Source of the DNA: Acidobacteriota bacterium
Lineage (GTDB): Bacteria > Acidobacteriota > Vicinamibacteria > Vicinamibacterales > CAVVIG01
Direction of reading: 5' to 3'
NCBI GenBank assembly: GCA_003222395.1
Contig: QHWB01000030.1
Coordinates: 368,593 to 432,592, forward strand
DNA length: 64,000 nucleotides
The translations under genes and the position numbers were made by a program. The notes under the pieces were generated by a model. That model saw nothing but the letters and a program-made list of their open reading frames with translations. It was not told the origin of the DNA and did no database searches. Positions 1 through 64,000 of the stretch are shown here, in pieces. The number at the start of each line of letters is the position of its first letter. Positions within the stretch are counted from its first letter, which is position 1.

Positions 1-2663
1 GGCAGGCGACCGCCGGTGTCGTATCGGTGCAGACCAAGTCGGGTTCCAATGCGCTGCACGGCACCGGATACGAGTTCCACCTCGACGATCGGCTGGAGGC
101 GCGCAATCCGTTCTCGCAGGCGGTGGCCGATCCGCTCACGGGCAAGTTCATCCCCGACACGAAGCGCAATCAGTTCGGCGGATCGCTCGGTGGACCAATT
201 CAAAAAGACAAGATCTTCTTCTTCGGCGACTATCAAGGCCTGCGGAGCAACATCGGCGGCTCACGGCTGTTAACGGTGCCGACGGCCGCCGCGCGCAACG
301 GCGATTTCAGCGCGTACGGCGTGAACATCTTCGATCCGCTCAGCGGGGCGACGCCGGCTCAGCGCGCGCAGTTCCCGAACAACGTCATTCCCTCGCGGCA
401 GCTTTCGCCGCAGGCGCTGGCCATCCTCAAGCTGATTCCGCTCCCGAATCGTCCCGGCACCGACAACGGCACGCTCAATAATTTCGTCGCGTCCGGCAGC
501 GAGCCGTTCAACGACGACACGTTCGACACACGAATCGACGATCGCGTCAACGAGCGACTCAATGTGTTCGGCCGCTACAGCTTCGCGACGTTCGACCGCA
601 ACGGTCCGACGGCCTTCGGACCTGGCGGCGGCCAGGAGCTTGTCTCGCTCGGAGGCGTCTCGAAGGTCAAGAACCACAGCCTCGCCACCGGGTTCGATCG
701 GACGATCGGCAGCAACATGACGGCCGATTTCCGCTTCGGATGGTTCAAGTACAAGGTGGACGTGCTGCCGTTCGACTTCGGGACGACGCCGGCGAAGGAC
801 GCGGGCATTCCGGGATTGAATCTGGACAACAACTTCACCTCGGGCCTCTTCGGCGGGTTCATCGGAGAAGACAGCGATAGCCGCCGAATCCGTTTCGGCT
901 CCGGACTCGGCGTGAACCGGTGCAACTGTCCGCTCGACGAAGACGAGAAACAGATGCAGCTGGTCGGCAACCTCACACGTCTCATCGGCAACCACACCGC
1001 CAAGTTCGGCCTCGATGTTCGTCGAGCCTGGAACCTGCGCGTCCCGAGCGACCGTCATCGGTCCGGCGAATTGAACTTCCGCAACGAGCGGACGCAGGGC
1101 CCGGAGGGTGGCGGACTCGCGCTCGCCTCGTTCCTGCTCGGCGATGTCACGCGTTTCACGCGCTACACCAGCCCGACGACGGACGCGTCCGAGCGGCAAT
1201 GGCGGACGGCGTACTACGCACAGGACACCTGGCGCGCGACGCCGAAGCTGACGTTGAACTACGGTCTGCGCCTCGACATCATCAACCCGCAGACCGTGAA
1301 CGGCGACGGAAAGGGCGGCTTCCTGCTGATGACCGTGAACGATCGGCAGATCGACATCACCTCGCCCAACATTCGCGTCGCCGGCATCGGCGGCATCGGC
1401 CTGAACGGCAACATCAAGAACACGCTGAACTGGGCGCCCCGGGTCGGCGTCACGTATCAGCTGAACGACAAAACGGTGCTGCGCACCGGTTACGGCCGCA
1501 GCTACGACCTCGGCGTGTTCGGATCGATTTTCGGCCACACGGTGACGCAGAACCTGCCGGTGCTGTCAGCGCAGGAGCTGAACGCTCCGCAGAATTTCGC
1601 GGCGGTGTTCAACTTGAAAGATGGTCCGTCGCCGGCCGTCTTTCCTGCTGTTCCGTCCAACGGCCTGCTGCCGCTGCCGGACGGCGTCTTCGCGCGTGTG
1701 CTCCCGGATAAACAGCACCCACCCGCCGTCGACGCCTACAACGTCACCGTGCAGCGCGAGCTCACGTCGGACATTTCAGTCGAGGCCGCCTACGTCGGCA
1801 ACCGCGGCGCGCGCGTGTTCATCGGCGACGGTCCGTCCATCAACGGCAACCAGCCGAGGCTCGACGGATTTCCTAACGTGGCGACCGATCTTCGAAAGCC
1901 CTATTTCCAGCGGTACGGATGGACGCAGGGCGTCGACATCTACTGCAACTGCGGCACGAACCGCTACGATTCATTGCAGACGAAACTGACCAAGCGATTC
2001 TCGAAAGGGTATTCGATCTTCGCGCAGTACACGTTGCAGCGCGAGCGTCAACACGGCGGCGATCAGTTCTTCTATCTGCCCGACCTGGAGTACGGGCCCG
2101 CCGACTGGGATCGCGCGCACAATTTCTCGCTGGCGACGACGTACGAGCTCCCGATCTTCAAGAACAATCGGCTGCTCGGCGGCTGGCAGTTCAATCAGGC
2201 GACGACCATTCAAAGCGGGTTGCCGTTCAACGTGACCTATCGCGACGCCGACGCGGACCGCGACACCGGTCCGAACCGTCCGAATCTCGTTGGCGACCCA
2301 ATGGCGGGGGGCGGCACACGCGATCGATGGTTCAACGCGGCGCCGATTGCGAGCTCCGGCAGCGCGTTTTCACGGCCGGCGAAAGGGACCTTCGGCAACC
2401 TGCCGCGAAACGCGCTAACGGGCCCCGGCTACTGGCGAACCGACGCGTCGCTGTTCAAGCGGTTCAGTTTCGCCACCGGGCAGGCGATCGAATTCCGCAT
2501 CGAGGCGGTCAACGTCTTCAACCACGTGAACCTCGGCAACCCGGACTCGGAGATCGGCGTGCCGGGCAACAACAATCCGAACGCAGGCCGGATCACGTCG
2601 ACCGCGTACTTCGGCTTGGATCCGCAGCGGAACTTCCAGTTCGCGTTCAAGTACGTCTTTTAA
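1..2663 (+). CDS. TonB-dependent receptor, Oar-like (5' end outside window)
   Basis: The reading frame is open from base 3 and starts inside the plug domain (GVVSVQTKSGSNALHG, the usual end of an Oar-type plug), so the signal peptide, carboxypeptidase-regulatory-like domain and most of the plug lie upstream of the window. The remaining ~885 residues are an outer-membrane beta-barrel with alternating aromatic strands and the typical receptor segments WRATPKLTLNYGLRLD and WAPRVGVTYQL. The chain ends in KYVF; a C-terminal Phe is the usual outer-membrane assembly signal. In the family this is a channel energised by TonB-ExbB-ExbD that takes up large glycans or other substrates; the substrate cannot be read from the sequence. 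The GTG at 27 is only an internal codon, not the start. A hairpin follows the stop. Confidence 0.93.
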   Translation, partial: QATAGVVSVQTKSGSNALHGTGYEFHLDDRLEARNPFSQAVADPLTGKFIPDTKRNQFGGSLGGPIQKDKIFFFGDYQGLRSNIGGSRLLTVPTAAARNGDFSAYGVNIFDPLSGATPAQRAQFPNNVIPSRQLSPQALAILKLIPLPNRPGTDNGTLNNFVASGSEPFNDDTFDTRIDDRVNERLNVFGRYSFATFDRNGPTAFGPGGGQELVSLGGVSKVKNHSLATGFDRTIGSNMTADFRFGWFKYKVDVLPFDFGTTPAKDAGIPGLNLDNNFTSGLFGGFIGEDSDSRRIRFGSGLGVNRCNCPLDEDEKQMQLVGNLTRLIGNHTAKFGLDVRRAWNLRVPSDRHRSGELNFRNERTQGPEGGGLALASFLLGDVTRFTRYTSPTTDASERQWRTAYYAQDTWRATPKLTLNYGLRLDIINPQTVNGDGKGGFLLMTVNDRQIDITSPNIRVAGIGGIGLNGNIKNTLNWAPRVGVTYQLNDKTVLRTGYGRSYDLGVFGSIFGHTVTQNLPVLSAQELNAPQNFAAVFNLKDGPSPAVFPAVPSNGLLPLPDGVFARVLPDKQHPPAVDAYNVTVQRELTSDISVEAAYVGNRGARVFIGDGPSINGNQPRLDGFPNVATDLRKPYFQRYGWTQGVDIYCNCGTNRYDSLQTKLTKRFSKGYSIFAQYTLQRERQHGGDQFFYLPDLEYGPADWDRAHNFSLATTYELPIFKNNRLLGGWQFNQATTIQSGLPFNVTYRDADADRDTGPNRPNLVGDPMAGGGTRDRWFNAAPIASSGSAFSRPAKGTFGNLPRNALTGPGYWRTDASLFKRFSFATGQAIEFRIEAVNVFNHVNLGNPDSEIGVPGNNNPNAGRITSTAYFGLDPQRNFQFAFKYVF

Positions 2664-2672
2664 ACTACTTGG

Positions 2673-2692
2673 CGGTGGGGCCCACCCCACCG
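2673..2692. terminator. Hairpin between convergent genes
   Basis: A perfect 8-bp inverted repeat, CGGTGGGG / CCCCACCG with a 4-base loop, starts 9 bases after the receptor stop and 54 bases before the end of the convergent GWxTD-like gene. There is no clear T-run on either side, so it may be a weak bidirectional terminator or only an mRNA-stabilising hairpin. Confidence 0.45.
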
Positions 2693-2745
2693 TCTGTCGC
2701 GCCTCGACCTCGCTCGCCGCGGTGGTTGGACGCGACTTTCCGGTT

Positions 2746-3351
2746 TTAAGGATTCACGATCGATCGCTGCGCGACCTTTTCCCTCCAGCGCTCGAAGATG
2801 TCGCGGTTCTCAATTCGATCGCTGCGTCCCGGTTCCACGATGAAGCTGATTTCGGCCGATGGGCGCTCGATAATCTTCAGCAGTTCGTCCGCCGTGCTGC
2901 GGTCGTACACCCACGTGTGCCATTCGGTTGTCTCGAACGCCGTGCTCGGCAGACCCATCTTTCCTGGCGTGATCATCTCGGGCGATCTGTTCAGCGGTCC
3001 AATCGTCTGACGCTCCGCCGACGGCGCGCCCAAGACGACCAACACGCGGCCTCGCGCTGTTAGCGAACCTGGGTTTTTTCCGATCGCGAATCGACCATCG
3101 GCGGTCCGGATTCTTGCTAAAACGATCTCCCTGAACTCGTTTCTCTCGGTCATTGGCGTTGGATCGCGACGCCGCCAATAGGATTCGCGAAATCGCTCGC
3201 GGGCTCCTTCCGACTGCAGTGTCTTCCATTCTTTTTGTTCGTCCGACGTAAGAAAGTACGCCTCCGGAGATGTGGACCAGTCCTGCAGCGAGCGGTCTTT
3301 CACTGCCGACTCGCTCAAGGCAACGAACAGCAAGACTTCAAACCCAGTCAT
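2746..3351 (-). CDS. GWxTD-domain-like protein with a degenerate signature
   Basis: About 201 residues. The pattern YFLTSDEQKEWKTL, then an Arg-rich FRESYWRRRDPTP stretch and NEFREIVLARI, is the usual lead-in of the GWxTD domain, an acidobacterial and Bacteroidetes family of unknown function. Where the family normally has G-W-x-T-D-R-G, this protein reads GSLTARGR, followed by the conserved LVVLGAP. The signature Trp and Asp are therefore missing. ATG at 3351 is chosen; a GTG at 3360 is also in frame. No strong ribosome binding site is visible. The first ~14 residues are mildly hydrophobic, a possible short signal peptide. The gene is convergent with the TonB receptor. The function is unknown. 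Confidence 0.75.
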   Translation of the reverse strand: MTGFEVLLFVALSESAVKDRSLQDWSTSPEAYFLTSDEQKEWKTLQSEGARERFRESYWRRRDPTPMTERNEFREIVLARIRTADGRFAIGKNPGSLTARGRVLVVLGAPSAERQTIGPLNRSPEMITPGKMGLPSTAFETTEWHTWVYDRSTADELLKIIERPSAEISFIVEPGRSDRIENRDIFERWREKVAQRSIVNP

Positions 3352-3402
3352 GGACCGCACCGCTCATTGAGCGATCACGTGAACCGGAATCGCAACAAGT
3401 GA

Positions 3403-3786
3403 CTAATGGCAGGAGACGGTGAGCGGGTGAGTCAGTGAACATGTTTCACCATCTCCGCTACCGCTCAAACTGACCGTGTAACTGCCGTTGGCGTAGGTGT
3501 GAGTCCAACGGCACTCGGCTGGCGTCCCCGGGCTACTGGCCCACGCGTCACATGCAGTAGACCCGTCTCCCGGATCAGTGTGATTGTGCCGCGGGTTGGT
3601 TGTCGGGCTACTAACCGAAGAATAGATATCGTATTGGCTACAGTCGGCCGTGGGGTTAACACTCAGGCTACAGCTGATCACCGTGGCGTGAGGTCTGGGC
3701 GCCAACAGAGTCACAAGCAGCGCGACGGTAGCGACGATGGATCCACAGACAATTCGCGATGTCTTCTTGCTGTTTTGGGCCGTCAT
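3403..3786 (-). CDS. Small exported cysteine-rich protein with a PKD-like tail
   Basis: 127 residues. The start is ATG 3786, preceded by a good GGAGG at 3792-3797; a TTG at 3801 is in frame but lies next to that Shine-Dalgarno and is less likely. The N-terminus has a basic segment and a hydrophobic helix (IVATVALLVTLLA) typical of a signal peptide. The mature part contains six Cys after the signal helix, suggesting disulfides in the periplasm or outside the cell. The segment HTYANGSYTVSLSGSGDG resembles the last strands of a PKD/Ig-like fold. No enzyme motif is visible. The gene sits 43 bases upstream of the GWxTD-like gene on the same strand and may share its transcript. Confidence 0.7.
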   Translation of the reverse strand: MTAQNSKKTSRIVCGSIVATVALLVTLLAPRPHATVISCSLSVNPTADCSQYDIYSSVSSPTTNPRHNHTDPGDGSTACDAWASSPGTPAECRWTHTYANGSYTVSLSGSGDGETCSLTHPLTVSCH

Positions 3787-4049
3787 ATCAATCCTCCTCA
3801 ATAGAGCTAGCGCCGCCGGTGCAGCAATGTCAGTACCATGGAACTAACGCGAATCTATCGCACGTTCGGCGTGATTGCCGCGCGATTCGTGTGAATCAAG
3901 ACGACTCCCTACCATTCGCAGAGTCGAAAGGACTAACGTTGGTTCGTACCGATCCACGATGCATGAATGCGGCTGGGAGTCGGTGAGAAAGAACAGCTAT
4001 TGCGGTACTGCACGCCGTAACTCAACTACTATGCGCCGCCGCGTGCTGA
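3787..4049. other. Intergenic stretch, no gene seen
   Basis: 263 bases between the 5' end of the small cysteine-rich gene and the 3' end of the trehalase gene. Frames here have biased but non-coding-looking translations. Only a short GATTC-GTGT-GAATC hairpin near 3883-3896 was noted. The promoter of the small gene should lie here, but no convincing -35/-10 pair was found. Confidence 0.4.
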
Positions 4050-5747
4050 TCATCGATGAGCTGAAGACTCTGTCAGCGCACGAGTCGTACCCTTTGTTTG
4101 CGCTCGAATGACGCGGGCGAAAGCGTCAGTTGCTCCGCGCGGGTCTGTCGTTGCCCGCTGCCTTCGATTCAATCCAGCCAGCAACTCCAGCACTGTGGAG
4201 TTCGTCCAGCCGAACCCAACTTCATTCGACGTATAGCCAAACCGCAACCCTGCGCCGAGATCCGACGAGCGGCGTTGGACGTCGTACTTCTCGACAATGG
4301 TTCCATGCGCCGCGAACTCGTCGACGACGAGCGACACCCACTTGCGGGCGATCCGATCCGCCGCCGCGTGGTAGCCGTAGCGGCGCAGGCCGTCCACCGC
4401 GATGAGCTGAAGCGGCGCCCAGCCAAACGGCGCGTCCCACTGACTTCCGCTCGTCTGGGTGCTCGTCAGGATTCCTCCCGGCGCTTCGAAGCGCGAAAGG
4501 CTGCCGATCACCCGCGCGGCCTGCTGTGTCGAGGCCATTCCCGCCCACAACGGATAGAACGTCGTCGCAAACGGGTACGCGCGGCGCCGCCCGGTTTCGA
4601 AGTTGTAGTCGAAGTAGAGTCCCGCCTGCGGATCCCATAAGTACCGATCGACGAGCTCCCGGCGTCGCTGCGCCCGCCGCTGCCACTCGGCCGCGGCCTT
4701 CGGATTGCCGAGGAGATTGTGAATGCGGCCGGCGTCCTGCTCCATCCGGTACAGCAGGACGTTCAGACAAACCGGCGCGTAGTCGATGATCGCCGCGCTG
4801 AACGGTCCGAAGCGGTTCGACGGATCGAAGCCCGACTCGCGCATCGACCGATCGCCTTTGTAGAAGCGATCGGTGAGCGCGTCGGCGGCGCGGTCGTAGA
4901 ACTGCGCCACGTCGTAGTCGTCGACCTGGTGCGTGCGGTAGTACTCACGCACGCGATCGTAATGCGTCCGGCCCTGCGCATCGCGTTCGTCGGAGACGAC
5001 CTCGGGCGCCGGCCCGTTCCCGAGATCGAAATAGCGCGAGAGCCCGATCGATTCGATGAGGTGCGGCGGCGTCGTCCAGAAGCGATAGTAGCGATCGATG
5101 GCCGGCAGCGTCGACCGGAGCCAGACGCGATCGTGCGTGTTGTCGTACACGCCAAGAATCATCTCGGTCAGGAACGGCGGCTGCGACCTGGTGAGGAAGT
5201 ACGTGCGGTTCGCGTTGAGGATCATGCCGTAGTGCGCGATCTCGTACAGAAAATTGTCGGTCATGCTTCGCGCGAGCGCGAGCTCGTTGTCGCGCAGAAG
5301 CCCGCGCTGAATGAAGTAGCTGTCCCAGCCGTACATCTCGTTGAAGCGGCCACCCGGCACGACGTACGGATATGGCAGGTACAGCAGGCCGTGGTCGCGG
5401 ATCTGGTCCGGTCGCTCGGGCAGCGTGCGAAGCTCGATGTTTCGGAAATCGTCCGCGGAGAGAACGCCGCGCAGCCTCTGCTCCGTGCCGGTGCGGTCCT
5501 CATCGGCCGCGAGGTACACGGGCGACGGCTCGCCCGGCGCGCGCCGGATTTTCGGGTCCGGGGCGGCCTTCGCAAGGTCCCGCGTCGAGCGCGTGAGCGC
5601 GCTCCACGTGCGCTTGATGTACTGGCGGATCTCCTGCAGTTGAGTCGACGAGGGAAAGGTCTCCTGAGGCCGCGCGGCAGATGCCGCGATCGACACGAGT
5701 GCCGCCATCAGGAAAGCGATCGGACGGGTAGAACGCGTGAACGTCAC
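4050..5747 (-). CDS. treA: Periplasmic trehalase, GH37
   Basis: 565 residues. It hydrolyses alpha,alpha-trehalose to two glucose molecules. Both GH37 signatures are present: PGGRFNEMYGWDSYF at residues 131-145 and QWDAPFGWAP at 436-445. ESGFD corresponds to the region of the catalytic acid Asp of the E. coli enzyme, and VEKYDV followed by EVGFGWTNS corresponds to the region of the base Glu. The N-terminus (basic residues, then IAFLMAALVSIAASAA) is a signal peptide, so the enzyme is exported. The start is GTG 5747 with GAGAGG seven bases upstream. The length fits TreA-type enzymes. The gene is divergent from the cytochrome operon, and the two starts share 65 bases. No regulator is adjacent. 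Confidence 0.93.
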   Translation of the reverse strand: MTFTRSTRPIAFLMAALVSIAASAARPQETFPSSTQLQEIRQYIKRTWSALTRSTRDLAKAAPDPKIRRAPGEPSPVYLAADEDRTGTEQRLRGVLSADDFRNIELRTLPERPDQIRDHGLLYLPYPYVVPGGRFNEMYGWDSYFIQRGLLRDNELALARSMTDNFLYEIAHYGMILNANRTYFLTRSQPPFLTEMILGVYDNTHDRVWLRSTLPAIDRYYRFWTTPPHLIESIGLSRYFDLGNGPAPEVVSDERDAQGRTHYDRVREYYRTHQVDDYDVAQFYDRAADALTDRFYKGDRSMRESGFDPSNRFGPFSAAIIDYAPVCLNVLLYRMEQDAGRIHNLLGNPKAAAEWQRRAQRRRELVDRYLWDPQAGLYFDYNFETGRRRAYPFATTFYPLWAGMASTQQAARVIGSLSRFEAPGGILTSTQTSGSQWDAPFGWAPLQLIAVDGLRRYGYHAAADRIARKWVSLVVDEFAAHGTIVEKYDVQRRSSDLGAGLRFGYTSNEVGFGWTNSTVLELLAGLNRRQRATTDPRGATDAFARVIRAQTKGTTRALTESSAHR

Positions 5748-5783
5748 CGTGAAGCCTCTCGCGCGGCGTCGGTTTGCTTGGTG

Positions 5784-5789
5784 TATCTT
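5784..5789 (+). promoter_or_regulatory. Possible -10 element of the cytochrome operon
   Basis: TATCTT lies 23 bases before the chosen GTG start, inside the short divergent gap with trehalase. No convincing -35 was found, so this is a weak call. Confidence 0.25.
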
Positions 5790-5812
5790 ACGGCGACCGG
5801 AGCAGGTTTGAC

Positions 5813-8680
5813 GTGGCGTGGCGAAGCTTCATGCGTGGCCGTTCTCACGGTCCGACGCTATTTGTCGTCGGGTTCGCGCTGCTGCTCGTCAACAGCGCGT
5901 ACCTGGCGGCGTTCTCGGACGCGACGTTGTTCTATTTCGTCAACGTCGCGGTACACGGCCCGCTCGGTCTCGCGCTGGCGGCGGCGGTATCGATCGATCT
6001 CGCGCGCCGTAAGCCGCGGCTTTCAGCGGTGGCGTCGATCGCCGGCGCGGTGCTGATCGTCGCCGCGGCAACCGGCCTGATCGTCATGGTGCGTGGAGCG
6101 ACGACGCCCCATCGGTGGCTCGTGCGGACGCATGTCGTCTTCAGCGTCGGCGGCGCCGCGTTTCTGCTGTTCGCGTTGTTCACCGCAGCCCGGCGATCCG
6201 AAAGTGCGCGCGTCAGACGCCGCGCGATGCTCTATCCGCTGACAGGATGCGCGCTCGTCGCCGCGGCGCTCGGCGGCTCGAACGTTGCCGAGCGGCAACG
6301 GCAGCAACAATTTCGAATTCAGAACCCGGCGACGCCGCCGGTCTCGATGGCGGGCGAAGGCGCCGGTCCCAACGGACCGTTCTTTCCCTCGTCCGCCGAC
6401 ACGACCCGCGGCGGCATCATCCCCGCCGACTTCTTCACGACGAGCGCGGCCTGCGGGCGCTGCCACACCGACATCTACAACCAGTGGAAATCGTCGGTGC
6501 ACCACTTCTCGTCGTTCAACAATCAGTGGTACCGCAAATCGATCGAGTACATGCAGGACGTCGTCGGCACGCGCCCCTCGAAATGGTGCGCCGGGTGCCA
6601 CGACCACGCCGTGTTCTTCAACGGACGGTTCGACCGGCCGATCAGGGAGCAGATTGCGACGCCCGAAGCGCAGGCGGGGCTCGCGTGCACGTCGTGCCAC
6701 TCCATCGTTCACGTGAGGAGCTCGATGGGCCAGGGCGATTTCGTCATCGAGTACCCGCCGCTGCACGATCTGGCGGCGAGCGAGCGCCCTGCGCTGCGCT
6801 GGCTGCACGATCGCCTGCTGTATCTCGATCCGGCGCCGCACCGCAACGCCTTCCTGAAGCCGTTCCATCGCGAGCAGACTGCCGAATTCTGCTCGGTGTG
6901 TCACAAGGTGCACCTCGACGTCCCGGTCAACAGCTATCGCTGGATTCGCGGCTTCAACGAGTACGACAACTGGCAGGCGTCCGGCGTCTCGGGACAGGGC
7001 GCGCGATCGTTCTACTATCCGGCGACCTCTCAGAAATGCGCCGACTGCCACATGCCGCTCGTCGACTCCGACGACCCGGCGGCGAAAAACGGCAAGGTGC
7101 GATCGCATCGATTCCCTGGCGCGAACACGGCCATACCTTTCGTGAACCACGATGCGGAACAACTGAAGACCGTTGAATCGTTTCTGCGCGACGGGCAGAT
7201 TTCAGTGGACATCTTCGGCTTCGCGCGCGTGGCGGAAGGCGGCGCCCGCGATCGCGCCGTCGCAGCCTCCGAGCCGCGCCTCTCGAGCACGTTCGCCGTC
7301 GGCGAAGAGTCGATGAACTTCGGCGCCGCGGCTGCGTCGCTCGCGCCGGCCGCCGACGTGATTGCGCCGGTCGATCGCGTCGCGGCAACCGTGCGCCGCG
7401 GCGAATCGCTGCGTCTCGACGTCGTCGTCCGCACGCGCAAGGTCGGACATTTCTTCCCTGGCGGCACCGTCGATGCGTTCGACGTCTGGGTGGAGCTCCA
7501 GGCGATCGACGACAAAGGTCAGCCGCTCTTTCACAGCGGCGCCCTGGCGCCGGGCGGCGGTCCCGTCGATCCCGCCGCGCATTTCTACCGAAGCCTCCAG
7601 CTCGACGAGCACGGCAACATCATTAATAAGCGCAACGCCTGGATGACGCGGTCGGTGGCCTACGTGCGGCTCATCCCGCCCGGCGCGGCCGACACGATTC
7701 ACTATCGAATCGACATCCCGGAGAACGCGGGCAGCCGAATCTTCCTGCGCGCCCGCGTGAACTACCGGAAGTTCGCGTGGTGGAACACGCAGTGGGCGTT
7801 CGCCGGCGTTCGCGACCCCGCCGATCCGCATCCTTCCGTGACGCCGGCGCATGACGACGGCCGATGGCTGTTCAACGGCGAGACGTCCGGCGTGTCCGGA
7901 GAGATCAAGGCGATTCCCGATATTCCGGTCACCGTCATGGCGCAGGCCGAGGCGTCGCTCGACGTCGTCCCTCGCGGCGCACACGTTCCCGACGCGAAGC
8001 CGTTCCTCGACAAGTCCGTCCGCGAGCGATGGAACGATTACGGGATCGGGCTGCTGCTGCAGGGCGATCTGAAAGGCGCGGAGGCGGCGTTCCTGAAAGT
8101 CACTGAGATGGATCCCGCGTACGCGGACGGCTGGGTGAACGTGGCGCGCGCCCAAATCCAGGAAGGAAATGTCAGCGCCGCCGAACCGCTGCTGCGCCGC
8201 GCCCTCGCGCTCGACAGCCAACTGGCCCGCGCGCATTTCTTCCTCGGCACGGTGTTGAAGACGCTGGGCCAGTACGACGAGGCGCTCGCGCATCTGCGCA
8301 CCACCGCGGCACAATATCCGCGAGATCGCGTCGTCCTCAATCAAATCGGCCGCATTCTCTTTCTGCAGCGGCGGTTCGACGAGGCGATCCCGGCGTTCAA
8401 GCAGGTGCTGACGATCGATCCCGAGGATCTGCAGGCGCACTACAACCTGATGCTCTGCTATCAGGGTGCCGGCAATGCCACGCTTGCCGAGACCGAGCAG
8501 GCGCTGTACGCGCGTTTCAAGGCGGACGAGTCGTCGCAGTTCATCACCGGATCGTTCCGGCTGCGATCACCGGACGACAACAACGAGCGCCAGTCGATTC
8601 ACGAACATCGCTCGGCGCGCACGGCTCCACCGTCCCCGGCGCCCAGGCGTCTGCGGCAGGCGAGCACAGGCGGATTCTGA
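5813..8680 (+). CDS. Membrane-anchored pentaheme cytochrome c with C-terminal TPR
   Basis: About 955 residues. The N-terminal ~170 residues carry four to five hydrophobic helices. A periplasmic domain follows with five CxxCH heme-binding motifs at residues 214 (CGRCH), 259 (CAGCH), 292 (CTSCH), 360 (CSVCH) and 409 (CADCH), in the style of the cytochrome c554 family. A beta-rich region follows (about 480-730), then about five TPR repeats at 741-905. GTG 5813 is preferred because of GGAGCAGG at 5799-5806; ATG 5831 is an alternative. The TTG at 5774 would place the putative -10 inside the gene and is unlikely. The next gene starts four bases after the stop. A role in periplasmic electron transfer is inferred from the hemes; the partner is unknown. 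Fusion of a multiheme domain to TPR suggests a scaffold for a surface complex. Confidence 0.88.
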   Translation: MAWRSFMRGRSHGPTLFVVGFALLLVNSAYLAAFSDATLFYFVNVAVHGPLGLALAAAVSIDLARRKPRLSAVASIAGAVLIVAAATGLIVMVRGATTPHRWLVRTHVVFSVGGAAFLLFALFTAARRSESARVRRRAMLYPLTGCALVAAALGGSNVAERQRQQQFRIQNPATPPVSMAGEGAGPNGPFFPSSADTTRGGIIPADFFTTSAACGRCHTDIYNQWKSSVHHFSSFNNQWYRKSIEYMQDVVGTRPSKWCAGCHDHAVFFNGRFDRPIREQIATPEAQAGLACTSCHSIVHVRSSMGQGDFVIEYPPLHDLAASERPALRWLHDRLLYLDPAPHRNAFLKPFHREQTAEFCSVCHKVHLDVPVNSYRWIRGFNEYDNWQASGVSGQGARSFYYPATSQKCADCHMPLVDSDDPAAKNGKVRSHRFPGANTAIPFVNHDAEQLKTVESFLRDGQISVDIFGFARVAEGGARDRAVAASEPRLSSTFAVGEESMNFGAAAASLAPAADVIAPVDRVAATVRRGESLRLDVVVRTRKVGHFFPGGTVDAFDVWVELQAIDDKGQPLFHSGALAPGGGPVDPAAHFYRSLQLDEHGNIINKRNAWMTRSVAYVRLIPPGAADTIHYRIDIPENAGSRIFLRARVNYRKFAWWNTQWAFAGVRDPADPHPSVTPAHDDGRWLFNGETSGVSGEIKAIPDIPVTVMAQAEASLDVVPRGAHVPDAKPFLDKSVRERWNDYGIGLLLQGDLKGAEAAFLKVTEMDPAYADGWVNVARAQIQEGNVSAAEPLLRRALALDSQLARAHFFLGTVLKTLGQYDEALAHLRTTAAQYPRDRVVLNQIGRILFLQRRFDEAIPAFKQVLTIDPEDLQAHYNLMLCYQGAGNATLAETEQALYARFKADESSQFITGSFRLRSPDDNNERQSIHEHRSARTAPPSPAPRRLRQASTGGF

Positions 8681-8684
8681 TTCC

Positions 8685-10373
8685 ATGCGACGTCCTTTCG
8701 TCACCATATTCCTCATCGTTGCCGCGGCCGTCGCCTGCGGCGCGGTCGCCGGGAATCCGCCGTCGGTCGCGTTCACCGACGTCACCGCTGCGGCCGGCCT
8801 CCGATTCGTCCACAACAACGGCGCGTTCGGCAGCAAATACCTGCCCGAAACCCTCGGGTCCGGCTGCCTGTTCCTCGATGCCGACGGCGACGGCTGGCAG
8901 GACATCCTGCTCCTCAACTCGACGAACTGGCCTGGGCACGCAGGCCCAAAATCGAGTCTCGCGCTCTATCGCAACAACCGCAACGGCACGTTCACCGACG
9001 TGACGGCGGCGTCTGGACTCGGCGTCGAGCTGTACGCGCTTGGCGGAGCCGCCGCCGACTACGACAACGACGGCCGCACCGATCTCTACGTGACGGCTCT
9101 CGGCGGCAATCGACTGTTTCGAAATGCGGGTGCCGGCACGTTCGTCGACGTGACGCGCGCGGCGGGCGTCGCGGCAGGCGGATTCTCCACGAGCGCGCTC
9201 TGGTTCGACTACGACAACGACGGAAAGCTGGATCTGTTCGTCGCGCGCTACGTCGAATGGTCGATCGAGAAGGACCTCTTCTGCACGCTCGACGGGAAGG
9301 CGAAGTCGTACTGCACGCCGGAATCCTACAACGGGCAAAGCCCCGTCTTGTATCGCAACCGCGGCGACGGCACCTTCGAAGACGTCACGCGCCGCGCCGG
9401 GCTGCAGGATCCGACCTCGAAGGGACTCGGCGTTGCGATGCTCGACTTCGACGACGACGGGTGGATCGATCTGTTCGTCGCGAACGACACGCAGCCGAAC
9501 AAGCTGTATCGGAACCTTGGCAACGGCACTTTCAAGGATGTCGCAACGTCGGCCGGCGTCGCGTTCAGCGAGGCCGGCGTGGCGCGCGCCGGCATGGGCG
9601 TCGATGCCGCCGATTACGATGGGTCCGGCCGTCCGTCGATCATCATCGGCAACTTCTCGAACGAGATGATGGCGCTCTACCACAACGAAGGCAGCGGCCT
9701 CTTCATCGACGACGCTCCATCGTCTGCGATCGGGCGTGCATCGCTGCTGACGCTCACCTTCGGCTGCTTCTTCTTCGATTACGATCTCGACGGCCGCCTC
9801 GACATCTTCGCGGTGAACGGCCACGTGGCCGACGACATCAACCGCGTGCAGCGGCGGGTCACCTACGCGCAGCCGGCGCACCTGTTCCACAACGCCGGCC
9901 GGCGGCAGTTCGAGGACGCCTCGCGCGACGCCGGCGCCGCGCTGCAGCGGCCGATCGTCGGCCGCGGCGCGGCGTACGCCGACTACGACAACGACGGCGA
10001 CCTCGACCTGCTCATGACGGCGAACACGGGCGCGGCCGTTCTGCTGCGCAACGACGGCGGGAACCGGAACGGCGCGCTGCGTGTGAGAACGATCGGGACC
10101 ACGTCCAATCGCGACGGAATCGGAGCGCGCGTCGACGTGACGGTTGCCGGCGGCGGCCGTCAGCGGCAGGTCGTGAAGACAGGATCCAGCTACTGCTCAC
10201 AGAGCGAGCTGCCGCTCACCTTCGGGCTCGGATCGGCGGCGGCCGTCACCGACGTGCGCGTGCGCTGGCCGAGCGGACGCGTCGACGTGCTGGGCCGGAC
10301 CGCAGCGAACCAGACGATCACGATTCAGGAAGGCAAAGGGTTGATCGACGCGAAGCCGATCGGGCGGAAGTGA
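8685..10373 (+). CDS. CRTAC1-family exported beta-propeller protein (FG-GAP/VCBS + ASPIC/UnbV)
   Basis: 562 residues. The start ATG 8685 gives a clear signal peptide (TIFLIVAAAVACGAVAG). The body is a series of FG-GAP/VCBS-type blades, each with a calcium-binding-like D-x-D-x-D-G-x-x-D loop (DADGDGWQD, DYDNDGRTD, DYDNDGKLD, DFDDDGWID, DYDLDGRLD, DYDNDGDLD). The C-terminal ~90 residues are an ASPIC/UnbV domain (GIGARVDVTVAGGG, then FGLGSAAAVTDVRVRWPSG). The family is widespread in Acidobacteria and Planctomycetes, is presumed to sit in the periplasm or on the surface, and has no settled biochemical function. It is the middle gene of a compact operon: four bases after the cytochrome gene and one base before the next. 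Confidence 0.92.
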   Translation: MRRPFVTIFLIVAAAVACGAVAGNPPSVAFTDVTAAAGLRFVHNNGAFGSKYLPETLGSGCLFLDADGDGWQDILLLNSTNWPGHAGPKSSLALYRNNRNGTFTDVTAASGLGVELYALGGAAADYDNDGRTDLYVTALGGNRLFRNAGAGTFVDVTRAAGVAAGGFSTSALWFDYDNDGKLDLFVARYVEWSIEKDLFCTLDGKAKSYCTPESYNGQSPVLYRNRGDGTFEDVTRRAGLQDPTSKGLGVAMLDFDDDGWIDLFVANDTQPNKLYRNLGNGTFKDVATSAGVAFSEAGVARAGMGVDAADYDGSGRPSIIIGNFSNEMMALYHNEGSGLFIDDAPSSAIGRASLLTLTFGCFFFDYDLDGRLDIFAVNGHVADDINRVQRRVTYAQPAHLFHNAGRRQFEDASRDAGAALQRPIVGRGAAYADYDNDGDLDLLMTANTGAAVLLRNDGGNRNGALRVRTIGTTSNRDGIGARVDVTVAGGGRQRQVVKTGSSYCSQSELPLTFGLGSAAAVTDVRVRWPSGRVDVLGRTAANQTITIQEGKGLIDAKPIGRK

Positions 10374-10374
10374 C

Positions 10375-13300
10375 GTGGCGTCGATGAGACGCAGCGGCCC
10401 GATAATTCTTGTTCTCGCCGCTGCGGCGTTCGTCGTCGTCGCGCTTGCCCTCAGACAGCCCGTCGCCGAGCTCCAGATCGTCGAGGATGCCTATCGGGCG
10501 AACAACGTCGGCGTCGCTCGGCTCGAGCAGTTCGATTACACGGCGGCCGCGGAAGCGTTCCGCGCGGCGCTTCGACTCAGCCCGTCGCTCGCTCTCGCCC
10601 GAGTGAATCTCGCCATCGCGCTGTTCTATGCGCTCGATCTCGATGGCGCCCGGCGTGAAATCGAGGACGCCGCGCGGCTGCTGCCGCGCGATCCGCGTCC
10701 GCCGTACATCCTGGGACTCGTCGCGCGCGCGCAGGGCCGTCTCGACGCGGCGCGCGAGGCGTTCGCGCGCGTCCGCCAGCTCGATCCGCGCGACGTCGGC
10801 ACCCTCATCAACGCGGGACAGATCGATCTTCAGGAGCGGCGCGAGGCCGATGCGATTTCGGCCTTTCGTGCCGCGCTCGACGAAGAACCGTACAACGTGA
10901 CCGCGTCGTACAACCTCGGCCTCGCGCTCACGCGCTCGGGCCGCCGAGACGAGGGTCAGAAGGCGATGGAGGAGTCGCAGGCGGTGCGCGCCAGCGGCTA
11001 CGGAACGATCTTCTCGACCAACTACCTCGAGCAGGGTCATTACGCCGAAGCGATGACGTCAACGGGCGCCGAGCCCGACCTTGCCGATCGTGCTGTCCCC
11101 GACGTGACGTTCGCCGCGAGTGCGATTGCGCTGCCGGTCGCTGAGTTTCAGTCGACGGCGCCGATCCAGCCGCCTTTCGGCCGTCGCTTCAGCGCGGCCG
11201 ATCTTGCCGATGGTGGACGAGCGATCGCCGACGCGGTTGCGGGCGGCGTGACGGCCATCGATTACGATCGCGACGGCGATGCGGACCTCCTCGTCGTCCG
11301 CGCCGGCGACGCGCGGCTGCTGCGTAACGACCGCGGCGCGTTCACCGACGTCACGGCTGAATCCGGCATCGGCAGCCTGCTTGGTTCCGGCGCCATCGCT
11401 GCGGTTGCCGGCGACTACGATAACGACGGCTTTCCGGATCTGTTCGTGATTCGGTACGGCCGCAATCTCCTGCTGCACAACGACGGCGGCCGCCGCTTTT
11501 CCGACGTCACGGCGCAGAGCGGCCTGCCTGCGTATCGCTTTCTGTCCACGTCCGGCGCGTTCGTCGACTTCGATCACGACGGCGACCTCGACATCGTCCT
11601 CGTCGGTCTGGCGGATCTCGATCGGGCGCGCGAACAGGCTGCCGCCCGCGCGCTGACGTTCCCCGACGATTTTCCGGGCGCGCCGGCCGTTCTGCTGCAG
11701 AACAACGGCAACGGCACGTTCACCGACATCACGGGAAAAACAGGCGTCGGCGGTCTGCGGCACGGCGTGGCGATCGTGCCGACGGATTACGACAACCGCC
11801 GCGACGTGGATCTTTTGATCGCCAGCTACGACGGGACGCCGGCGTTGTTCACGAACCTGCGTGACGGCACGTTCCGCGACGACGCATCGAAGGTCGGGAT
11901 CGAGATCGAGGGGTCCGTCACCAGCGTCGCCGCCGCCGACTTCAACAAGGACGACTTCACCGATTTCTTCTTCGGCCGCGCGTCGGCGCCGGGCGTATTC
12001 GCCATCAGCGATGGTCGCGGCCGCTTTCGGATGGCGCCGGCGCCCGCCGCAACCGCGGGCGCGCTGGCGGCGCAGTTCGTGGACTACGACAACGACGGCA
12101 TGCTGGATCTCCTCACGTGGTCGGCCGATGGTCCGCGGCTCCTGCGCGCGTCCGCCGGCGAGTGGAGCGACGTGACGGCGCGCGCGTTCGGCGGTCCTGC
12201 ATCGGGTGCATCGGCATCACGGTCGGCGCGTGCCGCACTCGCTGCGGACGTGGATGGCGACGGCGATATGGACGTCATCGCATCCAACGCCTCCGCCGGG
12301 CACGTCGCCGTGTGGCGCAACGACGGCGGCAGCCGCAACGCGTCGATGCGGGTGCGGCTGACGGCGCGCGTCAGCAATCGTTCCGGCCTGGGCGCAAAGA
12401 TCGATCTGCGCGCGGGCAGCCTGCGCCAGCGCCTCGAAAGCTCCTCGTCTACTCCTTCGGCCGCACCGGCTGACATTCTGTTCGGTCTTGGCCGCCGTCG
12501 CGGCGCCGACGTCGTCCGCGTGCTGTGGCCGTCGGGCATTCTGCAGGCAGAGGCGGCGGATTCGACGTCGTCGAACGCCGCGGCCGTCCTCGCGTCGCCG
12601 ATGACCGTGGAAGAGCTGAATCGAAAACCGTCGTCGTGCCCGTTCCTGTTCACGTGGAACGGCCGTCGCTTCGAGTTCGTGACCGACTTCATGGGCGGCG
12701 GCGAGATGGGATATTGGGAAGCGCCGGGCGTACGGAATCGGCCGGATCCCGAGGAGTACGTCCGCATCAGCGACGCGCAGCTGCAGCCGAAGGACGGCCG
12801 ATACGAGCTCCGGGTCACGAACGAGCTCGAAGAGACGATGTTCGTCGATCGGCTCTCGCTGCTGGCGGTGACTCACGGGCGCGATGTGAACGTGTTCCCC
12901 AATGAGGGAATGACCGATCCGCCGAAGCCGTTCCATCTGTTTCAGGCGCGCGAGATCGGTGCCCCGCCGCGGGTCACCGATGATCACGGCCGCGACGTGA
13001 CGGCGCGGATTGCAGCCGTCGACGGCGCCTACCCCGACGATTTCCGACTGAGCCCGATTCGCGGCTACGCTGCGCCGCACGCGCTGACGATCGCGCTCGG
13101 AGCTGTGCCGCCGTCACTGCTGCTGCTCACCGGCTGGACCGACTACGCGTTCTCGAGCGACAACGTCGCCGCCGATCAAGCGGGTCTTGCGCTGCAGCCG
13201 CCGGCGCTCGAGGCACGCGGCGCCGACGGCCGCTGGCACACGATCGTCGGCGACATCGGCATTCCGGTCGGCCGCCCGCAGACGATCGTCGTGGATCTGG

Positions 13301-13926
13301 CGGGCCGACTCGCGGCGGGGACAACCGACGTGCGGATCGTCACGAACATGCGGATCTACTGGGATCGGATCCTGTTCGCGAACGAAGCCGAAGGCGGCGC
13401 GCACATCGAGCGGCTCGAACCGGCGACGGCGGTGCTACGCACGCGCGGCTTCTCGGCGGAGCTGACGCCGAAACCTCCGCAGCCGATCACGTACGATTAC
13501 CAGCGTGTCACGCGGATCTCACCGTGGAAGACCATGGTGGGCACGTACACGCGCGAAGGGAATGTGCTGCCGCTGCTGACGCGTACTGACGATCAGTTCG
13601 TCATCGTGGCGCCTGGAGACGAAATCGCGCTGTCGTTCGACGCCGGGAAGCTGCCGCCGCTCGAGCCGGCGTTCACGCGTACGTTCCTGCTGCACGCCGA
13701 CGGCTTCAGCAAGGAAATGGACCTGCATTCGGCGAGCCCCGATGCCGTCGCGCCGCTGCCCTTTCACGGCATGCGGCAATATCCGTACGCGCCGTCCGAC
13801 GCGCCGCCAGACACGCCCGAGAAGGAGCGCTACCGATCGGAGTACAACACTCGTCGTGTTGTGAGGGCGCTGCCGCCGCTCAACGGAACACAACTTCCTT
13901 CGCGAGACCGCCGACGAGAACGGTGA
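10375..13926 (+). CDS. TPR - FG-GAP - ASPIC/UnbV fusion protein with large C-terminal domain
   Basis: 1183 residues. A single hydrophobic helix (IILVLAAAAFVVVALAL) anchors or exports the protein. About four TPR repeats follow (residues ~45-200), then FG-GAP/VCBS blades (~285-660), an ASPIC/UnbV domain (~655-730), and a ~430-residue region that begins with CPFLFTWNGRRFEFVTDFMG at ~755, a segment seen in long CRTAC1 relatives and otherwise uncharacterised. GTG 10375 is one base after the previous stop; ATG 10384 in frame is equally possible. The last 47 bases overlap the 3' end of the convergent GH3 gene. The gene combines in one chain the TPR and CRTAC1 parts that the second module (19817-26840) carries on separate genes. 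Confidence 0.9.
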   Translation: MASMRRSGPIILVLAAAAFVVVALALRQPVAELQIVEDAYRANNVGVARLEQFDYTAAAEAFRAALRLSPSLALARVNLAIALFYALDLDGARREIEDAARLLPRDPRPPYILGLVARAQGRLDAAREAFARVRQLDPRDVGTLINAGQIDLQERREADAISAFRAALDEEPYNVTASYNLGLALTRSGRRDEGQKAMEESQAVRASGYGTIFSTNYLEQGHYAEAMTSTGAEPDLADRAVPDVTFAASAIALPVAEFQSTAPIQPPFGRRFSAADLADGGRAIADAVAGGVTAIDYDRDGDADLLVVRAGDARLLRNDRGAFTDVTAESGIGSLLGSGAIAAVAGDYDNDGFPDLFVIRYGRNLLLHNDGGRRFSDVTAQSGLPAYRFLSTSGAFVDFDHDGDLDIVLVGLADLDRAREQAAARALTFPDDFPGAPAVLLQNNGNGTFTDITGKTGVGGLRHGVAIVPTDYDNRRDVDLLIASYDGTPALFTNLRDGTFRDDASKVGIEIEGSVTSVAAADFNKDDFTDFFFGRASAPGVFAISDGRGRFRMAPAPAATAGALAAQFVDYDNDGMLDLLTWSADGPRLLRASAGEWSDVTARAFGGPASGASASRSARAALAADVDGDGDMDVIASNASAGHVAVWRNDGGSRNASMRVRLTARVSNRSGLGAKIDLRAGSLRQRLESSSSTPSAAPADILFGLGRRRGADVVRVLWPSGILQAEAADSTSSNAAAVLASPMTVEELNRKPSSCPFLFTWNGRRFEFVTDFMGGGEMGYWEAPGVRNRPDPEEYVRISDAQLQPKDGRYELRVTNELEETMFVDRLSLLAVTHGRDVNVFPNEGMTDPPKPFHLFQAREIGAPPRVTDDHGRDVTARIAAVDGAYPDDFRLSPIRGYAAPHALTIALGAVPPSLLLLTGWTDYAFSSDNVAADQAGLALQPPALEARGADGRWHTIVGDIGIPVGRPQTIVVDLAGRLAAGTTDVRIVTNMRIYWDRILFANEAEGGAHIERLEPATAVLRTRGFSAELTPKPPQPITYDYQRVTRISPWKTMVGTYTREGNVLPLLTRTDDQFVIVAPGDEIALSFDAGKLPPLEPAFTRTFLLHADGFSKEMDLHSASPDAVAPLPFHGMRQYPYAPSDAPPDTPEKERYRSEYNTRRVVRALPPLNGTQLPSRDRRRER

Positions 13927-16207
13927 ACGAGCCGGGCCCGCTCACCAGCCCGCCGCCGGCATCGACGTACGAGAAATCGCGCTTCGCGAGGTGAAAGACG
14001 ACCTCGCGCGCCTCGTTCGGTTGAAGCGTGACCTTGGCAAAGCGCTTCAATCGCCGCACCGGCGGTGTGACGCTCGCGGCATGCTGCGACACGAACAACT
14101 GAACCACTTCGGCGCCGGCGCGTGAGCCGCTGTTGCGCACTCTGACAGATACGTCGATCGGGGCGCCGACTGCGGCTGCATCCGGCATCGCGGTGAGGTT
14201 GCCGTACTCGAACGTCGTGTAGCTGAGGCCGAATCCGAACTCGAACTGCGGCGCGTAGCCCATCGCCGGAGCGAGTCCGGGCGGCGACTCCTCCGACTTC
14301 TTGTGATCGTAGGTGGTCAACGCGTTCGCGAAGCGCGGGTACGTGATCGGCAGCTTCCCGTCTGGATTGACATCGCCGAACAGGACGTCGGCAATCGCGG
14401 CGCCCCCTTCCATTCCAGGATTCAGTGCGAGCACGATCGCCGACCCCGTATCGGCAATCGATCGGATAATCCGCGGCCGACCTTCTATGAGCACGAGCAC
14501 GATCGGCTTCCCCGTCTCGGCCAGCGCTTCCACGAGGTGAAGCTGCGCGTCCGGCAGATTCAGATCGTCGATGTTCCCCGGTGTCTCGGCGTAAGACGGC
14601 TCGCCGACACACGCGATCACCACGTCGCTCGCGCGTGCGGCCGCCGCGGCAGCGGGGATGTCGATCGGTTTCTCGAAATCGGCGCCGTTTGCGTACGTGG
14701 CGTGCGCGCCAGGCCTCGACTCGATCGCGCGGCGAACCGTCGGCCGATCGCCGGGATATTCGGCTGGCCGATCGCCTTGCCACGTGATCGTCCAGCCGTT
14801 GTTCAGCGCCGGCAGCGAATCGCACGCGGGCCCGGTGACGAGCACGCGCGCGTCGCGCGCGAGCGGCAGGACGCGCCGCTCGTTCTTCAGCAGCACGATC
14901 GATTCGCGCGCCGCACGAAGCGCAAGGCTGCGCGATTCAGCGGAGCCGACTGCGGTCTTCGCCTCGATGCCCCTCACCGGGTCGTCGAAGAGGCCGAGCC
15001 GCGCTTTCATCGACAGCACGCGCGACACCGCTTCGTCGATACGCGACACCGGCACCGTGCCTTCGTTCACGAGCTGCAGCAGAAGGTCGGCGAAGCTGTA
15101 GTCGGAGGGCACCATGCTCATGTCGATGCCGGCCAGCACGGCGATGCGCGTCGCCTCTTTTTCGTTGGCGGTCACGTGGTGCGCCGTCACGAGCCGCTTG
15201 ATGTCTTCCCAATCGGATACGACAACGCCGCCGAACCGGAGCTCGCCTCGAAGGACGTCGACAAGCAGATGCCGGTTCGCATGCCCCGGAATTCCGTTCA
15301 CTTCGCCCGAGTTCACCATCACCGAGAGCGCGCCGGCATCGACCGCTGCCGCGAAGGTCGGCAGGAAATACTCGCGCAGCATCTCGATCGGGATCAGCGC
15401 CGGCGTGCGATCGTGGCCGCTGGCCGGGAAGCTGTAGCCGACGTAGTGCTTGAGACACGCGGCGACGCTCGTCGGCGACGCCGGATCGTCGCCCTGGTAC
15501 CCACGAACTGCAGCGGCGCCCATTACGCTCGCCAGGTGCACGTCCTCGCCGAACGTTTCGTACAGGCGCGGCCAGAGCGGTTGTCGGCCGATATCGAGCA
15601 CCGGCGAAAAGTTCCATGGAATGCCGGCGGCGCGCGTTTCCGCCGCGCTCACACGGCTCGTCTCGAGCATCAGCTCGGGATTCCACGTGGCCGCCATCCC
15701 GAGCGGCTGTGGAAACAGCGTGGCGCCCTTCACGTAGTTCGCGCCATGTATCGAGTCGATGCCGTACAGGACGGGGATCTTCAAACGCGATTCACCGGCC
15801 GCCTTCTGGATCGCCGGGATGAGCTCGTGCCACTTCTCGATCGGCAGCGCGAGATCCTTGACGTTCAGGATCGAGCCGACGCCGTACTCGACGACCGCTT
15901 TGCGCAGCTTCGTCGGGTTGATCCGCAGATCGGCGTCTTTGCCGTCGGTGACCATGCCGATCTCGAGCTGCGTCATCTGTCCGACCTTTTCCTCGAGCGT
16001 CATGCGGCCGACGAGATCGCGGACGCGACGAACCACGTCGTCGCGCGGCGGCGGCAAGGGGCGCGTGTGCGCGTCGAGAAACGTCTGGCTGTCGACGATC
16101 GCGCCGGAGCCGACTTTGCCCTGGCCGATCGCGGCGTCGACGTTCAGTCGGACAATGCCGTCACCCAATACCATCACCGCGAACGCTGCGAGCATGCGTG
16201 TCAGCAT
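13880..16207 (-). CDS. bglX: Glycoside hydrolase family 3, BglX-like beta-glucosidase
   Basis: 775 residues. The GH3 (alpha/beta)8 domain shows GIDSIHGANYVKGATLFPQP, the substrate-binding KHY (LKHYVGYSFP) and SDWEDI, where the Asp at ~332 is the family nucleophile. The GH3 C-terminal and fibronectin-III-like domains follow (FGFGLSYTTFEYGNL, RVRNSGSRAGAEVVQLFV). The enzyme cleaves terminal beta-glucosyl or related residues; the exact sugar is not determinable. The N-terminal helix MLTRMLAAFAVMVLG suggests export. Start ATG 16207 is chosen because upstream codons lie in the terminator hairpin; ATG 16195 is also possible. No ribosome binding site is seen; the start lies directly after the U-tract of the hairpin. 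The gene lies downstream of the TonB receptor, so the two probably act on the same glycan. Confidence 0.9.
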   Translation of the reverse strand: MLTRMLAAFAVMVLGDGIVRLNVDAAIGQGKVGSGAIVDSQTFLDAHTRPLPPPRDDVVRRVRDLVGRMTLEEKVGQMTQLEIGMVTDGKDADLRINPTKLRKAVVEYGVGSILNVKDLALPIEKWHELIPAIQKAAGESRLKIPVLYGIDSIHGANYVKGATLFPQPLGMAATWNPELMLETSRVSAAETRAAGIPWNFSPVLDIGRQPLWPRLYETFGEDVHLASVMGAAAVRGYQGDDPASPTSVAACLKHYVGYSFPASGHDRTPALIPIEMLREYFLPTFAAAVDAGALSVMVNSGEVNGIPGHANRHLLVDVLRGELRFGGVVVSDWEDIKRLVTAHHVTANEKEATRIAVLAGIDMSMVPSDYSFADLLLQLVNEGTVPVSRIDEAVSRVLSMKARLGLFDDPVRGIEAKTAVGSAESRSLALRAARESIVLLKNERRVLPLARDARVLVTGPACDSLPALNNGWTITWQGDRPAEYPGDRPTVRRAIESRPGAHATYANGADFEKPIDIPAAAAAARASDVVIACVGEPSYAETPGNIDDLNLPDAQLHLVEALAETGKPIVLVLIEGRPRIIRSIADTGSAIVLALNPGMEGGAAIADVLFGDVNPDGKLPITYPRFANALTTYDHKKSEESPPGLAPAMGYAPQFEFGFGLSYTTFEYGNLTAMPDAAAVGAPIDVSVRVRNSGSRAGAEVVQLFVSQHAASVTPPVRRLKRFAKVTLQPNEAREVVFHLAKRDFSYVDAGGGLVSGPGSFTVLVGGLAKEVVFR

Positions 16208-16247
16208 AAAAAGAAAAGCGGGCTGCGAGTTCGACCTCACAGCCCGC
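16208..16247 (-). terminator. Rho-independent terminator/attenuator between TonB receptor and GH3 genes
   Basis: On the minus strand, GCGGGCTG (16247-16240) pairs with CAGCCCGC (16225-16218) around a 14-base loop and is followed by TTTTCTTTTT (16217-16208). This is a textbook intrinsic terminator. It lies 24 bases after the receptor stop, and its T-run abuts the GH3 start codon. It should reduce GH3 transcription relative to the receptor. Confidence 0.85.
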
Positions 16248-16271
16248 CGAAGATGTGCGACCGTCAGCCGA

Positions 16272-19200
16272 TCAGAACAGCAGCTTGAACCCAATCTGCA
16301 TCTGCAGCGGGTCTCGTGTTCGCGTCGCCTGTCCGAAGCTGGTCGGAATCGTCGCGCTCGTTATTGCCGTCGCCTTGCTCGCGTCCGAGTTGTTCAGAGT
16401 TACGGTCGAGGGTCGGATGGTGGTCTCCATGCCCGCAAACATGAAGTTCGTGTTGTTGAAGATGTTGAAGATGTCCCAGCGAAGCTGCAGCTTCCTGTTG
16501 GCGCCAATTGGAAAGTTCTTGTAGAACGCCACGTCCGCCTGGAAATAGGCGGGGCCAGTGCAGTCGCCGCGCCTCGCTGAGCCGATGGTCCCGAGTTGGA
16601 ATCCATTCAAGGTATACGCACTCGGATTGATGATCTGCTCGGCGACCCCGCCGCTCGGTGTGCAAGCCTCGCTGGCGACGCGGTTCGGCATCTGGTTGTC
16701 GGTGTAGCCGGTTCCCGACGGTCCCCCGTTCAGGCCAGGAAGCGAGCCGGCGAACGCCGTGAGCGGCTGTCCGGTCGCGGCGCCGACGATCGTCGCCACT
16801 TCCCAGTCCCCTAACACACCGCGCACAGCAGACGATCGGCCCTCGAGGTTCGGCAGCAGCCAAATGAGGGACGCGTTGAAGATGTGCGTGCGGCCAGTCT
16901 CGGGACGGCCCCAATCAAGATCGGGATTCTGATTGTCGACCGTCGAATTCCCCTGAGCGGGAGCGCCGCCGCTGTCAGTCAGGTTCAGATTCGATCGCGA
17001 GCGCGACAGAGTGTACGACGTCTGGAACTGCGACCCGCGGCCGAACCGGCTGACGAACTGGGTCTGCAGCGAGTGATACGTCGATCTGCCGTTGTGATCC
17101 CAGATCCCGATGTTGTTGTTGCCGAACACGCCGAATTGCCGCAGTTCGGCGTTGGCTGGAGTGGTGACGACGTATTCGAGCCGATCGTCGATGCCGTTGT
17201 GGTTGATGTCACCGCTGAGAACCTGGTTCGCCACATGGGTCTTCAGGAGGTTGTATCCATAGTTGGCGACGTAACCGACTTCAATCGTCGTGTTGCGCCA
17301 GACCTCGTGCTGGAGCATCACGTTCCACTGCCAATTGTTGGGCGTCCGCTCGTTGACTTCGCGGCCGCGTTGCGGCGCGCCCAGCGTCGTGCCGAAGCAG
17401 CCGTCACATGGCTCGGCCGTCGTATCGAGCTTGCGAATCCCGTTCAGCGTGCTGACGAACGGCGGGTTCGTGGCGATGCTGAGCACGGGACTGAGCCGCT
17501 CGCGCAGAAAGAATTGTCCGACGCCCGCGCGAAGCGCAGTCTTCCCATCTCCTGACAGATCCCACGCCACGCCGATGCGCGGAGCGATGTTGTTCAGATC
17601 CTGATTCATCAGCGAACGGTTCGGTCCATCCGCTCCGCCCTTGGCGCCGGCCTGCTTGCACCAGTTCGTCCCCGGTGGCTGCAGCAACCCATTGCACGGA
17701 TCGGCGCCGAGCGCCGGATTGAACAATTCGGGCACAAAGCTCGTGAGCTTGTTGTCCGTGGTGTACGGATTGAAGAACATCGAATACCGCACGCCGTAAT
17801 CGAGCGTCACACGCCTTGACGCCTGCCACGAATCAGCGGCATAGAACTCGACATCGCGCCACCGCTGCTGTGCCGACCGGCTGGTCGATGCTTCGGAGAA
17901 ACCCCACGTCATGTCCCGAAGGAGGAAATCGGCGAGCACGTTCCCGGTGTTCGATCCCCAGCCGTTGACACCGGCGGATCCCCAGAACCGCGAGTTCATG
18001 TCCGATCCGTTGCCGTCGGTGTCCTCGTTCTTCCGGCTGTCCGGCAGCGTCGCCAGCGCGCCGACCTTCACCAGGTGCTTGCCGAACACCTTGCTGTAGT
18101 CGTCCTTGACGATGAAGAGATCCTGGTTGTTGAGGAACGGCGCCTCGTTCCACAACGGTCCATAGCCTTGGCCGCCCCAGAAGACCGGGTGACTTGTCTG
18201 GGCCCCGTACTGTTTCGCACTCAACGGAAACACCGGCTGGAACGCGCCGAGAATCTGATCGTCGAGACCGGGATCCGTACCACCGCGCGTGATGATGATC
18301 TTGTTCGCCGAGTACGAAAACTGAAGGCTGTTCGTACCGTTCGTTCCCAGGCTCTGGTTGAGTGATGCGACGAACGACCGGCTTGGCTGGTCCCAGTTCG
18401 AATCCACTGCTGGGAACGGATCGTCGCCCCAGAGGTTCGACTGGACGTTCGGCGCGTTGTTCTTCCACGTATCGTGGGTGTACCGCACCAGCAGTCGGCT
18501 CGCCTGCGAGATCGTCCAGTCGGCGCGGAAGCTTTGCTGGTTGTAGCGGATCGGCGAAACCACCGACGTGACCCAGTTGTTGCAGCTTCCGGCGGCCGGC
18601 GTGACGTTGGGAAGCGGATAGAGCTTCAAATACAGCTGTCCGGCCGGGCTGAGTCGATTCGCGGGAATGCGGTTTCCTGGAAACGGTTCCCCACTAAGCG
18701 GATCGACCGGAATGGGCGGCGAGCAGCCCGCGATCCGCGCCCCGCTGAAGTCTCCGTTGCGCTCGGCTTCGGTCGGCACGAACGCAGTACGCGCCGTCCC
18801 ACGATCCTCCAGGTTCCACTCGACGTTGCCGAAAAAGTGCAGCTTGTCCTTGATCAAAGGACCGCCAAACGTCGCGCCGAAATCGTTCCGCCGCAGTTTC
18901 TCCTTCGGCTGGTCGGCTTTCTCGAGGAAGTAGTTCTTCTTGTTCAGCGCGTCGTTGCGGCCGGAGTAGAACACGCTCCCGTTGAACCGGTTGGTGCCGC
19001 CGCGCGTGACGATGTTGATTTGGGCGCCGCCGGCGCCGCCGAACTCTGGTCCGTAGCTGTTGCGCAGGATCTTGAACTCTTCGATCGCTTCGAGCGACGG
19101 ATACACGAGGATCGTGCGGTTCGAACCGACGTCGTTGTTGTTCGCGCCGTCCACGGTCCACATGTTCGCCGTGACGTCGCTGCCGCTCACCGAGAGATCG

Positions 19201-19733
19201 GATCCGCCGAGCAAACCTTTGTCCTTGACGTTGAGGAAGTCGGGAGCGCTGACGCCCGGCATCAGCGTCGCGAGCTGCAGGAAATTCCGGCCGTTCAGCG
19301 GCAGCTCGCGCACCATCTCGCCGGTGACGACGCCCGAGACGTCGCCGCCGATCGTTTTCACCGGCGCGCTGGAGGCTTCGACGTTGACCACCTCACTGAG
19401 CTGACCGGTGCCGAGCTCGAAATCGATTCCGAGATCGTCGGCGACACGGAGCACCACGCCGGTGCGCGATCCGGCCTTGAAGCCTTGCAATTCCGCCGCG
19501 ACCTTGTAGCGGCCGACGGGCAAATCCGGCACCGAGTACACGCCAGCGGAGTTCGTGACGACGGTGCGCGAGAGACCGGTATCCTCGTTCGATACCGTGA
19601 CGGTTGCGCCGGGCAGCACCGCCTGCGTGGCATCTCTCACGGTGCCGCGAATGCTGCCGGTGGATCGCTGTGCGTGAGCAGGAGCAGCGAAGAAGATCGA
19701 CGAAACGAGCAGGACCAGGACCGGCTTCCGCAT
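16272..19733 (-). CDS. TonB-dependent receptor, Oar-like, complete
   Basis: 1153 residues. The order is: signal peptide (VLVLLVSSIFFAAPAHA), carboxypeptidase-regulatory-like beta-sandwich (residues ~24-105; GSIRGTVRDATQAVLPGATV), plug domain (~130-240, with ELPLNGRNFLQLATLMPGV and QINIVTRGGTNRFNGSVFY), then a long beta-barrel ending in GFKLLF, with the terminal Phe used for outer-membrane assembly. Proteins of this type import glycans or peptides with TonB energy. The GH3 gene downstream suggests a glucoside or oligosaccharide substrate. It is transcribed from a strong promoter at 19779-19807 that carries a possible ROK operator. It is the same family as the partial receptor at the left edge, but the visible segments are clearly different in sequence. 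Confidence 0.95.
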   Translation of the reverse strand: MRKPVLVLLVSSIFFAAPAHAQRSTGSIRGTVRDATQAVLPGATVTVSNEDTGLSRTVVTNSAGVYSVPDLPVGRYKVAAELQGFKAGSRTGVVLRVADDLGIDFELGTGQLSEVVNVEASSAPVKTIGGDVSGVVTGEMVRELPLNGRNFLQLATLMPGVSAPDFLNVKDKGLLGGSDLSVSGSDVTANMWTVDGANNNDVGSNRTILVYPSLEAIEEFKILRNSYGPEFGGAGGAQINIVTRGGTNRFNGSVFYSGRNDALNKKNYFLEKADQPKEKLRRNDFGATFGGPLIKDKLHFFGNVEWNLEDRGTARTAFVPTEAERNGDFSGARIAGCSPPIPVDPLSGEPFPGNRIPANRLSPAGQLYLKLYPLPNVTPAAGSCNNWVTSVVSPIRYNQQSFRADWTISQASRLLVRYTHDTWKNNAPNVQSNLWGDDPFPAVDSNWDQPSRSFVASLNQSLGTNGTNSLQFSYSANKIIITRGGTDPGLDDQILGAFQPVFPLSAKQYGAQTSHPVFWGGQGYGPLWNEAPFLNNQDLFIVKDDYSKVFGKHLVKVGALATLPDSRKNEDTDGNGSDMNSRFWGSAGVNGWGSNTGNVLADFLLRDMTWGFSEASTSRSAQQRWRDVEFYAADSWQASRRVTLDYGVRYSMFFNPYTTDNKLTSFVPELFNPALGADPCNGLLQPPGTNWCKQAGAKGGADGPNRSLMNQDLNNIAPRIGVAWDLSGDGKTALRAGVGQFFLRERLSPVLSIATNPPFVSTLNGIRKLDTTAEPCDGCFGTTLGAPQRGREVNERTPNNWQWNVMLQHEVWRNTTIEVGYVANYGYNLLKTHVANQVLSGDINHNGIDDRLEYVVTTPANAELRQFGVFGNNNIGIWDHNGRSTYHSLQTQFVSRFGRGSQFQTSYTLSRSRSNLNLTDSGGAPAQGNSTVDNQNPDLDWGRPETGRTHIFNASLIWLLPNLEGRSSAVRGVLGDWEVATIVGAATGQPLTAFAGSLPGLNGGPSGTGYTDNQMPNRVASEACTPSGGVAEQIINPSAYTLNGFQLGTIGSARRGDCTGPAYFQADVAFYKNFPIGANRKLQLRWDIFNIFNNTNFMFAGMETTIRPSTVTLNNSDASKATAITSATIPTSFGQATRTRDPLQMQIGFKLLF

Positions 19734-19755
19734 GCGTGGGCGCCTCCCTGAGCTT

Positions 19756-19777
19756 CCTAAAACTACTTAAGAAAGTG
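19756..19777. promoter_or_regulatory. Candidate ROK-type operator at the TonB receptor promoter
   Basis: A 22-bp site reading ...AAAAC...TTAAGAAAGTG on the plus strand. It sits across the expected transcription start of the receptor gene and matches two sites at the ROK/GH2 locus (29147-29168 at 14 of 22 positions, 29191-29212 at 15 of 22). The position would suit repression. Regulator assignment is inference. Confidence 0.45.
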
Positions 19778-19778
19778 C

Positions 19779-19807
19779 TATTATGATCACCGCCGACCGA
19801 CTGTCAA
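19779..19807 (-). promoter_or_regulatory. Sigma-70-like promoter of the TonB receptor gene
   Basis: On the minus strand a perfect -35 TTGACA (19807-19802) is followed after 17 bases by ATAATA (19784-19779), or after 16 bases by CATAAT. This is the best promoter in the window, with start of transcription expected near 19772, about 39 bases before the ATG. Confidence 0.75.
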
Positions 19808-19816
19808 GCGCTTTTG

Positions 19817-21976
19817 GTGGACCCCCTGGAACAATGCCCCTTCCGCGTGCAGCGATCGACCGCACACACCATCGCCGTCGTCGTCGGCCTCGCGGTCCTG
19901 GCCGGTTCCTGCCGCTGGGTTCGGTCGGAACCGGGCGTCCGTCGCCACGCCGGTCTTGACGTTCTCCTTATTACTATCGACACGCTCCGCGCCGACGCCG
20001 TCGGAGCGTACGGAAACAGCCGCGCCAGCACGCCGTCGATCGATCGCCTCGCTGCGGCCGGCGTCCGGTTCGCCGACGCACACGCGCACAACGTCACCAC
20101 GCTCGCCTCGCACGCGAACATTCTGTCGGGCCGGTACCCGACCGACCACGGCGTGCGCGACAACTCCGGCTTTCGTTTTCCGGCGACGATCGACACGCTG
20201 GCGACGGTGCTGAAGGCGCGCGGCTATCGCACGGGCGCGTTCGTCAGCGCGTATCCGCTCGACTCACGATTCGGCCTCGACCGCGGGTTCGACGCGTACG
20301 ACGACAGCTTCGTCGACGCTCAGCCCCGGCCCGCGTTTCTCGAGCAGGAGCGGCGCGGCGCCGAAACCGTCGCGCTCGCGAAGCGGTGGCTCGATGCCGG
20401 CGCGAAGGATCAGCCGTACTTTTGCTGGGTGCACCTGTACGAGCCGCATTTCCCCTACGCACCCCCTGAACCATTCGCGTCCCGGTTTCTTGCCGACCCG
20501 TACCTCGGCGAAGTTGCTGCCGTCGACGCGGCGATCGCTCCGCTGCTCGAGTCGATCGCGGCGGCACGCAATGGCCGGCAACCGCTGGTGGTGCTCACGG
20601 CCGATCACGGCGAATCGCTCGGCGAGCACGGAGAGACCACGCATGGAATCTTCGCCTACGAGGCGACGCTCAGCGTTCCGCTCATCGTGTTTCAGCCGGA
20701 ACTCTTCAAAGCCCGCGTCGTAAAGGAGCCCGCACGGCATGTCGACGTCTTCCCGACGATTCTCGACGCGCTCGCGATTCGCGTGCCCGACGCGCTGGCC
20801 GGTCGCAGCCTGCTGACGCTCGCGGCCGGCGTTTCCGCTGACAGCGCGCACACCGACAGGTCGTCGCAGCCAATCTATTTCGAAGCGCTGTCGGCAAATC
20901 TGAACCGTGGATGGGCGCCGCTAGGCGGTCTCATTCGAGATCGAATGAAGTACATCGACCTCCCGATTCCCGAGTTGTACGACCTTCAACGCGACTCGAA
21001 CGAGCAGCAGAACCTCGCAGACTCTCAGCCGCAGCGCGTCGAAGAAATGCGCGGCCTCCTCAATACCTTTCGCGCGAGCGATCGGCGGGCGGAACGCCGG
21101 CCCGAGGCTGCAGACGCACTCGAGCGTCTGCACAGCGTCGGCTATACGAGCGCAGTCGTTGCGCCCACGACGCGGTACACCGAGGCCGACGATCCGAAGC
21201 GTCTCATCGGCCTGGATGCGATGCTGCAGGATGTCCTCCGCTTGTATCTCGCCGGCGATCTGCGGGCCGCGATCGCGCGCTGTCGCGAGCTCGTAGAACG
21301 CAGGCCGACGATGGCCGTCTCGCTGCTCGAGCTCGCGCATCTCGAACGCGAGAGCGGAAACCTGGCAGCCGGGATCGACGCGCTTCGCCGCGCCGCAGCG
21401 CTGACTGCCGGGGACGCGCAGACCATGTCGCTGCTCGCCGCGTATTTGACGCAGGCGGGGCGCGCGCGCGAAGCCGTCGACCTGCTGGAGCCGTACAGCC
21501 GGCGCGAGCCGGCGGATCCGCAAGTGCTCACATCGCGCGCCATGGCGCTTGCGGCCGCCGGCCGCACCTCCGATGCGCTATCGACGCTCGAGCAGGCGCG
21601 GCGCCACGATCCGACCAATGCGATGCTGCATGTGGAGTCGGGCACGGTCTACCTCATGGCCGGCGATCGCGCCCACGCGCGCGAGGAATTCCAGGCGGCG
21701 CTCGCGCTCAATCCGGCCGCCGCGCGCGCACACAGCTCGCTCGGAGTGATCGCGTCGGAAGACGGACGCACCGATGAAGCCATCGCGCAATGGAGAGACG
21801 CGCTGAAAGCCGATCCGCGCGAAGCGGGAAAGCTGTTCGCATTCACCGAATTTTTACGGCAGAAAGGTCGCGACGCCGAGGCGCGCCCGTTTCTCGAGCT
21901 GTTCGTCGCTTCGGCATCTCAACAGCAGTACGCGCGTGAGCTCGAGCGCGCTCGCGAGTGGCTTGGCCGTCCGTAG
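19817..21976 (+). CDS. Exported sulfatase/alkaline-phosphatase-fold protein with C-terminal TPR
   Basis: 719 residues. Metal-site motifs of the alkaline phosphatase superfamily are clear: ITIDTLRADAVGAYG and LTADHGESLGEHG. At the nucleophile position it reads NVTTLASHANILSGRYP: a Thr-Leu-x-Ser-His pattern instead of C/S-x-P-x-R, so it cannot be matured to formylglycine and is not a classical sulfatase. Phosphatase, phosphodiesterase or transferase chemistry is more likely. TPR repeats fill residues ~465-715. The N-terminus has a hydrophobic helix ending in VLAGSC, a possible lipobox. GTG 19817 is used; GTG 19847 would give a shorter, more usual signal sequence. The gene is divergent from the TonB receptor. 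Its stop codon TAG lies within the left arm of a dispersed palindromic repeat. Confidence 0.87.
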   Translation: MDPLEQCPFRVQRSTAHTIAVVVGLAVLAGSCRWVRSEPGVRRHAGLDVLLITIDTLRADAVGAYGNSRASTPSIDRLAAAGVRFADAHAHNVTTLASHANILSGRYPTDHGVRDNSGFRFPATIDTLATVLKARGYRTGAFVSAYPLDSRFGLDRGFDAYDDSFVDAQPRPAFLEQERRGAETVALAKRWLDAGAKDQPYFCWVHLYEPHFPYAPPEPFASRFLADPYLGEVAAVDAAIAPLLESIAAARNGRQPLVVLTADHGESLGEHGETTHGIFAYEATLSVPLIVFQPELFKARVVKEPARHVDVFPTILDALAIRVPDALAGRSLLTLAAGVSADSAHTDRSSQPIYFEALSANLNRGWAPLGGLIRDRMKYIDLPIPELYDLQRDSNEQQNLADSQPQRVEEMRGLLNTFRASDRRAERRPEAADALERLHSVGYTSAVVAPTTRYTEADDPKRLIGLDAMLQDVLRLYLAGDLRAAIARCRELVERRPTMAVSLLELAHLERESGNLAAGIDALRRAAALTAGDAQTMSLLAAYLTQAGRAREAVDLLEPYSRREPADPQVLTSRAMALAAAGRTSDALSTLEQARRHDPTNAMLHVESGTVYLMAGDRAHAREEFQAALALNPAAARAHSSLGVIASEDGRTDEAIAQWRDALKADPREAGKLFAFTEFLRQKGRDAEARPFLELFVASASQQQYARELERAREWLGRP

Positions 21977-22043
21977 CGCGAGGCTTTCAGCCGAGCGGCA
22001 GACGCTCGCCTGAAAGGCGCTCGCCTGAAAGGCTCGCGCTACG
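21972..22043. repeat. REP-like palindromic repeat, copy 1
   Basis: CGTAGCGCGAGGCTTTCAG (21972-21990) is repeated inverted with one mismatch at 22025-22043. Between the arms lies a 15-bp direct repeat, CGCTCGCCTGAAAGG, twice (22003-22017 and 22018-22032). The core GCGCGAGGCTT is shared with the element at 27821-27885. The left arm supplies the stop codon of the preceding gene. Confidence 0.7.
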
Positions 22044-22093
22044 TATCGGGCCACAGACGGTTTGCTGAGATAGAATCGCCGCACAACTGAACG

Positions 22094-24316
22094 ATGTTTG
22101 CTCCGTTCTCCCGGATCTGGATCGCATGCGCAGTGGTGATGGCCATCGGCGCGTCCTCGTCCGCCGCACAGAACGCACCCGATCCTCTCGCTGCCGTTGA
22201 CGCTGAAATCTCCGCCGCCGAGGACAGCCTGAGAGCCGGCGAGCTCGAGATCGCGGAGAGCCGTTATCGCTCCGCGCTCGCGGCCGGCTGGATGCTGATG
22301 GGCGCGCTCGACGCCGCCGACGGCCGGCTCGCCGACGCGCGCGACGCGTTCCTGCGGGCGTCGACCTCCGCCTTCGACGCGCGCTCCGCGCTGCAATCGT
22401 TGGCGCTCATCCACTTGCGGATGGGCGACGCCGCGAGCGCTGTCACTCTTCTCACTCGTCTGAGCGGCACGAGTCCCGGAGACGTACCGAATCGGCGGCT
22501 GCTGGCGCAGGCGCTCGCGGCCAATGGTCAGGCCGCGGAGGCGGTTCAGGAGCTGGAGGAAACCGCGCACGCGCGGCCGGACGATCCGGAGATCAAGTAC
22601 ACCCTCGCGTCGGGGTACCTGCGGCTGAAGCAAATCGATTCCGCGGAGCGTCTCTTCGGCGAGGTAGCGACCGCACGGCCACTGCCCGAGACGTACGTCC
22701 TGATCGGTCGAACGTACCGCGATGCCGGCCAATACGATCGAGCGCGGCGCGCCCTCGCCGTCGCGCTGCAGAAGGATCCGCGCGTCCGCCGCGCGCATTA
22801 CTACCTTGGGACGATCGCGATCATCGAGGACGGTGTGCTCCGGCTCGACGAGGCGATCGCCGAGTTCCAGCAGGAGCTGCGGCTCGTGCCGACCGATCCG
22901 GCGACGAACCTGCGCCTCGGGATTGCGCTGGTCGAAGCGCGTCGAGACGACGCTGCGCTGCCCGCGCTCGAAGCCGCTGTTCGTACGGACCCTCCGCCGC
23001 CTGAGGCCTTGTACTACCTTGGCCGCTGTCAGCTCGCGCTGGATCGGGCGGCGAGCGCGGTGACGTCGTTCCGGCGAGCGCTGGAGCTCGAAGCCGCGTC
23101 GCCGCGCATCGACAACGGACGGCTGCGAAGCGTCCACTATCAGCTCGCGCTCGCGCTGCAAAAGACCGGCGCAGCCGAGGAAGCCGCGGCGCATTTCGCC
23201 GAAGCCGAACGCTTCTCGGCCAAACTGACGGCCACCGAGCGCCAGCGCCTCGGGCGGTATCTTGCCGACACTCAGGATCCCGCTGACATGATCGCCGCCT
23301 CGCCGGCCCTCGACGTCTCGCCGTTGTCCGGCCTCACTCCGGACCAGCGCGCCGACGTGGCGCGTCGTACCAGGACCGCGCTCGCGCGCGCCTGCCTGAA
23401 CCTTGGCGTGATGCACGCGCAGAAGCAGCGATTTACAAGGGCCGCCGAGTTCTTCGATCAGGCCGTCACGGCCGACGCCGATTTTCCCCAGGCGCAGTAC
23501 TCGCTGGGCGTCGCCTACTTCAACTCGCAGCAGTACGCCAGGGCCGTTCGGCCGCTCGCGCGCGCGCTCGACGCCGATCGTGCGAGCACGCTGGTCAGGC
23601 GCATGCTCGCGATCGCATATCTCAACACCGAGGCGTACGGACAATCGGCCGCGCTCCTCGCCGACGATCCGCAGCGCGACGCCGATTCATCGCTGCAGTA
23701 CGCGTATGGCCTCGCGCTCGTCCGGAGCGGCCGCGCCGCGGACGCGGAGGCGATTTTCTCCCGTCTGCTCGGCGAGCATGCGAACAGCCCTGAAGTCAGC
23801 GTCGTGCTCGGCCACGTGTACGCGCAGCAGGGCAACTACGACGCGGCGATCGAGGCGCTCCAGCGCGCGCTGCAGTTGAGGCGCGACGTTGCCGACGCGA
23901 ACAGCGCGCTCGGCCTGATCTATCTGAAGCAGGGAAAGCTGTCCGACGCGGACGCCGCGCTGCGCGCCGAGCTCACGCACCATCCGGCCGATGTCAAGGC
24001 GCGGCACACGCTGGCGACCGTCCTCGATCTCGAGGGACGCGCGGATCAGGCGCTCGTCGAAGCGCGGACGGTCGTCAAAGCGAATCCGGAGTTCGCCGAC
24101 GCGCGGTACCTCCTCGGAAAACTCCTGCTCGCGGGCGGCGCGCTCGACGAGGCGGCGATGCACCTCGAAGCGGCCGCCCGGACCGCGCCGCAGGACGCGA
24201 ACATCCATTACCAGCTGGCGCGGGCGTACGAAAAGATCGGACGCGCCGAGCTCGCTGAAAAGGAATTCGCGATCTATCGCGACCTCAAAGACAAACAGCG
24301 GGGTAAGACGCCGTGA
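22094..24316 (+). CDS. Exported TPR protein
   Basis: 740 residues. The signal peptide is [17 protein letters not shown]. The rest is alpha-helical and built of about 15 TPR-like repeats in two blocks (residues ~50-380 and ~425-735), for example [29 protein letters not shown] and [22 protein letters not shown]-type units. No enzyme motif is present. TPR superhelices bind other proteins, so it is probably a periplasmic scaffold. It is the first of three genes joined by stop-start overlaps: its TGA (24314-24316) shares the A with the ATG of the next gene. A REP-like element separates it from the phosphatase-fold gene upstream, and the two may be separately expressed. Confidence 0.88.
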
Positions 24317-25185
24317 TGCGGCGAAGGCTTGCGCCGGCGCTGCTGCTCTCGATCGCCGTCGCGCATCCTGTCGGCGCGGGCGTGTCCGCCCAGGCTGCAG
24401 ATGCCGCAACGCCGTCGGTCCGCGAACTGCTGCAGACGGCGCGCGGTCAGATGCAGCGCGGCGACCGCTCGGGCGCGCTCGAATCGCTGGGGCGCGCGCG
24501 CGTCCTCGCGCCCAATTCCGAAGAAGTCCTCAGCGCGTTCGCGCAGGTGGCGCTCGCGGCGCGGATGCTCGCGCCCGCGATCGCGACGCTCGATGCCCTG
24601 ACGCGCATGTGCTCGACCGTCTCGCAGTATCACTACCTGCTCGGCGTCGCGTTGATGGAGGGCGGCGACATGCCCGCGGCGATCGAATCGCTGCAGCAGG
24701 CGGATCGGCTCGAGCCCGAACGGTCGTTGACGCTGATGGCGCTCGGCCTCGCCGAGAACAATCGCAAGCAGTACGCCGATGCGAAGCGTGCGCTCGTGCA
24801 CGCGCTCGATCTCGAGCCGGAAAACATCGACGCCCTGGCCGCGCTTGCGGAAGCCGAAGCGGGCCTCGACGAGCTCGCGCCGGCGGAAGATCACGCGCGC
24901 CGCGCGCTCCGACGCGCCGTGGCGCATCCGACGGCGAACCTCGTGATGGGCATCGTCTCGATGAAACGCGAACGCTACGCAGAGGCGCGCGAGGCGCTGG
25001 ACAAGGCGATCGCGGCGAACCCGGATTCGCCGGCCGCGCATTATCAATTGAGCCTCGCGTACGCGCGACTCGGCGACGAGGCGAACGCAAAGCGACACGT
25101 GCAGTTGTACCAGCAGAAACTGCGCGAGGCGGAAGAACGGATGAAGACACTGCGCGCCGCCACGTCCAGCGAAAGATTGCGGTAA
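24316..25185 (+). CDS. Small exported TPR protein
   Basis: 289 residues. The start ATG 24316 overlaps the previous stop as TGATG, indicating translational coupling. A signal peptide ([21 protein letters not shown]) is followed by about six TPR units (residues ~35-270) such as [20 protein letters not shown] and [20 protein letters not shown]. The C-terminus is charged ([15 protein letters not shown]). It probably works with its TPR neighbour and the CRTAC1 protein encoded next; its TAA overlaps that gene's ATG as TAATG. Confidence 0.87.
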
Positions 25186-26840
25186 TGCGATCCGTTGTCG
25201 CACTCGCCGGCGCTGTGGCTGCGGGCGCCCTGGCGCTCGCGGCGTCGCAGCCGGTCCTGTTTCGCGACATCACCGCTGAAGCGGGGATTACCTTTCAGCA
25301 TCACGCGGCGCCCGAGAAGAAATACATCGTCGAATCGATGAGCGGCGGCGTCGCGCTGTTCGATTACGACCGCGACGGGCTGCTCGACATCTACTTCGTC
25401 GATTCGCTGACCGTTGCGACGGCGAAGGATCCGACGGCGGCGCGCAGCGCGTTGTATCGCAACCTCGGGAACGGCAAATTCGCCGACGTCACCGACAAGT
25501 CGGGGCTCGCCCACCCCGGCTGGGGCATGGGCGTGTGCACCGCCGACGTGGACGGCGACGGCTGGGAAGATCTGTACGTGACGGGACTCGGGAAAAACCG
25601 CTTGTATCGCAACAATCACGACGGCACGTTCACCGACATCGCGGAGCAGGCGGGTGTTGCCGGCAGCGGATGGTCCGCCGGCTGCGGCTTCGCCGATTAC
25701 GATCGGGACGGCCGGCTCGATTTGTTCGTCAGCCGCTACGTCAAAATCGATCTCGATCATCTGCCGGAGTTCGGCAGGGACAAGACGTGCGAGTACCGCG
25801 GCATCGCCGTGCAGTGCGGCCCGCGGGGACTCACGGGCGAATCGGATTTCCTGTTTCACAACGACGGGAACGGCCGCTTCACCGAGGTCTCGAAACAGGC
25901 GGGCGTCTCCGATCCGAATGGGTATTTCGGGCTGGGCGTCGCATGGTTCGATTACAACGGCGACCTCTGGCCGGACCTGTACGTCGCCAACGACTCGACG
26001 GCAAACTTTCTTTACCGCAACAACGGCGACGGCACGTTCAAGGAAGTCGCGTTTCCCACCGGCGTCGCGGTGAGCGAGGACGGCGCCGAGCAGGGCAGCA
26101 TGGGCGTGGCGCTCGGCGATTATCTGAACACCGGCCGGCTGAGCCTGTTCGTCACGAATTTCTCCGAGGAGTACAACGATCTCTACCGCCACGACGGCGA
26201 TCACTTCACCGATGTGTCGTTCGGCTCGAAAACAGCTCCGAGCAGCCTTCCGTTCGTCGGCTGGGGCACGGGGTTTTTCGACTACGACAACGACGGACTG
26301 CTCGATCTCATCGTCGTGAACGGCCACGTGTACCCGCAGCTCGACAAAGTGCGGCTTGGCGCGTCAGCCGGTTATCGTCAGCGCAAGCTCCTCTATCACA
26401 ATCGCGGCGACGGGACGTTCGACGAGGTCGCCGCGCAGTACGGCCGCGTGATGATCGACGAGCGCGTCGGCCGAGGGCTCGCCGTGGGCGATCTCGACAA
26501 CGACGGTCGTCTGGACATCGTGATCAACAACCTCGATGGCGTCCCCGAAGTGCTGCACAACGAGCTGGCCGATCGCGGCAACTGGCTCCTGGTGAAGCTG
26601 ACCGGCCCGCGCGGCAACACCGATGCGATCGGGGCGGTCGTGACGGCGCGCGCCGGCGCGGTGACGGAAACGCGCGTCGTCCAGAGCGGAACGAGCTACA
26701 TCTCTCAGAACGACATGCGCCTGCACTTCGGGCTTGGATCGGCTGCGCAGGTGGAGTTGCTCGACGTCCGGTGGCCCGACGGCACGACGTCGAAGATGAC
26801 GAACGTGAAAGCGAATCAGATTGTGGCGATCAAGCGATAG
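25185..26840 (+). CDS. CRTAC1-family exported beta-propeller protein (FG-GAP/VCBS + ASPIC/UnbV)
   Basis: 551 residues. The start is ATG 25185, overlapping the preceding stop; a longer frame extends upstream but is a shadow of the TPR gene. The signal peptide is [17 protein letters not shown]. It is followed by [13 protein letters not shown]-like family opening residues, blades with calcium-loop motifs ([54 protein letters not shown]), and the C-terminal ASPIC/UnbV domain ([32 protein letters not shown]). It is the paralogue of the protein encoded at 8685-10373 and likewise sits at the end or middle of a TPR gene set. The function is unknown; surface or periplasmic binding is inferred. Confidence 0.92.
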
Positions 26841-26868
26841 GCGACCCGACCCACCCGACCTACCTGAC
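26841..26868. repeat. Short C-rich repetitive stretch between convergent genes
   Basis: Imperfect GACC/CACC/TACC units between the stops of the CRTAC1 and deacetylase genes. The minus strand has four to five closely spaced G-runs. No stem with a T-run was found, so a terminator is not supported. Confidence 0.35.
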
Positions 26869-27807
26869 CTAGTGCGTGCGCGCCCGCGCGAGATCCCTCC
26901 ACTTCACGAGCGTGAAGTTTTGTTTGCGCAGGAAGTCGCGGAATCGCCGGCTCTTCACGAGATCGAAGTCGGCCTGCCGCCATGCAGCGCCCCAGTTCGG
27001 ATGATCCCACGTCGCGCCGCGCATCTCGTCGTCGTCGTAGGCGAGATGGACGATGAGCTCGTACACACCGGCGGGCAACGGCGTCAGCAGCTTTTCGTAC
27101 GCGGCCGGCCACTCCGCCGCCGGCGCGCCGGGCGCGTCGAGCGAGATCACGCGGTCGACGAGCGCATCGGCCTGCGCCTGACCGGCCCACGGCGATCCAT
27201 CGCCGCCCGCGCGTTCGACCAGGAGCGGGAGGCCGTACGCGGATCCGAGGCGAAGGTAAACCTTCTGAAGCGCCGGCGATCGAAACAGCGTCGCCATGTG
27301 CGAATCGACATGTGTCGGGCGGATGCCAGCCGAGCGTGCCCGATCGATTTGGGCGCGCAGCTCGCGCTCGACCTGATCGGGCTGCGCGTGCGCGACGACT
27401 TCCGTCTCTTCGAGCGGCAGGTACCCGTCTTTGTCGAGTAGCGATCGAACCGCGTCGACAGGGCTGACCGGTCCCCACCGAAATCCGGTCCACTCGCTGT
27501 TCACAGCCAGATGAATGCCGAGATCGGCGTCGGGATGCTCGGCTGCGAAGCGCACGACTTCGGCAAACCACGGACAGGGCACGAGGATGCTCGACGAGGT
27601 GATCCAGTTTTTTTCGAGCGCCTCGAACGTGGCGCGATTGACAGAATGCGCCATGCCGAGATCGTCGGCATGGATGACGAGCAGCCGCGCGCTCGCCGGA
27701 TAGCCGAGCCGCTCCTGAACGCTCCGCGCGCCGTTCTGCGCGCCGACCGAGCTGGCCAGCAGCACGCCGATGCACGCGGGCGCCAGGCGTGAGATCCATC
27801 GCTCCAT
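26869..27807 (-). CDS. Secreted ChbG/HpnK (YdjC)-family carbohydrate deacetylase
   Basis: 312 residues. Family hallmarks are the metal-binding HADDLGMAHSVNRA near residue 46, LGIHLAVNSEW, and THVDSHMATLF. ChbG-type enzymes remove one acetyl group from chitooligosaccharides; others act on different N-acetyl sugars. Unlike E. coli ChbG, which is cytoplasmic, this protein begins with an apparent signal peptide (ISRLAPACIGVLLASSVGAQ). The start ATG 27807 has AGGAGA upstream, and the longer frame to 27888 runs into a palindromic repeat. Together with the GH2 exo-glucosaminidase across the ROK gene, the context suggests deacetylation and breakdown of chitin-derived oligosaccharides outside the cytoplasm. 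Confidence 0.85.
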   Translation of the reverse strand: MERWISRLAPACIGVLLASSVGAQNGARSVQERLGYPASARLLVIHADDLGMAHSVNRATFEALEKNWITSSSILVPCPWFAEVVRFAAEHPDADLGIHLAVNSEWTGFRWGPVSPVDAVRSLLDKDGYLPLEETEVVAHAQPDQVERELRAQIDRARSAGIRPTHVDSHMATLFRSPALQKVYLRLGSAYGLPLLVERAGGDGSPWAGQAQADALVDRVISLDAPGAPAAEWPAAYEKLLTPLPAGVYELIVHLAYDDDEMRGATWDHPNWGAAWRQADFDLVKSRRFRDFLRKQNFTLVKWRDLARARTH

Positions 27808-27820
27808 GTGCTCTCCTAAA

Positions 27821-27885
27821 CGCTCGGCTGCAGCCCTCGCGCTCCACGTCCGACCAACCGGAGCGCGAGGCTTCAACCCGAGCGA
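27821..27885. repeat. REP-like palindromic repeat, copy 2
   Basis: Two 25-base arms, CGCTCGGCTGCAGCCCTCGC... (27821-27845) and ...GAGCGCGAGGCTTCAACCCG... (27860-27884), pair at 20 of 25 positions around a 14-base loop. The right arm resembles the left arm of the repeat at 21972-21990 (GCGCGAGGCTT, then CCGAGCG). It separates the ROK gene from the deacetylase gene. Confidence 0.65.
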
Positions 27886-27900
27886 CACTGCCGCGCGCGT

Positions 27901-29142
27901 TCAGTCGGCGACGACGTCTTCTCTCAGCTGCTGCCGAAGCCGTTTGCGCGCTTCCATCGCCGCCACGAGCAGGCTTCCCCACAACGGCGCTTCTTTGTCG
28001 AGCTCGGACGGCACGATCGCGCCCGGCGTCGGCACGATGCGCGAGACGACGCGGCGCACGGCGTCGACCAGCTCGGGCGCCTGCGCGAACAACGCGCCGC
28101 CGAGCACGATCAGCGACGGATCGAGCACGATGCTCACGTTTGCCGCCGCGATGCCGATGAGCGTCGCCGTATCGTCGACGATCGCGCGGGCCGCCTGGTC
28201 GCCTGCCCGGGCGGCATCGAACAAATCGCGCACCCACCCGTCCACCGGCGCGTGATCGGACTGCGACCAGCGCGCCGCGATGGCTTTCAGGCCCGCCAGC
28301 GTTTCGAGACAGCCGCGCGCGCCGAAATCGGTGTCGACGAACTGCGGCCCCATGCACATCAGCGCGATTTCGCCCGCCATGAAGCGGCGGCCGTGATACA
28401 GCTCGCCGTTCACCACGACGCCGGCGCCGATTCCCGTGCCGACGGTAATGAACGCACAGGTATCGTGGCCGCGCGCGGCGCCGCGCCACCGTTCGCCGAC
28501 GACGGCGAGGTTCACGTCGTTTTCGACGACGACCGGTACCCCCAGCGACCGCCGCAGGATCTTCGCGATCGGCACCTGGGACCAGCCCTCGAGGTTCGGA
28601 GCGAACGCCACCACCACACCGCGGACGCGATCGACGACGCCGGGCGCGCCGGCCACGACGGCGAGCAACCGATTGGCTGGCACGCGCGAGTCGCTCAGCA
28701 GCTTGCGAAGATCGGCCGCAATCTGCGACAGCAGATCCGCCGGGGCGCAATCGGTCGGCGTCGCGACGACGCGCTGGCGGATCGGCTCACCTCGGAGGTC
28801 CGCAACCGCCAGCCGCGTCTTGGTCGGACCGATATCGATGCCGGCCACGAACCGGTGACGCGCGTTGAACTCCATGAACGTGGGACGGCGGCCGCCGCGC
28901 GACGGCGCAGCGCCGAGATCCTTGACGACGCCGCATCGGATCAGATACGCGCAGAGCGTTCCGACGGTCGGCGCCGACAGCCCGGTGGCGGCGATGACCT
29001 CGGTGCGCGTGAACGGCGCGGACTGCGCGATCGCGAAGGCGAGGACCCGATCGAGGTTGAGCGGCCGAAGATGTCGCGCGTGGCGTGCGCCGACATCCAC
29101 ATCGACCTGACGCTTCGCCACGCCGGACGCGTCGCGTGCCAT
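27901..29142 (-). CDS. ROK-family transcriptional regulator (NagC/XylR type)
   Basis: 413 residues. A winged helix-turn-helix lies at about 30-75 (FTRTEVIAATGLSAPTVGTL), followed by the ROK sugar-kinase-like fold: ATP-site-like GIDIGPTKTRLAVADL, ENDVNLAVVGE, and VGTGIGAGVVVNGELYHGRRFMAGEIAL. Typical ROK proteins bind zinc through a His in the AGExxH region and a CxCGxxGCxE cluster; here the His is Ala-Leu-like (AGEIALM) and only FGARGCLETL remains, so canonical zinc binding is probably lost. It likely senses glucosamine or a derivative and represses the neighbouring genes. It is divergent from the GH2 gene. A 22-bp motif next to its own start suggests autoregulation. Confidence 0.9.
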   Translation of the reverse strand: MARDASGVAKRQVDVDVGARHARHLRPLNLDRVLAFAIAQSAPFTRTEVIAATGLSAPTVGTLCAYLIRCGVVKDLGAAPSRGGRRPTFMEFNARHRFVAGIDIGPTKTRLAVADLRGEPIRQRVVATPTDCAPADLLSQIAADLRKLLSDSRVPANRLLAVVAGAPGVVDRVRGVVVAFAPNLEGWSQVPIAKILRRSLGVPVVVENDVNLAVVGERWRGAARGHDTCAFITVGTGIGAGVVVNGELYHGRRFMAGEIALMCMGPQFVDTDFGARGCLETLAGLKAIAARWSQSDHAPVDGWVRDLFDAARAGDQAARAIVDDTATLIGIAAANVSIVLDPSLIVLGGALFAQAPELVDAVRRVVSRIVPTPGAIVPSELDKEAPLWGSLLVAAMEARKRLRQQLREDVVAD

Positions 29143-29146
29143 GCTT

Positions 29147-29168
29147 TTGAAAACAGTCTATGAAAGTG
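29147..29168. promoter_or_regulatory. Candidate ROK operator next to the ROK start
   Basis: Matches the site at 19756-19777 at 14 of 22 positions, including AAAAC at positions 4-8 and GAAAGTG at the end. It lies 5-26 bases upstream of the ROK start codon on the transcribed side, a position suited to autorepression. Confidence 0.4.
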
Positions 29169-29184
29169 TGCGTCGCGCGGGCAA

Positions 29185-29212
29185 CATAATAGTAAAGTCA
29201 TTTAACAAAGTG
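29185..29212 (+). promoter_or_regulatory. GH2 promoter -10 and overlapping candidate ROK operator
   Basis: CATAAT (29185-29190) is a good -10, the same hexamer as in the TonB receptor promoter; the -35 is weak. The motif at 29191-29212 (AAAG....TTAACAAAGTG) lies directly downstream, over the expected start of transcription, and matches the receptor site at 15 of 22 positions. Confidence 0.45.
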
Positions 29213-29249
29213 CGGCGGCGCACGCTCGCGTCCCTCGGAGATGCCCCTC

Positions 29250-31877
29250 ATGCGTCAGATCCTGCTCCGCGTCGGGCTGGCGGCACTTACCGTCGGCCTC
29301 GCGGCCTCGACATCCGTCGCCGAGCCGCTTCGCATCCCGCTGGACGCCGGTTGGGCCATTCAGTCCTCGGCGAGCGTAAAGCTGCACGGCGAGGCGATTT
29401 CGCGCCCCGGTTTCCAGACCCAGGGGTGGCACGCTGCGAGCGTACCGGGAACGATCGTCGGCGCGCTGGTCGAGAGCGGACGGTATCCAGACCCTTACAC
29501 GGCGATGAACCTCCGCGCCATTCCCGGAACGACGTACCCGATCGGCGAGCAGTTCGCGCTGCTGCCGATGCCGTCCGACAGCCCGTACAGCGTGTCGTGG
29601 TGGTACCGGCGGGAATTCGATCTGCCGGCTGCGACGCGCGACCGGACGATCTGGCTGAATCTCGACGGGATCAACTACCGCGCGAACATCTGGGTGAACG
29701 GCGTCCGCATCGCGACGAGCGACGGCGTGGCCGGCGCCTTTCGCCGATACGAGTTCGACATCACGCGCGTCGCGCGCCGGAGCGCGACCAACGCTCTCGC
29801 CGTCGAGGTGTTCGCCCCGGCACCGCGCGATCTGGCGATTACGTGGGTCGACTGGAACCCGACGCCGCCCGACAAGAACATGGGGCTGTGGGGCGACGCC
29901 TACGTGCGGGACAGCGGACCCGCCGCCCTCCGGCATCCGCACGTCATCACCAGGCTCGATGTGCCGTCGCTCGACGTGGCGCATCTCACGGTGACCGCGG
30001 AGGTGTGGAACGCGACCGACTCGCCGGTCAACGCCACCGTTCGGGGCGCGATCGAAGCGCTGCGATTCTCGCAGCCCGTCGCGCTCGCGCCACGAGAGCG
30101 GAAGACTGTGCGGTTCTTACCGGCCGACACGCCGCAGCTGAACGTACAACGTCCTCGGTTGTGGTGGCCGTATCGTATGGGCGAGCAGCAGCAGTACTCG
30201 CTGTCGATCGCCGTCGACGTCAACGGCACCGAATCGGACCGCGCGGACGTGCGATTCGGCATCAACGAGTTCACCTCGGAGCTCACGGCAAAAGGGCACC
30301 GGCTCTTTCGCGTGAACGGCAAGCCGATTCTGATCCGCGGCGGCGGCTGGGCCTCAGACATGCTGCTGCGTCCCAAATCGCCGGCGCGTCTCGAAGCCGA
30401 ATTCCGCTACGTCAAGGAAATGGGTCTGAACACCATCAGGACGGAGGGCAAGCTCGAGACCGACGCCTTTTACGACCTCGCCGATCGCGAAGGCATTCTC
30501 ATCATGCCCGGATGGTGCTGCTGCGATCAGTGGGAGCTGTGGGACAAGTGGGACGCGGAGAACTACACCGCGGGTCCCGCCTCGCTGCGCGATCAGCTGC
30601 TGCGGCTTCGAAACCATCCGAGCATCTTCGTCTGGCTGAACGGCAGCGACAAACCGCCGATCGCGCCGATCGAGCAGCGGTATCTCGACATCGAGCGCGA
30701 GTTGGAGTGGTCGCGTCCGACGCTGTCGAGCGCGGCCGAGGCGCCCGGACCGGTGAGCGGGCCAAGCGGAGTGAAGATGCGCGGACCGTACGACTATGTC
30801 CCGCCGTCGTACTGGCTCACCGACACCGGGCACGGCGGCGCGTTCGGCTTCTCTCCCGAGATTGGCCCTGGCGCGGCGGTCCCACCGATCGAGAGCCTGA
30901 CGCGGATGCTTCCGCCCGATCACCTGTGGCCAATCGACGAGGTCTGGAACTTCCACGCGGGCGGCGGCCAGTTCAAGGACATCAAGGTGTTCACGTCGGC
31001 GGTCGAGGGACGGTACGGAAAAGCCGATGGCGTCGTCGATTTCGCGCGCAAGGCGCAGGCGCTCGCCTACGAGGCCGAGCGCGCCATGTTCGAAGGCTAC
31101 GCTCGCAACAAGTACACATCGACCGGTGTGATTCAGTGGATGCTGAACAACGCGTGGCCGTCGATGATCTGGCATCTGTACGACTATTACCTGCGTCCCG
31201 GCGGCGGCTACTACGGTACGAAGAAGGCGTGCGAGCCGCTGCACGTGCAGTACTCCTACGACGATCGCTCGGTGGTCGTCGTCAACGACACGCCCGCCGA
31301 AGTGAAAGGACTGAAGGTCACCGCCACGGTGCTCGGCCTCGACCTCGCGCAAAGGTTCACTCGCGAGGCGAGCATCGACATCAGCGCGGACGGCGTCGGC
31401 CGTGTCTTCGACATTCCGGCCATCGCCGGTCTGACGACGACGTACTTCGTTCGACTGGCGCTGCACGATTCGGGTGGACGTCTCGTCAGCCGCAACTTCT
31501 ACTGGCTGTCGACAGAGGACGACGAGCTCGATTGGCAGAAGACCGAGTGGTACTACACGCCGACGAAGCGTCATGCGGACCTCACGGCGCTCGCGCAGCT
31601 GCCCGAGACCACGCTGTCGGTGTCGCCGCCGGCCGACGGCGCCGGCACGACTGCGATCCGCGTCACGGTCGCGAACACCGGCCGCGCGCTCGCCTTTCAG
31701 GTGCACCTCGAGCTGATCGATCCGGCGACCGGAGCTGAGATCCTTCCCGTGTACTGGGACGACAACTACTTCGAGCTGCTTCCTGGCGAAGCGCGGAGAA
31801 TTAGCGTGTCGACCGCTCGCACGGCGGTTCGCCCCCGCGTGACCGCCGAAGCCTGGAACAGTGCGCCGGCGCGATGA
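29250..31877 (+). CDS. csxA: Exo-beta-D-glucosaminidase (GH2, CsxA type)
   Basis: 875 residues. It releases glucosamine from the non-reducing end of chitosan oligosaccharides. Diagnostic features of the CsxA subfamily are PPDKNMGLWGD in the sugar-binding domain, GSD instead of the GH2 G-N-E at the acid/base position (WLNGSDKPP, Asp ~467; Amycolatopsis CsxA uses Asp469), GPYDYVPPSYWLTDT, and the nucleophile Glu in FSPEIGPG (~537; Glu541 in CsxA). WMLNNAWPSMIWHLYDYYL is also typical. A signal peptide (LLRVGLAALTVGLAASTSVA) shows export. ATG 29250 is chosen because CGGAG lies nine bases upstream; ATG 29241 is nearly as good. The gene overlaps the permease gene by ATGA, so the two are co-translated. 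It is divergent from the ROK regulator. Confidence 0.9.
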   Translation: MRQILLRVGLAALTVGLAASTSVAEPLRIPLDAGWAIQSSASVKLHGEAISRPGFQTQGWHAASVPGTIVGALVESGRYPDPYTAMNLRAIPGTTYPIGEQFALLPMPSDSPYSVSWWYRREFDLPAATRDRTIWLNLDGINYRANIWVNGVRIATSDGVAGAFRRYEFDITRVARRSATNALAVEVFAPAPRDLAITWVDWNPTPPDKNMGLWGDAYVRDSGPAALRHPHVITRLDVPSLDVAHLTVTAEVWNATDSPVNATVRGAIEALRFSQPVALAPRERKTVRFLPADTPQLNVQRPRLWWPYRMGEQQQYSLSIAVDVNGTESDRADVRFGINEFTSELTAKGHRLFRVNGKPILIRGGGWASDMLLRPKSPARLEAEFRYVKEMGLNTIRTEGKLETDAFYDLADREGILIMPGWCCCDQWELWDKWDAENYTAGPASLRDQLLRLRNHPSIFVWLNGSDKPPIAPIEQRYLDIERELEWSRPTLSSAAEAPGPVSGPSGVKMRGPYDYVPPSYWLTDTGHGGAFGFSPEIGPGAAVPPIESLTRMLPPDHLWPIDEVWNFHAGGGQFKDIKVFTSAVEGRYGKADGVVDFARKAQALAYEAERAMFEGYARNKYTSTGVIQWMLNNAWPSMIWHLYDYYLRPGGGYYGTKKACEPLHVQYSYDDRSVVVVNDTPAEVKGLKVTATVLGLDLAQRFTREASIDISADGVGRVFDIPAIAGLTTTYFVRLALHDSGGRLVSRNFYWLSTEDDELDWQKTEWYYTPTKRHADLTALAQLPETTLSVSPPADGAGTTAIRVTVANTGRALAFQVHLELIDPATGAEILPVYWDDNYFELLPGEARRISVSTARTAVRPRVTAEAWNSAPAR

Positions 31878-33226
31878 ACACGAACGATACCCATGTCGTT
31901 GCGGATGCTCCGCGCCTGCGGCGCGCGCTGACGCTGTGGGACCTCGTGTTCTACGGCATCGTCCTCATTCAACCCGTCGCTCCGATGGGCATCTTCGGAG
32001 TCGTCAGCCTCGAAGCGCGCGGCCACGTCGTCACGACGATCCTGATCGGCTTGTGCGCGATGCTCCTCACGGCGGTGAGCTACGGACGGATGGCGCGCGT
32101 GTATCCGAGCGCCGGCTCGGCGTTCACCTACGTCGGCCGCGAGCTCAACGCAGGGCTCGGGTACGTGACCGGGTGGAGCATGGTGATGGACTACGTGCTG
32201 AACCCGATCATCTGCACGATCTGGTGCAGCAAGGCGGCCATGAACGTGCTGCCCGGCGTACCGTATCCGGCGTGGGTCGCGTTGTTCGCGGTCCTCTTCA
32301 CGGCGTTGAACCTGCGCGGTGTGAAAGCGAGCGCACGGACGAACGAGGTTCTTGCGGTGGCGATGTTCGTGGTGCTCGCCCTGTTTCTCGCGTCCGGCGC
32401 GCGCTATCTGATTGGCCTGCACCTCGGGCGCCGCGAGCTGCTGCTGCCGTTCTACAACCGCGAGACCTTCTCGTGGCCGGTCGTCCTCACCGGCGCGTCG
32501 ATCGCGTCGCTCACCTACATCGGCTTCGACGGCATCTCGACGCTCTCGGAAGAAGTAGAAAACCCCCGCCGCAACATCATGCTGGCGACGGTGCTGACGT
32601 GCCTGATCATCGGTGTGCTTGCCTCCGTCCAGGTCTACGTCGCCCAGCTGGTATGGGGCGACTGGAGAGGTTTTCCCGACGTCGACACCGCGTTCGTGTA
32701 CGTCGCGGGCAAGGCGGGCGGCGCCGTGATGTTCCAGGTACTGAACGTCACGCTGCTCGTGGCGAACTTCGGCTCGGGCGCTGGATCGCATCTCGGCGCC
32801 GCGCGGCTCCTCTACGGAATGGGACGCGAGAACGCGCTGCCCTCACGATTCTTCGGCGTCATCGATCCGAGGCGCAACATTCCGCGCAACAACGTCCTTC
32901 TGGTCGGCGCGGTGGCGCTCGCCGGCGGCCTGACGCTCACCTATCAGCTCGGCGCCGAGATGCTGAATTTCGGCGCCTTCATCGCGTTCATGGGGGTCAA
33001 TCTCGCCGCGCTCACGCACTACTGGGTGCGCGCTCCGCGAAAGCGGGTTCTCGATTTCGTCGCGCCGTTTCTCGGATTCGTCATTTGTTTATACCTGTGG
33101 CTCAGTCTGCGCTGGCCCGCGAAACTCGCCGGCGGCATCTGGCTCGGCGCCGGCGTGCTGTACGGCGCCATCAAGACGCGCGGCTTCCGCACCAATCTCG
33201 TATCGTTCGAAGCCGCATCGGAGTGA
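31874..33226 (+). CDS. APC-superfamily permease
   Basis: 450 residues, about 12 transmembrane helices. The N-terminal signature of APC amino-acid/polyamine transporters is visible: LTLWDLVFYGIVLIQPVAPMGIFGVV, then YPSAGSAFTYVGRELN and GFDGISTLSEEVENPRRN. Family members usually carry amino acids or amines by proton symport or exchange. The start codon overlaps the GH2 stop (ATGA), so expression is tied to exo-glucosaminidase. Import of the released glucosamine, an amino sugar, is a reasonable inference, but it is not typical of the family; an unrelated amine or amino acid remains possible. No gene follows on this strand for 300 bases. Confidence 0.88.
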   Translation: MNTNDTHVVADAPRLRRALTLWDLVFYGIVLIQPVAPMGIFGVVSLEARGHVVTTILIGLCAMLLTAVSYGRMARVYPSAGSAFTYVGRELNAGLGYVTGWSMVMDYVLNPIICTIWCSKAAMNVLPGVPYPAWVALFAVLFTALNLRGVKASARTNEVLAVAMFVVLALFLASGARYLIGLHLGRRELLLPFYNRETFSWPVVLTGASIASLTYIGFDGISTLSEEVENPRRNIMLATVLTCLIIGVLASVQVYVAQLVWGDWRGFPDVDTAFVYVAGKAGGAVMFQVLNVTLLVANFGSGAGSHLGAARLLYGMGRENALPSRFFGVIDPRRNIPRNNVLLVGAVALAGGLTLTYQLGAEMLNFGAFIAFMGVNLAALTHYWVRAPRKRVLDFVAPFLGFVICLYLWLSLRWPAKLAGGIWLGAGVLYGAIKTRGFRTNLVSFEAASE

Positions 33227-33535
33227 GCTCGGTGGGTCGACGAGCGTCTTAAGAAGGCCTTGCGGTGCCTCGTTTCTTATTGGTCCTCGTGGCAGGCGAA
33301 AACCCGCACGCTGAGAGAAAAGTCGCCGTGTCGAACGACTAACGCCGATTTCCGGATTCGCGACATCGACGCGAAGTGACCTACTCTTCTCACCTTGCCG
33401 ACCATTGTCTGGCCCGCGTCCTGCCGGCGAGCCACGCACGGTTCTTGCAGTTGCCTGCGCGATCAAGCACTTCGGTCTGCCACTACCGGCAGATTCGTTG
33501 CTGTCGCGGCCGTCCGCGCCGGCGTGTCGTCACTC
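33227..33535. other. Leader region before the giant gene
   Basis: About 309 bases without a supported gene. A frame continuous with the giant gene is open from TTG 33395, but the translation before 33536 looks non-coding. No clear promoter, riboswitch or ribosome binding site was recognised. The sequence is richer in A+T than its surroundings around 33245-33330, as expected for a control region. Confidence 0.35.
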
Positions 33536-36500
33536 GTGAAATCACGGCGCTCGAAACGAGCCGCACAATCGTCGACTACGTGGAGACGCCCCGTTCGTCT
33601 CGCAGGGGGAGCGTGTGCCGTAGCCGCGCTCCTGTTCACGGCAGTATCGGGGCCGTCGGGCCAGGTCTCGCGCGTCACGTTCAGCGCGACCACCTCCATT
33701 GATCTCGGCGTCGACAATCCGACCGGCCGTGTGATTGCGGACGTCAATCAGGACGGGCACGCGGACCTGATCGTGACGCCGTCGATCAACGTGTTCGCAG
33801 GCGATGGAACAGGGTCGCTCGTGCTCGCCCGCAGCACCCCCTTTGCGAACGCGTCGGCCATCGCGGCAGGCGACTTCAACGGCGACGGCGCGATCGACGT
33901 CGCGGTCGCTCAGGCGACGGTGGGACCGGCGCCCGCAGATCCCTCGTGCGGGTCGCTGCCCGGCGTCGGGATCTTCGCAGGACCAGGTCTGTCGCGTACC
34001 TCGCCATGCCTGTTCGCCGGCGACGATCCGATCGCAGTACAGGCCGCCGACTTCGACGGCGACGGCCGCATCGATCTCGCCGTCGTCAGCGGCACGGCTC
34101 AGGGACTCCGGATCTTCAAAGGCCAGGGCGACGGCACGTTCGTGCAAGTGATGACGGCCCAGGCCGGCGGATCGGTGCCCGGCAGCTTCGTCAACGCGAC
34201 TGCGATGGCGCCGCCCGTGGATCTGGATGGGAACGGAACCTTCGATCTCGTCGTGGCGCACTCCACCGGCGTTCATGTCTTTCTGGGAAACGGCGACGGC
34301 ACGTTCCGCGACGGCGGAAGCGCCGGCGGGGGCAACCCGACGAGCGCCGTCGCGACAGGCGACCTCAACGCGGACGGCATCCCCGACATCGCGTCGGTCG
34401 AGTCGAACAATGGACGGCTGCTGGTCGACTTCGCGCTCGGCGACGGCACGTTTTCAACGCAGACGATTGCGACAATCGGTCCCGGCCTCAGCGACGTCGC
34501 CATCGCCGACATCGACAGTGACGGACGCGCGGACCTTCTCGTCGCGCACCAGAGCGGCGGGACGATCCGGATTTTCTTCGGCAGCAGCACTGGCGCGTTC
34601 GTCGCAAACCCGCCGCTTGCGCTCAGCCCGAAGCCGAAGTTCCTCGTCGTGCGCGACTGGGACGAGGATGGCGATCTGGACCTCGGCATCATCGACGGGA
34701 GCGTGGGCGGCGCGAACGCGCGGCTCTGGATCGCGCGGCAGGACCGCACGGCAGCGGCGGACACGACGCCGCCGACGGTGGCGCTGACAGCGCCGGCCGC
34801 CGCCAGTCTCGTCAGCGGCACAATCGCCATCACCGGATCAGCGTCCGACAACGTCGGCGTGACGCACATCGAGTTCTTCGCCGCGTCGAATCTCATCGCC
34901 AAGTCGGCAGGCCCGAACTACACCGTCAGCTGGAATACCGCCGCTGTGCCCAACGGGCCGGTCACGTTGACCGCCCGCGCCTTCGACGCAGCGCTCAACG
35001 CGTCCGCGTCGGCGACGATTCAGGTAACGGTCGGGAACGCTCCCGACACGACGCCGCCCGTCATCACCGTGCCGCCGAATGCGAGCGTCGAGGCGACCGG
35101 GGCAACGGGCGCGGTGTTCACGTACACCGCTTCGGCCGTCGACGCGGTCGACGGCAACGTGGCCGTCGCGTGCACGCCAGTCTCTGGATCGACGTTTCCA
35201 CTCGGCGCGACGACGGTGACGTGCACGGCGACCGACAGCCACGGGAACGCCGGCACCAGCGCGTTCACGGCGACGGTGAGCGACACGACGGCACCTGTCA
35301 TCACCGTGCCGGCGAATGCGACGGTTGAAGCGACGGGCCCGACCGGTGCGGCATTCGCGTACACGGCGTCGGCCGTCGACGCGGTCGACGGCAGCGTGGT
35401 GGCCACCTGCACATCGGCGAGCGGGTCGACGTTCCCGCTCGGCGCGACGACCGTCGCCTGCACGGCAAGCGATACGCACGGAAACACGCGCACCGCGTCG
35501 TTCAGCGTGATCGTCGTCGATACGTTGGCGCCGTCGGTGACGCCGCCGGCCGCCATCACCGTCGCCGCGACCGAAATCAACGGCGCACGCGGCAACGTTC
35601 CCGCTTCAGCGGTGTCGCAACGCGTCGGCGCGTTCCTCGCCGGCGGAACCGCGGTCGATCTTCGAGACGCCGCGCCGGTCCGCCTGGTCCCGCAGGCCAG
35701 CGTGAACGCGACGGTGATCGATGCAACCGCCAACACACTGTTGCCGGTGGGCACGACGAACGTCGTCTTCCGCTCCCGGGATGCGAGCGGCAACATCGGC
35801 AGCGCCGCGTCGGCGATCACCGTGCTGCCGCCGGTGGGCGGCGTCGTGGACACGCCCAATACGCCGGAGACGGCGACCAACGCGGCGAACGTTCCACAGG
35901 CGATCACCGTGTCATTCGCCACGGTGACGCAACCGGGCCTCCTGAGGGCTGACGTGATGGCGGCGCCCGCGCCGCCACCGGCCGGCTTCAAGTTTGCCGG
36001 CAGCGTCGTCGATATCGCGACGACGGCGCTCGTCGCGCCGCCGATCGAGGTGTGCCTGGACGGCGTTGCCGTCACCGCGCAGGACCGCGTGCTGCACTAC
36101 GAGGCGGGTGCCTGGGTCGACGTCACGAGCCTGCCCGGGGCGCAGGCCGACGTCATGACGTTGAGCCCGCCGGCGCGCATCTGCGCCACGGTCACGTCGT
36201 TGTCGCCGTTCGCGGTGATCACGGCGGCCAATCATGCGCCGACCGCCAACGCCGGCGCACCGCAGACGGTGGAAGCGACGTCGGCGGCGGGCGCCAGCGT
36301 CACGCTGACCGGCAGAGGCACCGATCTGGATGGCGACACGCTGTCCTTCCGGTGGACCGAACGCGCGACAGAGATCGGGAATGCGGCGACGGTCACGGCG
36401 ATGTTCCCGATCGGCTCGCACATGCTCACGTTGACGGTCAGCGACGGGCAATTGTCGTCGGTGGCCGCGACATTCGTGACGGTCCGCGACAAAACCGCGC

Positions 36501-39500
36501 CGGCGATCACCGTGCCGGCGACTGCATCGGTCGAAGCGACGAGCCCGGCCGGCGCAGCGTTCACGTACACCGCATCGGCGACGGACGTCGTCGATGGAAC
36601 CGTGGCGGTCACCTGCACACCGGCGAGCGGATCGATCTTCCCGTCGGGGACGACGACAGTGAGCTGCACGGCGAGGGATGCCCGCGCGAACGTCGCGACG
36701 AAGACGTTCACGGTGATCGTGACCGACACGACCGCGCCCGTCCTCACCGTGCCACCGAATGCCACCATCGAAGCGACCGGCGCGACGGGCGCGCCGTTCA
36801 CGTACGCAGCATCCGCGGCGGACACGCTGGATGGTCCGGTCACCCCGAGCTGTGCGCCGGCAAGTGGGTCGACGTTCCCGCTCGGCGCGACGACCGTCAC
36901 ATGCACGGCACGCGATGCGCACGGAAACACGCGCACTGCGTCGTTCACCGTGATCGTCGTCGATACGTTGGCGCCGTCGGTGACGCCGCCGGCCGCCATC
37001 ACCGTCGCCGCGACCGAAATCAACGGCGCACGCGGCAACGTTCCCGCTTCAGCGGTGTCGCGACGCGTCGGCGCGTTCCTCGCCGGCGGAACCGCGGTCG
37101 ATCTTCGAGACGCCGCGCCGGTCCGCCTGGTCCCGCAGGCCAGCGTGAACGCGACGGTGATCGATGCAACCGCCAACACACTGTTGCCGGTGGGCACGAC
37201 GAACGTCGTCTTCCGCTCCCGGGATGCGAGCGGCAACATCGGCAGCGCCGCGTCGGCGATCACGCAACCCGGCCTCCTCACGGCCGATGCGATGGCTGCG
37301 CCCGCACCGCCGCCGGTCGGCTTCCGGTTCGCCGGCGCCGGCGTGGTCGACATCGTCACCACGGCGCTGGTCGCCCCGCCGATTGAGGTGTGCCTGCAGG
37401 GCGTGGGCTTCACGGCGCAGGACCGCGTGCTGCACTACGAGGCCGGTGCCTGGCTCGACGTCACGACGTCGAGCACGCCGACCAAGGTGTGTGCGACAGT
37501 GGCGTCGTTGTCGCCGTTCGCCGTGATCACGATCGCCAATCACGCGCCGACGGCCGACGCCGGCGCTCCGCAGACCGTGGAAGCGACGTCGGCCGCGGGC
37601 GCGTCGGTCACGCTGAGCGGGACGGGCACCGATCCGGATGGCGACACGTTGTCGTTCCGGTGGACCGAGGGCACCGTCGAAGTCGGGACCACCGCGACCG
37701 TCACCGCGCTGTTGCCGATCGGCGCGCACTCCCTCGTCTTGACGGTCAGCGACGGGCAGGAGTCGTCGACGTCCACCACGCTCGCGACCGTCCGAGACAC
37801 CACGGCCCCGGCGATCACCGTGCCGGCGAATGCGACGGCCGAAGCAACGAGTCCGACGGGCGCAGCACACAGCTACGTGGTGTCGGCGACGGATGTCGTC
37901 GATGGGGCTGTCGCGACGACCTGCGCACCAGCAAGTGGATCAACGTTCCCCTTCGGTGCGACGACCGTGACCTGCACGGCGACCGACAGTCACGCGAACC
38001 TGGCAACGAAGACCTTCACCGTGACGGTCACTGACACGACGGCGCCGGTAATCACCGTGCCGCCGAACGCGACAGTCGAAGCGACGGGTCCGACTGGCGC
38101 GACGTTCACCTACACGGCATCGGCGACTGACACACTGGATGGTCCGATCACGCCGACGTGTGCGCCGGCAAGTGGATCGACGTTCCCGTTCGGCGCGACG
38201 ACGGTCACGTGCGCGGCGACCGATAGTCACACGAACCTGTCAACGAAGAGCTTCACCGTCACGGTGACCGACATCACGGCGCCCGCGATCACCGTGCCGG
38301 CGAATGCGACGATCGAGGCGACCAGTCCGACTGGCGCGACGTTTACGTATGCCGCGTCGGCCGTCGACGCGTTCGACGGCAGTGTGGCGGTGACGTGCAC
38401 GCCGGGAAGCGGATCGACGTTCCACTTCGGCGCGACGACGGTGATTTGCACCGCGACCGACAGTCACGCCAACGTCGCAACCAAGAGCTTTACGGTGACC
38501 GTGACCGACACGACGGCCCCGGTGATCACGGTGCCGGCGAATGCAACCGTCGAGGCCACGGCTCCGACCGGTGCGCCACTGACCTTCACGGTATCGGCGA
38601 CTGACGTGCTCGATGGCTCGGTCACGCCGACGTGTGCACCTGCGAGCGGATCGATATTCCCCTTCGGTACGACGACGGTGACGTGCACGGCGGCCGATAG
38701 TCACGGAAACATCGCGACGAGGGCTTTCACGGTGACGGTCACCGATACCACGGCGCCGGTGATCACCGTGCCTGCGAATGCAACGATCGAAGCCACGGGT
38801 CCGACCGGCGCGGCCTTCAGCTACGCCGCGTCGGCGGCCGATATTCTCGACGGCGGAGTCGCGATCAATTGCACGCCGGCAAGCGGCGTGACATTCCCTG
38901 TCGGCGCCACGAACGTCGCCTGCAGCGCGACCGACGGGCACGGGAACAGCGCCGCAGCGTCTTTCGCCGTGACCGTGACGGACACGACAGCGCCGATGCT
39001 CAACCTTCCGGCGAACGCGAGCATCGACACGACCGATCCGGCCGGCGCGGTCTTTACGTTCGACGCGACCGCACACGATCTCGTGGATGGCGGCGGAAGC
39101 GTGTCGCTCGTGCAGCGCGGCAATCTCGCGTACGACGGTACGTTCCGCGTGCCCTCGGGCTTCCTCCGCGGCCCGAACCTGACGCCGTGGCAGTTCGATC
39201 GAGCGATGTTCGATTACGGCGGCACCGCGCTCGCGTTCAATCCGGCCAACAACTCGCTGTTCGTCGTCGGGCACGACCAGGCGCAGCTGGTCGCGGAAAT
39301 CGCGATCCCGCCTTTGGTCCGCAGCGCCACCGTCGCGGGTCTCAACACCGCGAGCCTGCTGCAACCGTTCACGGACGCGACCGACGGGCGATTGAGCCAG
39401 GTCAGCACCGATCCGTTGAATCCGCCGGATGTCACGATCAAGATCGGCGGCCTGCTGCCGTATCAGGATCGCCTCTACGCATCGGCCTACATCTATTACG

Positions 39501-42500
39501 ACGGCCGGAGCAGTCAGAAGCTCTCGCACTTTGCGTCCGGCCTCGATTTGAGCGCATCGAACGACACGGTCGGACCGTTCGAGGTGAACCGGCCCGATTG
39601 CGATCCGTCGACCGGCCAGAATTGTCTGGGCGCCGGGTTCTTCGACGGCTACTTCGCACGCGTGCCGTCGGCGTGGCAGCCGGCGCTCGGCGGTCCGGTT
39701 CTGAACGGGAATTGCTGTCTCGGCGTCATCGGCCGCACGTCGTTCGGACCATCGCTCTTCGCGATCGATCCGTTGAAGCTCGGGACGACGGTCCCACTGC
39801 CGGCGAAGCCGCTGGTCTACTATCCCGAGGCCCATCCGCTGCTCGAGCCCGGCCTGCAACCGTGCCTCGATCGCGCCACATGCAATCCGTTCATCGACGG
39901 CTGGAATGCGAACAGCGCGTTGTTCAACGGCGTCACCGAAGTGAGGGGCGCTGTGTTTCCAGAAGGGACGCACAGCGTGTTGTTGTTCGGCCGTCAGGGT
40001 GGATTCGGTGCGTCGCCCACCCTGCCTGGATCCGGAGCGTTCTGCTACGGCTTCGGCACGAATGTGCCCGCGCTGGTCGGGATCACGCCGCCCGGCGAGA
40101 TCGACCACTACTGTTACGACCCGGAGGACGGGTCGAAGGGTGTGCACGGCTATCCGTATCGCTACTACGTGTGGGCGTACGACGCGAACGATCTCGCCGC
40201 GGTCGCCGCTGGCCGCGTCGATCCGTTTGCCGTCAGACCGTACGCCGTGTGGCCGTTGACGATCCCGTTCTCATCGACGGGAAGCACGCATCTCGGCGGC
40301 GCCGCGTACGATCCGCAATCGGGCCGCGTGTTCATCGCTCAGTATCAGGGCGACGGCAATCTGCCATTGATTCACGTGCTGAAGCTGCAGTCGGTGATCT
40401 GCTCGCCGGAGAGCGGCTCACGGTTCCCGGTCGGGACGACGACGGTCGAATGTTCGACCAGCGACCGCGCGGGGAACCGAACGACGCAAAGCTTCACAGT
40501 GACCGTGAACCTGATCGATGTGACGCCGCCGGTGGTGACGGCGCCCGTGGGTGCCACGCTCGAGGCAACCGGGCCGGATGGTGCGCCGTACGCGTTCACC
40601 GTCTCGGCGACGGACAACATCGATGGGCCGCTCGCGGCGAACTGCACGCCGGCGAGCGGGTCGACCTTCCCGTTGGGCGCCACGACCGTCAGTTGCAGCG
40701 CCACGGACGCGCACGGCAATACGGGTACGGCTTCGTTCGTCGTGACGGTGACCGACACCACGCGGCCCATCGTGACGGTCCCGGCGAATGCGACTGTTGA
40801 AGCGACCGATCCGACAGGCGCGTCGTTCGCGTTCACTGCATCCGCGACAGACAACATCAACGGCGCAGTCGCTGTGACGTGCAATCATGCGAGCGGGGCG
40901 ACCTTCCCGATCGGCACGACGACCGTCACCTGCACGGCGACAGACGCTCGCGCCAACGTCGGGACGAACAGCTTCACCGTCACGGTACGCGATACCACGG
41001 CGCCCACGCTCACGCTGCCGCCGAATGCGGCCGCAGAAGCGACGAGTGCGGCGGGCGCGATCGTCACGTTCAGCGCGACCGCCGTCGATGGAGTCGATGG
41101 CGCGGTCGCGGTGAACTGCACACCGGCGAGCGGCGCGACGTTCCCGATCGCCGCAACGCTGGTGACGTGCACGGCAACCGATACGCACGGCAACAGCCGC
41201 GTGGGCTCGTTCACGATGACCGTGAGAGACACGACCGGACCCATCGTGACGGTCCCGGCGAACGCGACGATCGACGCAACGGGCCCGACGGGCGCCGCAT
41301 TCACCTTCACGGCATCAGCTGCCGATACGGTCAACGGCGTCGTCGCGGTGAGCTGCACCCCAACGAGTGGCGCGACCTTCGCGCTCGGCACAACGACCGT
41401 CACGTGTACCGCGATCGACAGTTACGCGAACGCCTCCACGAAGACGTTCACGGTGACGGTGACCGACACGACGGCGCCGGTGATCACCATGCCGGCAAGT
41501 GCGAGCGCCGAGGCGACGGGCCCAACGGGCGCAGCGTTCACCTATACTGCGTCGGCCGTCGACGCCTTCGACGGCAGCGTCGCGGTGACCTGCACGCCGG
41601 CCAGCGGCGCAACGTTCCCGATCGGCGCGACCACCGTGACGTGCACGGCAACCGATGCGCACGGCAACCGCAGAACGGCGTCATTCACTATCACGGTAAC
41701 GGACACGACACGGCCCGTCGTGACGGTGCCGGCCAATGCGACGATCGAAGCGACTGGCCCGGGCGGCGCCCCATTCAGCTTCACCGCTTCTGCCGCCGAC
41801 ACCGTCGACGGCGTCGTCGCGGTCAGCTGTACGCCGGCGAGCGGCGCGACGTTCCCGCTTGGCACGACGACCGTCACCTGCACGGCGACCGACGCTCATG
41901 CCAACGCCGGGACGAACAGCTTCACCGTCACGGTGCGCGACACGACCGCGCCAACGCTGACGCTGCCGCCGAACACGACGGCGGAGGCAACGGGTGCGGC
42001 GGGCGCGATCGTCACGTTCAGCGCGACCGCAACCGATGCGGTCAACGGCGCCGTTGCGGCGAGCTGCACACCGGCCAGCGGCGCCACGTTCCCGCTCGCC
42101 ACGACGACGGTTACCTGCTCGGCGACGGATACCCGCGCGAATGTCGCGACGAACAGCTTCACCGTCACGGTGCGCGACACCACCGCGCCGACGCTGACGC
42201 TGCCGCCGAACCCGACGGTCGAGGCGACGAGCGCGGCCGGCGCGATCGTCACCTACACCGCAAGCGCTATCGATGTGGTGAACGGCAGCGTCGCGGCCAC
42301 GTGCCTGCCCGCGACGGGAACGACGTTCCCGCTCGGCACGACACCCGTGAACTGCACCGCCGCCGATGCGCGCGGAAACGCGGCGTCCGCGTCGTTCACC
42401 GTGACCGTGCGCGATACGACGCCTCCGGTCATCACGGTGCCGCCGAACCAAAACGTGCAGGCGACGAGTGGGGCCGGTGCGATCGTCACATTCACTGCGA

Positions 42501-45424
42501 GCGCGATCGACGCGGTGGACGGCAGCGTCACCGTGGCGTGCGTGCCCGCGAGCGGAACGACATTCCCGATCGGCACGACGACGGTCAACTGCAGCGCCGT
42601 CGACACGCGTCTGAACACCAGAGCGGCCGCGTTCACCGTGACCGTCACCAACACGCCGGCGCCGACCGTCACCCTGACGGCGCCGGCCAACGGCGCGACC
42701 GCCTCGGGCGCCAGCGTCACGGTCTCGGCGACCGCGACCGGTGCCATCGGTGTCCAGTTCAAACTCGATGGGTCGAATCTCGGTGCCGAAGATACGACGA
42801 GCCCCTATTCCGTGGTCTGGAACACGACGACGACCGCGAACGGTAGCCACACGCTCACCGCGGTCGCGCGCGACGCGGGCGGCCGCACCACGACGTCGTC
42901 ATCGGTGACCGTGACGGTCAACAACGGCACGGGAGCCGTCGATCTGACCGTGGACGGCAATCAAAAGTTTCAAACCATCGCCGGATTCCAGGTGAACGCG
43001 AATTCGGCGCAGTGGAACAACGGACAGCTGGCGCCCGCGCTGGATATGCTCATCGATCAGGGCGTCGGCGTCTTCCGCGTGATCATCGACAAGGAAGACT
43101 GGGAGAGCACGAACGACAACGCCGATCCGAACGTCTTCAACTGGACCTTCTACAACACCGTCTACACGACTCCGAAATTCGAAAACCTGTGGAGCACGAT
43201 CGGCTACCTGAATTCGAAGGGGATCGCGTCGGGCATCCTGCTCAACTTCATGGGACCTGGGCCGGCGTGGATGGGCGCGCCGAAGATTACGGCCGGCCTC
43301 GAGGACGAATGGGTCGAGACGATCGCGTCGCTCGTGTACTACGCGAAGGTGACGAGGAATCTTCAATTCACGCTGCTCGGTCCGGCGAACGAGGTCGACT
43401 GGGACGGCATCGAGGGGCCGCAGGTCGATCAGTTCCAGTACGCGTTGATGCTGCACAAGCTGGCCGTCAAGCTCGACGCGCTCGGACTGTCCGACATTCA
43501 ATTCGTCGGTCCCGACACGGCGCAGGTGGGCGTCGGCGTCAACAGCTACTTCCCGCAATTGCTGGCCGATCCCATCGTGATGGCCAAAATCCAGCACTTC
43601 GGTCTTCACAACTATGCCGACTTGTCGGCGAACGCCGACGGCGTCATCAAGGCGTCGGCCTATCCGACCCGCGACTTCTGGATGACTGAAGCCGGCATGG
43701 GCAACGACTACTACGGGCCCGATCACCTGATAACCCAGATGAAGAACGGCGCCGCGTCGGCCGGTGTGTGGGACGCGTACACGAGCGCCTACAATCACCG
43801 CGCGAACGACGGCAACCCGATGATCGATCTCGTCAACAACGTATGGGTTCGCCGCCAATCGTTCTACGGATTCAAACAGCTCTTCAAGTTCGCGCAGCCC
43901 GGGGCGCAGCGCATCGGCGCGACGACCTCTACCACCAACCTGCTTGCGGTGGCGTTCAACAACCCATCTTCCGGTCAGGTGACGGTGGTCGGACACAATC
44001 AGACGGGCAGCCGCACGTTGAAAATTGCGCTGTCCAACCTGCCGGTGACGGGCACGATGCAGTTCTACGTGACCGATGCAGTACGTCAGTTCGAACGGCA
44101 GGCGGACGTGACGGTCGTCAACGGTGTCGTCACGATCCCGGTCGACCTCGATACGTATTTCACGCTGACGGCAATCACGACGCCCGACACGACGCCACCG
44201 ACGATCGCGATGTCCGCGCCGGCCAACGGCTCGACCGTGCTTGGAAACGCGGTGACCGTGTCGGCGAGCGCGTCGGACAACGTCGCCATCGCGGGCGTCC
44301 AGTTCAAACTGGACGGCGCGAACCTCGGCGCCGAGGTCATGACGAGCCCGTACTCGATCGCGTGGAATACGACGGCGGCGGCCAACGGACAGCACACGCT
44401 GACGTCCGTCGCGCGAGACATGTCGGGCAACACGGCGACGGCGACTGCCGTCTCCGTCACCGTCAACAATCCTGTCGATGCGGCGCCGCCGACGGTGTCG
44501 ATGACGGCTCCCGCGAACGGCGCAACGGTGTCGGGATCGAACGTGACCGTGTCCGCCACAGCCGCCGATGACGTCGGCGTCGTGGGCGTGCAGTTCCTGC
44601 TCGACGGCTCGCCGCTCGGCGCCGAGACAACGAGCCCGCCTTACACGATTGCGTGGGATGCGACGGCGACTCCGCTCGGGTCGCACACGCTCGCCGCCCG
44701 CGCGCGCGACGCGTCCGGCAAGCAGACGACGTCCACAGCGGTGACCGTGACGGTCGCCGCGCCGCCGCCTGGCGTTCTCGCGATCGACGCGACGGCGTCG
44801 GGCACCGTCGGAAGCCCGCTCTCGTCGATCACGTCGAGCACGTTCTCGACGGCGAGCGCGAACGAGCTGTTGCTGGCGTTCATCGGAGCAGACGACGCGA
44901 GCCCGGGCAACACGGTGACGAGCATCAACGGCGCAGGCCTCACGTGGGCGTTGGTCGTGCGGACGAATACCCAGCGCGGCACGGCGGAAGTCTGGCGCGC
45001 ATTCGCACCCGCGCCGCTGACCAACGTGACAGCGACGGCGAACCTTGCGCAGCCCGCAGCCGGATTGATTCAGATCGTGACCTTCACGGGAGTCGATACG
45101 ACGGGCACGAACGGATCGGGCGCGATCGGCGCGACCAAGTCGTCGAGCGCGGCATCGGGCGCGCCGACGGGAATCATCACGACGACGCGCGCGAATTCGT
45201 GGGTGTGGGCCGCCGGAACCGATTGGGCGAACGCGATCGCCCGGACGATCGGCTCCGGTCAGACGATGGTGCAGCAGTATCTGGCGCCGGTCGGCGATAC
45301 GTATTGGGTGCAGCGAAGAACGGCGACGACCCCGACGAACGGTACCAGTGTCACGATCAACGACACGGCGCCGACCAGCGACATGTGGAACCTGAGTATC
45401 TGCGAGATCCTTCCGCGTCCCTGA
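33536..45424 (+). CDS. Giant exported multidomain protein: FG-GAP propeller, 19 HYR modules, GH30-like catalytic domain
   Basis: About 3962 residues. GTG 33536 is chosen because it gives an Arg/Lys-rich N-terminus and signal helix (GACAVAALLFTAVSG); TTG 33395 and GTG 33524 are alternatives. Order by base position: FG-GAP/VCBS propeller (33690-34740), Ig-like (34757-35040), two HYR (35045-35517), CARDB/PKD-like block (35518-36486), two HYR, a second copy of that block (36958-37796), five HYR, one HYR split by a 430-residue domain (38981-40510), nine HYR (to 42650), Ig-like, a TIM-barrel domain (42943-44180), two Ig-like, and a C-terminal beta domain. The barrel has NE in GPANEVDWDG (Glu ~3286) and FWMTEAGMG (Glu ~3385), spaced like GH30 acid/base and nucleophile. 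It is probably a surface glycosidase on a long stalk. The sugar is unknown. Confidence 0.87.
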   Translation: MKSRRSKRAAQSSTTWRRPVRLAGGACAVAALLFTAVSGPSGQVSRVTFSATTSIDLGVDNPTGRVIADVNQDGHADLIVTPSINVFAGDGTGSLVLARSTPFANASAIAAGDFNGDGAIDVAVAQATVGPAPADPSCGSLPGVGIFAGPGLSRTSPCLFAGDDPIAVQAADFDGDGRIDLAVVSGTAQGLRIFKGQGDGTFVQVMTAQAGGSVPGSFVNATAMAPPVDLDGNGTFDLVVAHSTGVHVFLGNGDGTFRDGGSAGGGNPTSAVATGDLNADGIPDIASVESNNGRLLVDFALGDGTFSTQTIATIGPGLSDVAIADIDSDGRADLLVAHQSGGTIRIFFGSSTGAFVANPPLALSPKPKFLVVRDWDEDGDLDLGIIDGSVGGANARLWIARQDRTAAADTTPPTVALTAPAAASLVSGTIAITGSASDNVGVTHIEFFAASNLIAKSAGPNYTVSWNTAAVPNGPVTLTARAFDAALNASASATIQVTVGNAPDTTPPVITVPPNASVEATGATGAVFTYTASAVDAVDGNVAVACTPVSGSTFPLGATTVTCTATDSHGNAGTSAFTATVSDTTAPVITVPANATVEATGPTGAAFAYTASAVDAVDGSVVATCTSASGSTFPLGATTVACTASDTHGNTRTASFSVIVVDTLAPSVTPPAAITVAATEINGARGNVPASAVSQRVGAFLAGGTAVDLRDAAPVRLVPQASVNATVIDATANTLLPVGTTNVVFRSRDASGNIGSAASAITVLPPVGGVVDTPNTPETATNAANVPQAITVSFATVTQPGLLRADVMAAPAPPPAGFKFAGSVVDIATTALVAPPIEVCLDGVAVTAQDRVLHYEAGAWVDVTSLPGAQADVMTLSPPARICATVTSLSPFAVITAANHAPTANAGAPQTVEATSAAGASVTLTGRGTDLDGDTLSFRWTERATEIGNAATVTAMFPIGSHMLTLTVSDGQLSSVAATFVTVRDKTAPAITVPATASVEATSPAGAAFTYTASATDVVDGTVAVTCTPASGSIFPSGTTTVSCTARDARANVATKTFTVIVTDTTAPVLTVPPNATIEATGATGAPFTYAASAADTLDGPVTPSCAPASGSTFPLGATTVTCTARDAHGNTRTASFTVIVVDTLAPSVTPPAAITVAATEINGARGNVPASAVSRRVGAFLAGGTAVDLRDAAPVRLVPQASVNATVIDATANTLLPVGTTNVVFRSRDASGNIGSAASAITQPGLLTADAMAAPAPPPVGFRFAGAGVVDIVTTALVAPPIEVCLQGVGFTAQDRVLHYEAGAWLDVTTSSTPTKVCATVASLSPFAVITIANHAPTADAGAPQTVEATSAAGASVTLSGTGTDPDGDTLSFRWTEGTVEVGTTATVTALLPIGAHSLVLTVSDGQESSTSTTLATVRDTTAPAITVPANATAEATSPTGAAHSYVVSATDVVDGAVATTCAPASGSTFPFGATTVTCTATDSHANLATKTFTVTVTDTTAPVITVPPNATVEATGPTGATFTYTASATDTLDGPITPTCAPASGSTFPFGATTVTCAATDSHTNLSTKSFTVTVTDITAPAITVPANATIEATSPTGATFTYAASAVDAFDGSVAVTCTPGSGSTFHFGATTVICTATDSHANVATKSFTVTVTDTTAPVITVPANATVEATAPTGAPLTFTVSATDVLDGSVTPTCAPASGSIFPFGTTTVTCTAADSHGNIATRAFTVTVTDTTAPVITVPANATIEATGPTGAAFSYAASAADILDGGVAINCTPASGVTFPVGATNVACSATDGHGNSAAASFAVTVTDTTAPMLNLPANASIDTTDPAGAVFTFDATAHDLVDGGGSVSLVQRGNLAYDGTFRVPSGFLRGPNLTPWQFDRAMFDYGGTALAFNPANNSLFVVGHDQAQLVAEIAIPPLVRSATVAGLNTASLLQPFTDATDGRLSQVSTDPLNPPDVTIKIGGLLPYQDRLYASAYIYYDGRSSQKLSHFASGLDLSASNDTVGPFEVNRPDCDPSTGQNCLGAGFFDGYFARVPSAWQPALGGPVLNGNCCLGVIGRTSFGPSLFAIDPLKLGTTVPLPAKPLVYYPEAHPLLEPGLQPCLDRATCNPFIDGWNANSALFNGVTEVRGAVFPEGTHSVLLFGRQGGFGASPTLPGSGAFCYGFGTNVPALVGITPPGEIDHYCYDPEDGSKGVHGYPYRYYVWAYDANDLAAVAAGRVDPFAVRPYAVWPLTIPFSSTGSTHLGGAAYDPQSGRVFIAQYQGDGNLPLIHVLKLQSVICSPESGSRFPVGTTTVECSTSDRAGNRTTQSFTVTVNLIDVTPPVVTAPVGATLEATGPDGAPYAFTVSATDNIDGPLAANCTPASGSTFPLGATTVSCSATDAHGNTGTASFVVTVTDTTRPIVTVPANATVEATDPTGASFAFTASATDNINGAVAVTCNHASGATFPIGTTTVTCTATDARANVGTNSFTVTVRDTTAPTLTLPPNAAAEATSAAGAIVTFSATAVDGVDGAVAVNCTPASGATFPIAATLVTCTATDTHGNSRVGSFTMTVRDTTGPIVTVPANATIDATGPTGAAFTFTASAADTVNGVVAVSCTPTSGATFALGTTTVTCTAIDSYANASTKTFTVTVTDTTAPVITMPASASAEATGPTGAAFTYTASAVDAFDGSVAVTCTPASGATFPIGATTVTCTATDAHGNRRTASFTITVTDTTRPVVTVPANATIEATGPGGAPFSFTASAADTVDGVVAVSCTPASGATFPLGTTTVTCTATDAHANAGTNSFTVTVRDTTAPTLTLPPNTTAEATGAAGAIVTFSATATDAVNGAVAASCTPASGATFPLATTTVTCSATDTRANVATNSFTVTVRDTTAPTLTLPPNPTVEATSAAGAIVTYTASAIDVVNGSVAATCLPATGTTFPLGTTPVNCTAADARGNAASASFTVTVRDTTPPVITVPPNQNVQATSGAGAIVTFTASAIDAVDGSVTVACVPASGTTFPIGTTTVNCSAVDTRLNTRAAAFTVTVTNTPAPTVTLTAPANGATASGASVTVSATATGAIGVQFKLDGSNLGAEDTTSPYSVVWNTTTTANGSHTLTAVARDAGGRTTTSSSVTVTVNNGTGAVDLTVDGNQKFQTIAGFQVNANSAQWNNGQLAPALDMLIDQGVGVFRVIIDKEDWESTNDNADPNVFNWTFYNTVYTTPKFENLWSTIGYLNSKGIASGILLNFMGPGPAWMGAPKITAGLEDEWVETIASLVYYAKVTRNLQFTLLGPANEVDWDGIEGPQVDQFQYALMLHKLAVKLDALGLSDIQFVGPDTAQVGVGVNSYFPQLLADPIVMAKIQHFGLHNYADLSANADGVIKASAYPTRDFWMTEAGMGNDYYGPDHLITQMKNGAASAGVWDAYTSAYNHRANDGNPMIDLVNNVWVRRQSFYGFKQLFKFAQPGAQRIGATTSTTNLLAVAFNNPSSGQVTVVGHNQTGSRTLKIALSNLPVTGTMQFYVTDAVRQFERQADVTVVNGVVTIPVDLDTYFTLTAITTPDTTPPTIAMSAPANGSTVLGNAVTVSASASDNVAIAGVQFKLDGANLGAEVMTSPYSIAWNTTAAANGQHTLTSVARDMSGNTATATAVSVTVNNPVDAAPPTVSMTAPANGATVSGSNVTVSATAADDVGVVGVQFLLDGSPLGAETTSPPYTIAWDATATPLGSHTLAARARDASGKQTTSTAVTVTVAAPPPGVLAIDATASGTVGSPLSSITSSTFSTASANELLLAFIGADDASPGNTVTSINGAGLTWALVVRTNTQRGTAEVWRAFAPAPLTNVTATANLAQPAAGLIQIVTFTGVDTTGTNGSGAIGATKSSSAASGAPTGIITTTRANSWVWAAGTDWANAIARTIGSGQTMVQQYLAPVGDTYWVQRRTATTPTNGTSVTINDTAPTSDMWNLSICEILPRP
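35507..35820 (+). repeat. 314-bp internal duplication, copy 1
   Basis: Matches 36950-37263 at 313 of 314 positions; the one difference is CGCAACGCG versus CGCGACGCG. It encodes the segment starting VDTLAPSVTPPAAITVAATE. The offset is 1443 bases (481 codons), so the copies are in frame. Confidence 0.9.
36950..37263 (+). repeat. 314-bp internal duplication, copy 2
   Basis: Second copy of the segment at 35507-35820. It ends at GGCGATCAC, after which about 109 bases present downstream of copy 1 are missing; similarity then resumes at lower identity (CAACCCGGCCTCCTCACGGC). Confidence 0.9.
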
Positions 45425-45473
45425 GGCGAACACACCGCTGGACAGACTGAATGGACTCGGTTACCTTGTCCGC

Positions 45474-45938
45474 GTGAAAAACCTTTGCGGATGCGTGGCG
45501 CTGATTTCGATCGCGTTGCTGGCCCCTCCGCATCTATCGGGCCAGTCGGGCGGCGATCGCCTGATCCTCTTTGGCGACGTCGTCTACTTCTATCCTCCCG
45601 GTCACGCACGCAATTGTCTGCTCAACAATCAGTTCAAGCGAGGCGAGCCGGTCGGCTTCCGCATGAACGCGATCAATCCGGCGACCGGCAAGCGCGATCG
45701 TGCGACGGAGCTCGTCGTCCACCTGAACTTCGCCGGCAAGACGATCGACCTGCCGATGCGAGATCGCCAGAACGAGAGGCAGCCGGAACGGGAGTTCTGG
45801 GTTGCCAAGTGGATCGTGCCCGACGATGCGCCGATGGGCATCGTGCGGTACACGGTGACGGCGAAGGATCCGCAGGGGCGCACCGGCGAGTTCAAGCCCT
45901 TCGAAGTGCAGGCCTCGCAGATCACGATCGTTCCATAG
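45474..45938 (+). CDS. Small exported protein of unknown function, Ig-like
   Basis: 154 residues. The start is GTG 45474; no ribosome binding site is seen. A signal peptide (CVALISIALLAPPHLSGQ) precedes a beta-rich domain with FYPPGHARNCLLNNQFKRGE, MNAINPATGKR and VRYTVTAKDPQGRTGEFKPFE, which reads like a bacterial Ig-like or cohesin-like sandwich. There is a single Cys in the mature part. The gene is 49 bases after the giant gene and 24 bases before the next lipoprotein gene, so a three-gene transcript is possible. The partner and ligand are not known. Confidence 0.75.
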   Translation: MKNLCGCVALISIALLAPPHLSGQSGGDRLILFGDVVYFYPPGHARNCLLNNQFKRGEPVGFRMNAINPATGKRDRATELVVHLNFAGKTIDLPMRDRQNERQPEREFWVAKWIVPDDAPMGIVRYTVTAKDPQGRTGEFKPFEVQASQITIVP

Positions 45939-45962
45939 CCCAGCGGACCAGTCGTGCGATCG

Positions 45963-47462
45963 ATGAGACGCGCCGCGCCATATTCCCGTCTGTGCCTCGC
46001 GGCCGTCGTCGCTGCGGCACCGGCGTGTTCACGATCGTCGGCCGGTCAGGCGGCCGGCGTCGCGGCAGCGTCGCCCGCACCCACCTCACAAATCGCGACG
46101 CTCGATCTCGCGTACGACAAGCCGGCGATTGTCGGCGCCGTTGCACACGCGACAGCGAGCGGTCTTTCCGCCGGGAAGACCGTCGATCTCACGTGGGGCA
46201 CCGTTACCGGTGGTTGGGTCGTCGAAGACTATTACCATTTCCGTGGCAAGAAATATTCTGAGACGACGAAGCTGCTCGGACAGTTTCCCGTCGATGCGAG
46301 CGGCCGGCTGAACGCGCGCTTCGTCGTGCCCGACGACTACGGCGGCGTGCACGAAGTCATCGCGCTCGTCGACGGCAAGCCGGTCGCGCAGACCGCCCTC
46401 AACCTCACGCAAACGTTTGCGATGACGCCTGCATCAGGTCCCGTGGGAACTCCGATCGAGTTGAAGGTGACGGGACTCGGTTGGCGAACGATGGAAAGCA
46501 CCTGGGTTGTGAACTGGGACAACCAGGAGCTGGGCTTCGTGTCTGCGGCAGCGACGCGCGGATCGGCAGTGGCTCGCTTTCGCGCGACGGGGCCGGCAGG
46601 CGATCACATCGTCAAGCTGTACACGGGATGGCAAGGTCTCGGTTACCTGAATTACGAGCAGTCGCCGGTTGCGGCATTGCCGCGGCCTCAGTTCACATTT
46701 CGTACTACGCCCGGTGCGACATCCGACGTCGCGTACGCCGAGCCGTACCAGCCCCAGGCGATCCCGAAGACTGAAGCGTCGATCGCTGGAGCGCGGCTGA
46801 CGCTCACTCCGACGCAGGGTCCCGTCGGCACACGCGCCGTTCTGAAGGGCGAAGGGTTCGCGCCCGGTAAGTCGATGCGGCTGGTCTGGGAGACCTCGGT
46901 CGGGAGCCGGGTGACGGACGGCGGCTTCACGCCGCAGGAAAACGAGATTGGCGAAATCACAACCGACGTCCACGGCCGAATCGATCGGACGCTGACGATT
47001 CCGGACGACCTCGGCGGTCTGCACGGATTGGCCCTTCGCCGAGGCGACGACCTCGTCGCACGGACGCACTTCGTCATCGAGACCAGCATCATCGACGTTT
47101 CGCCGCGATCGGGACCCGCGGGGACGCCGGTCACGATCCACCTGAAGGGCGTCGGCTGGACCGAATACGACAACATCTACGTCGCGACGTACGACAATGC
47201 CTACATGGGCTACGCCTGCGGATTCAACAGTCACGGCGATGTCGTTATCAACTTCACCGCCACCGGCGAGCCGGGCGCGCATCTGATCGATCTATATCCG
47301 GGGATCTATCAGGGCCCACCGACAGAACCGCAGCAGCTGTACCGGCTGCCGCAGCTGACGTACGCCGACGATCATCCGGGCAACAAGATTCCAGCCATTC
47401 GCGTCACGTTCGACATCACGCCGTCGCCGACCGGGCGCGCGCCGACGTCCACTCGCAACTGA
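45963..47462 (+). CDS. Putative lipoprotein with TIG/IPT-like Ig repeats
   Basis: 499 residues. The start ATG 45963 is preferred over GTG 45954. The N-terminus LCLAAVVAAAPACSRSS looks like a lipoprotein signal with Cys after Ala-Pro-Ala. The mature part has about four beta-sandwich repeats, two of which open with a TIG-like motif (TPASGPVGTPIELKVTGLGW; SPRSGPAGTPVTIHLKGVGW) and a third with TPTQGPVGTRAVLKGEGFAP. Each repeat ends in a similar FRATGPAGDHIVKLYTGWQG or FTATGEPGAHLIDLYPGIYQ segment. No catalytic residues are recognised. It probably displays on the outer membrane surface or in the periplasm together with the upstream Ig-like protein. Confidence 0.78.
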   Translation: MRRAAPYSRLCLAAVVAAAPACSRSSAGQAAGVAAASPAPTSQIATLDLAYDKPAIVGAVAHATASGLSAGKTVDLTWGTVTGGWVVEDYYHFRGKKYSETTKLLGQFPVDASGRLNARFVVPDDYGGVHEVIALVDGKPVAQTALNLTQTFAMTPASGPVGTPIELKVTGLGWRTMESTWVVNWDNQELGFVSAAATRGSAVARFRATGPAGDHIVKLYTGWQGLGYLNYEQSPVAALPRPQFTFRTTPGATSDVAYAEPYQPQAIPKTEASIAGARLTLTPTQGPVGTRAVLKGEGFAPGKSMRLVWETSVGSRVTDGGFTPQENEIGEITTDVHGRIDRTLTIPDDLGGLHGLALRRGDDLVARTHFVIETSIIDVSPRSGPAGTPVTIHLKGVGWTEYDNIYVATYDNAYMGYACGFNSHGDVVINFTATGEPGAHLIDLYPGIYQGPPTEPQQLYRLPQLTYADDHPGNKIPAIRVTFDITPSPTGRAPTSTRN

Positions 47463-47484
47463 GCGTGCATCGCGAAAATCAGAC

Positions 47485-47520
47485 CTCGCCACTGCGGAGG
47501 ACGCGGAGGTTCAGAGGTAG
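47485..47520. repeat. Dispersed-repeat-like element between convergent genes
   Basis: CTCGCCACTGCGGAGGACGC followed by GGAGGTTCAGAGGT. It resembles the C-x-CTGCGGAGGACGC-x-GAGG type of dispersed intergenic repeat found in many environmental genomes. Only one copy is seen in this window, so the call rests on recollection of the pattern. Confidence 0.35.
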
Positions 47521-47608
47521 ATATTACGAAAGAGGATAATACGGAATCGGAGATCATCTTTGCACATTTCGCGGCTGCTCCGAAAGTCCGGCCGTTCGGC
47601 GTCGATCC

Positions 47609-49162
47609 CTACGAGACCACGCGCACGGCGAACCGTCTGCCCTCGGATGCGTCAGGCGCCGGGGAGGGGTCGGCGAGGTCCGGCATCGGCGCGGCGACGA
47701 ACAGCCTGCGCGCGGCTTTGGCGAGCCAGCGCGCGCGCCGAGCCGATTTCGCCACACGAGCGCTGTCCGTCGCGATGCCCGTATTGGCGTACATCTGCCG
47801 GTACAACTTCGAAATCAAGAGGAACGCGAGACGGGCGCGGAGCGATCGCACGCACGTGGAGCGCTGCCAGATCGCCGTCAGGCTGTAGAAACGGTCCCAG
47901 ACCTGTTGCGTACCACGCCGAATCGTATCTGCCGACATCGTCGGATGGGGCGTGTACACGTTCGGCCGCTGGGATGGTGGGATCAGCCAATACCTCGTGA
48001 GCGGGGTGCCGGTGGTCGTGTCCGTCTTACCGACCTGCTGCTCCCATCTGGTGAAGTCCACGGTGCCGGGAAACGGCGTGAGCATGACGAACTGGGCGAA
48101 GGACACGCCGCTTCGTTGCGCCAGGTCCGCCGTCGCATCGAACGTGTCGATGGTATCGGTCGGAAGGCCGAAGATGAACGACCCGAGTACGTGAACGCCT
48201 TCCGCGCGGAAGGCCTGCAGCCGTGCAACGAGCGCCTCGCCGGCGTCATTGAAGTTCTTGTGGACGGCCTTCAGGCCTTCGGCGGTGACGGACTCGACAC
48301 CGACGAGCGCGCCGCGGATTCTCGCCCGTCGCATCGCCGCGAGAAACGCGCGGTCCTCCGCCGCCTCCATGGTGATCTGCGTGAAGAACACCATGTCGTC
48401 GGGCAGCTGCTCGAGCCGGGCCATCAACTCGAACCGCTCGCCCCGGAGGGCCTCGAGCTCGCGGAGCCGCAACTTGTCGGCGCGGCGTTCGGCCGCCGCC
48501 AGATCCGCCTGCGTCACCGGATAGAAATTGTCATCGGCAAGAAGAATGAAGCGGAATCCTTTCCGCCTGAGCGCCACCACCTCGCTCACCACTTCGGAGA
48601 CGGGTCGTTGACGCGGTCTCTGTCCATCGGTTCGCCACACCGAACAGAACGAGCAGTGCTTCGGACAGCCGCGCACGGTCTGAACCGATCCCCACATGTA
48701 GCGGTTGTCTGGCAGCAGGTCCCACCGTGCTGACGAAAAGGCCGCGGCTTCGATGCGGCCGCCGTCGTACGACGCGTCTGGCGCCCCGCTCTCGCAGTCG
48801 GCGAGCACCTGCGGCCACACGAGATCGCCGTCCCCGCTCACTACAACGTGCGCCCCTCCGTGCTCGCGGACTTCGTCCGGGAAGAGCGTGGCGTGAATGC
48901 CGCCGAACACGACGAACGCGCCACGCATGCGGGCGCTTCGCGCCACCGCGTATCCACGGAGGGCATTGGCAGTATGAATGCCGACGCCCACCACGTCGCC
49001 CGGATCGACCTGGTTCGGGTCGAACGGCTCCAGGGTCTCGTCGACGATAATCGGTGTACCGAAGCGGGCAGGCGTCGCTGCCGCCAGCACGTACAGCCAG
49101 CGGGGAGTGATGACAGCGGTTCCGAACGAGAGGTCGCTGGGATTGACAAGGTGAACGCGCAC
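47609..49162 (-). CDS. B12-binding-domain radical SAM enzyme
   Basis: 517 residues. The N-terminal ~140 residues form the Rossmann-like cobalamin-binding-type domain (VIVDETLEPFDPNQV, VGVGIHTANALRGY, FGGIHATLFPDEV). The radical SAM core follows, with the [4Fe-4S] motif C166-x3-C170-x2-C173 (RGCPKHCSFCSVW) and GALVGVESV, SFIFGLPTDT. The C-terminal part has MLTPFPGTVDF and a basic helical tail. The layout matches class B-type methylases and related P-methyl, hopanoid and chlorophyll enzymes, but the substrate cannot be named. The canonical D-x-H-x-x-G of B12 binding is not obvious, as in many members. The start GTG 49162 with GAGGTG upstream is ten bases after the BlaI-like gene, in the same operon. 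Confidence 0.88.
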   Translation of the reverse strand: MRVHLVNPSDLSFGTAVITPRWLYVLAAATPARFGTPIIVDETLEPFDPNQVDPGDVVGVGIHTANALRGYAVARSARMRGAFVVFGGIHATLFPDEVREHGGAHVVVSGDGDLVWPQVLADCESGAPDASYDGGRIEAAAFSSARWDLLPDNRYMWGSVQTVRGCPKHCSFCSVWRTDGQRPRQRPVSEVVSEVVALRRKGFRFILLADDNFYPVTQADLAAAERRADKLRLRELEALRGERFELMARLEQLPDDMVFFTQITMEAAEDRAFLAAMRRARIRGALVGVESVTAEGLKAVHKNFNDAGEALVARLQAFRAEGVHVLGSFIFGLPTDTIDTFDATADLAQRSGVSFAQFVMLTPFPGTVDFTRWEQQVGKTDTTTGTPLTRYWLIPPSQRPNVYTPHPTMSADTIRRGTQQVWDRFYSLTAIWQRSTCVRSLRARLAFLLISKLYRQMYANTGIATDSARVAKSARRARWLAKAARRLFVAAPMPDLADPSPAPDASEGRRFAVRVVS

Positions 49163-49171
49163 GTAGACACC

Positions 49172-49570
49172 TCAGAAAGAGCGGGCGATCTTTCTCCCGA
49201 ATCGGCCGATGATTCTCTTCAGGCGCTGCAATTCTTGCGTATCAATCCGGTCGTCCTCGAGTACGTTCAGTACGAGCAGACTCGGAGAACCCTTGAACAG
49301 GCGCGTCGCGAGGTGCCTGAGCGCTCGGCGACGCGCCTGGCGTTCGTCCACGCGGGGCTGATAGATGAACGCCCTTCCGACCTTCTCGTGCGACACGTAC
49401 CCCTTCGCTTCGAGAATCCGGAGGATCGTCTGGACCGTGCTGTATGTGGCCGCCCGCTTCTTGTTCAGGACAGCGACGACGTCGGCGACCGTCGCCTCAT
49501 TTCGCTGCCATACCACGACCATCACGCGCGCTTCAGCGTCGGTCAACGCCGGCGATCGCCGACGCGGCAT
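49172..49570 (-). CDS. BlaI/MecI/CopY-family repressor
   Basis: 132 residues. A winged helix occupies the N-terminal ~75 residues (LTDAEARVMVVVWQRNEATVADVV, KRAATYSTVQTILRILEAKGYVSHEKVGRAFIYQP), followed by the dimerisation helices of Penicillinase_R. In the family such repressors are inactivated by a BlaR1-type M56 metalloprotease; no M56 gene is adjacent here, and the next gene on the strand encodes a radical SAM enzyme. AAAGGAG lies just before ATG 49570, and a perfect palindrome (49583-49600) lies upstream, probably the gene's own operator. Confidence 0.92.
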   Translation of the reverse strand: MPRRRSPALTDAEARVMVVVWQRNEATVADVVAVLNKKRAATYSTVQTILRILEAKGYVSHEKVGRAFIYQPRVDERQARRRALRHLATRLFKGSPSLLVLNVLEDDRIDTQELQRLKRIIGRFGRKIARSF

Positions 49571-49582
49571 GCGGCTCCTTTT

Positions 49583-49600
49583 CTCTTAATACTTTAAGAG
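49583..49600. promoter_or_regulatory. Palindromic operator of the BlaI-like gene
   Basis: CTCTTAA-tact-TTAAGAG is a perfect 7-bp inverted repeat with a 4-base spacer, 13 bases upstream of the BlaI-like start codon. Size and position fit an autoregulatory BlaI/MecI-type dyad, although it is not the classical TACA/TGTA sequence. Confidence 0.65.
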
Positions 49601-49630
49601 TTACAGGCGAGTGTATGACCGGCGGCCGGT

Positions 49631-50051
49631 TTAGGCAATGAAATAATTACGAATCGACCGTCCCATTTCGTATCGGCGGGATCTCACACGTGCGGAGCCA
49701 AATGGGCGCTGATGGAGAACGACGCTCAGCCGTTTTCCTGGACCGGTGATCCGGCCGCCGTCATCCAGGGTCGCGATCACGCGCGGTGACTGGCCGAACA
49801 CTCCACCGGGGTGCGGGCCGGGCCCGCTGATCATCTCGACCGACACAATCTGCCGCGCCGCTTGTTGCCAGAGTCGATCGAGTTGCGCCGTGTTCGTCGC
49901 TGAGCGCCTCGCAATCGATCGTCACAAGGAGGCCGTTCAGCGGATCGCCGTTCGCGGTCGCGACCGCCGGTCGCGTCAGTTCCGCCGCCACTCGTTGCCT
50001 GCGTCGACGAATCTCCAGGAACCGCGAGTAAGGAATGTTGGAGCCGGGCAC
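49631..50051 (-). pseudogene. Small gene of unknown function, apparently frameshifted
   Basis: GTG 50051 is preceded by a strong GGAGGTGA and opens a frame reading PGSNIPYSRFLEIRRRRQRV and GDPLNGLLVTIDCEA. Coding character then shifts to another frame near 49905-49920, which reads ARRSATNTAQLDRLWQQAA and VFGQSPRVIATLDDGGRITG and stops at 49631. The second frame is blocked upstream by TGA at 49922-49924. Joined, the two give a plausible ~140-residue protein; alone, neither does. A frameshift mutation, a sequencing error or recoding are all possible. It follows the small membrane-protein gene by 36 bases. Confidence 0.45.
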
Positions 50052-50087
50052 TAGCTCACCTCCGAATTCGTTCGACCGCAATCGCGC

Positions 50088-50309
50088 TCACCGGCCGTCT
50101 TTTGTCTCGACCGCATGGAGAATCTCCGCCACGGTCGGCGACGACGTACCCTTGAGAGCCGCCATGACGGCCGCGGGCGCCGCGCCGAGCGCGAGCAGAA
50201 GCGACGTGGTCGAGAGGTTTGCGCCCATCGACACGCTGACCGCCACAATGACCGCAAGGATCGCGATCCAGCCGCCGATCAGCCACGTCCGAAAAGCAAT
50301 GTTCAACAT
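50088..50309 (-). CDS. Small two-helix membrane protein
   Basis: 73 residues. ATG 50309 has one of the best ribosome binding sites in the window (GAAGGAGGG, plus-strand complement at 50318-50326). Two hydrophobic helices (TWLIGGWIAILAVIVAVSV; LSTTSLLLALGAAPAAVMAAL) are followed by a short polar tail (SPTVAEILHAVETKDGR). No family can be named with confidence. The gene probably shares a transcript with the frameshifted gene downstream. Confidence 0.68.
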   Translation of the reverse strand: MLNIAFRTWLIGGWIAILAVIVAVSVSMGANLSTTSLLLALGAAPAAVMAALKGTSSPTVAEILHAVETKDGR

Positions 50310-50503
50310 GATGTCGACCCTCCTTCGGGTCCGTCTTGACGCCGTGGGGATGCGATGAGCGCGCGGAACTGTTCGCGTTCGAGCGCCTGCCAGCCAGAGA
50401 CGCCTGCGGGGCGCCGCGGTTTCGCGGTGCGATCAGCCACCAATCGCGGTCGCTTCGCTGCGCGGACGTGTGCCGGGCGACGGACGTTCGACGGATCGTT
50501 CAT
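50303..50503 (-). CDS. Possible small basic protein upstream of the two-helix protein
   Basis: A 66-codon frame from ATG 50503 whose TGA (50305-50303) overlaps the next start by seven bases. Codon third positions are mostly G or C, and the protein is rich in Arg and Pro with one Trp (VSGWQALEREQFRALI). No ribosome binding site is evident. It could equally be a chance frame. Confidence 0.3.
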   Translation of the reverse strand: MNDPSNVRRPAHVRAAKRPRLVADRTAKPRRPAGVSGWQALEREQFRALIASPRRQDGPEGGSTSC

Positions 50504-50747
50504 GTGCGCTCCGATGGGTGGCCGAAATGGGCCTGTCGGCGCGCACCCGCGAAAAGACGGGGCACTGCTCGAACGCTGGCGGGCTCAGTGCGGTGTTGCA
50601 ACATCACTATACAGGAATCGACGCTGCCGTGTATTTGCCGCGGGAACCCAGCCGTCGCAGCGTATACTTGACGCTTCACACCGCTTTCCTGAGCCCTGCG
50701 GCCACGTCGGCCCCCAGCTCTCACCAAAGCATGTTGCTGGAGAGCCG
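50504..50747. other. Intergenic stretch, nothing recognised
   Basis: Between divergent small genes. Frames here look like noise. It must hold the promoters of both directions, but no -35/-10 pair stands out. Confidence 0.35.
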
Positions 50748-50948
50748 ATGAAAAGTTTCTCGACCCCTTCGCCACCCCCGCCTGCGGGCGTCATCCCCAC
50801 ATCGTGTCCGGCGTGCCAGTCGTCGACGATCGTCACGACCGCAAAGAGCCCGGATGCCGACAGCTACTGGCGGTGCGAGCACTGCGGCGAAGTCTGGAAC
50901 GCGTCGCGCTCGCAGACGGACCGGTATCGTGGGCGCCGATTGCGGTGA
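50748..50948 (+). CDS. Small zinc-ribbon protein
   Basis: 66 residues from ATG 50748, with GGAGAG upstream. Two Cys pairs (TSCPACQSST and WRCEHCGEVWN) form a zinc ribbon of the C-x2-C/C-x2-C type, with SPDADSYWRC between them. The tail is basic (RYRGRRLR). It could bind nucleic acid or another protein; there is no further evidence. The upstream part of the longer frame (from 50355) lacks coding character and is left out. Confidence 0.7.
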   Translation: MKSFSTPSPPPPAGVIPTSCPACQSSTIVTTAKSPDADSYWRCEHCGEVWNASRSQTDRYRGRRLR

Positions 50949-51249
50949 CGCGGCCGCGTCGCCGCGGCAATCGCGGTCGCCGCGCCTCTCGCGTATGTCC
51001 TGCTGTCCTCGTGACGTCGTGATTTCGTGGATGTGGAGCCGTCACGCGTCCTTGATCGAGAAACCGCCGCGCGCCGAGCACCGACCGGCTCGAGGAGCGT
51101 AAGACACAAGGCGCCGGAAGAGCGCGCCTAGGACGTCATCGCGAAGCCGAACCGTGAGGACGACACATGGGTTGGCGCCTCCGAGTTACCATCATGCATG
51201 AACGCCGGAAGGCCAACGCGGCTGTGGGCGCAACCGGGACCTGCCATCA
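50949..51249. other. Intergenic stretch, nothing recognised
   Basis: 301 bases between the zinc-ribbon gene and the glucan synthase gene. GC-rich, with only short imperfect hairpins and no supported gene or promoter. Confidence 0.35.
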
Positions 51250-54200
51250 ATGGGTGACGCCGGCGTCCCCCGTCCGACGCCAGGGGCGATCGAGCTCCTT
51301 GGAATTGAACCGCTCGAAGAGTACGCGAGGCGGCTGGCCGCCCTGCTCACCGTTTCCTCGCGCGGGCGCGGTAACAGCCGCGCGCACCTGAAGCGACTGC
51401 GCCAACATACGCGCACGCTTCGACAGGTCTACACGTCGCTGGCCGACGACGCGAAGCGCGGAGAGCCGTCGTCGCCTGCGGCCGAGTGGCTGCTCGACAA
51501 CTTCCACATCGTTCTCGCCGCGCTCCGCGATATCCATCACGATCTGCCGCCCGCGTTCTTTCGGCGGCTCCCGCGGATCGCTGCCGACGAGTTCGCGGGC
51601 CTGCCGCGCATCTACGCGATGGCGCTCGAGCTGATTCGGTGCAGCGCCGGACGTCTCGACTCGCAGCGCCTGCACCGATTCGTCACGGCGTTCCAGTCGA
51701 TTACGCCCCTGACAATGGGCGAGCTCTGGGCGTGGCCGTCGGCGTTGAAGCTGGCGCTGGTGGAACACCTGCGCACGAGGGCGGACATCCTCGCGACGAG
51801 TCGCGCCCACCGCTTCGACGCGGATCGACTGGTGGACGCGCTCGAGACACCCGCACACGTGCGCGATCGCTGGCCGTCTCACGTGCATCCGGCGTTCGTC
51901 ATCCGCCTGCTTCAGCGGTCGCGCGAACGCGAGACTGCGGCGCCGCTGCGCCACGAGCTCGATGCGGCACTGGCCTCGCGCGGTCAGACGATTGAGGACG
52001 CCATCCGTTCGGAGGCGCGGCATCAGGCGGCCGAACAGGCCTTCATGGCGAACCTGATTGGAAGCCTCCGACTCGTCTCGTCGTTCGACTGGAGCGAGTT
52101 CTTCGAGAGCGTCAGTTTGGTCGAGCAGGTCCTCCAACGCGATCCGGTCGCCGTGTACGGACGCATGGATTTCGCCAGCCGCGACCGGTACCGGCACGCC
52201 GTCGAAGAGCTGGCCGAGCCCACGGGCGATGCCCAGGTGCGCGTCGCGCTGAAGAGCGTCGAACGCGCTCGGCAGATCGCGGAACGCACGCCCGATGCCC
52301 GCGAGGCGCACGTCGGCTATTACCTGATCGGCGAGGGCCGCCGACAGTTCGAACAGGGCATCGGATGGGAGCCGGGACTGGCAGTGGATCTGCGGCGCGC
52401 GTTCTTCCGGCACGCCACGGCGGGGTATCTGGGCACCATTGCCCTCGGCACGTCAGCGCTCGTCGCCGTCGCTCTCGCCTACGCTCGTGCGCACGGGTGG
52501 CGCTGGCCGATCCTGATGGTCGTCGCGCTGCTGACGCTCGTGCCAACGAGCGAACTGACGATCCAGATTCTTCAACGGCTCATCAGCCGCTTCATCCCGC
52601 CGCGACGCCTCGCCCGCCTCGACCTCGTCCGGATTCCGGAATCGGCCCGCACCATGGTGATCATCCCGACGATTCTCGACAGCGTCGAGCGTGCGCGGGA
52701 CCTCGTGGCGCACATCGAAGTGCAGGCGCTCGGCAACCTCGATTCGCATATTGACTTCGCCATTCTCAGCGACTTCAAGGACGCCGATGCGAAGAGTCTC
52801 CCGCTCGATGCGGAGATTCTCGCGGCGGCTGCCGACGGCATCAGGACGCTCAACGCGAAACATGGCAACGGCGGCCCGGACCGTTTCTTCCTGTTCCACC
52901 GCACGCGTCAATGGAACGAGCACGAAGGCCTCTGGATGGGATGGGAGCGCAAGCGGGGCAAGATCGAAGAATTCAACCGGCTGCTCCGCGGCGCAACCGA
53001 CACCAGCTTCGTGCTGACCGTCGGCGACGCCGCGATCCTGCCGCAGGTGCGGTACTGCATCACGCTCGACAGCGACACGCGTCTGCCCAGGGATGTCGCG
53101 CGACAATTGATCGGCATCATCACGCATCCGCTGAATCGGCCAGTGTTCGACCCGGCCGTCGGCCGCGTCACGAAGGGGTACGGGATCCTCCAGCCTCGCG
53201 TGAGCGTCACGTTCACGAGCGCCGCTGGTTCGCTCTTCGCGCGGTTGTACGCCGGCCACACCGGCGTGGATCCGTACACGACGGCGGTGTCGGACACCTA
53301 CCAGGATGTGTTTGCCGAAGGCATCTTCACGGGAAAGGGTCTGTACGATGTCGACGCGTTCACCGCGGCGCTCGAGGACTCGGTGCCGGAAAACGCGTTG
53401 CTGTCGCACGACCTGTTCGAAGGACTGCACGCGCGGGTCGCTCTCGTATCGGACGTCGAGCTGGTCGATGAATATCCGTCGAGCGTGCTCGCGCACGCGC
53501 GACGGCAGAACCGATGGATCCGCGGCGACTGGCAGATCCTTCTGTGGCTGTTCCCGTTCGTCCCGACGCGCCACGGCATCAAACGCAATTCGTTCCCGCT
53601 GATCTCGCGTTGGAAGATCCTCGACAATCTCCGCCGCAGCCTCGTCGCGCCGATGCTGCTCGCACTCCTCGTCGCCGGCTGGATCGTCCTGCCGGGCGCT
53701 CACTGGTTCTGGACCGCGACCGTGCTGGCCGTGATGGCGGCGCAGCTGCTGCCCCTGGTTGCGCAGATGCTCGTCGGGCCGCGCAAGGCGCAATCCTTCC
53801 CGGTGTTCTGGCGCAACCTCCGGGCGGACTCGGCGATTGCGCTCGCGCAGATCGTCCTCGGCGTCACGTTTCTCGCGTATCACGCCTGGGACACGGCGCA
53901 CGCCATCGTCTTGACGCTGATCCGGCTGACGATTACGAGGCGACGTCTCCTCGAATGGGAAACAGCCGCCGCCGCAGCGGCGCGGGCGGCCGGCATCGTC
54001 GGCGGCCGCGCACTGCTCGGATTCGTCGACGACATGATCGCCAGCCCCATCATCGCCGCGGTCGTGGCGCTGCTCGTCTCGATCGCTCACCCGGAGGCCC
54101 TGTCCTCGGCACTGCCGTTCGTGGGACTGTGGGCGATCGCGCCCGGTGTCGCGTACTGGCTGAGCCTGCCGGTGGGGCCGCGCGAGCGGCCACTCACCGA

Positions 54201-57200
54201 TCGCGAGCGCCGGCTGCTGCGCAGGACGGCCCGGAAGACGTGGCGGTATTACGAGACATTCGTCACGGCGGCCGACGCGTGGCTGCCGCCCGACAATTAC
54301 CAGGAAGGCGCCGAGCCGCGCCTGGCCAGGCGCACTTCCCCGACCAACATCGGCATGACGCTCTTGTCGACGCTGGCCGCGCACGATCTCGGGTACCTGA
54401 CGACCGAGACGTTCATTCGTCGGCTCGACGGCACGCTCACGACGCTCGAAGGGCTCGAGCGCCATGAGGGCCACTTCCTCAACTGGTACGACACAGTGAC
54501 GCTGGCGCCGCTGCGCCCTCGATACGTCTCCACGGTGGACAGCGGCAATCTCGCCGCCGCGCTCGTCGCGCTCGCGCAGGGCCTCCTCACGCTCGCCGCG
54601 AACCCGCAGACGCGGATGCATCTGCTCGAGGGCTTGATCGACACGAGCGATCTGCTCGCGCTGGCATCCTCGTCGAGCGCGGCGTCGGAGCCGCCGAGCC
54701 GCGAAACCATCGCCCGCGTCAACCGTCTTGCTCGCGACATCATCTCGGAAGTTCGACGCGAGCTCGCCGGCGACGAAGACGCATCTCTCACAGCGCTCAC
54801 GGACGAGCTCTCGGAGGCGGCCGCGTCGCTCTTCCATCGCGACGAATTATCGGAGGTCGCGAATGAGATCGGGTTCTGGGCCAGGGCCGTCGCCGACGGC
54901 GTCGCGGCGCTGAACAGCGCGCCGGCAGCTCCATCGCATGACGTTCTCGTTGCTCTCGCCCAACGGGCCTCCACCCTCGCAGACGGGATGCGGTTCGAGT
55001 TTCTGTACGATCGTCGTCGCCGAATCTTCTCGATCGGCTATCGCCTCGCCGACGCAGACGGCCCAGGCCGGTTGGACAGCTCGTTCTACGATTTGCTGGC
55101 TTCGGAAGCGCGGCTCGCAAGCTTCGTCGCCATCGCCAAAGGTGAAGTCCCGCAGCATCACTGGTTCCACCTCGGACGCCTCGTCACGAACATCGACGGT
55201 CGTGCCACGCTCATGTCGTGGGGCGGCACGATGTTCGAGTACTTGATGCCGCAGCTGCTGCTGCGCGGATACCCCGGCACGCTGCTCGACGAGAGCTGCC
55301 GCGCGAGCGTCCGCCGCCAGATCGAGTACGGCAAGGAGCGAAGCGTGCCGTGGGGCATCTCGGAATCGGCGTACTCGTTCACGGATCGCGCCGGTAACTA
55401 CCAGTACAAAGCGTTCGGCGTACCGGGCCTGGGGTTCAAACGGGGCCTCGCCGATGAACTGGTCGTGTCACCCTACGCCACCGCGCTGGCCGGCCTGATT
55501 GATCCGGCCGCCGCGGTGTCGAACTTCACGCGGTTGGCTCGAACGGGACTTGACGGCCGGTTCGGCTTCTACGAATCGATCGACTACCGGCCGCGGAAAC
55601 CGGCAGGCGATGCGGGCACGACCGCCGGCGACACGCAGACGGAAGTCGTGCGCGCGTTCTTTGCCCACCATCAAGGGATGTCGCTCGTCGCGCTGGCCAA
55701 CCTCCTCCACGACGACGTCTTCGTGACGCGGTTCCACGCCGACCCTCGAGTCAAAGCGACGGAATTGCTGCTGCAGGAGCGCGTTCCCCGCGAAGCGATT
55801 CTCGCGGAGGCGCGTCCCGCGGAAGGAACCGTCGCTGCGCCGTCGATTGGCGCGGCCGCCTTGCGGCGTTTTCGAACGCCGCACACGACCAGTCCTCATA
55901 CGCAGTTCCTGTCGAACGGTCGCTACACGGCAGCCCTGACCCATGCCGGCGGCGGATCGAGTACGTGGCGCGGCCTGTCGGTGACGCGCCGGCGCGAGGA
56001 CCGCACGTCGGACGCGGGAGCCCATTTCATCTACCTCAGAGATCCCTGGTCGGGCGACGTCTGGTCGCCGAGCTACCAGCCGATTTGTCGCGAGCCGGAT
56101 GAATACGACGCGACCTTCGAGCTCGAGAAGGTGACGTTCCGACAGCGAGACGGCGACTTCGAGACGCAGCTCCAGGTCGTCGTGTCGCCGGAGGACGATG
56201 TGGAGGTTCGCAGGCTGTCGATCACCAATCGCGGCGATCGGCCGCGGGAGATCGAGGTCACGAGTTATGCGGAGATCGTGCTCGCGCGTCCGGAGGACGA
56301 TCTCGCCCACCCCGCGTTCGCGAAACTGTTCATCGAGACCGAGTACGACGCCCAGAGCGCGGGCCTTCTGTTCAGCAGGCGCCCCCGATCGGCCGACGAA
56401 ACGCATGCCTGGGCCTTCCACGTGCTCGCCGTGGACGGCCGGCTCGGCGGCGCCGTCGAATGGGAAACCGATCGCGCGCGATTCCTGGGGCGTGGACGAT
56501 CGCCCTCCAGCCCAATCGCCCTAGATGGCCGCGCATTGTCGGGAACAACCGGCGCGGTGCTAGATCCGATCGCCGCCGTGCGCGAGCGCGTGCGGCTGGC
56601 GCCCGGCGCGTTCGTGCGCGTCACGTTCGCAACCGGTGTCGCCCACGATCGAGCGACGGCTCTTGCGTTGGTGCGGAAGTACCGCGATGCGAGCGCCGCG
56701 GCTCGCGCGTTCTCGATGGCCTCGACGCACGTACACGTCACGCTGCAGCACCTGGGCCTGACCGACGATCAGGCGATGCTGTTCGATCGGTTGGCGTCAC
56801 GCGTCTTCGGATCGGACGCGTCGTGCACGAGCCCCGACGACGTCGCACGGAACATCTTCGGTCAGTCCAATCTCTGGGGTCACCGGATCTCCGGGGACCT
56901 CCCCATCGTGCTCGTCCACGTCGCCGACGCGAGCGCCATCGCCCTCGTGCGACACCTGCTGCACGCGCAGGAGTACTGGCGGGTCAAGGATCTCCGCGCC
57001 GATCTGATCGTCCTGAACGATCGCCCCGCGGACTATCTCGACGAGGTACAAGGACAGCTGACGAACCTGCTGCAGGAGCCGCGCTGGAGCGGGTGGCTCG
57101 ACAAACCGGGCGGGATGTTCCTGCTGCGATCCGACGGCATGCCGGAAGTTGACTGCCACCTCCTGTCGGCCGTCGCGCGCGTCGTCCTGCGCGGCGATCT

Positions 57201-59787
57201 TGGCGAGCTGGCGCCGCAGCTCAATCGGAAGGCCCCTTGGCTGTCCCCCGCCGAGATCGTTCCGCAATCGAGCGTACTGCGGCCGCCGAAGCCGGCGTCT
57301 GTTCCCGTGTCGGTTGGGCCGCGGGTGATGGAGAACGGAATTGGCGGCTTCAGCCCCGACGGACGCGAGTACGTCGTCGTCCTCGAGGGCGATCGCGACA
57401 CGCCGCTACCCTGGTCGAATGTCCTTGCGAACCCCGAGTTCGGCACTGTGCTGAGCGCCTCAGGCGCGGTCTATACGTGGGCCGGCAACAGCCGCGAGAA
57501 CCGGCTGACGCCGTTCGCCAACGATCCGATCAGCGACCCGACAGGCGAGGCGATCTTCCTGCGCGACGAGGACGACGGCACCGTGTGGGGAGCGACACCT
57601 GGCCCGCTTCCGCGCACGGCGGATTCGGTCCGCTGGGTCATTCGCCACGGAGCGGGCGTGACGCATTTCCAGTCCGCGGTGGAAGGGCTCGAGCAGGATC
57701 TTACGATCTCGGTCGCGCCGGACGATCCGGTCAAATTATCGCTGCTGACGCTGAAGAACACCTCGAGCGCCACGCGGCGTCTGAGCGTGTTCGGGTATGT
57801 CGAGTGGGTTCTCGGGCCGCCGCGGTCCGGTGAACGCAGGTTCGTGGTGTCGGAGCTGCACGAATCAACCGGGGCGATTCTTGCGAGAAACGCCTACAAC
57901 ACGGAATACAAGGATCGCGTCGCCTTCTGGCTTGCCACCGAACCGTCGCGGTCACTCACGTGCGATCGCGCCGACTTCATCGGGCGGAATCGGACGCTGG
58001 CCGCGCCGGCGGGATTGTTCGGCGAGGGTCTCGGTGGACGAGTGGGCGCAGGCCTGGATCCATGCGCGGCGCTGCAGATCAGGATTGAGATCCCGCCAGG
58101 GGAATCGCGCCGCGTCGCGTTCGTCCTGGGCCAGGGGAGCAATGCATCGCACGCAGTCGCGCTCGCCACACGGTACGCCCGCCTCAGTGAAGTGGAGCAC
58201 GCGATTGGCCGCTCGGCGCGATTCTGGGACGAGACGCTTGGCGCGATAGAGGTCCACACACCGGACGATTCGTTCGACCTCCTGGTGAATCGCTGGCTGC
58301 TGTATCAGGCGCTCAGTTGTCGCATCTGGGCCCGGAGCGGCCCGTACCAGCCGGGCGGCGCGTTCGGATTCCGCGACCAGCTTCAAGATGTTCTGTCGCT
58401 GCTGTATTCGAGACCGGATCTCTGTCGTTCACATCTCGTGCTGGCCGCGTCGCGGCAGTTCGTCGAGGGGGACGTGCAGCATTGGTGGCACCCGCCGGCC
58501 GGACGCGGCACGCGCACGCGATGCTCGGACGACCTGCTCTGGCTGCCGTATGCGGCCGCCGTCTACGTCGCGCGAACGGGCGATCGGTCGCTGTTCGATG
58601 AGGTCGTGCCATTTCTCGAGGCGCCGCCGCTCGCCGCTGACGAGAGTGAATCGTACGGTTTGCCGTCGGTCTCGCAGGAAACCGCATCGGTGTTCGACCA
58701 TTCGATTCGCGCCATCGATCGCGCGCTGAAGTACGGCGCGCACGGGCTGCCGCTCATCGGCTCCGGCGATTGGAACGACGGCATGAACCGCGTCGGACAC
58801 CTGGGGCGTGGCGAAAGCGTGTGGCTCGGTTGGTTCCTCGTCGTGGTGCTGAAGCAATATGCGGCGCTCTGCGATGAACGAGGCGACATCGGACACGCGC
58901 AACACTATCGAAGTGAAGCCCAGTGGCTCACCGGCATGCTGGAGCTCGCGTGGGACGGCAACTGGTATCGTCGTGCCTATTTCGACGACGGCACGCCGCT
59001 CGGTTCGGCGCAGAACGAGGAATGCAAGATCGACTCGCTGACGCAGTCGTGGGCGGTCTTCTCGCAGGAAGCGGATCCACGGCGCACCGCCCGAGCCATG
59101 GAGGCCGTACGCGCCCATTTGGTGCGGCGCGACGCACAAGTGGTGCTGCTCCTGACGCCGCCTTTCGATCGCATGCCCCACGATCCCGGGTACATCAAGG
59201 GCTATCTGCCAGGCGTACGCGAGAACGGCGGGCAGTACACGCACGCAGCGCTGTGGACAGTCATCGCGCTTGCACAATCAGGCCTCGGGGACGAAGCCAT
59301 GGAACTCTTCCACATGGTCAATCCGATCAATCACACGCGCACGCCGGAGGCGCTCGAGCAGTATCGCGCGGAGCCGTACGCGGTGGCGGCGGACGTCTAC
59401 GCCCATCCGATGCATCTCGGTCGGGGCGGCTGGACGTGGTACACCGGTTCAGCCGGGTGGATGTACCAAGCGGCTGTCGAGCGACTGCTCGGACTGCGCC
59501 GGGCCGGCGCGACGTTCAGCATTGCTCCGTGCGTTCCGGCAATGTGGCCCGCGTTTTCGATCCGCTGGACGGTGGGCCGCGCCAGCTATCACATCTCGGT
59601 CATCAACCCGGATCATCGATGCTGCGGCGTTCGGTCGGCCGAGCTCGACGGTGCTGCGATCGATCCGGATGCGATCCCTGTTCTCGATGACGGCCAGGCT
59701 CACGACGTCGTCGTGCAGCTCGGCGACCCCCGCCAGCGCGTTGTCCCGTCCTTCGTGGGAGCGACCACCGGAACACCGACGCGATGA
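51250..59787 (+). CDS. cgs: Cyclic beta-1,2-glucan synthase (GT84-GH94)
   Basis: 2845 residues, the usual size for NdvB/ChvB/Cgs. The N-terminal half holds the membrane GT84 glycosyltransferase: two hydrophobic helices near 390-435, DSD at 607-609 in [12 protein letters not shown], and [13 protein letters not shown] (the Q-x-x-R-W-type motif), followed by membrane helices at ~800-980. A glycoamylase-like domain follows ([27 protein letters not shown]). The C-terminal third is GH94 phosphorylase-like, with two supersandwich parts and [13 protein letters not shown] (2505-2517) containing the catalytic Asp. It builds beta-1,2-glucan from UDP-glucose, controls its length and cyclises it; the product is exported to the periplasm. 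Start ATG 51250 has no clear ribosome binding site. No NdvA-type exporter gene is adjacent. Confidence 0.95.
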
Positions 59788-59971
59788 TCCCCTGCCAGAC
59801 CAGTTGATGCGTGTCTTCGATCTCGACTTGTGGCGCGGTGACCGGCCGGGCCGCGACGAGCAGCTGGACGCGCATCGTTTCGGCATCTGGCTCGAAGTGC
59901 TGATGGAATCCGGTGCGACGGTCGCAGCGCAGAAACGCCACCGCCGTGTTGCGCACAAACGTGCTCCACAA
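59755..59971 (-). CDS. Possible small gene or gene remnant, antisense to the spacer
   Basis: On the minus strand from ATG 59971 the codons have mainly G or C in third position and encode [20 protein letters not shown] and [19 protein letters not shown]. Coding character fades at about 59755; the frame only stops at 59603 inside the glucan synthase gene. It is either the 5' part of a broken gene or chance. The family was not recognised. Confidence 0.25.
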
Positions 59972-60148
59972 CTGCGACCGCGCGCGGCCTCCCCGCCTCC
60001 TGCGACGTTTGTCTGAGTGACTTCAGACTTTCGATTCATTCACACGCAGCGATCGCCTTTGTAGGCTCCGCGCGTCCTCGCGGAATCCTTCCCCCAGGGT
60101 CTCTCCACTGCCGTCCGCGTATCGAGGCACGCGGCGAAGGAGCGGGAT
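59788..60148. other. Intergenic region before the DMFase-like gene
   Basis: 361 bases. It contains the possible minus-strand gene remnant and, close to 60137, the ribosome binding site of the next gene. No terminator with a T-run was found after the glucan synthase stop. Confidence 0.4.
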
Positions 60149-63100
60149 ATGCGACGCGCCAGCCGTTCTCGAATTGTCAGGGCGACCATCCTCTGCGTTC
60201 TCCACGTCATCGTCCTCAGGTCCGCGGTGCAGCTGCTGAGCGCAGCGCCGCAGATCACAACAACATTGCTGTCGTGCGACGCGCCTGCCAACGCGATCGT
60301 CGCCGAGAACTGTCTGCCCGGCGCTACCGACCTGAACCTCGCGACCGCCAATGACCTGTCGATTCAGGGATTCGCCGACGGCATCAGCGTCAATACCGGA
60401 CAGACGGTCCAATTCAAGATCAAGACGGACGCAACCAGCTTCCGCATGGACATCTACCGACTTGGCTACTACGGCGGTGCCGGTGCCCGGAAGATCGTGA
60501 CATCCAACTTCACGCAGGCGCAGCCGCAGCCCGATTGCTTGTCGGACGCGACGACGGGCCTCGTCGACTGCGCGAACTGGGCGGTGTCGGCCTCGTGGGA
60601 CACGAGGGGCCAGACGTCGGGCATCTACCTCGCGAAGTTGACGCGCACCGACGGTATTGGCGCCGGCGCGAGCCACATCCCGTTCATCGTGCGCGACGAT
60701 GCGCGCGCGTCGGACCTGCTGTTCCAGACCTCCGATACGACGTGGCAGGCGTACAACCGCTTTGGCGGCGTGAGCCTCTACTGCGGCGGGCCGCAGTCCA
60801 ACACCGGCAGCGATTACAGCTGCCCGACCCGGGGCGTGAAGGTCAGCTACAACCGCCCGTTCGATACACGCGATCACGATCCCCAAAGCTGGCTGTTCAA
60901 CGCCGAATACCCGATGCTCCGCTGGCTCGAAGCCAACGGCTACGACGTGAGCTACTTCACCGGCGTCGATGCCGACGCCAGCCCGGCGCTGATCAAGAGG
61001 CACAAGGTTTACCTCTCGGTCGGCCACGACGAGTACTGGTCGGCGAATCAGCGCGCGAACGTCGAAGCGGCGCGCGACGCCGGCGTCAATCTCGCCTTCT
61101 TCAGCGGCAACGAGGTGTTCTGGAAGACGCGCTGGGAGCCAAGCCTCGACGGCGTCACGTCGCGTCGAACGCTCGTCAGCTACAAGGAAACGCTCAACGA
61201 CGCGAAGATCGATCCGTCGCCGGAGTGGACCGGGACCTGGCGCGACCCGCGCTTCAGCCCGCCGGCCGACGGCGGCCGGCCGGAAAACGCACTGACCGGC
61301 ACGATCTGGACGGTCAACTGCTGCACGTACGCGATCACCGTTCCCGCCGAAATGGGCGCGCTCCGATTCTGGCGCAACACCGGATTCGATACGCTGGCGC
61401 CCGGCACGTCGGCCACGCTGACATCGGACACGCTCGGCTACGAATGGGACGAAGACCTCGACAACGGATCGCGGCCGGGCGGCCTCCTGCGGTTGTCGTC
61501 GACGATCGTCGACGTTCCGGAGAAGGTCACCGACTACGGCGCTCACGTGGGCGCGGGCACCGCGACGCACTCGCTCACGTTGTACCGGAAGAACACCGTG
61601 GACCCGCAGGGCACGCACTCGGCGCTCGTGTTCGGCGCCGGCACCGTGCAGTGGTCGTGGGGCCTCGACAGCGTGCACGACCGTGGCACCTCGATTCCCG
61701 ATCCGGCGATCCGGCAGGCGACGGTGAATCTGTTCGCCGACATGAACGCGCAGCCCGGCACAATTCAATCGGGTCTCGTCGCGGCGAGCCCGTCGACCGA
61801 CACCGATGCGCCGGTCGCCACGGTCACCTCGCCCGCCGACGGCGCCACCGTCGAACAGGGCGTTCGCGTCACCATCTCGGGGACCGCCGCCGACGTCGGC
61901 GGCCGGGTCGCGGGCGTCGAAGTCTCGCTCGACGGCGGTACGATCTGGCACGGCGCCAAGGGTCGGACGAACTGGACCTACGAGTGGCTGCCGCAGGCAA
62001 CCGGCCAGACCGTCATCAAGAGCCGCGCGACCGACGACAGCGGCAACGTCGGCGCCGCGTCGGCGTCGATCGCCGTGAACGTCGGTCCGAGCAACTGCCC
62101 GTGCACCAGCCTGTGGAACCACGACACGACGGTTCCGGCCGTGATTGACGGTGGCGATGCGACGGCTCAGGAGATCGGCGTCAAGTTCACGAGCGATATC
62201 GCCGGCTTCATCACGGGCGTTCGGTTCTACAAGAGCTCCAGCAACACTGGGACGCACATCGGCAACCTGTGGAGCGCAACGGGCTCCCTGCTGGCGAGCG
62301 CGACGTTCTCCAGCGAGAGCGCGACCGGCTGGCAGCAAGTCAGGTTCAACACCCCGGTGGCGATCAATGCCCACACCACCTACGTCGCGTCGTATCACAC
62401 GAACGTCGGCCACTACGCGGCCAATACGAGCTACTTCGTGTCGGCCGCCGTCGATTCGCCGCCGCTGCACGCGCCGGCCGGGACGAACGGCGTGTTCGCG
62501 GTCGGGGCGAGCGCCTTCCCGGGCTCGTCGTTCCACGCGACCAACTACTGGGTCGACGTCGACTTCGCCGAGTCGGTGGCCGATGCGAACGCGCCGGTGA
62601 TCTCGAACATCAACGCCACGGCAATCGACGGCTCGACCGCGGTCATCTCCTGGCGAACGAACGAGGACGCCGACTCCCGCGTCGAGTACTCGACCAATGC
62701 GTTGCTGCCGCCGGCCGGGACGCTCAGCGTCGCGAACGGAGCGTTTGTCACGCAGCACACGATCACGCTGACCGGCCTCACGCCGTATGCGACCTACTGG
62801 TTCCGCCTCACGTCGCTCGATCACGCGGCCAACGCCGCGGTTTCGCTCGCCCCGAGCTTCACTGTGCCGGGACCGACGCTGCACGACACGTCGACGCTCG
62901 ACTTCTCGGCCGGCACGCCCGAGATGGCTTGCGACGGGAACGGCGCGAACTGCGTTGCGAAGACGTACGTCGCCGAAACATCCGACGGCGAAGTGATGAT
63001 CGCGCCGGCGGCGGGCGCCGAGTTCTCCGGCGCGAGCCTGCCGAGCGGATGGATTGGCGCCATTCTGGGCGCCGGCGGTTCGTTCAACGTCCTCGGCGGC

Positions 63101-64000
63101 AACCTCGTCGTCGACGGCGCGCAGGTCGGCACGTGCGACGCGAACGCAGCGGCGGGCTGCGACACCGGCAACTACGGACCGGGACATACGCTGGAGTTCG
63201 GCGCGACGTTCACAGGCGATCCGTTCCAGCACGCAGGATTGGGCGTGACGTTCGGCAACCCGCCGTGGGCCATCTTCTCCACCGGCGGCGGCGGTGCGTT
63301 CTTCGCGCGGACGAACAGTGGCTTTGGATCCTTCGACACGGCTCTAGACGTCGGTCTGCTTGGATCGCCGCACCGCTACCGGATCGATTGGACGGCGTCG
63401 AGTGTGACGTACTCCGTCGATGGCTTGCAGGTCGCATCGCACGCGGCCGGCATTGCGGGCCCGATGCGTCCGATCGCGGCGAGCGATCTAAACGCGTTCG
63501 GCGGCAACATCGTCGTCAACTGGATTCGCATGTCGCCGTATGCCCCGTCGGCATACTTCCTGTCGCGAGTGTTCGACGCCGCCGGTCAGGTGAACTGGCA
63601 CAGCGTGTACTGGACGGGCACGACGCCTTCAGGGACCAGTCTCGCGATCTCCGTCCGCACCGGCAACACGCCGACGCCCGACGGATCGTGGACCGCGTTC
63701 CAGCCGATCGCGGCTCCGGGAGCGTTCAGCGCGCTGTCGCAGTACATCCAGTATCGAGCCGATCTCGCGACGGCCGATCCGTCCGTGACGCCGCAGCTCG
63801 AGGACATCATCGTCAGCACCGACCAGGCGCCGTCCGCCGTCAACGACACCGCGACGACGGCGTTGAACACGCCCTATACCTTCGCCGCGACCGGCGCGAC
63901 GAGCCTGAAGGCGAACGACAGCGATGCGGACACGCCGTTCGCGCAGCTGCGGGTGATTGCCATCTCGCAGCCGGCGAACGGGTTCGCCACGTTGAACGCG
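60149..64000 (+). CDS. Exported multidomain protein with N,N-dimethylformamidase beta-subunit-like domain (3' end outside window)
   Basis: 1284 codons are visible and the frame is still open at the window edge. ATG 60149 has AAGGAG six bases upstream, and a signal helix follows (ATILCVLHVIVLRSAVQLLSA). Residues ~35-550 resemble the large C-terminal domain of the N,N-dimethylformamidase beta subunit: MDIYRLGYYGGAGARKI, LLFQTSDTTWQAYNRFGG, VYLSVGHDEYWSANQR, NLAFFSGNEVFWKTRWE. Next come an Ig-like module (~555-645), a DUF4082 domain (~655-800; GFITGVRFYKSSSNTGTHIG), an FN3 module (~815-900), a LamG-like sandwich (~910-1130), and the start of a tandem Ig/cadherin-like repeat (SLKANDSDAD). Whether the domain hydrolyses an amide or binds a glycan is unknown. 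A long antisense frame covers the same region and is a shadow. Confidence 0.85.
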   Translation, partial: MRRASRSRIVRATILCVLHVIVLRSAVQLLSAAPQITTTLLSCDAPANAIVAENCLPGATDLNLATANDLSIQGFADGISVNTGQTVQFKIKTDATSFRMDIYRLGYYGGAGARKIVTSNFTQAQPQPDCLSDATTGLVDCANWAVSASWDTRGQTSGIYLAKLTRTDGIGAGASHIPFIVRDDARASDLLFQTSDTTWQAYNRFGGVSLYCGGPQSNTGSDYSCPTRGVKVSYNRPFDTRDHDPQSWLFNAEYPMLRWLEANGYDVSYFTGVDADASPALIKRHKVYLSVGHDEYWSANQRANVEAARDAGVNLAFFSGNEVFWKTRWEPSLDGVTSRRTLVSYKETLNDAKIDPSPEWTGTWRDPRFSPPADGGRPENALTGTIWTVNCCTYAITVPAEMGALRFWRNTGFDTLAPGTSATLTSDTLGYEWDEDLDNGSRPGGLLRLSSTIVDVPEKVTDYGAHVGAGTATHSLTLYRKNTVDPQGTHSALVFGAGTVQWSWGLDSVHDRGTSIPDPAIRQATVNLFADMNAQPGTIQSGLVAASPSTDTDAPVATVTSPADGATVEQGVRVTISGTAADVGGRVAGVEVSLDGGTIWHGAKGRTNWTYEWLPQATGQTVIKSRATDDSGNVGAASASIAVNVGPSNCPCTSLWNHDTTVPAVIDGGDATAQEIGVKFTSDIAGFITGVRFYKSSSNTGTHIGNLWSATGSLLASATFSSESATGWQQVRFNTPVAINAHTTYVASYHTNVGHYAANTSYFVSAAVDSPPLHAPAGTNGVFAVGASAFPGSSFHATNYWVDVDFAESVADANAPVISNINATAIDGSTAVISWRTNEDADSRVEYSTNALLPPAGTLSVANGAFVTQHTITLTGLTPYATYWFRLTSLDHAANAAVSLAPSFTVPGPTLHDTSTLDFSAGTPEMACDGNGANCVAKTYVAETSDGEVMIAPAAGAEFSGASLPSGWIGAILGAGGSFNVLGGNLVVDGAQVGTCDANAAAGCDTGNYGPGHTLEFGATFTGDPFQHAGLGVTFGNPPWAIFSTGGGGAFFARTNSGFGSFDTALDVGLLGSPHRYRIDWTASSVTYSVDGLQVASHAAGIAGPMRPIAASDLNAFGGNIVVNWIRMSPYAPSAYFLSRVFDAAGQVNWHSVYWTGTTPSGTSLAISVRTGNTPTPDGSWTAFQPIAAPGAFSALSQYIQYRADLATADPSVTPQLEDIIVSTDQAPSAVNDTATTALNTPYTFAATGATSLKANDSDADTPFAQLRVIAISQPANGFATLNA

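Follow-up and report, generated by a model that had tools for sequence, protein, structure and literature searches.

A 27-bp inverted repeat, present at three places in the window (the whole 64,000-nucleotide stretch of Acidobacteriota DNA analysed), is very probably the operator through which the ROK-family regulator encoded at 27901–29142 acts on three gene groups, TonB–GH3, ROK–YdjC and GH2–permease. The present study demonstrates the sequence motif, its promoter specificity and its conservation across genomes together with one ROK clade. A regulator adjoining one enzyme gene would thus be joined to a receptor gene 9 kb away. Acidobacteriota possess many TonB receptors (187 matches were counted in this genome alone), whose control is little charted; within the available library, a literature search on ROK or TonB regulation in Acidobacteriota found nothing.

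Organization of the locus

The 413-aa regulator (27901–29142, minus strand; Pfam ROK PF00480, 1.6e-51, residues 100–389) carries an N-terminal winged helix-turn-helix with the GRRP/GRPP-type wing (aligned as TRTEVIAATGLSAPTVGTL...GGRRP) and, starting at residue 37, matches chains of Mlc and Lmo0178. The zinc motif CxCGxxGCxE, which is common in ROK proteins and is not demanded by the Pfam domain, is replaced by DTDFGARGCLE, and on its domain and helix-turn-helix the protein is placed in the ROK family as a member of a subgroup without the zinc motif. Since the kinase phosphate motif DxGGT is absent as well (DIGPTKT at this position), it is read as a regulator and not as a kinase. A YdjC/ChbG-like carbohydrate deacetylase gene (26869–27888, minus strand; Pfam YdjC, 3.1e-53; 1.2e-38 to the NCBIfam carbohydrate deacetylase, below the model cut-off) lies 12 bp behind it.

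The divergent gene at 29241–31877 (plus strand) appears to encode a GH2 exo-beta-D-glucosaminidase of the CsxA type, for which activity on chitosan oligomers is predicted. Its homology to CsxA (2vzs) is full-length (phmmer 5.5e-195, residues 26–875), and the GSD and FxxE catalytic regions align; D469/E541 are taken as the catalytic residues. The end of the GH2 gene is overlapped by the gene of an amino-acid/polyamine-type permease (31874–33226, plus strand; Pfam AA_permease_2, 1.2e-30), found beside GH2 also in genomes G061 and G009 and within the same locus in L245.

The distant part of the putative regulon consists of a TonB-dependent receptor gene (OMP_b-brl_4 with CarboxypepD_reg; 16272–19733, minus strand; Pfam 7.9e-165) and a GH3 beta-glycosidase gene that overlaps its end (13880–16294, minus strand; Pfam GH3, 5.1e-68). 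The overlaps within TonB–GH3 and GH2–permease and the 12-bp gap within ROK–YdjC make three transcription units likely, and all three pairs are probable operons. Divergent sulfatase-TPR, TPR and FG-GAP/UnbV_ASPIC genes (19814–26840, plus strand; Pfam) fill the space between the two regulated regions and are conserved with the cluster, as synteny in G017, G049, L247 and L248 indicates.

Shape and promoter position of the probable operator

The first-pass annotation had reported a shared 22-bp motif at 19756–19777 (CCTAAAACTACTTAAGAAAGTG), 29147–29168 (TTGAAAACAGTCTATGAAAGTG) and 29191–29212 (AGTAAAGTCATTTAACAAAGTG). All three 22-mers are present, with the identities of 14/22 and 15/22 to the first site that had been given and 12/22 for the third pair. 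The motif is real, while its size was misjudged: it is a 27-bp dyad with the consensus CACTTnGTTAA-N5-TTAACnAAGTG, and the 22-mers cover its right arm and spacer but only a portion of its left arm. The predicted operators on the plus strand are site 1 (19751–19777, AGCTTCCTAAA-ACTAC-TTAAGAAAGTG), site 2 (29142–29168, TGCTTTTGAAA-ACAGT-CTATGAAAGTG) and site 3 (29186–29212, ATAATAGTAAA-GTCAT-TTAACAAAGTG), the left arm being imperfect in both site 1 and site 3. Site 2 is a clearly weaker copy than the other two. A reading as direct repeats (AAA...AAAGTG with a 13-bp step) was dropped, as the sites of family f10 show a clear inverted repeat. The identity of the sites as operators is strongly supported; the inverted repeat with a T-rich left half and an A-rich right half, as in ROK operators, is seen in 19 sites from other genomes.

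The TonB receptor promoter (19780–19807, minus strand) reads TTGACA-N16-CATAAT, with 11/12 matches to the consensus, and its hexamers are kept in G017, G061, G049 and G067. The CATAAT that had been pointed out as shared proved to be the −10 element of this promoter and the probable −10 element of GH2 (29185–29190), for which no −35 element passed the promoter scan. Site 1 lies directly downstream of the TonB −10 element, and site 3 overlaps that of GH2. Most inspected TonB promoters consist of TTGACA, a spacer of ~16–18 bp and a −10-like hexamer, followed by the dyad, which comes immediately after the −10 element in G000, G017 and G061 and within ~15 bp of it in more distant genomes. The placement over the TonB and GH2 start points proposed earlier agrees with an operator that overlaps or directly follows the −10 element and covers the start-point region. 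The site proposed at the start of the ROK gene (site 2) does abut the ROK start codon, albeit as the weak copy.

We infer that this position suits steric repression: with the operator on or just behind the −10 element and across the start point, bound ROK would block initiation. ROK proteins may activate or repress (PMC9599254), so the regulator might instead be an activator, or might repress only itself and GH2 while the TonB copy has another role. We consider this improbable in view of the operator position at the inspected TonB promoters and of a TonB promoter that is near consensus already.

Genome-wide specificity of the motif

The source genome comprises 7.74 Mb in 118 contigs with ~66% GC, and chance likeness of AT-rich promoter DNA in such a genome would be another explanation of the three sites. 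The pairwise likeness of the 22-mers is by itself unremarkable, as 70 22-mers match site 1 at ≥14/22 in 1.64 Mb. The degenerate pattern KAAARYHRYYTAWSAAAGTG gave three matches without mismatches in the 7.74 Mb (the three sites), none at one or two mismatches and 13 at three, with 38 matches in all for the reversed-pattern control, and three matches within the window against 0.06 expected from shuffles, in a test that is circular because the pattern was derived from these very sites. The looser pattern CTTNNTTMANNNNNTKAANNAAG was without enrichment (202 matches per strand vs 245 in the control).

A symmetrised weight matrix built from f10 sites only, i.e. from other genomes, is hence non-circular. 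Within the window and its flanks it gave sites 1 and 3 the highest scores (21.8 and 20.0 bits; next 11.2), and among 1.64 M positions it ranked site 1 first (21.4 bits) and site 3 second (19.2 bits), the next position having 18.7 bits. The separation was larger with a matrix of f10, f6 and further f10 sites (25.8 and 20.8 bits vs 15.8 for the next) and with one that included further foreign sites (29.2 and 27.3 bits vs 14.6). Site 2 held ranks 62, 28 and 9 of 1.64 M under the three foreign matrices and a local shuffle P of 0.0002–0.007; by itself it would miss a genome-wide threshold.

These rank scans cover ~1.645 Mb (21% of the genome) and are complemented by whole-genome profile searches. 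In the 7.74-Mb genome, the foreign-only profile R2 returned site 3 as the sole match at E ≤ 10; site 1 was not returned, probably as an effect of the prefilter (150 of 374 candidates scored). Profile R3, whose training set included the G000 and G061 sites, returned from these two whole genomes only TonB and ROK|GH2 sites, in G000 sites 1 and 3 alone. A frequency at chance level had been named beforehand as an outcome that would speak against the motif, and neither the matrix ranks nor the profile searches point to such a frequency. Chance likeness is thus highly improbable: foreign matrices give site 1 and site 3 the two top ranks in 1.64 Mb, shuffled intergenic DNA gives P values of 0.0003–0.0007, and the position is conserved in G017, G061, L245, L246 and L248.

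Conservation in related genomes

Independently of the window sites, CACTTwGTTmA-N5-TTAACwAAGTG was found at the start of the ROK gene in seven genomes of genus g35 in f10, another family of the order, whose ROK homologues have 35–41% identity, although TonB, GH2 and YdjC genes are not adjacent there. The conservation P values below were obtained from dinucleotide shuffles of each intergenic region, out-of-sample, for the best site. Values of 0.0003–0.0013 were obtained for TonB|sulfatase in G000, G017, G061 and AA29 (L248), for ROK|GH2 in G000, G061, RBC046 (L245) and BD_ISSM bin 32 (L246), and for the ROK start in AA29 and G076.

In five related genomes the motif is kept at the orthologue of the TonB|sulfatase promoter, of the ROK|GH2 promoter or of both. 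Counterparts of site 1 occupy the same promoter position in G017 and G061, and those of site 3 occur in G061, L245 and L246. In L246, as in the window, ROK|GH2 holds a pair of sites, one on the ROK side and the other on the GH2 side; a second site near ROK, corresponding to site 2, was not found in G061. The motif, loss of which at orthologous loci had been the other outcome named as adverse, is accordingly kept upstream of orthologous ROK, GH2 and TonB genes. In more distant genomes it was found at TonB receptors (G055, G087, G082 and G081), at PIG-L deacetylases (G082 and G043) and, in G031, flanked by the genes of an SNF-type symporter and of a PcRGLX-like protein. Several ORFs beside operators (L130, L254, L089 and L258), initially regarded as uncharacterised proteins, lie antisense to TonB receptors.

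The link to ROK itself was strengthened by two genomes, G049 and G067, in which no ROK orthologue was found at E ≤ 1e-40 and whose TonB orthologues have the promoter, with the operator motif not found there. Moreover, the operator-bearing ROKs form one clade with the common recognition helix S[AP]P[TA]V[GS], split from the zinc-motif ROKs with support 1.0 in a small tree of 26 sequences; throughout this clade the zinc motif is replaced (DFGxxG[CY]LE), while outgroup ROKs have it intact, and the loss of the DxGGT kinase motif is likewise common to the operator-bearing ROKs.

The motif could alternatively be the operator of another regulator, with ROK merely a target or a neighbour. Three genomes would fit this, as G161 (ROK identity 63%), G068 (57%) and AA32 (65%) have ROK but lack a convincing operator at its gene (the best score at the G068 TonB promoter being only 8.0 bits, P 0.007). 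So would G017, where the TonB operator is present and no close ROK was found in an assembly that is 87% complete and whose contig breaks off within the gene adjoining the expected place of ROK. Against another regulator, this ROK clade is the recurrent gene in the motif-bearing genomes of f1, f5, f6, f10 and f15 and in named Acidobacteria MAGs, the f10/g35 genomes carry the motif at the ROK start without TonB, GH2 or YdjC alongside, and the dyad with its T-rich/A-rich layout is typical of ROK operators (PMC4856308). We therefore regard another regulator as unlikely and retain ROK as the protein that probably acts at these sites.

Proposed regulation and its significance

We infer binding by ROK, repression rather than activation, and a sugar inducer. 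A ROK dimer would read two CACTTnGTTAA half-sites, inverted and 5 bp apart; over the start-point regions of TonB–GH3 and GH2–permease it would block initiation, and at the weaker copy by the ROK start it may autoregulate ROK–YdjC. The inducer would be a sugar imported from a glycan that contains glucosamine (GlcN, chitobiose or a chitosan oligomer being the probable candidates), and its release of ROK would jointly induce uptake (TonB), exo-cleavage (GH2 and GH3) and deacetylation (YdjC).

The proposal of the first-pass annotation that one ROK regulon joins glucosamine release, deacetylation and uptake is supported and largely right, the link to ROK being backed, among other things, by the motif at the start of ROK genes in distant relatives. 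The GH3 product looks like a beta-glucosidase of the BglX kind and not like a glucosaminidase (best NCBIfam matches exo-beta-1,3/1,6-glucosidase and BglX, both below cut-off), so that the glycan used may be of mixed composition.

We also lean, with a modest preference, towards the broader view that a ROK subfamily lacking the zinc motif, present in several families of Vicinamibacteria-related Acidobacteriota, controls TonB-receptor glycan loci via one operator kept in five or more families, with a zinc-independent effector site. If true, the phylum Acidobacteriota would possess a ROK-type switch that governs sugar uptake at the outer membrane without the usual zinc. With a searchable operator tied to a single regulator and a single class of candidate substrates, the control of the uptake locus is directly testable.

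Comparison with known ROK systems

The ROK repressor CsnR of Streptomyces lividans resembles the window system as a regulator with a palindromic operator at promoters for glucosamine-polymer breakdown; it represses chitosanase genes, its deletion or mutation of its operator derepresses them, and chitosan oligosaccharides induce them (PMC3048496). However, its site, CCTCTTCTGGTAGGAAACTTTCCTATCAGT, has a different core and spacing (PMC4856308), and its Gram-positive host has no TonB receptor. The half-site of Streptomyces coelicolor RokB, TTTGTTC/GAACAAA, is similar to CTTnGTTmA, and its PnovH site overlaps the start codon, as site 2 of the window nearly does; at the same time, 11 bp separate TTTGTTC and GAACAAA, the half-sites being ~4 bp wider apart, and the RokB regulon hints at amino-acid metabolism (PMC4856308). 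ChiR of Thermotoga maritima, whose DNA binding is abolished by chitobiose, is likewise of the ROK family and regulates genes that serve to take up and hydrolyse chitobiose, but those comprise an ABC transporter and a nagAB operon, with no TonB receptor (PMC3750489). Bifidobacterium NagR shares membership of the ROK family, a palindromic operator and a regulon for amino-sugar glycan uptake and glycosidases, whereas it is Gram-positive, governs a global regulon of 29 genes and responds to GlcNAc and its phosphates (PMC9599254). The kind of system is thus already known from ROK sugar regulons such as those of CsnR, NagC and ChiR; the regulator subgroup, its operator and the connection with an acidobacterial TonB receptor locus are new.

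The TonB receptor yielded 187 matches within the single 7.7-Mb genome to which the window belongs, and among the 30 TonB loci examined the predicted operator, a 27-bp inverted repeat (CACTTnGTTAA-N5-TTAACnAAGTG), was found at only one, that of the window itself (receptor gene at 16272-19733, minus strand). The genes for sulfatase-TPR, TPR and FG-GAP/UnbV_ASPIC proteins (window 19814-26840 and 5774-13926) repeatedly adjoin TonB receptors, and this synteny is kept across families.

In G061, a related genome with the operator at both its TonB and ROK|GH2 promoters, the TonB promoter has an additional operator-like dyad, scoring 13-17 bits, that extends over its -35 region (positions 7072-7098 of stretch L104). 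Within the window, a short GC hairpin followed by TTTGTTAAAT (29210-29223, minus strand) overlaps the edge of operator site 3, and this arrangement may be a chance occurrence.

In the ROK clade to which the regulator encoded at 27901-29142 of the window belongs, D[FY]GxxG[CY][LF]E stands in place of the zinc motif CxCGxxGCxE in all inspected members with the region aligned.

Elsewhere in the window, the 4009-aa ORF at 33395-45424 probably encodes a giant secreted or surface protein, in which some 15 HYR domains occur together with FG-GAP repeats and bacterial Ig domains, and the 2845-aa ORF at 51250-59787, combining GT2-like, glucoamylase-like and GH94 domains, resembles the cyclic beta-1,2-glucan synthase NdvB.
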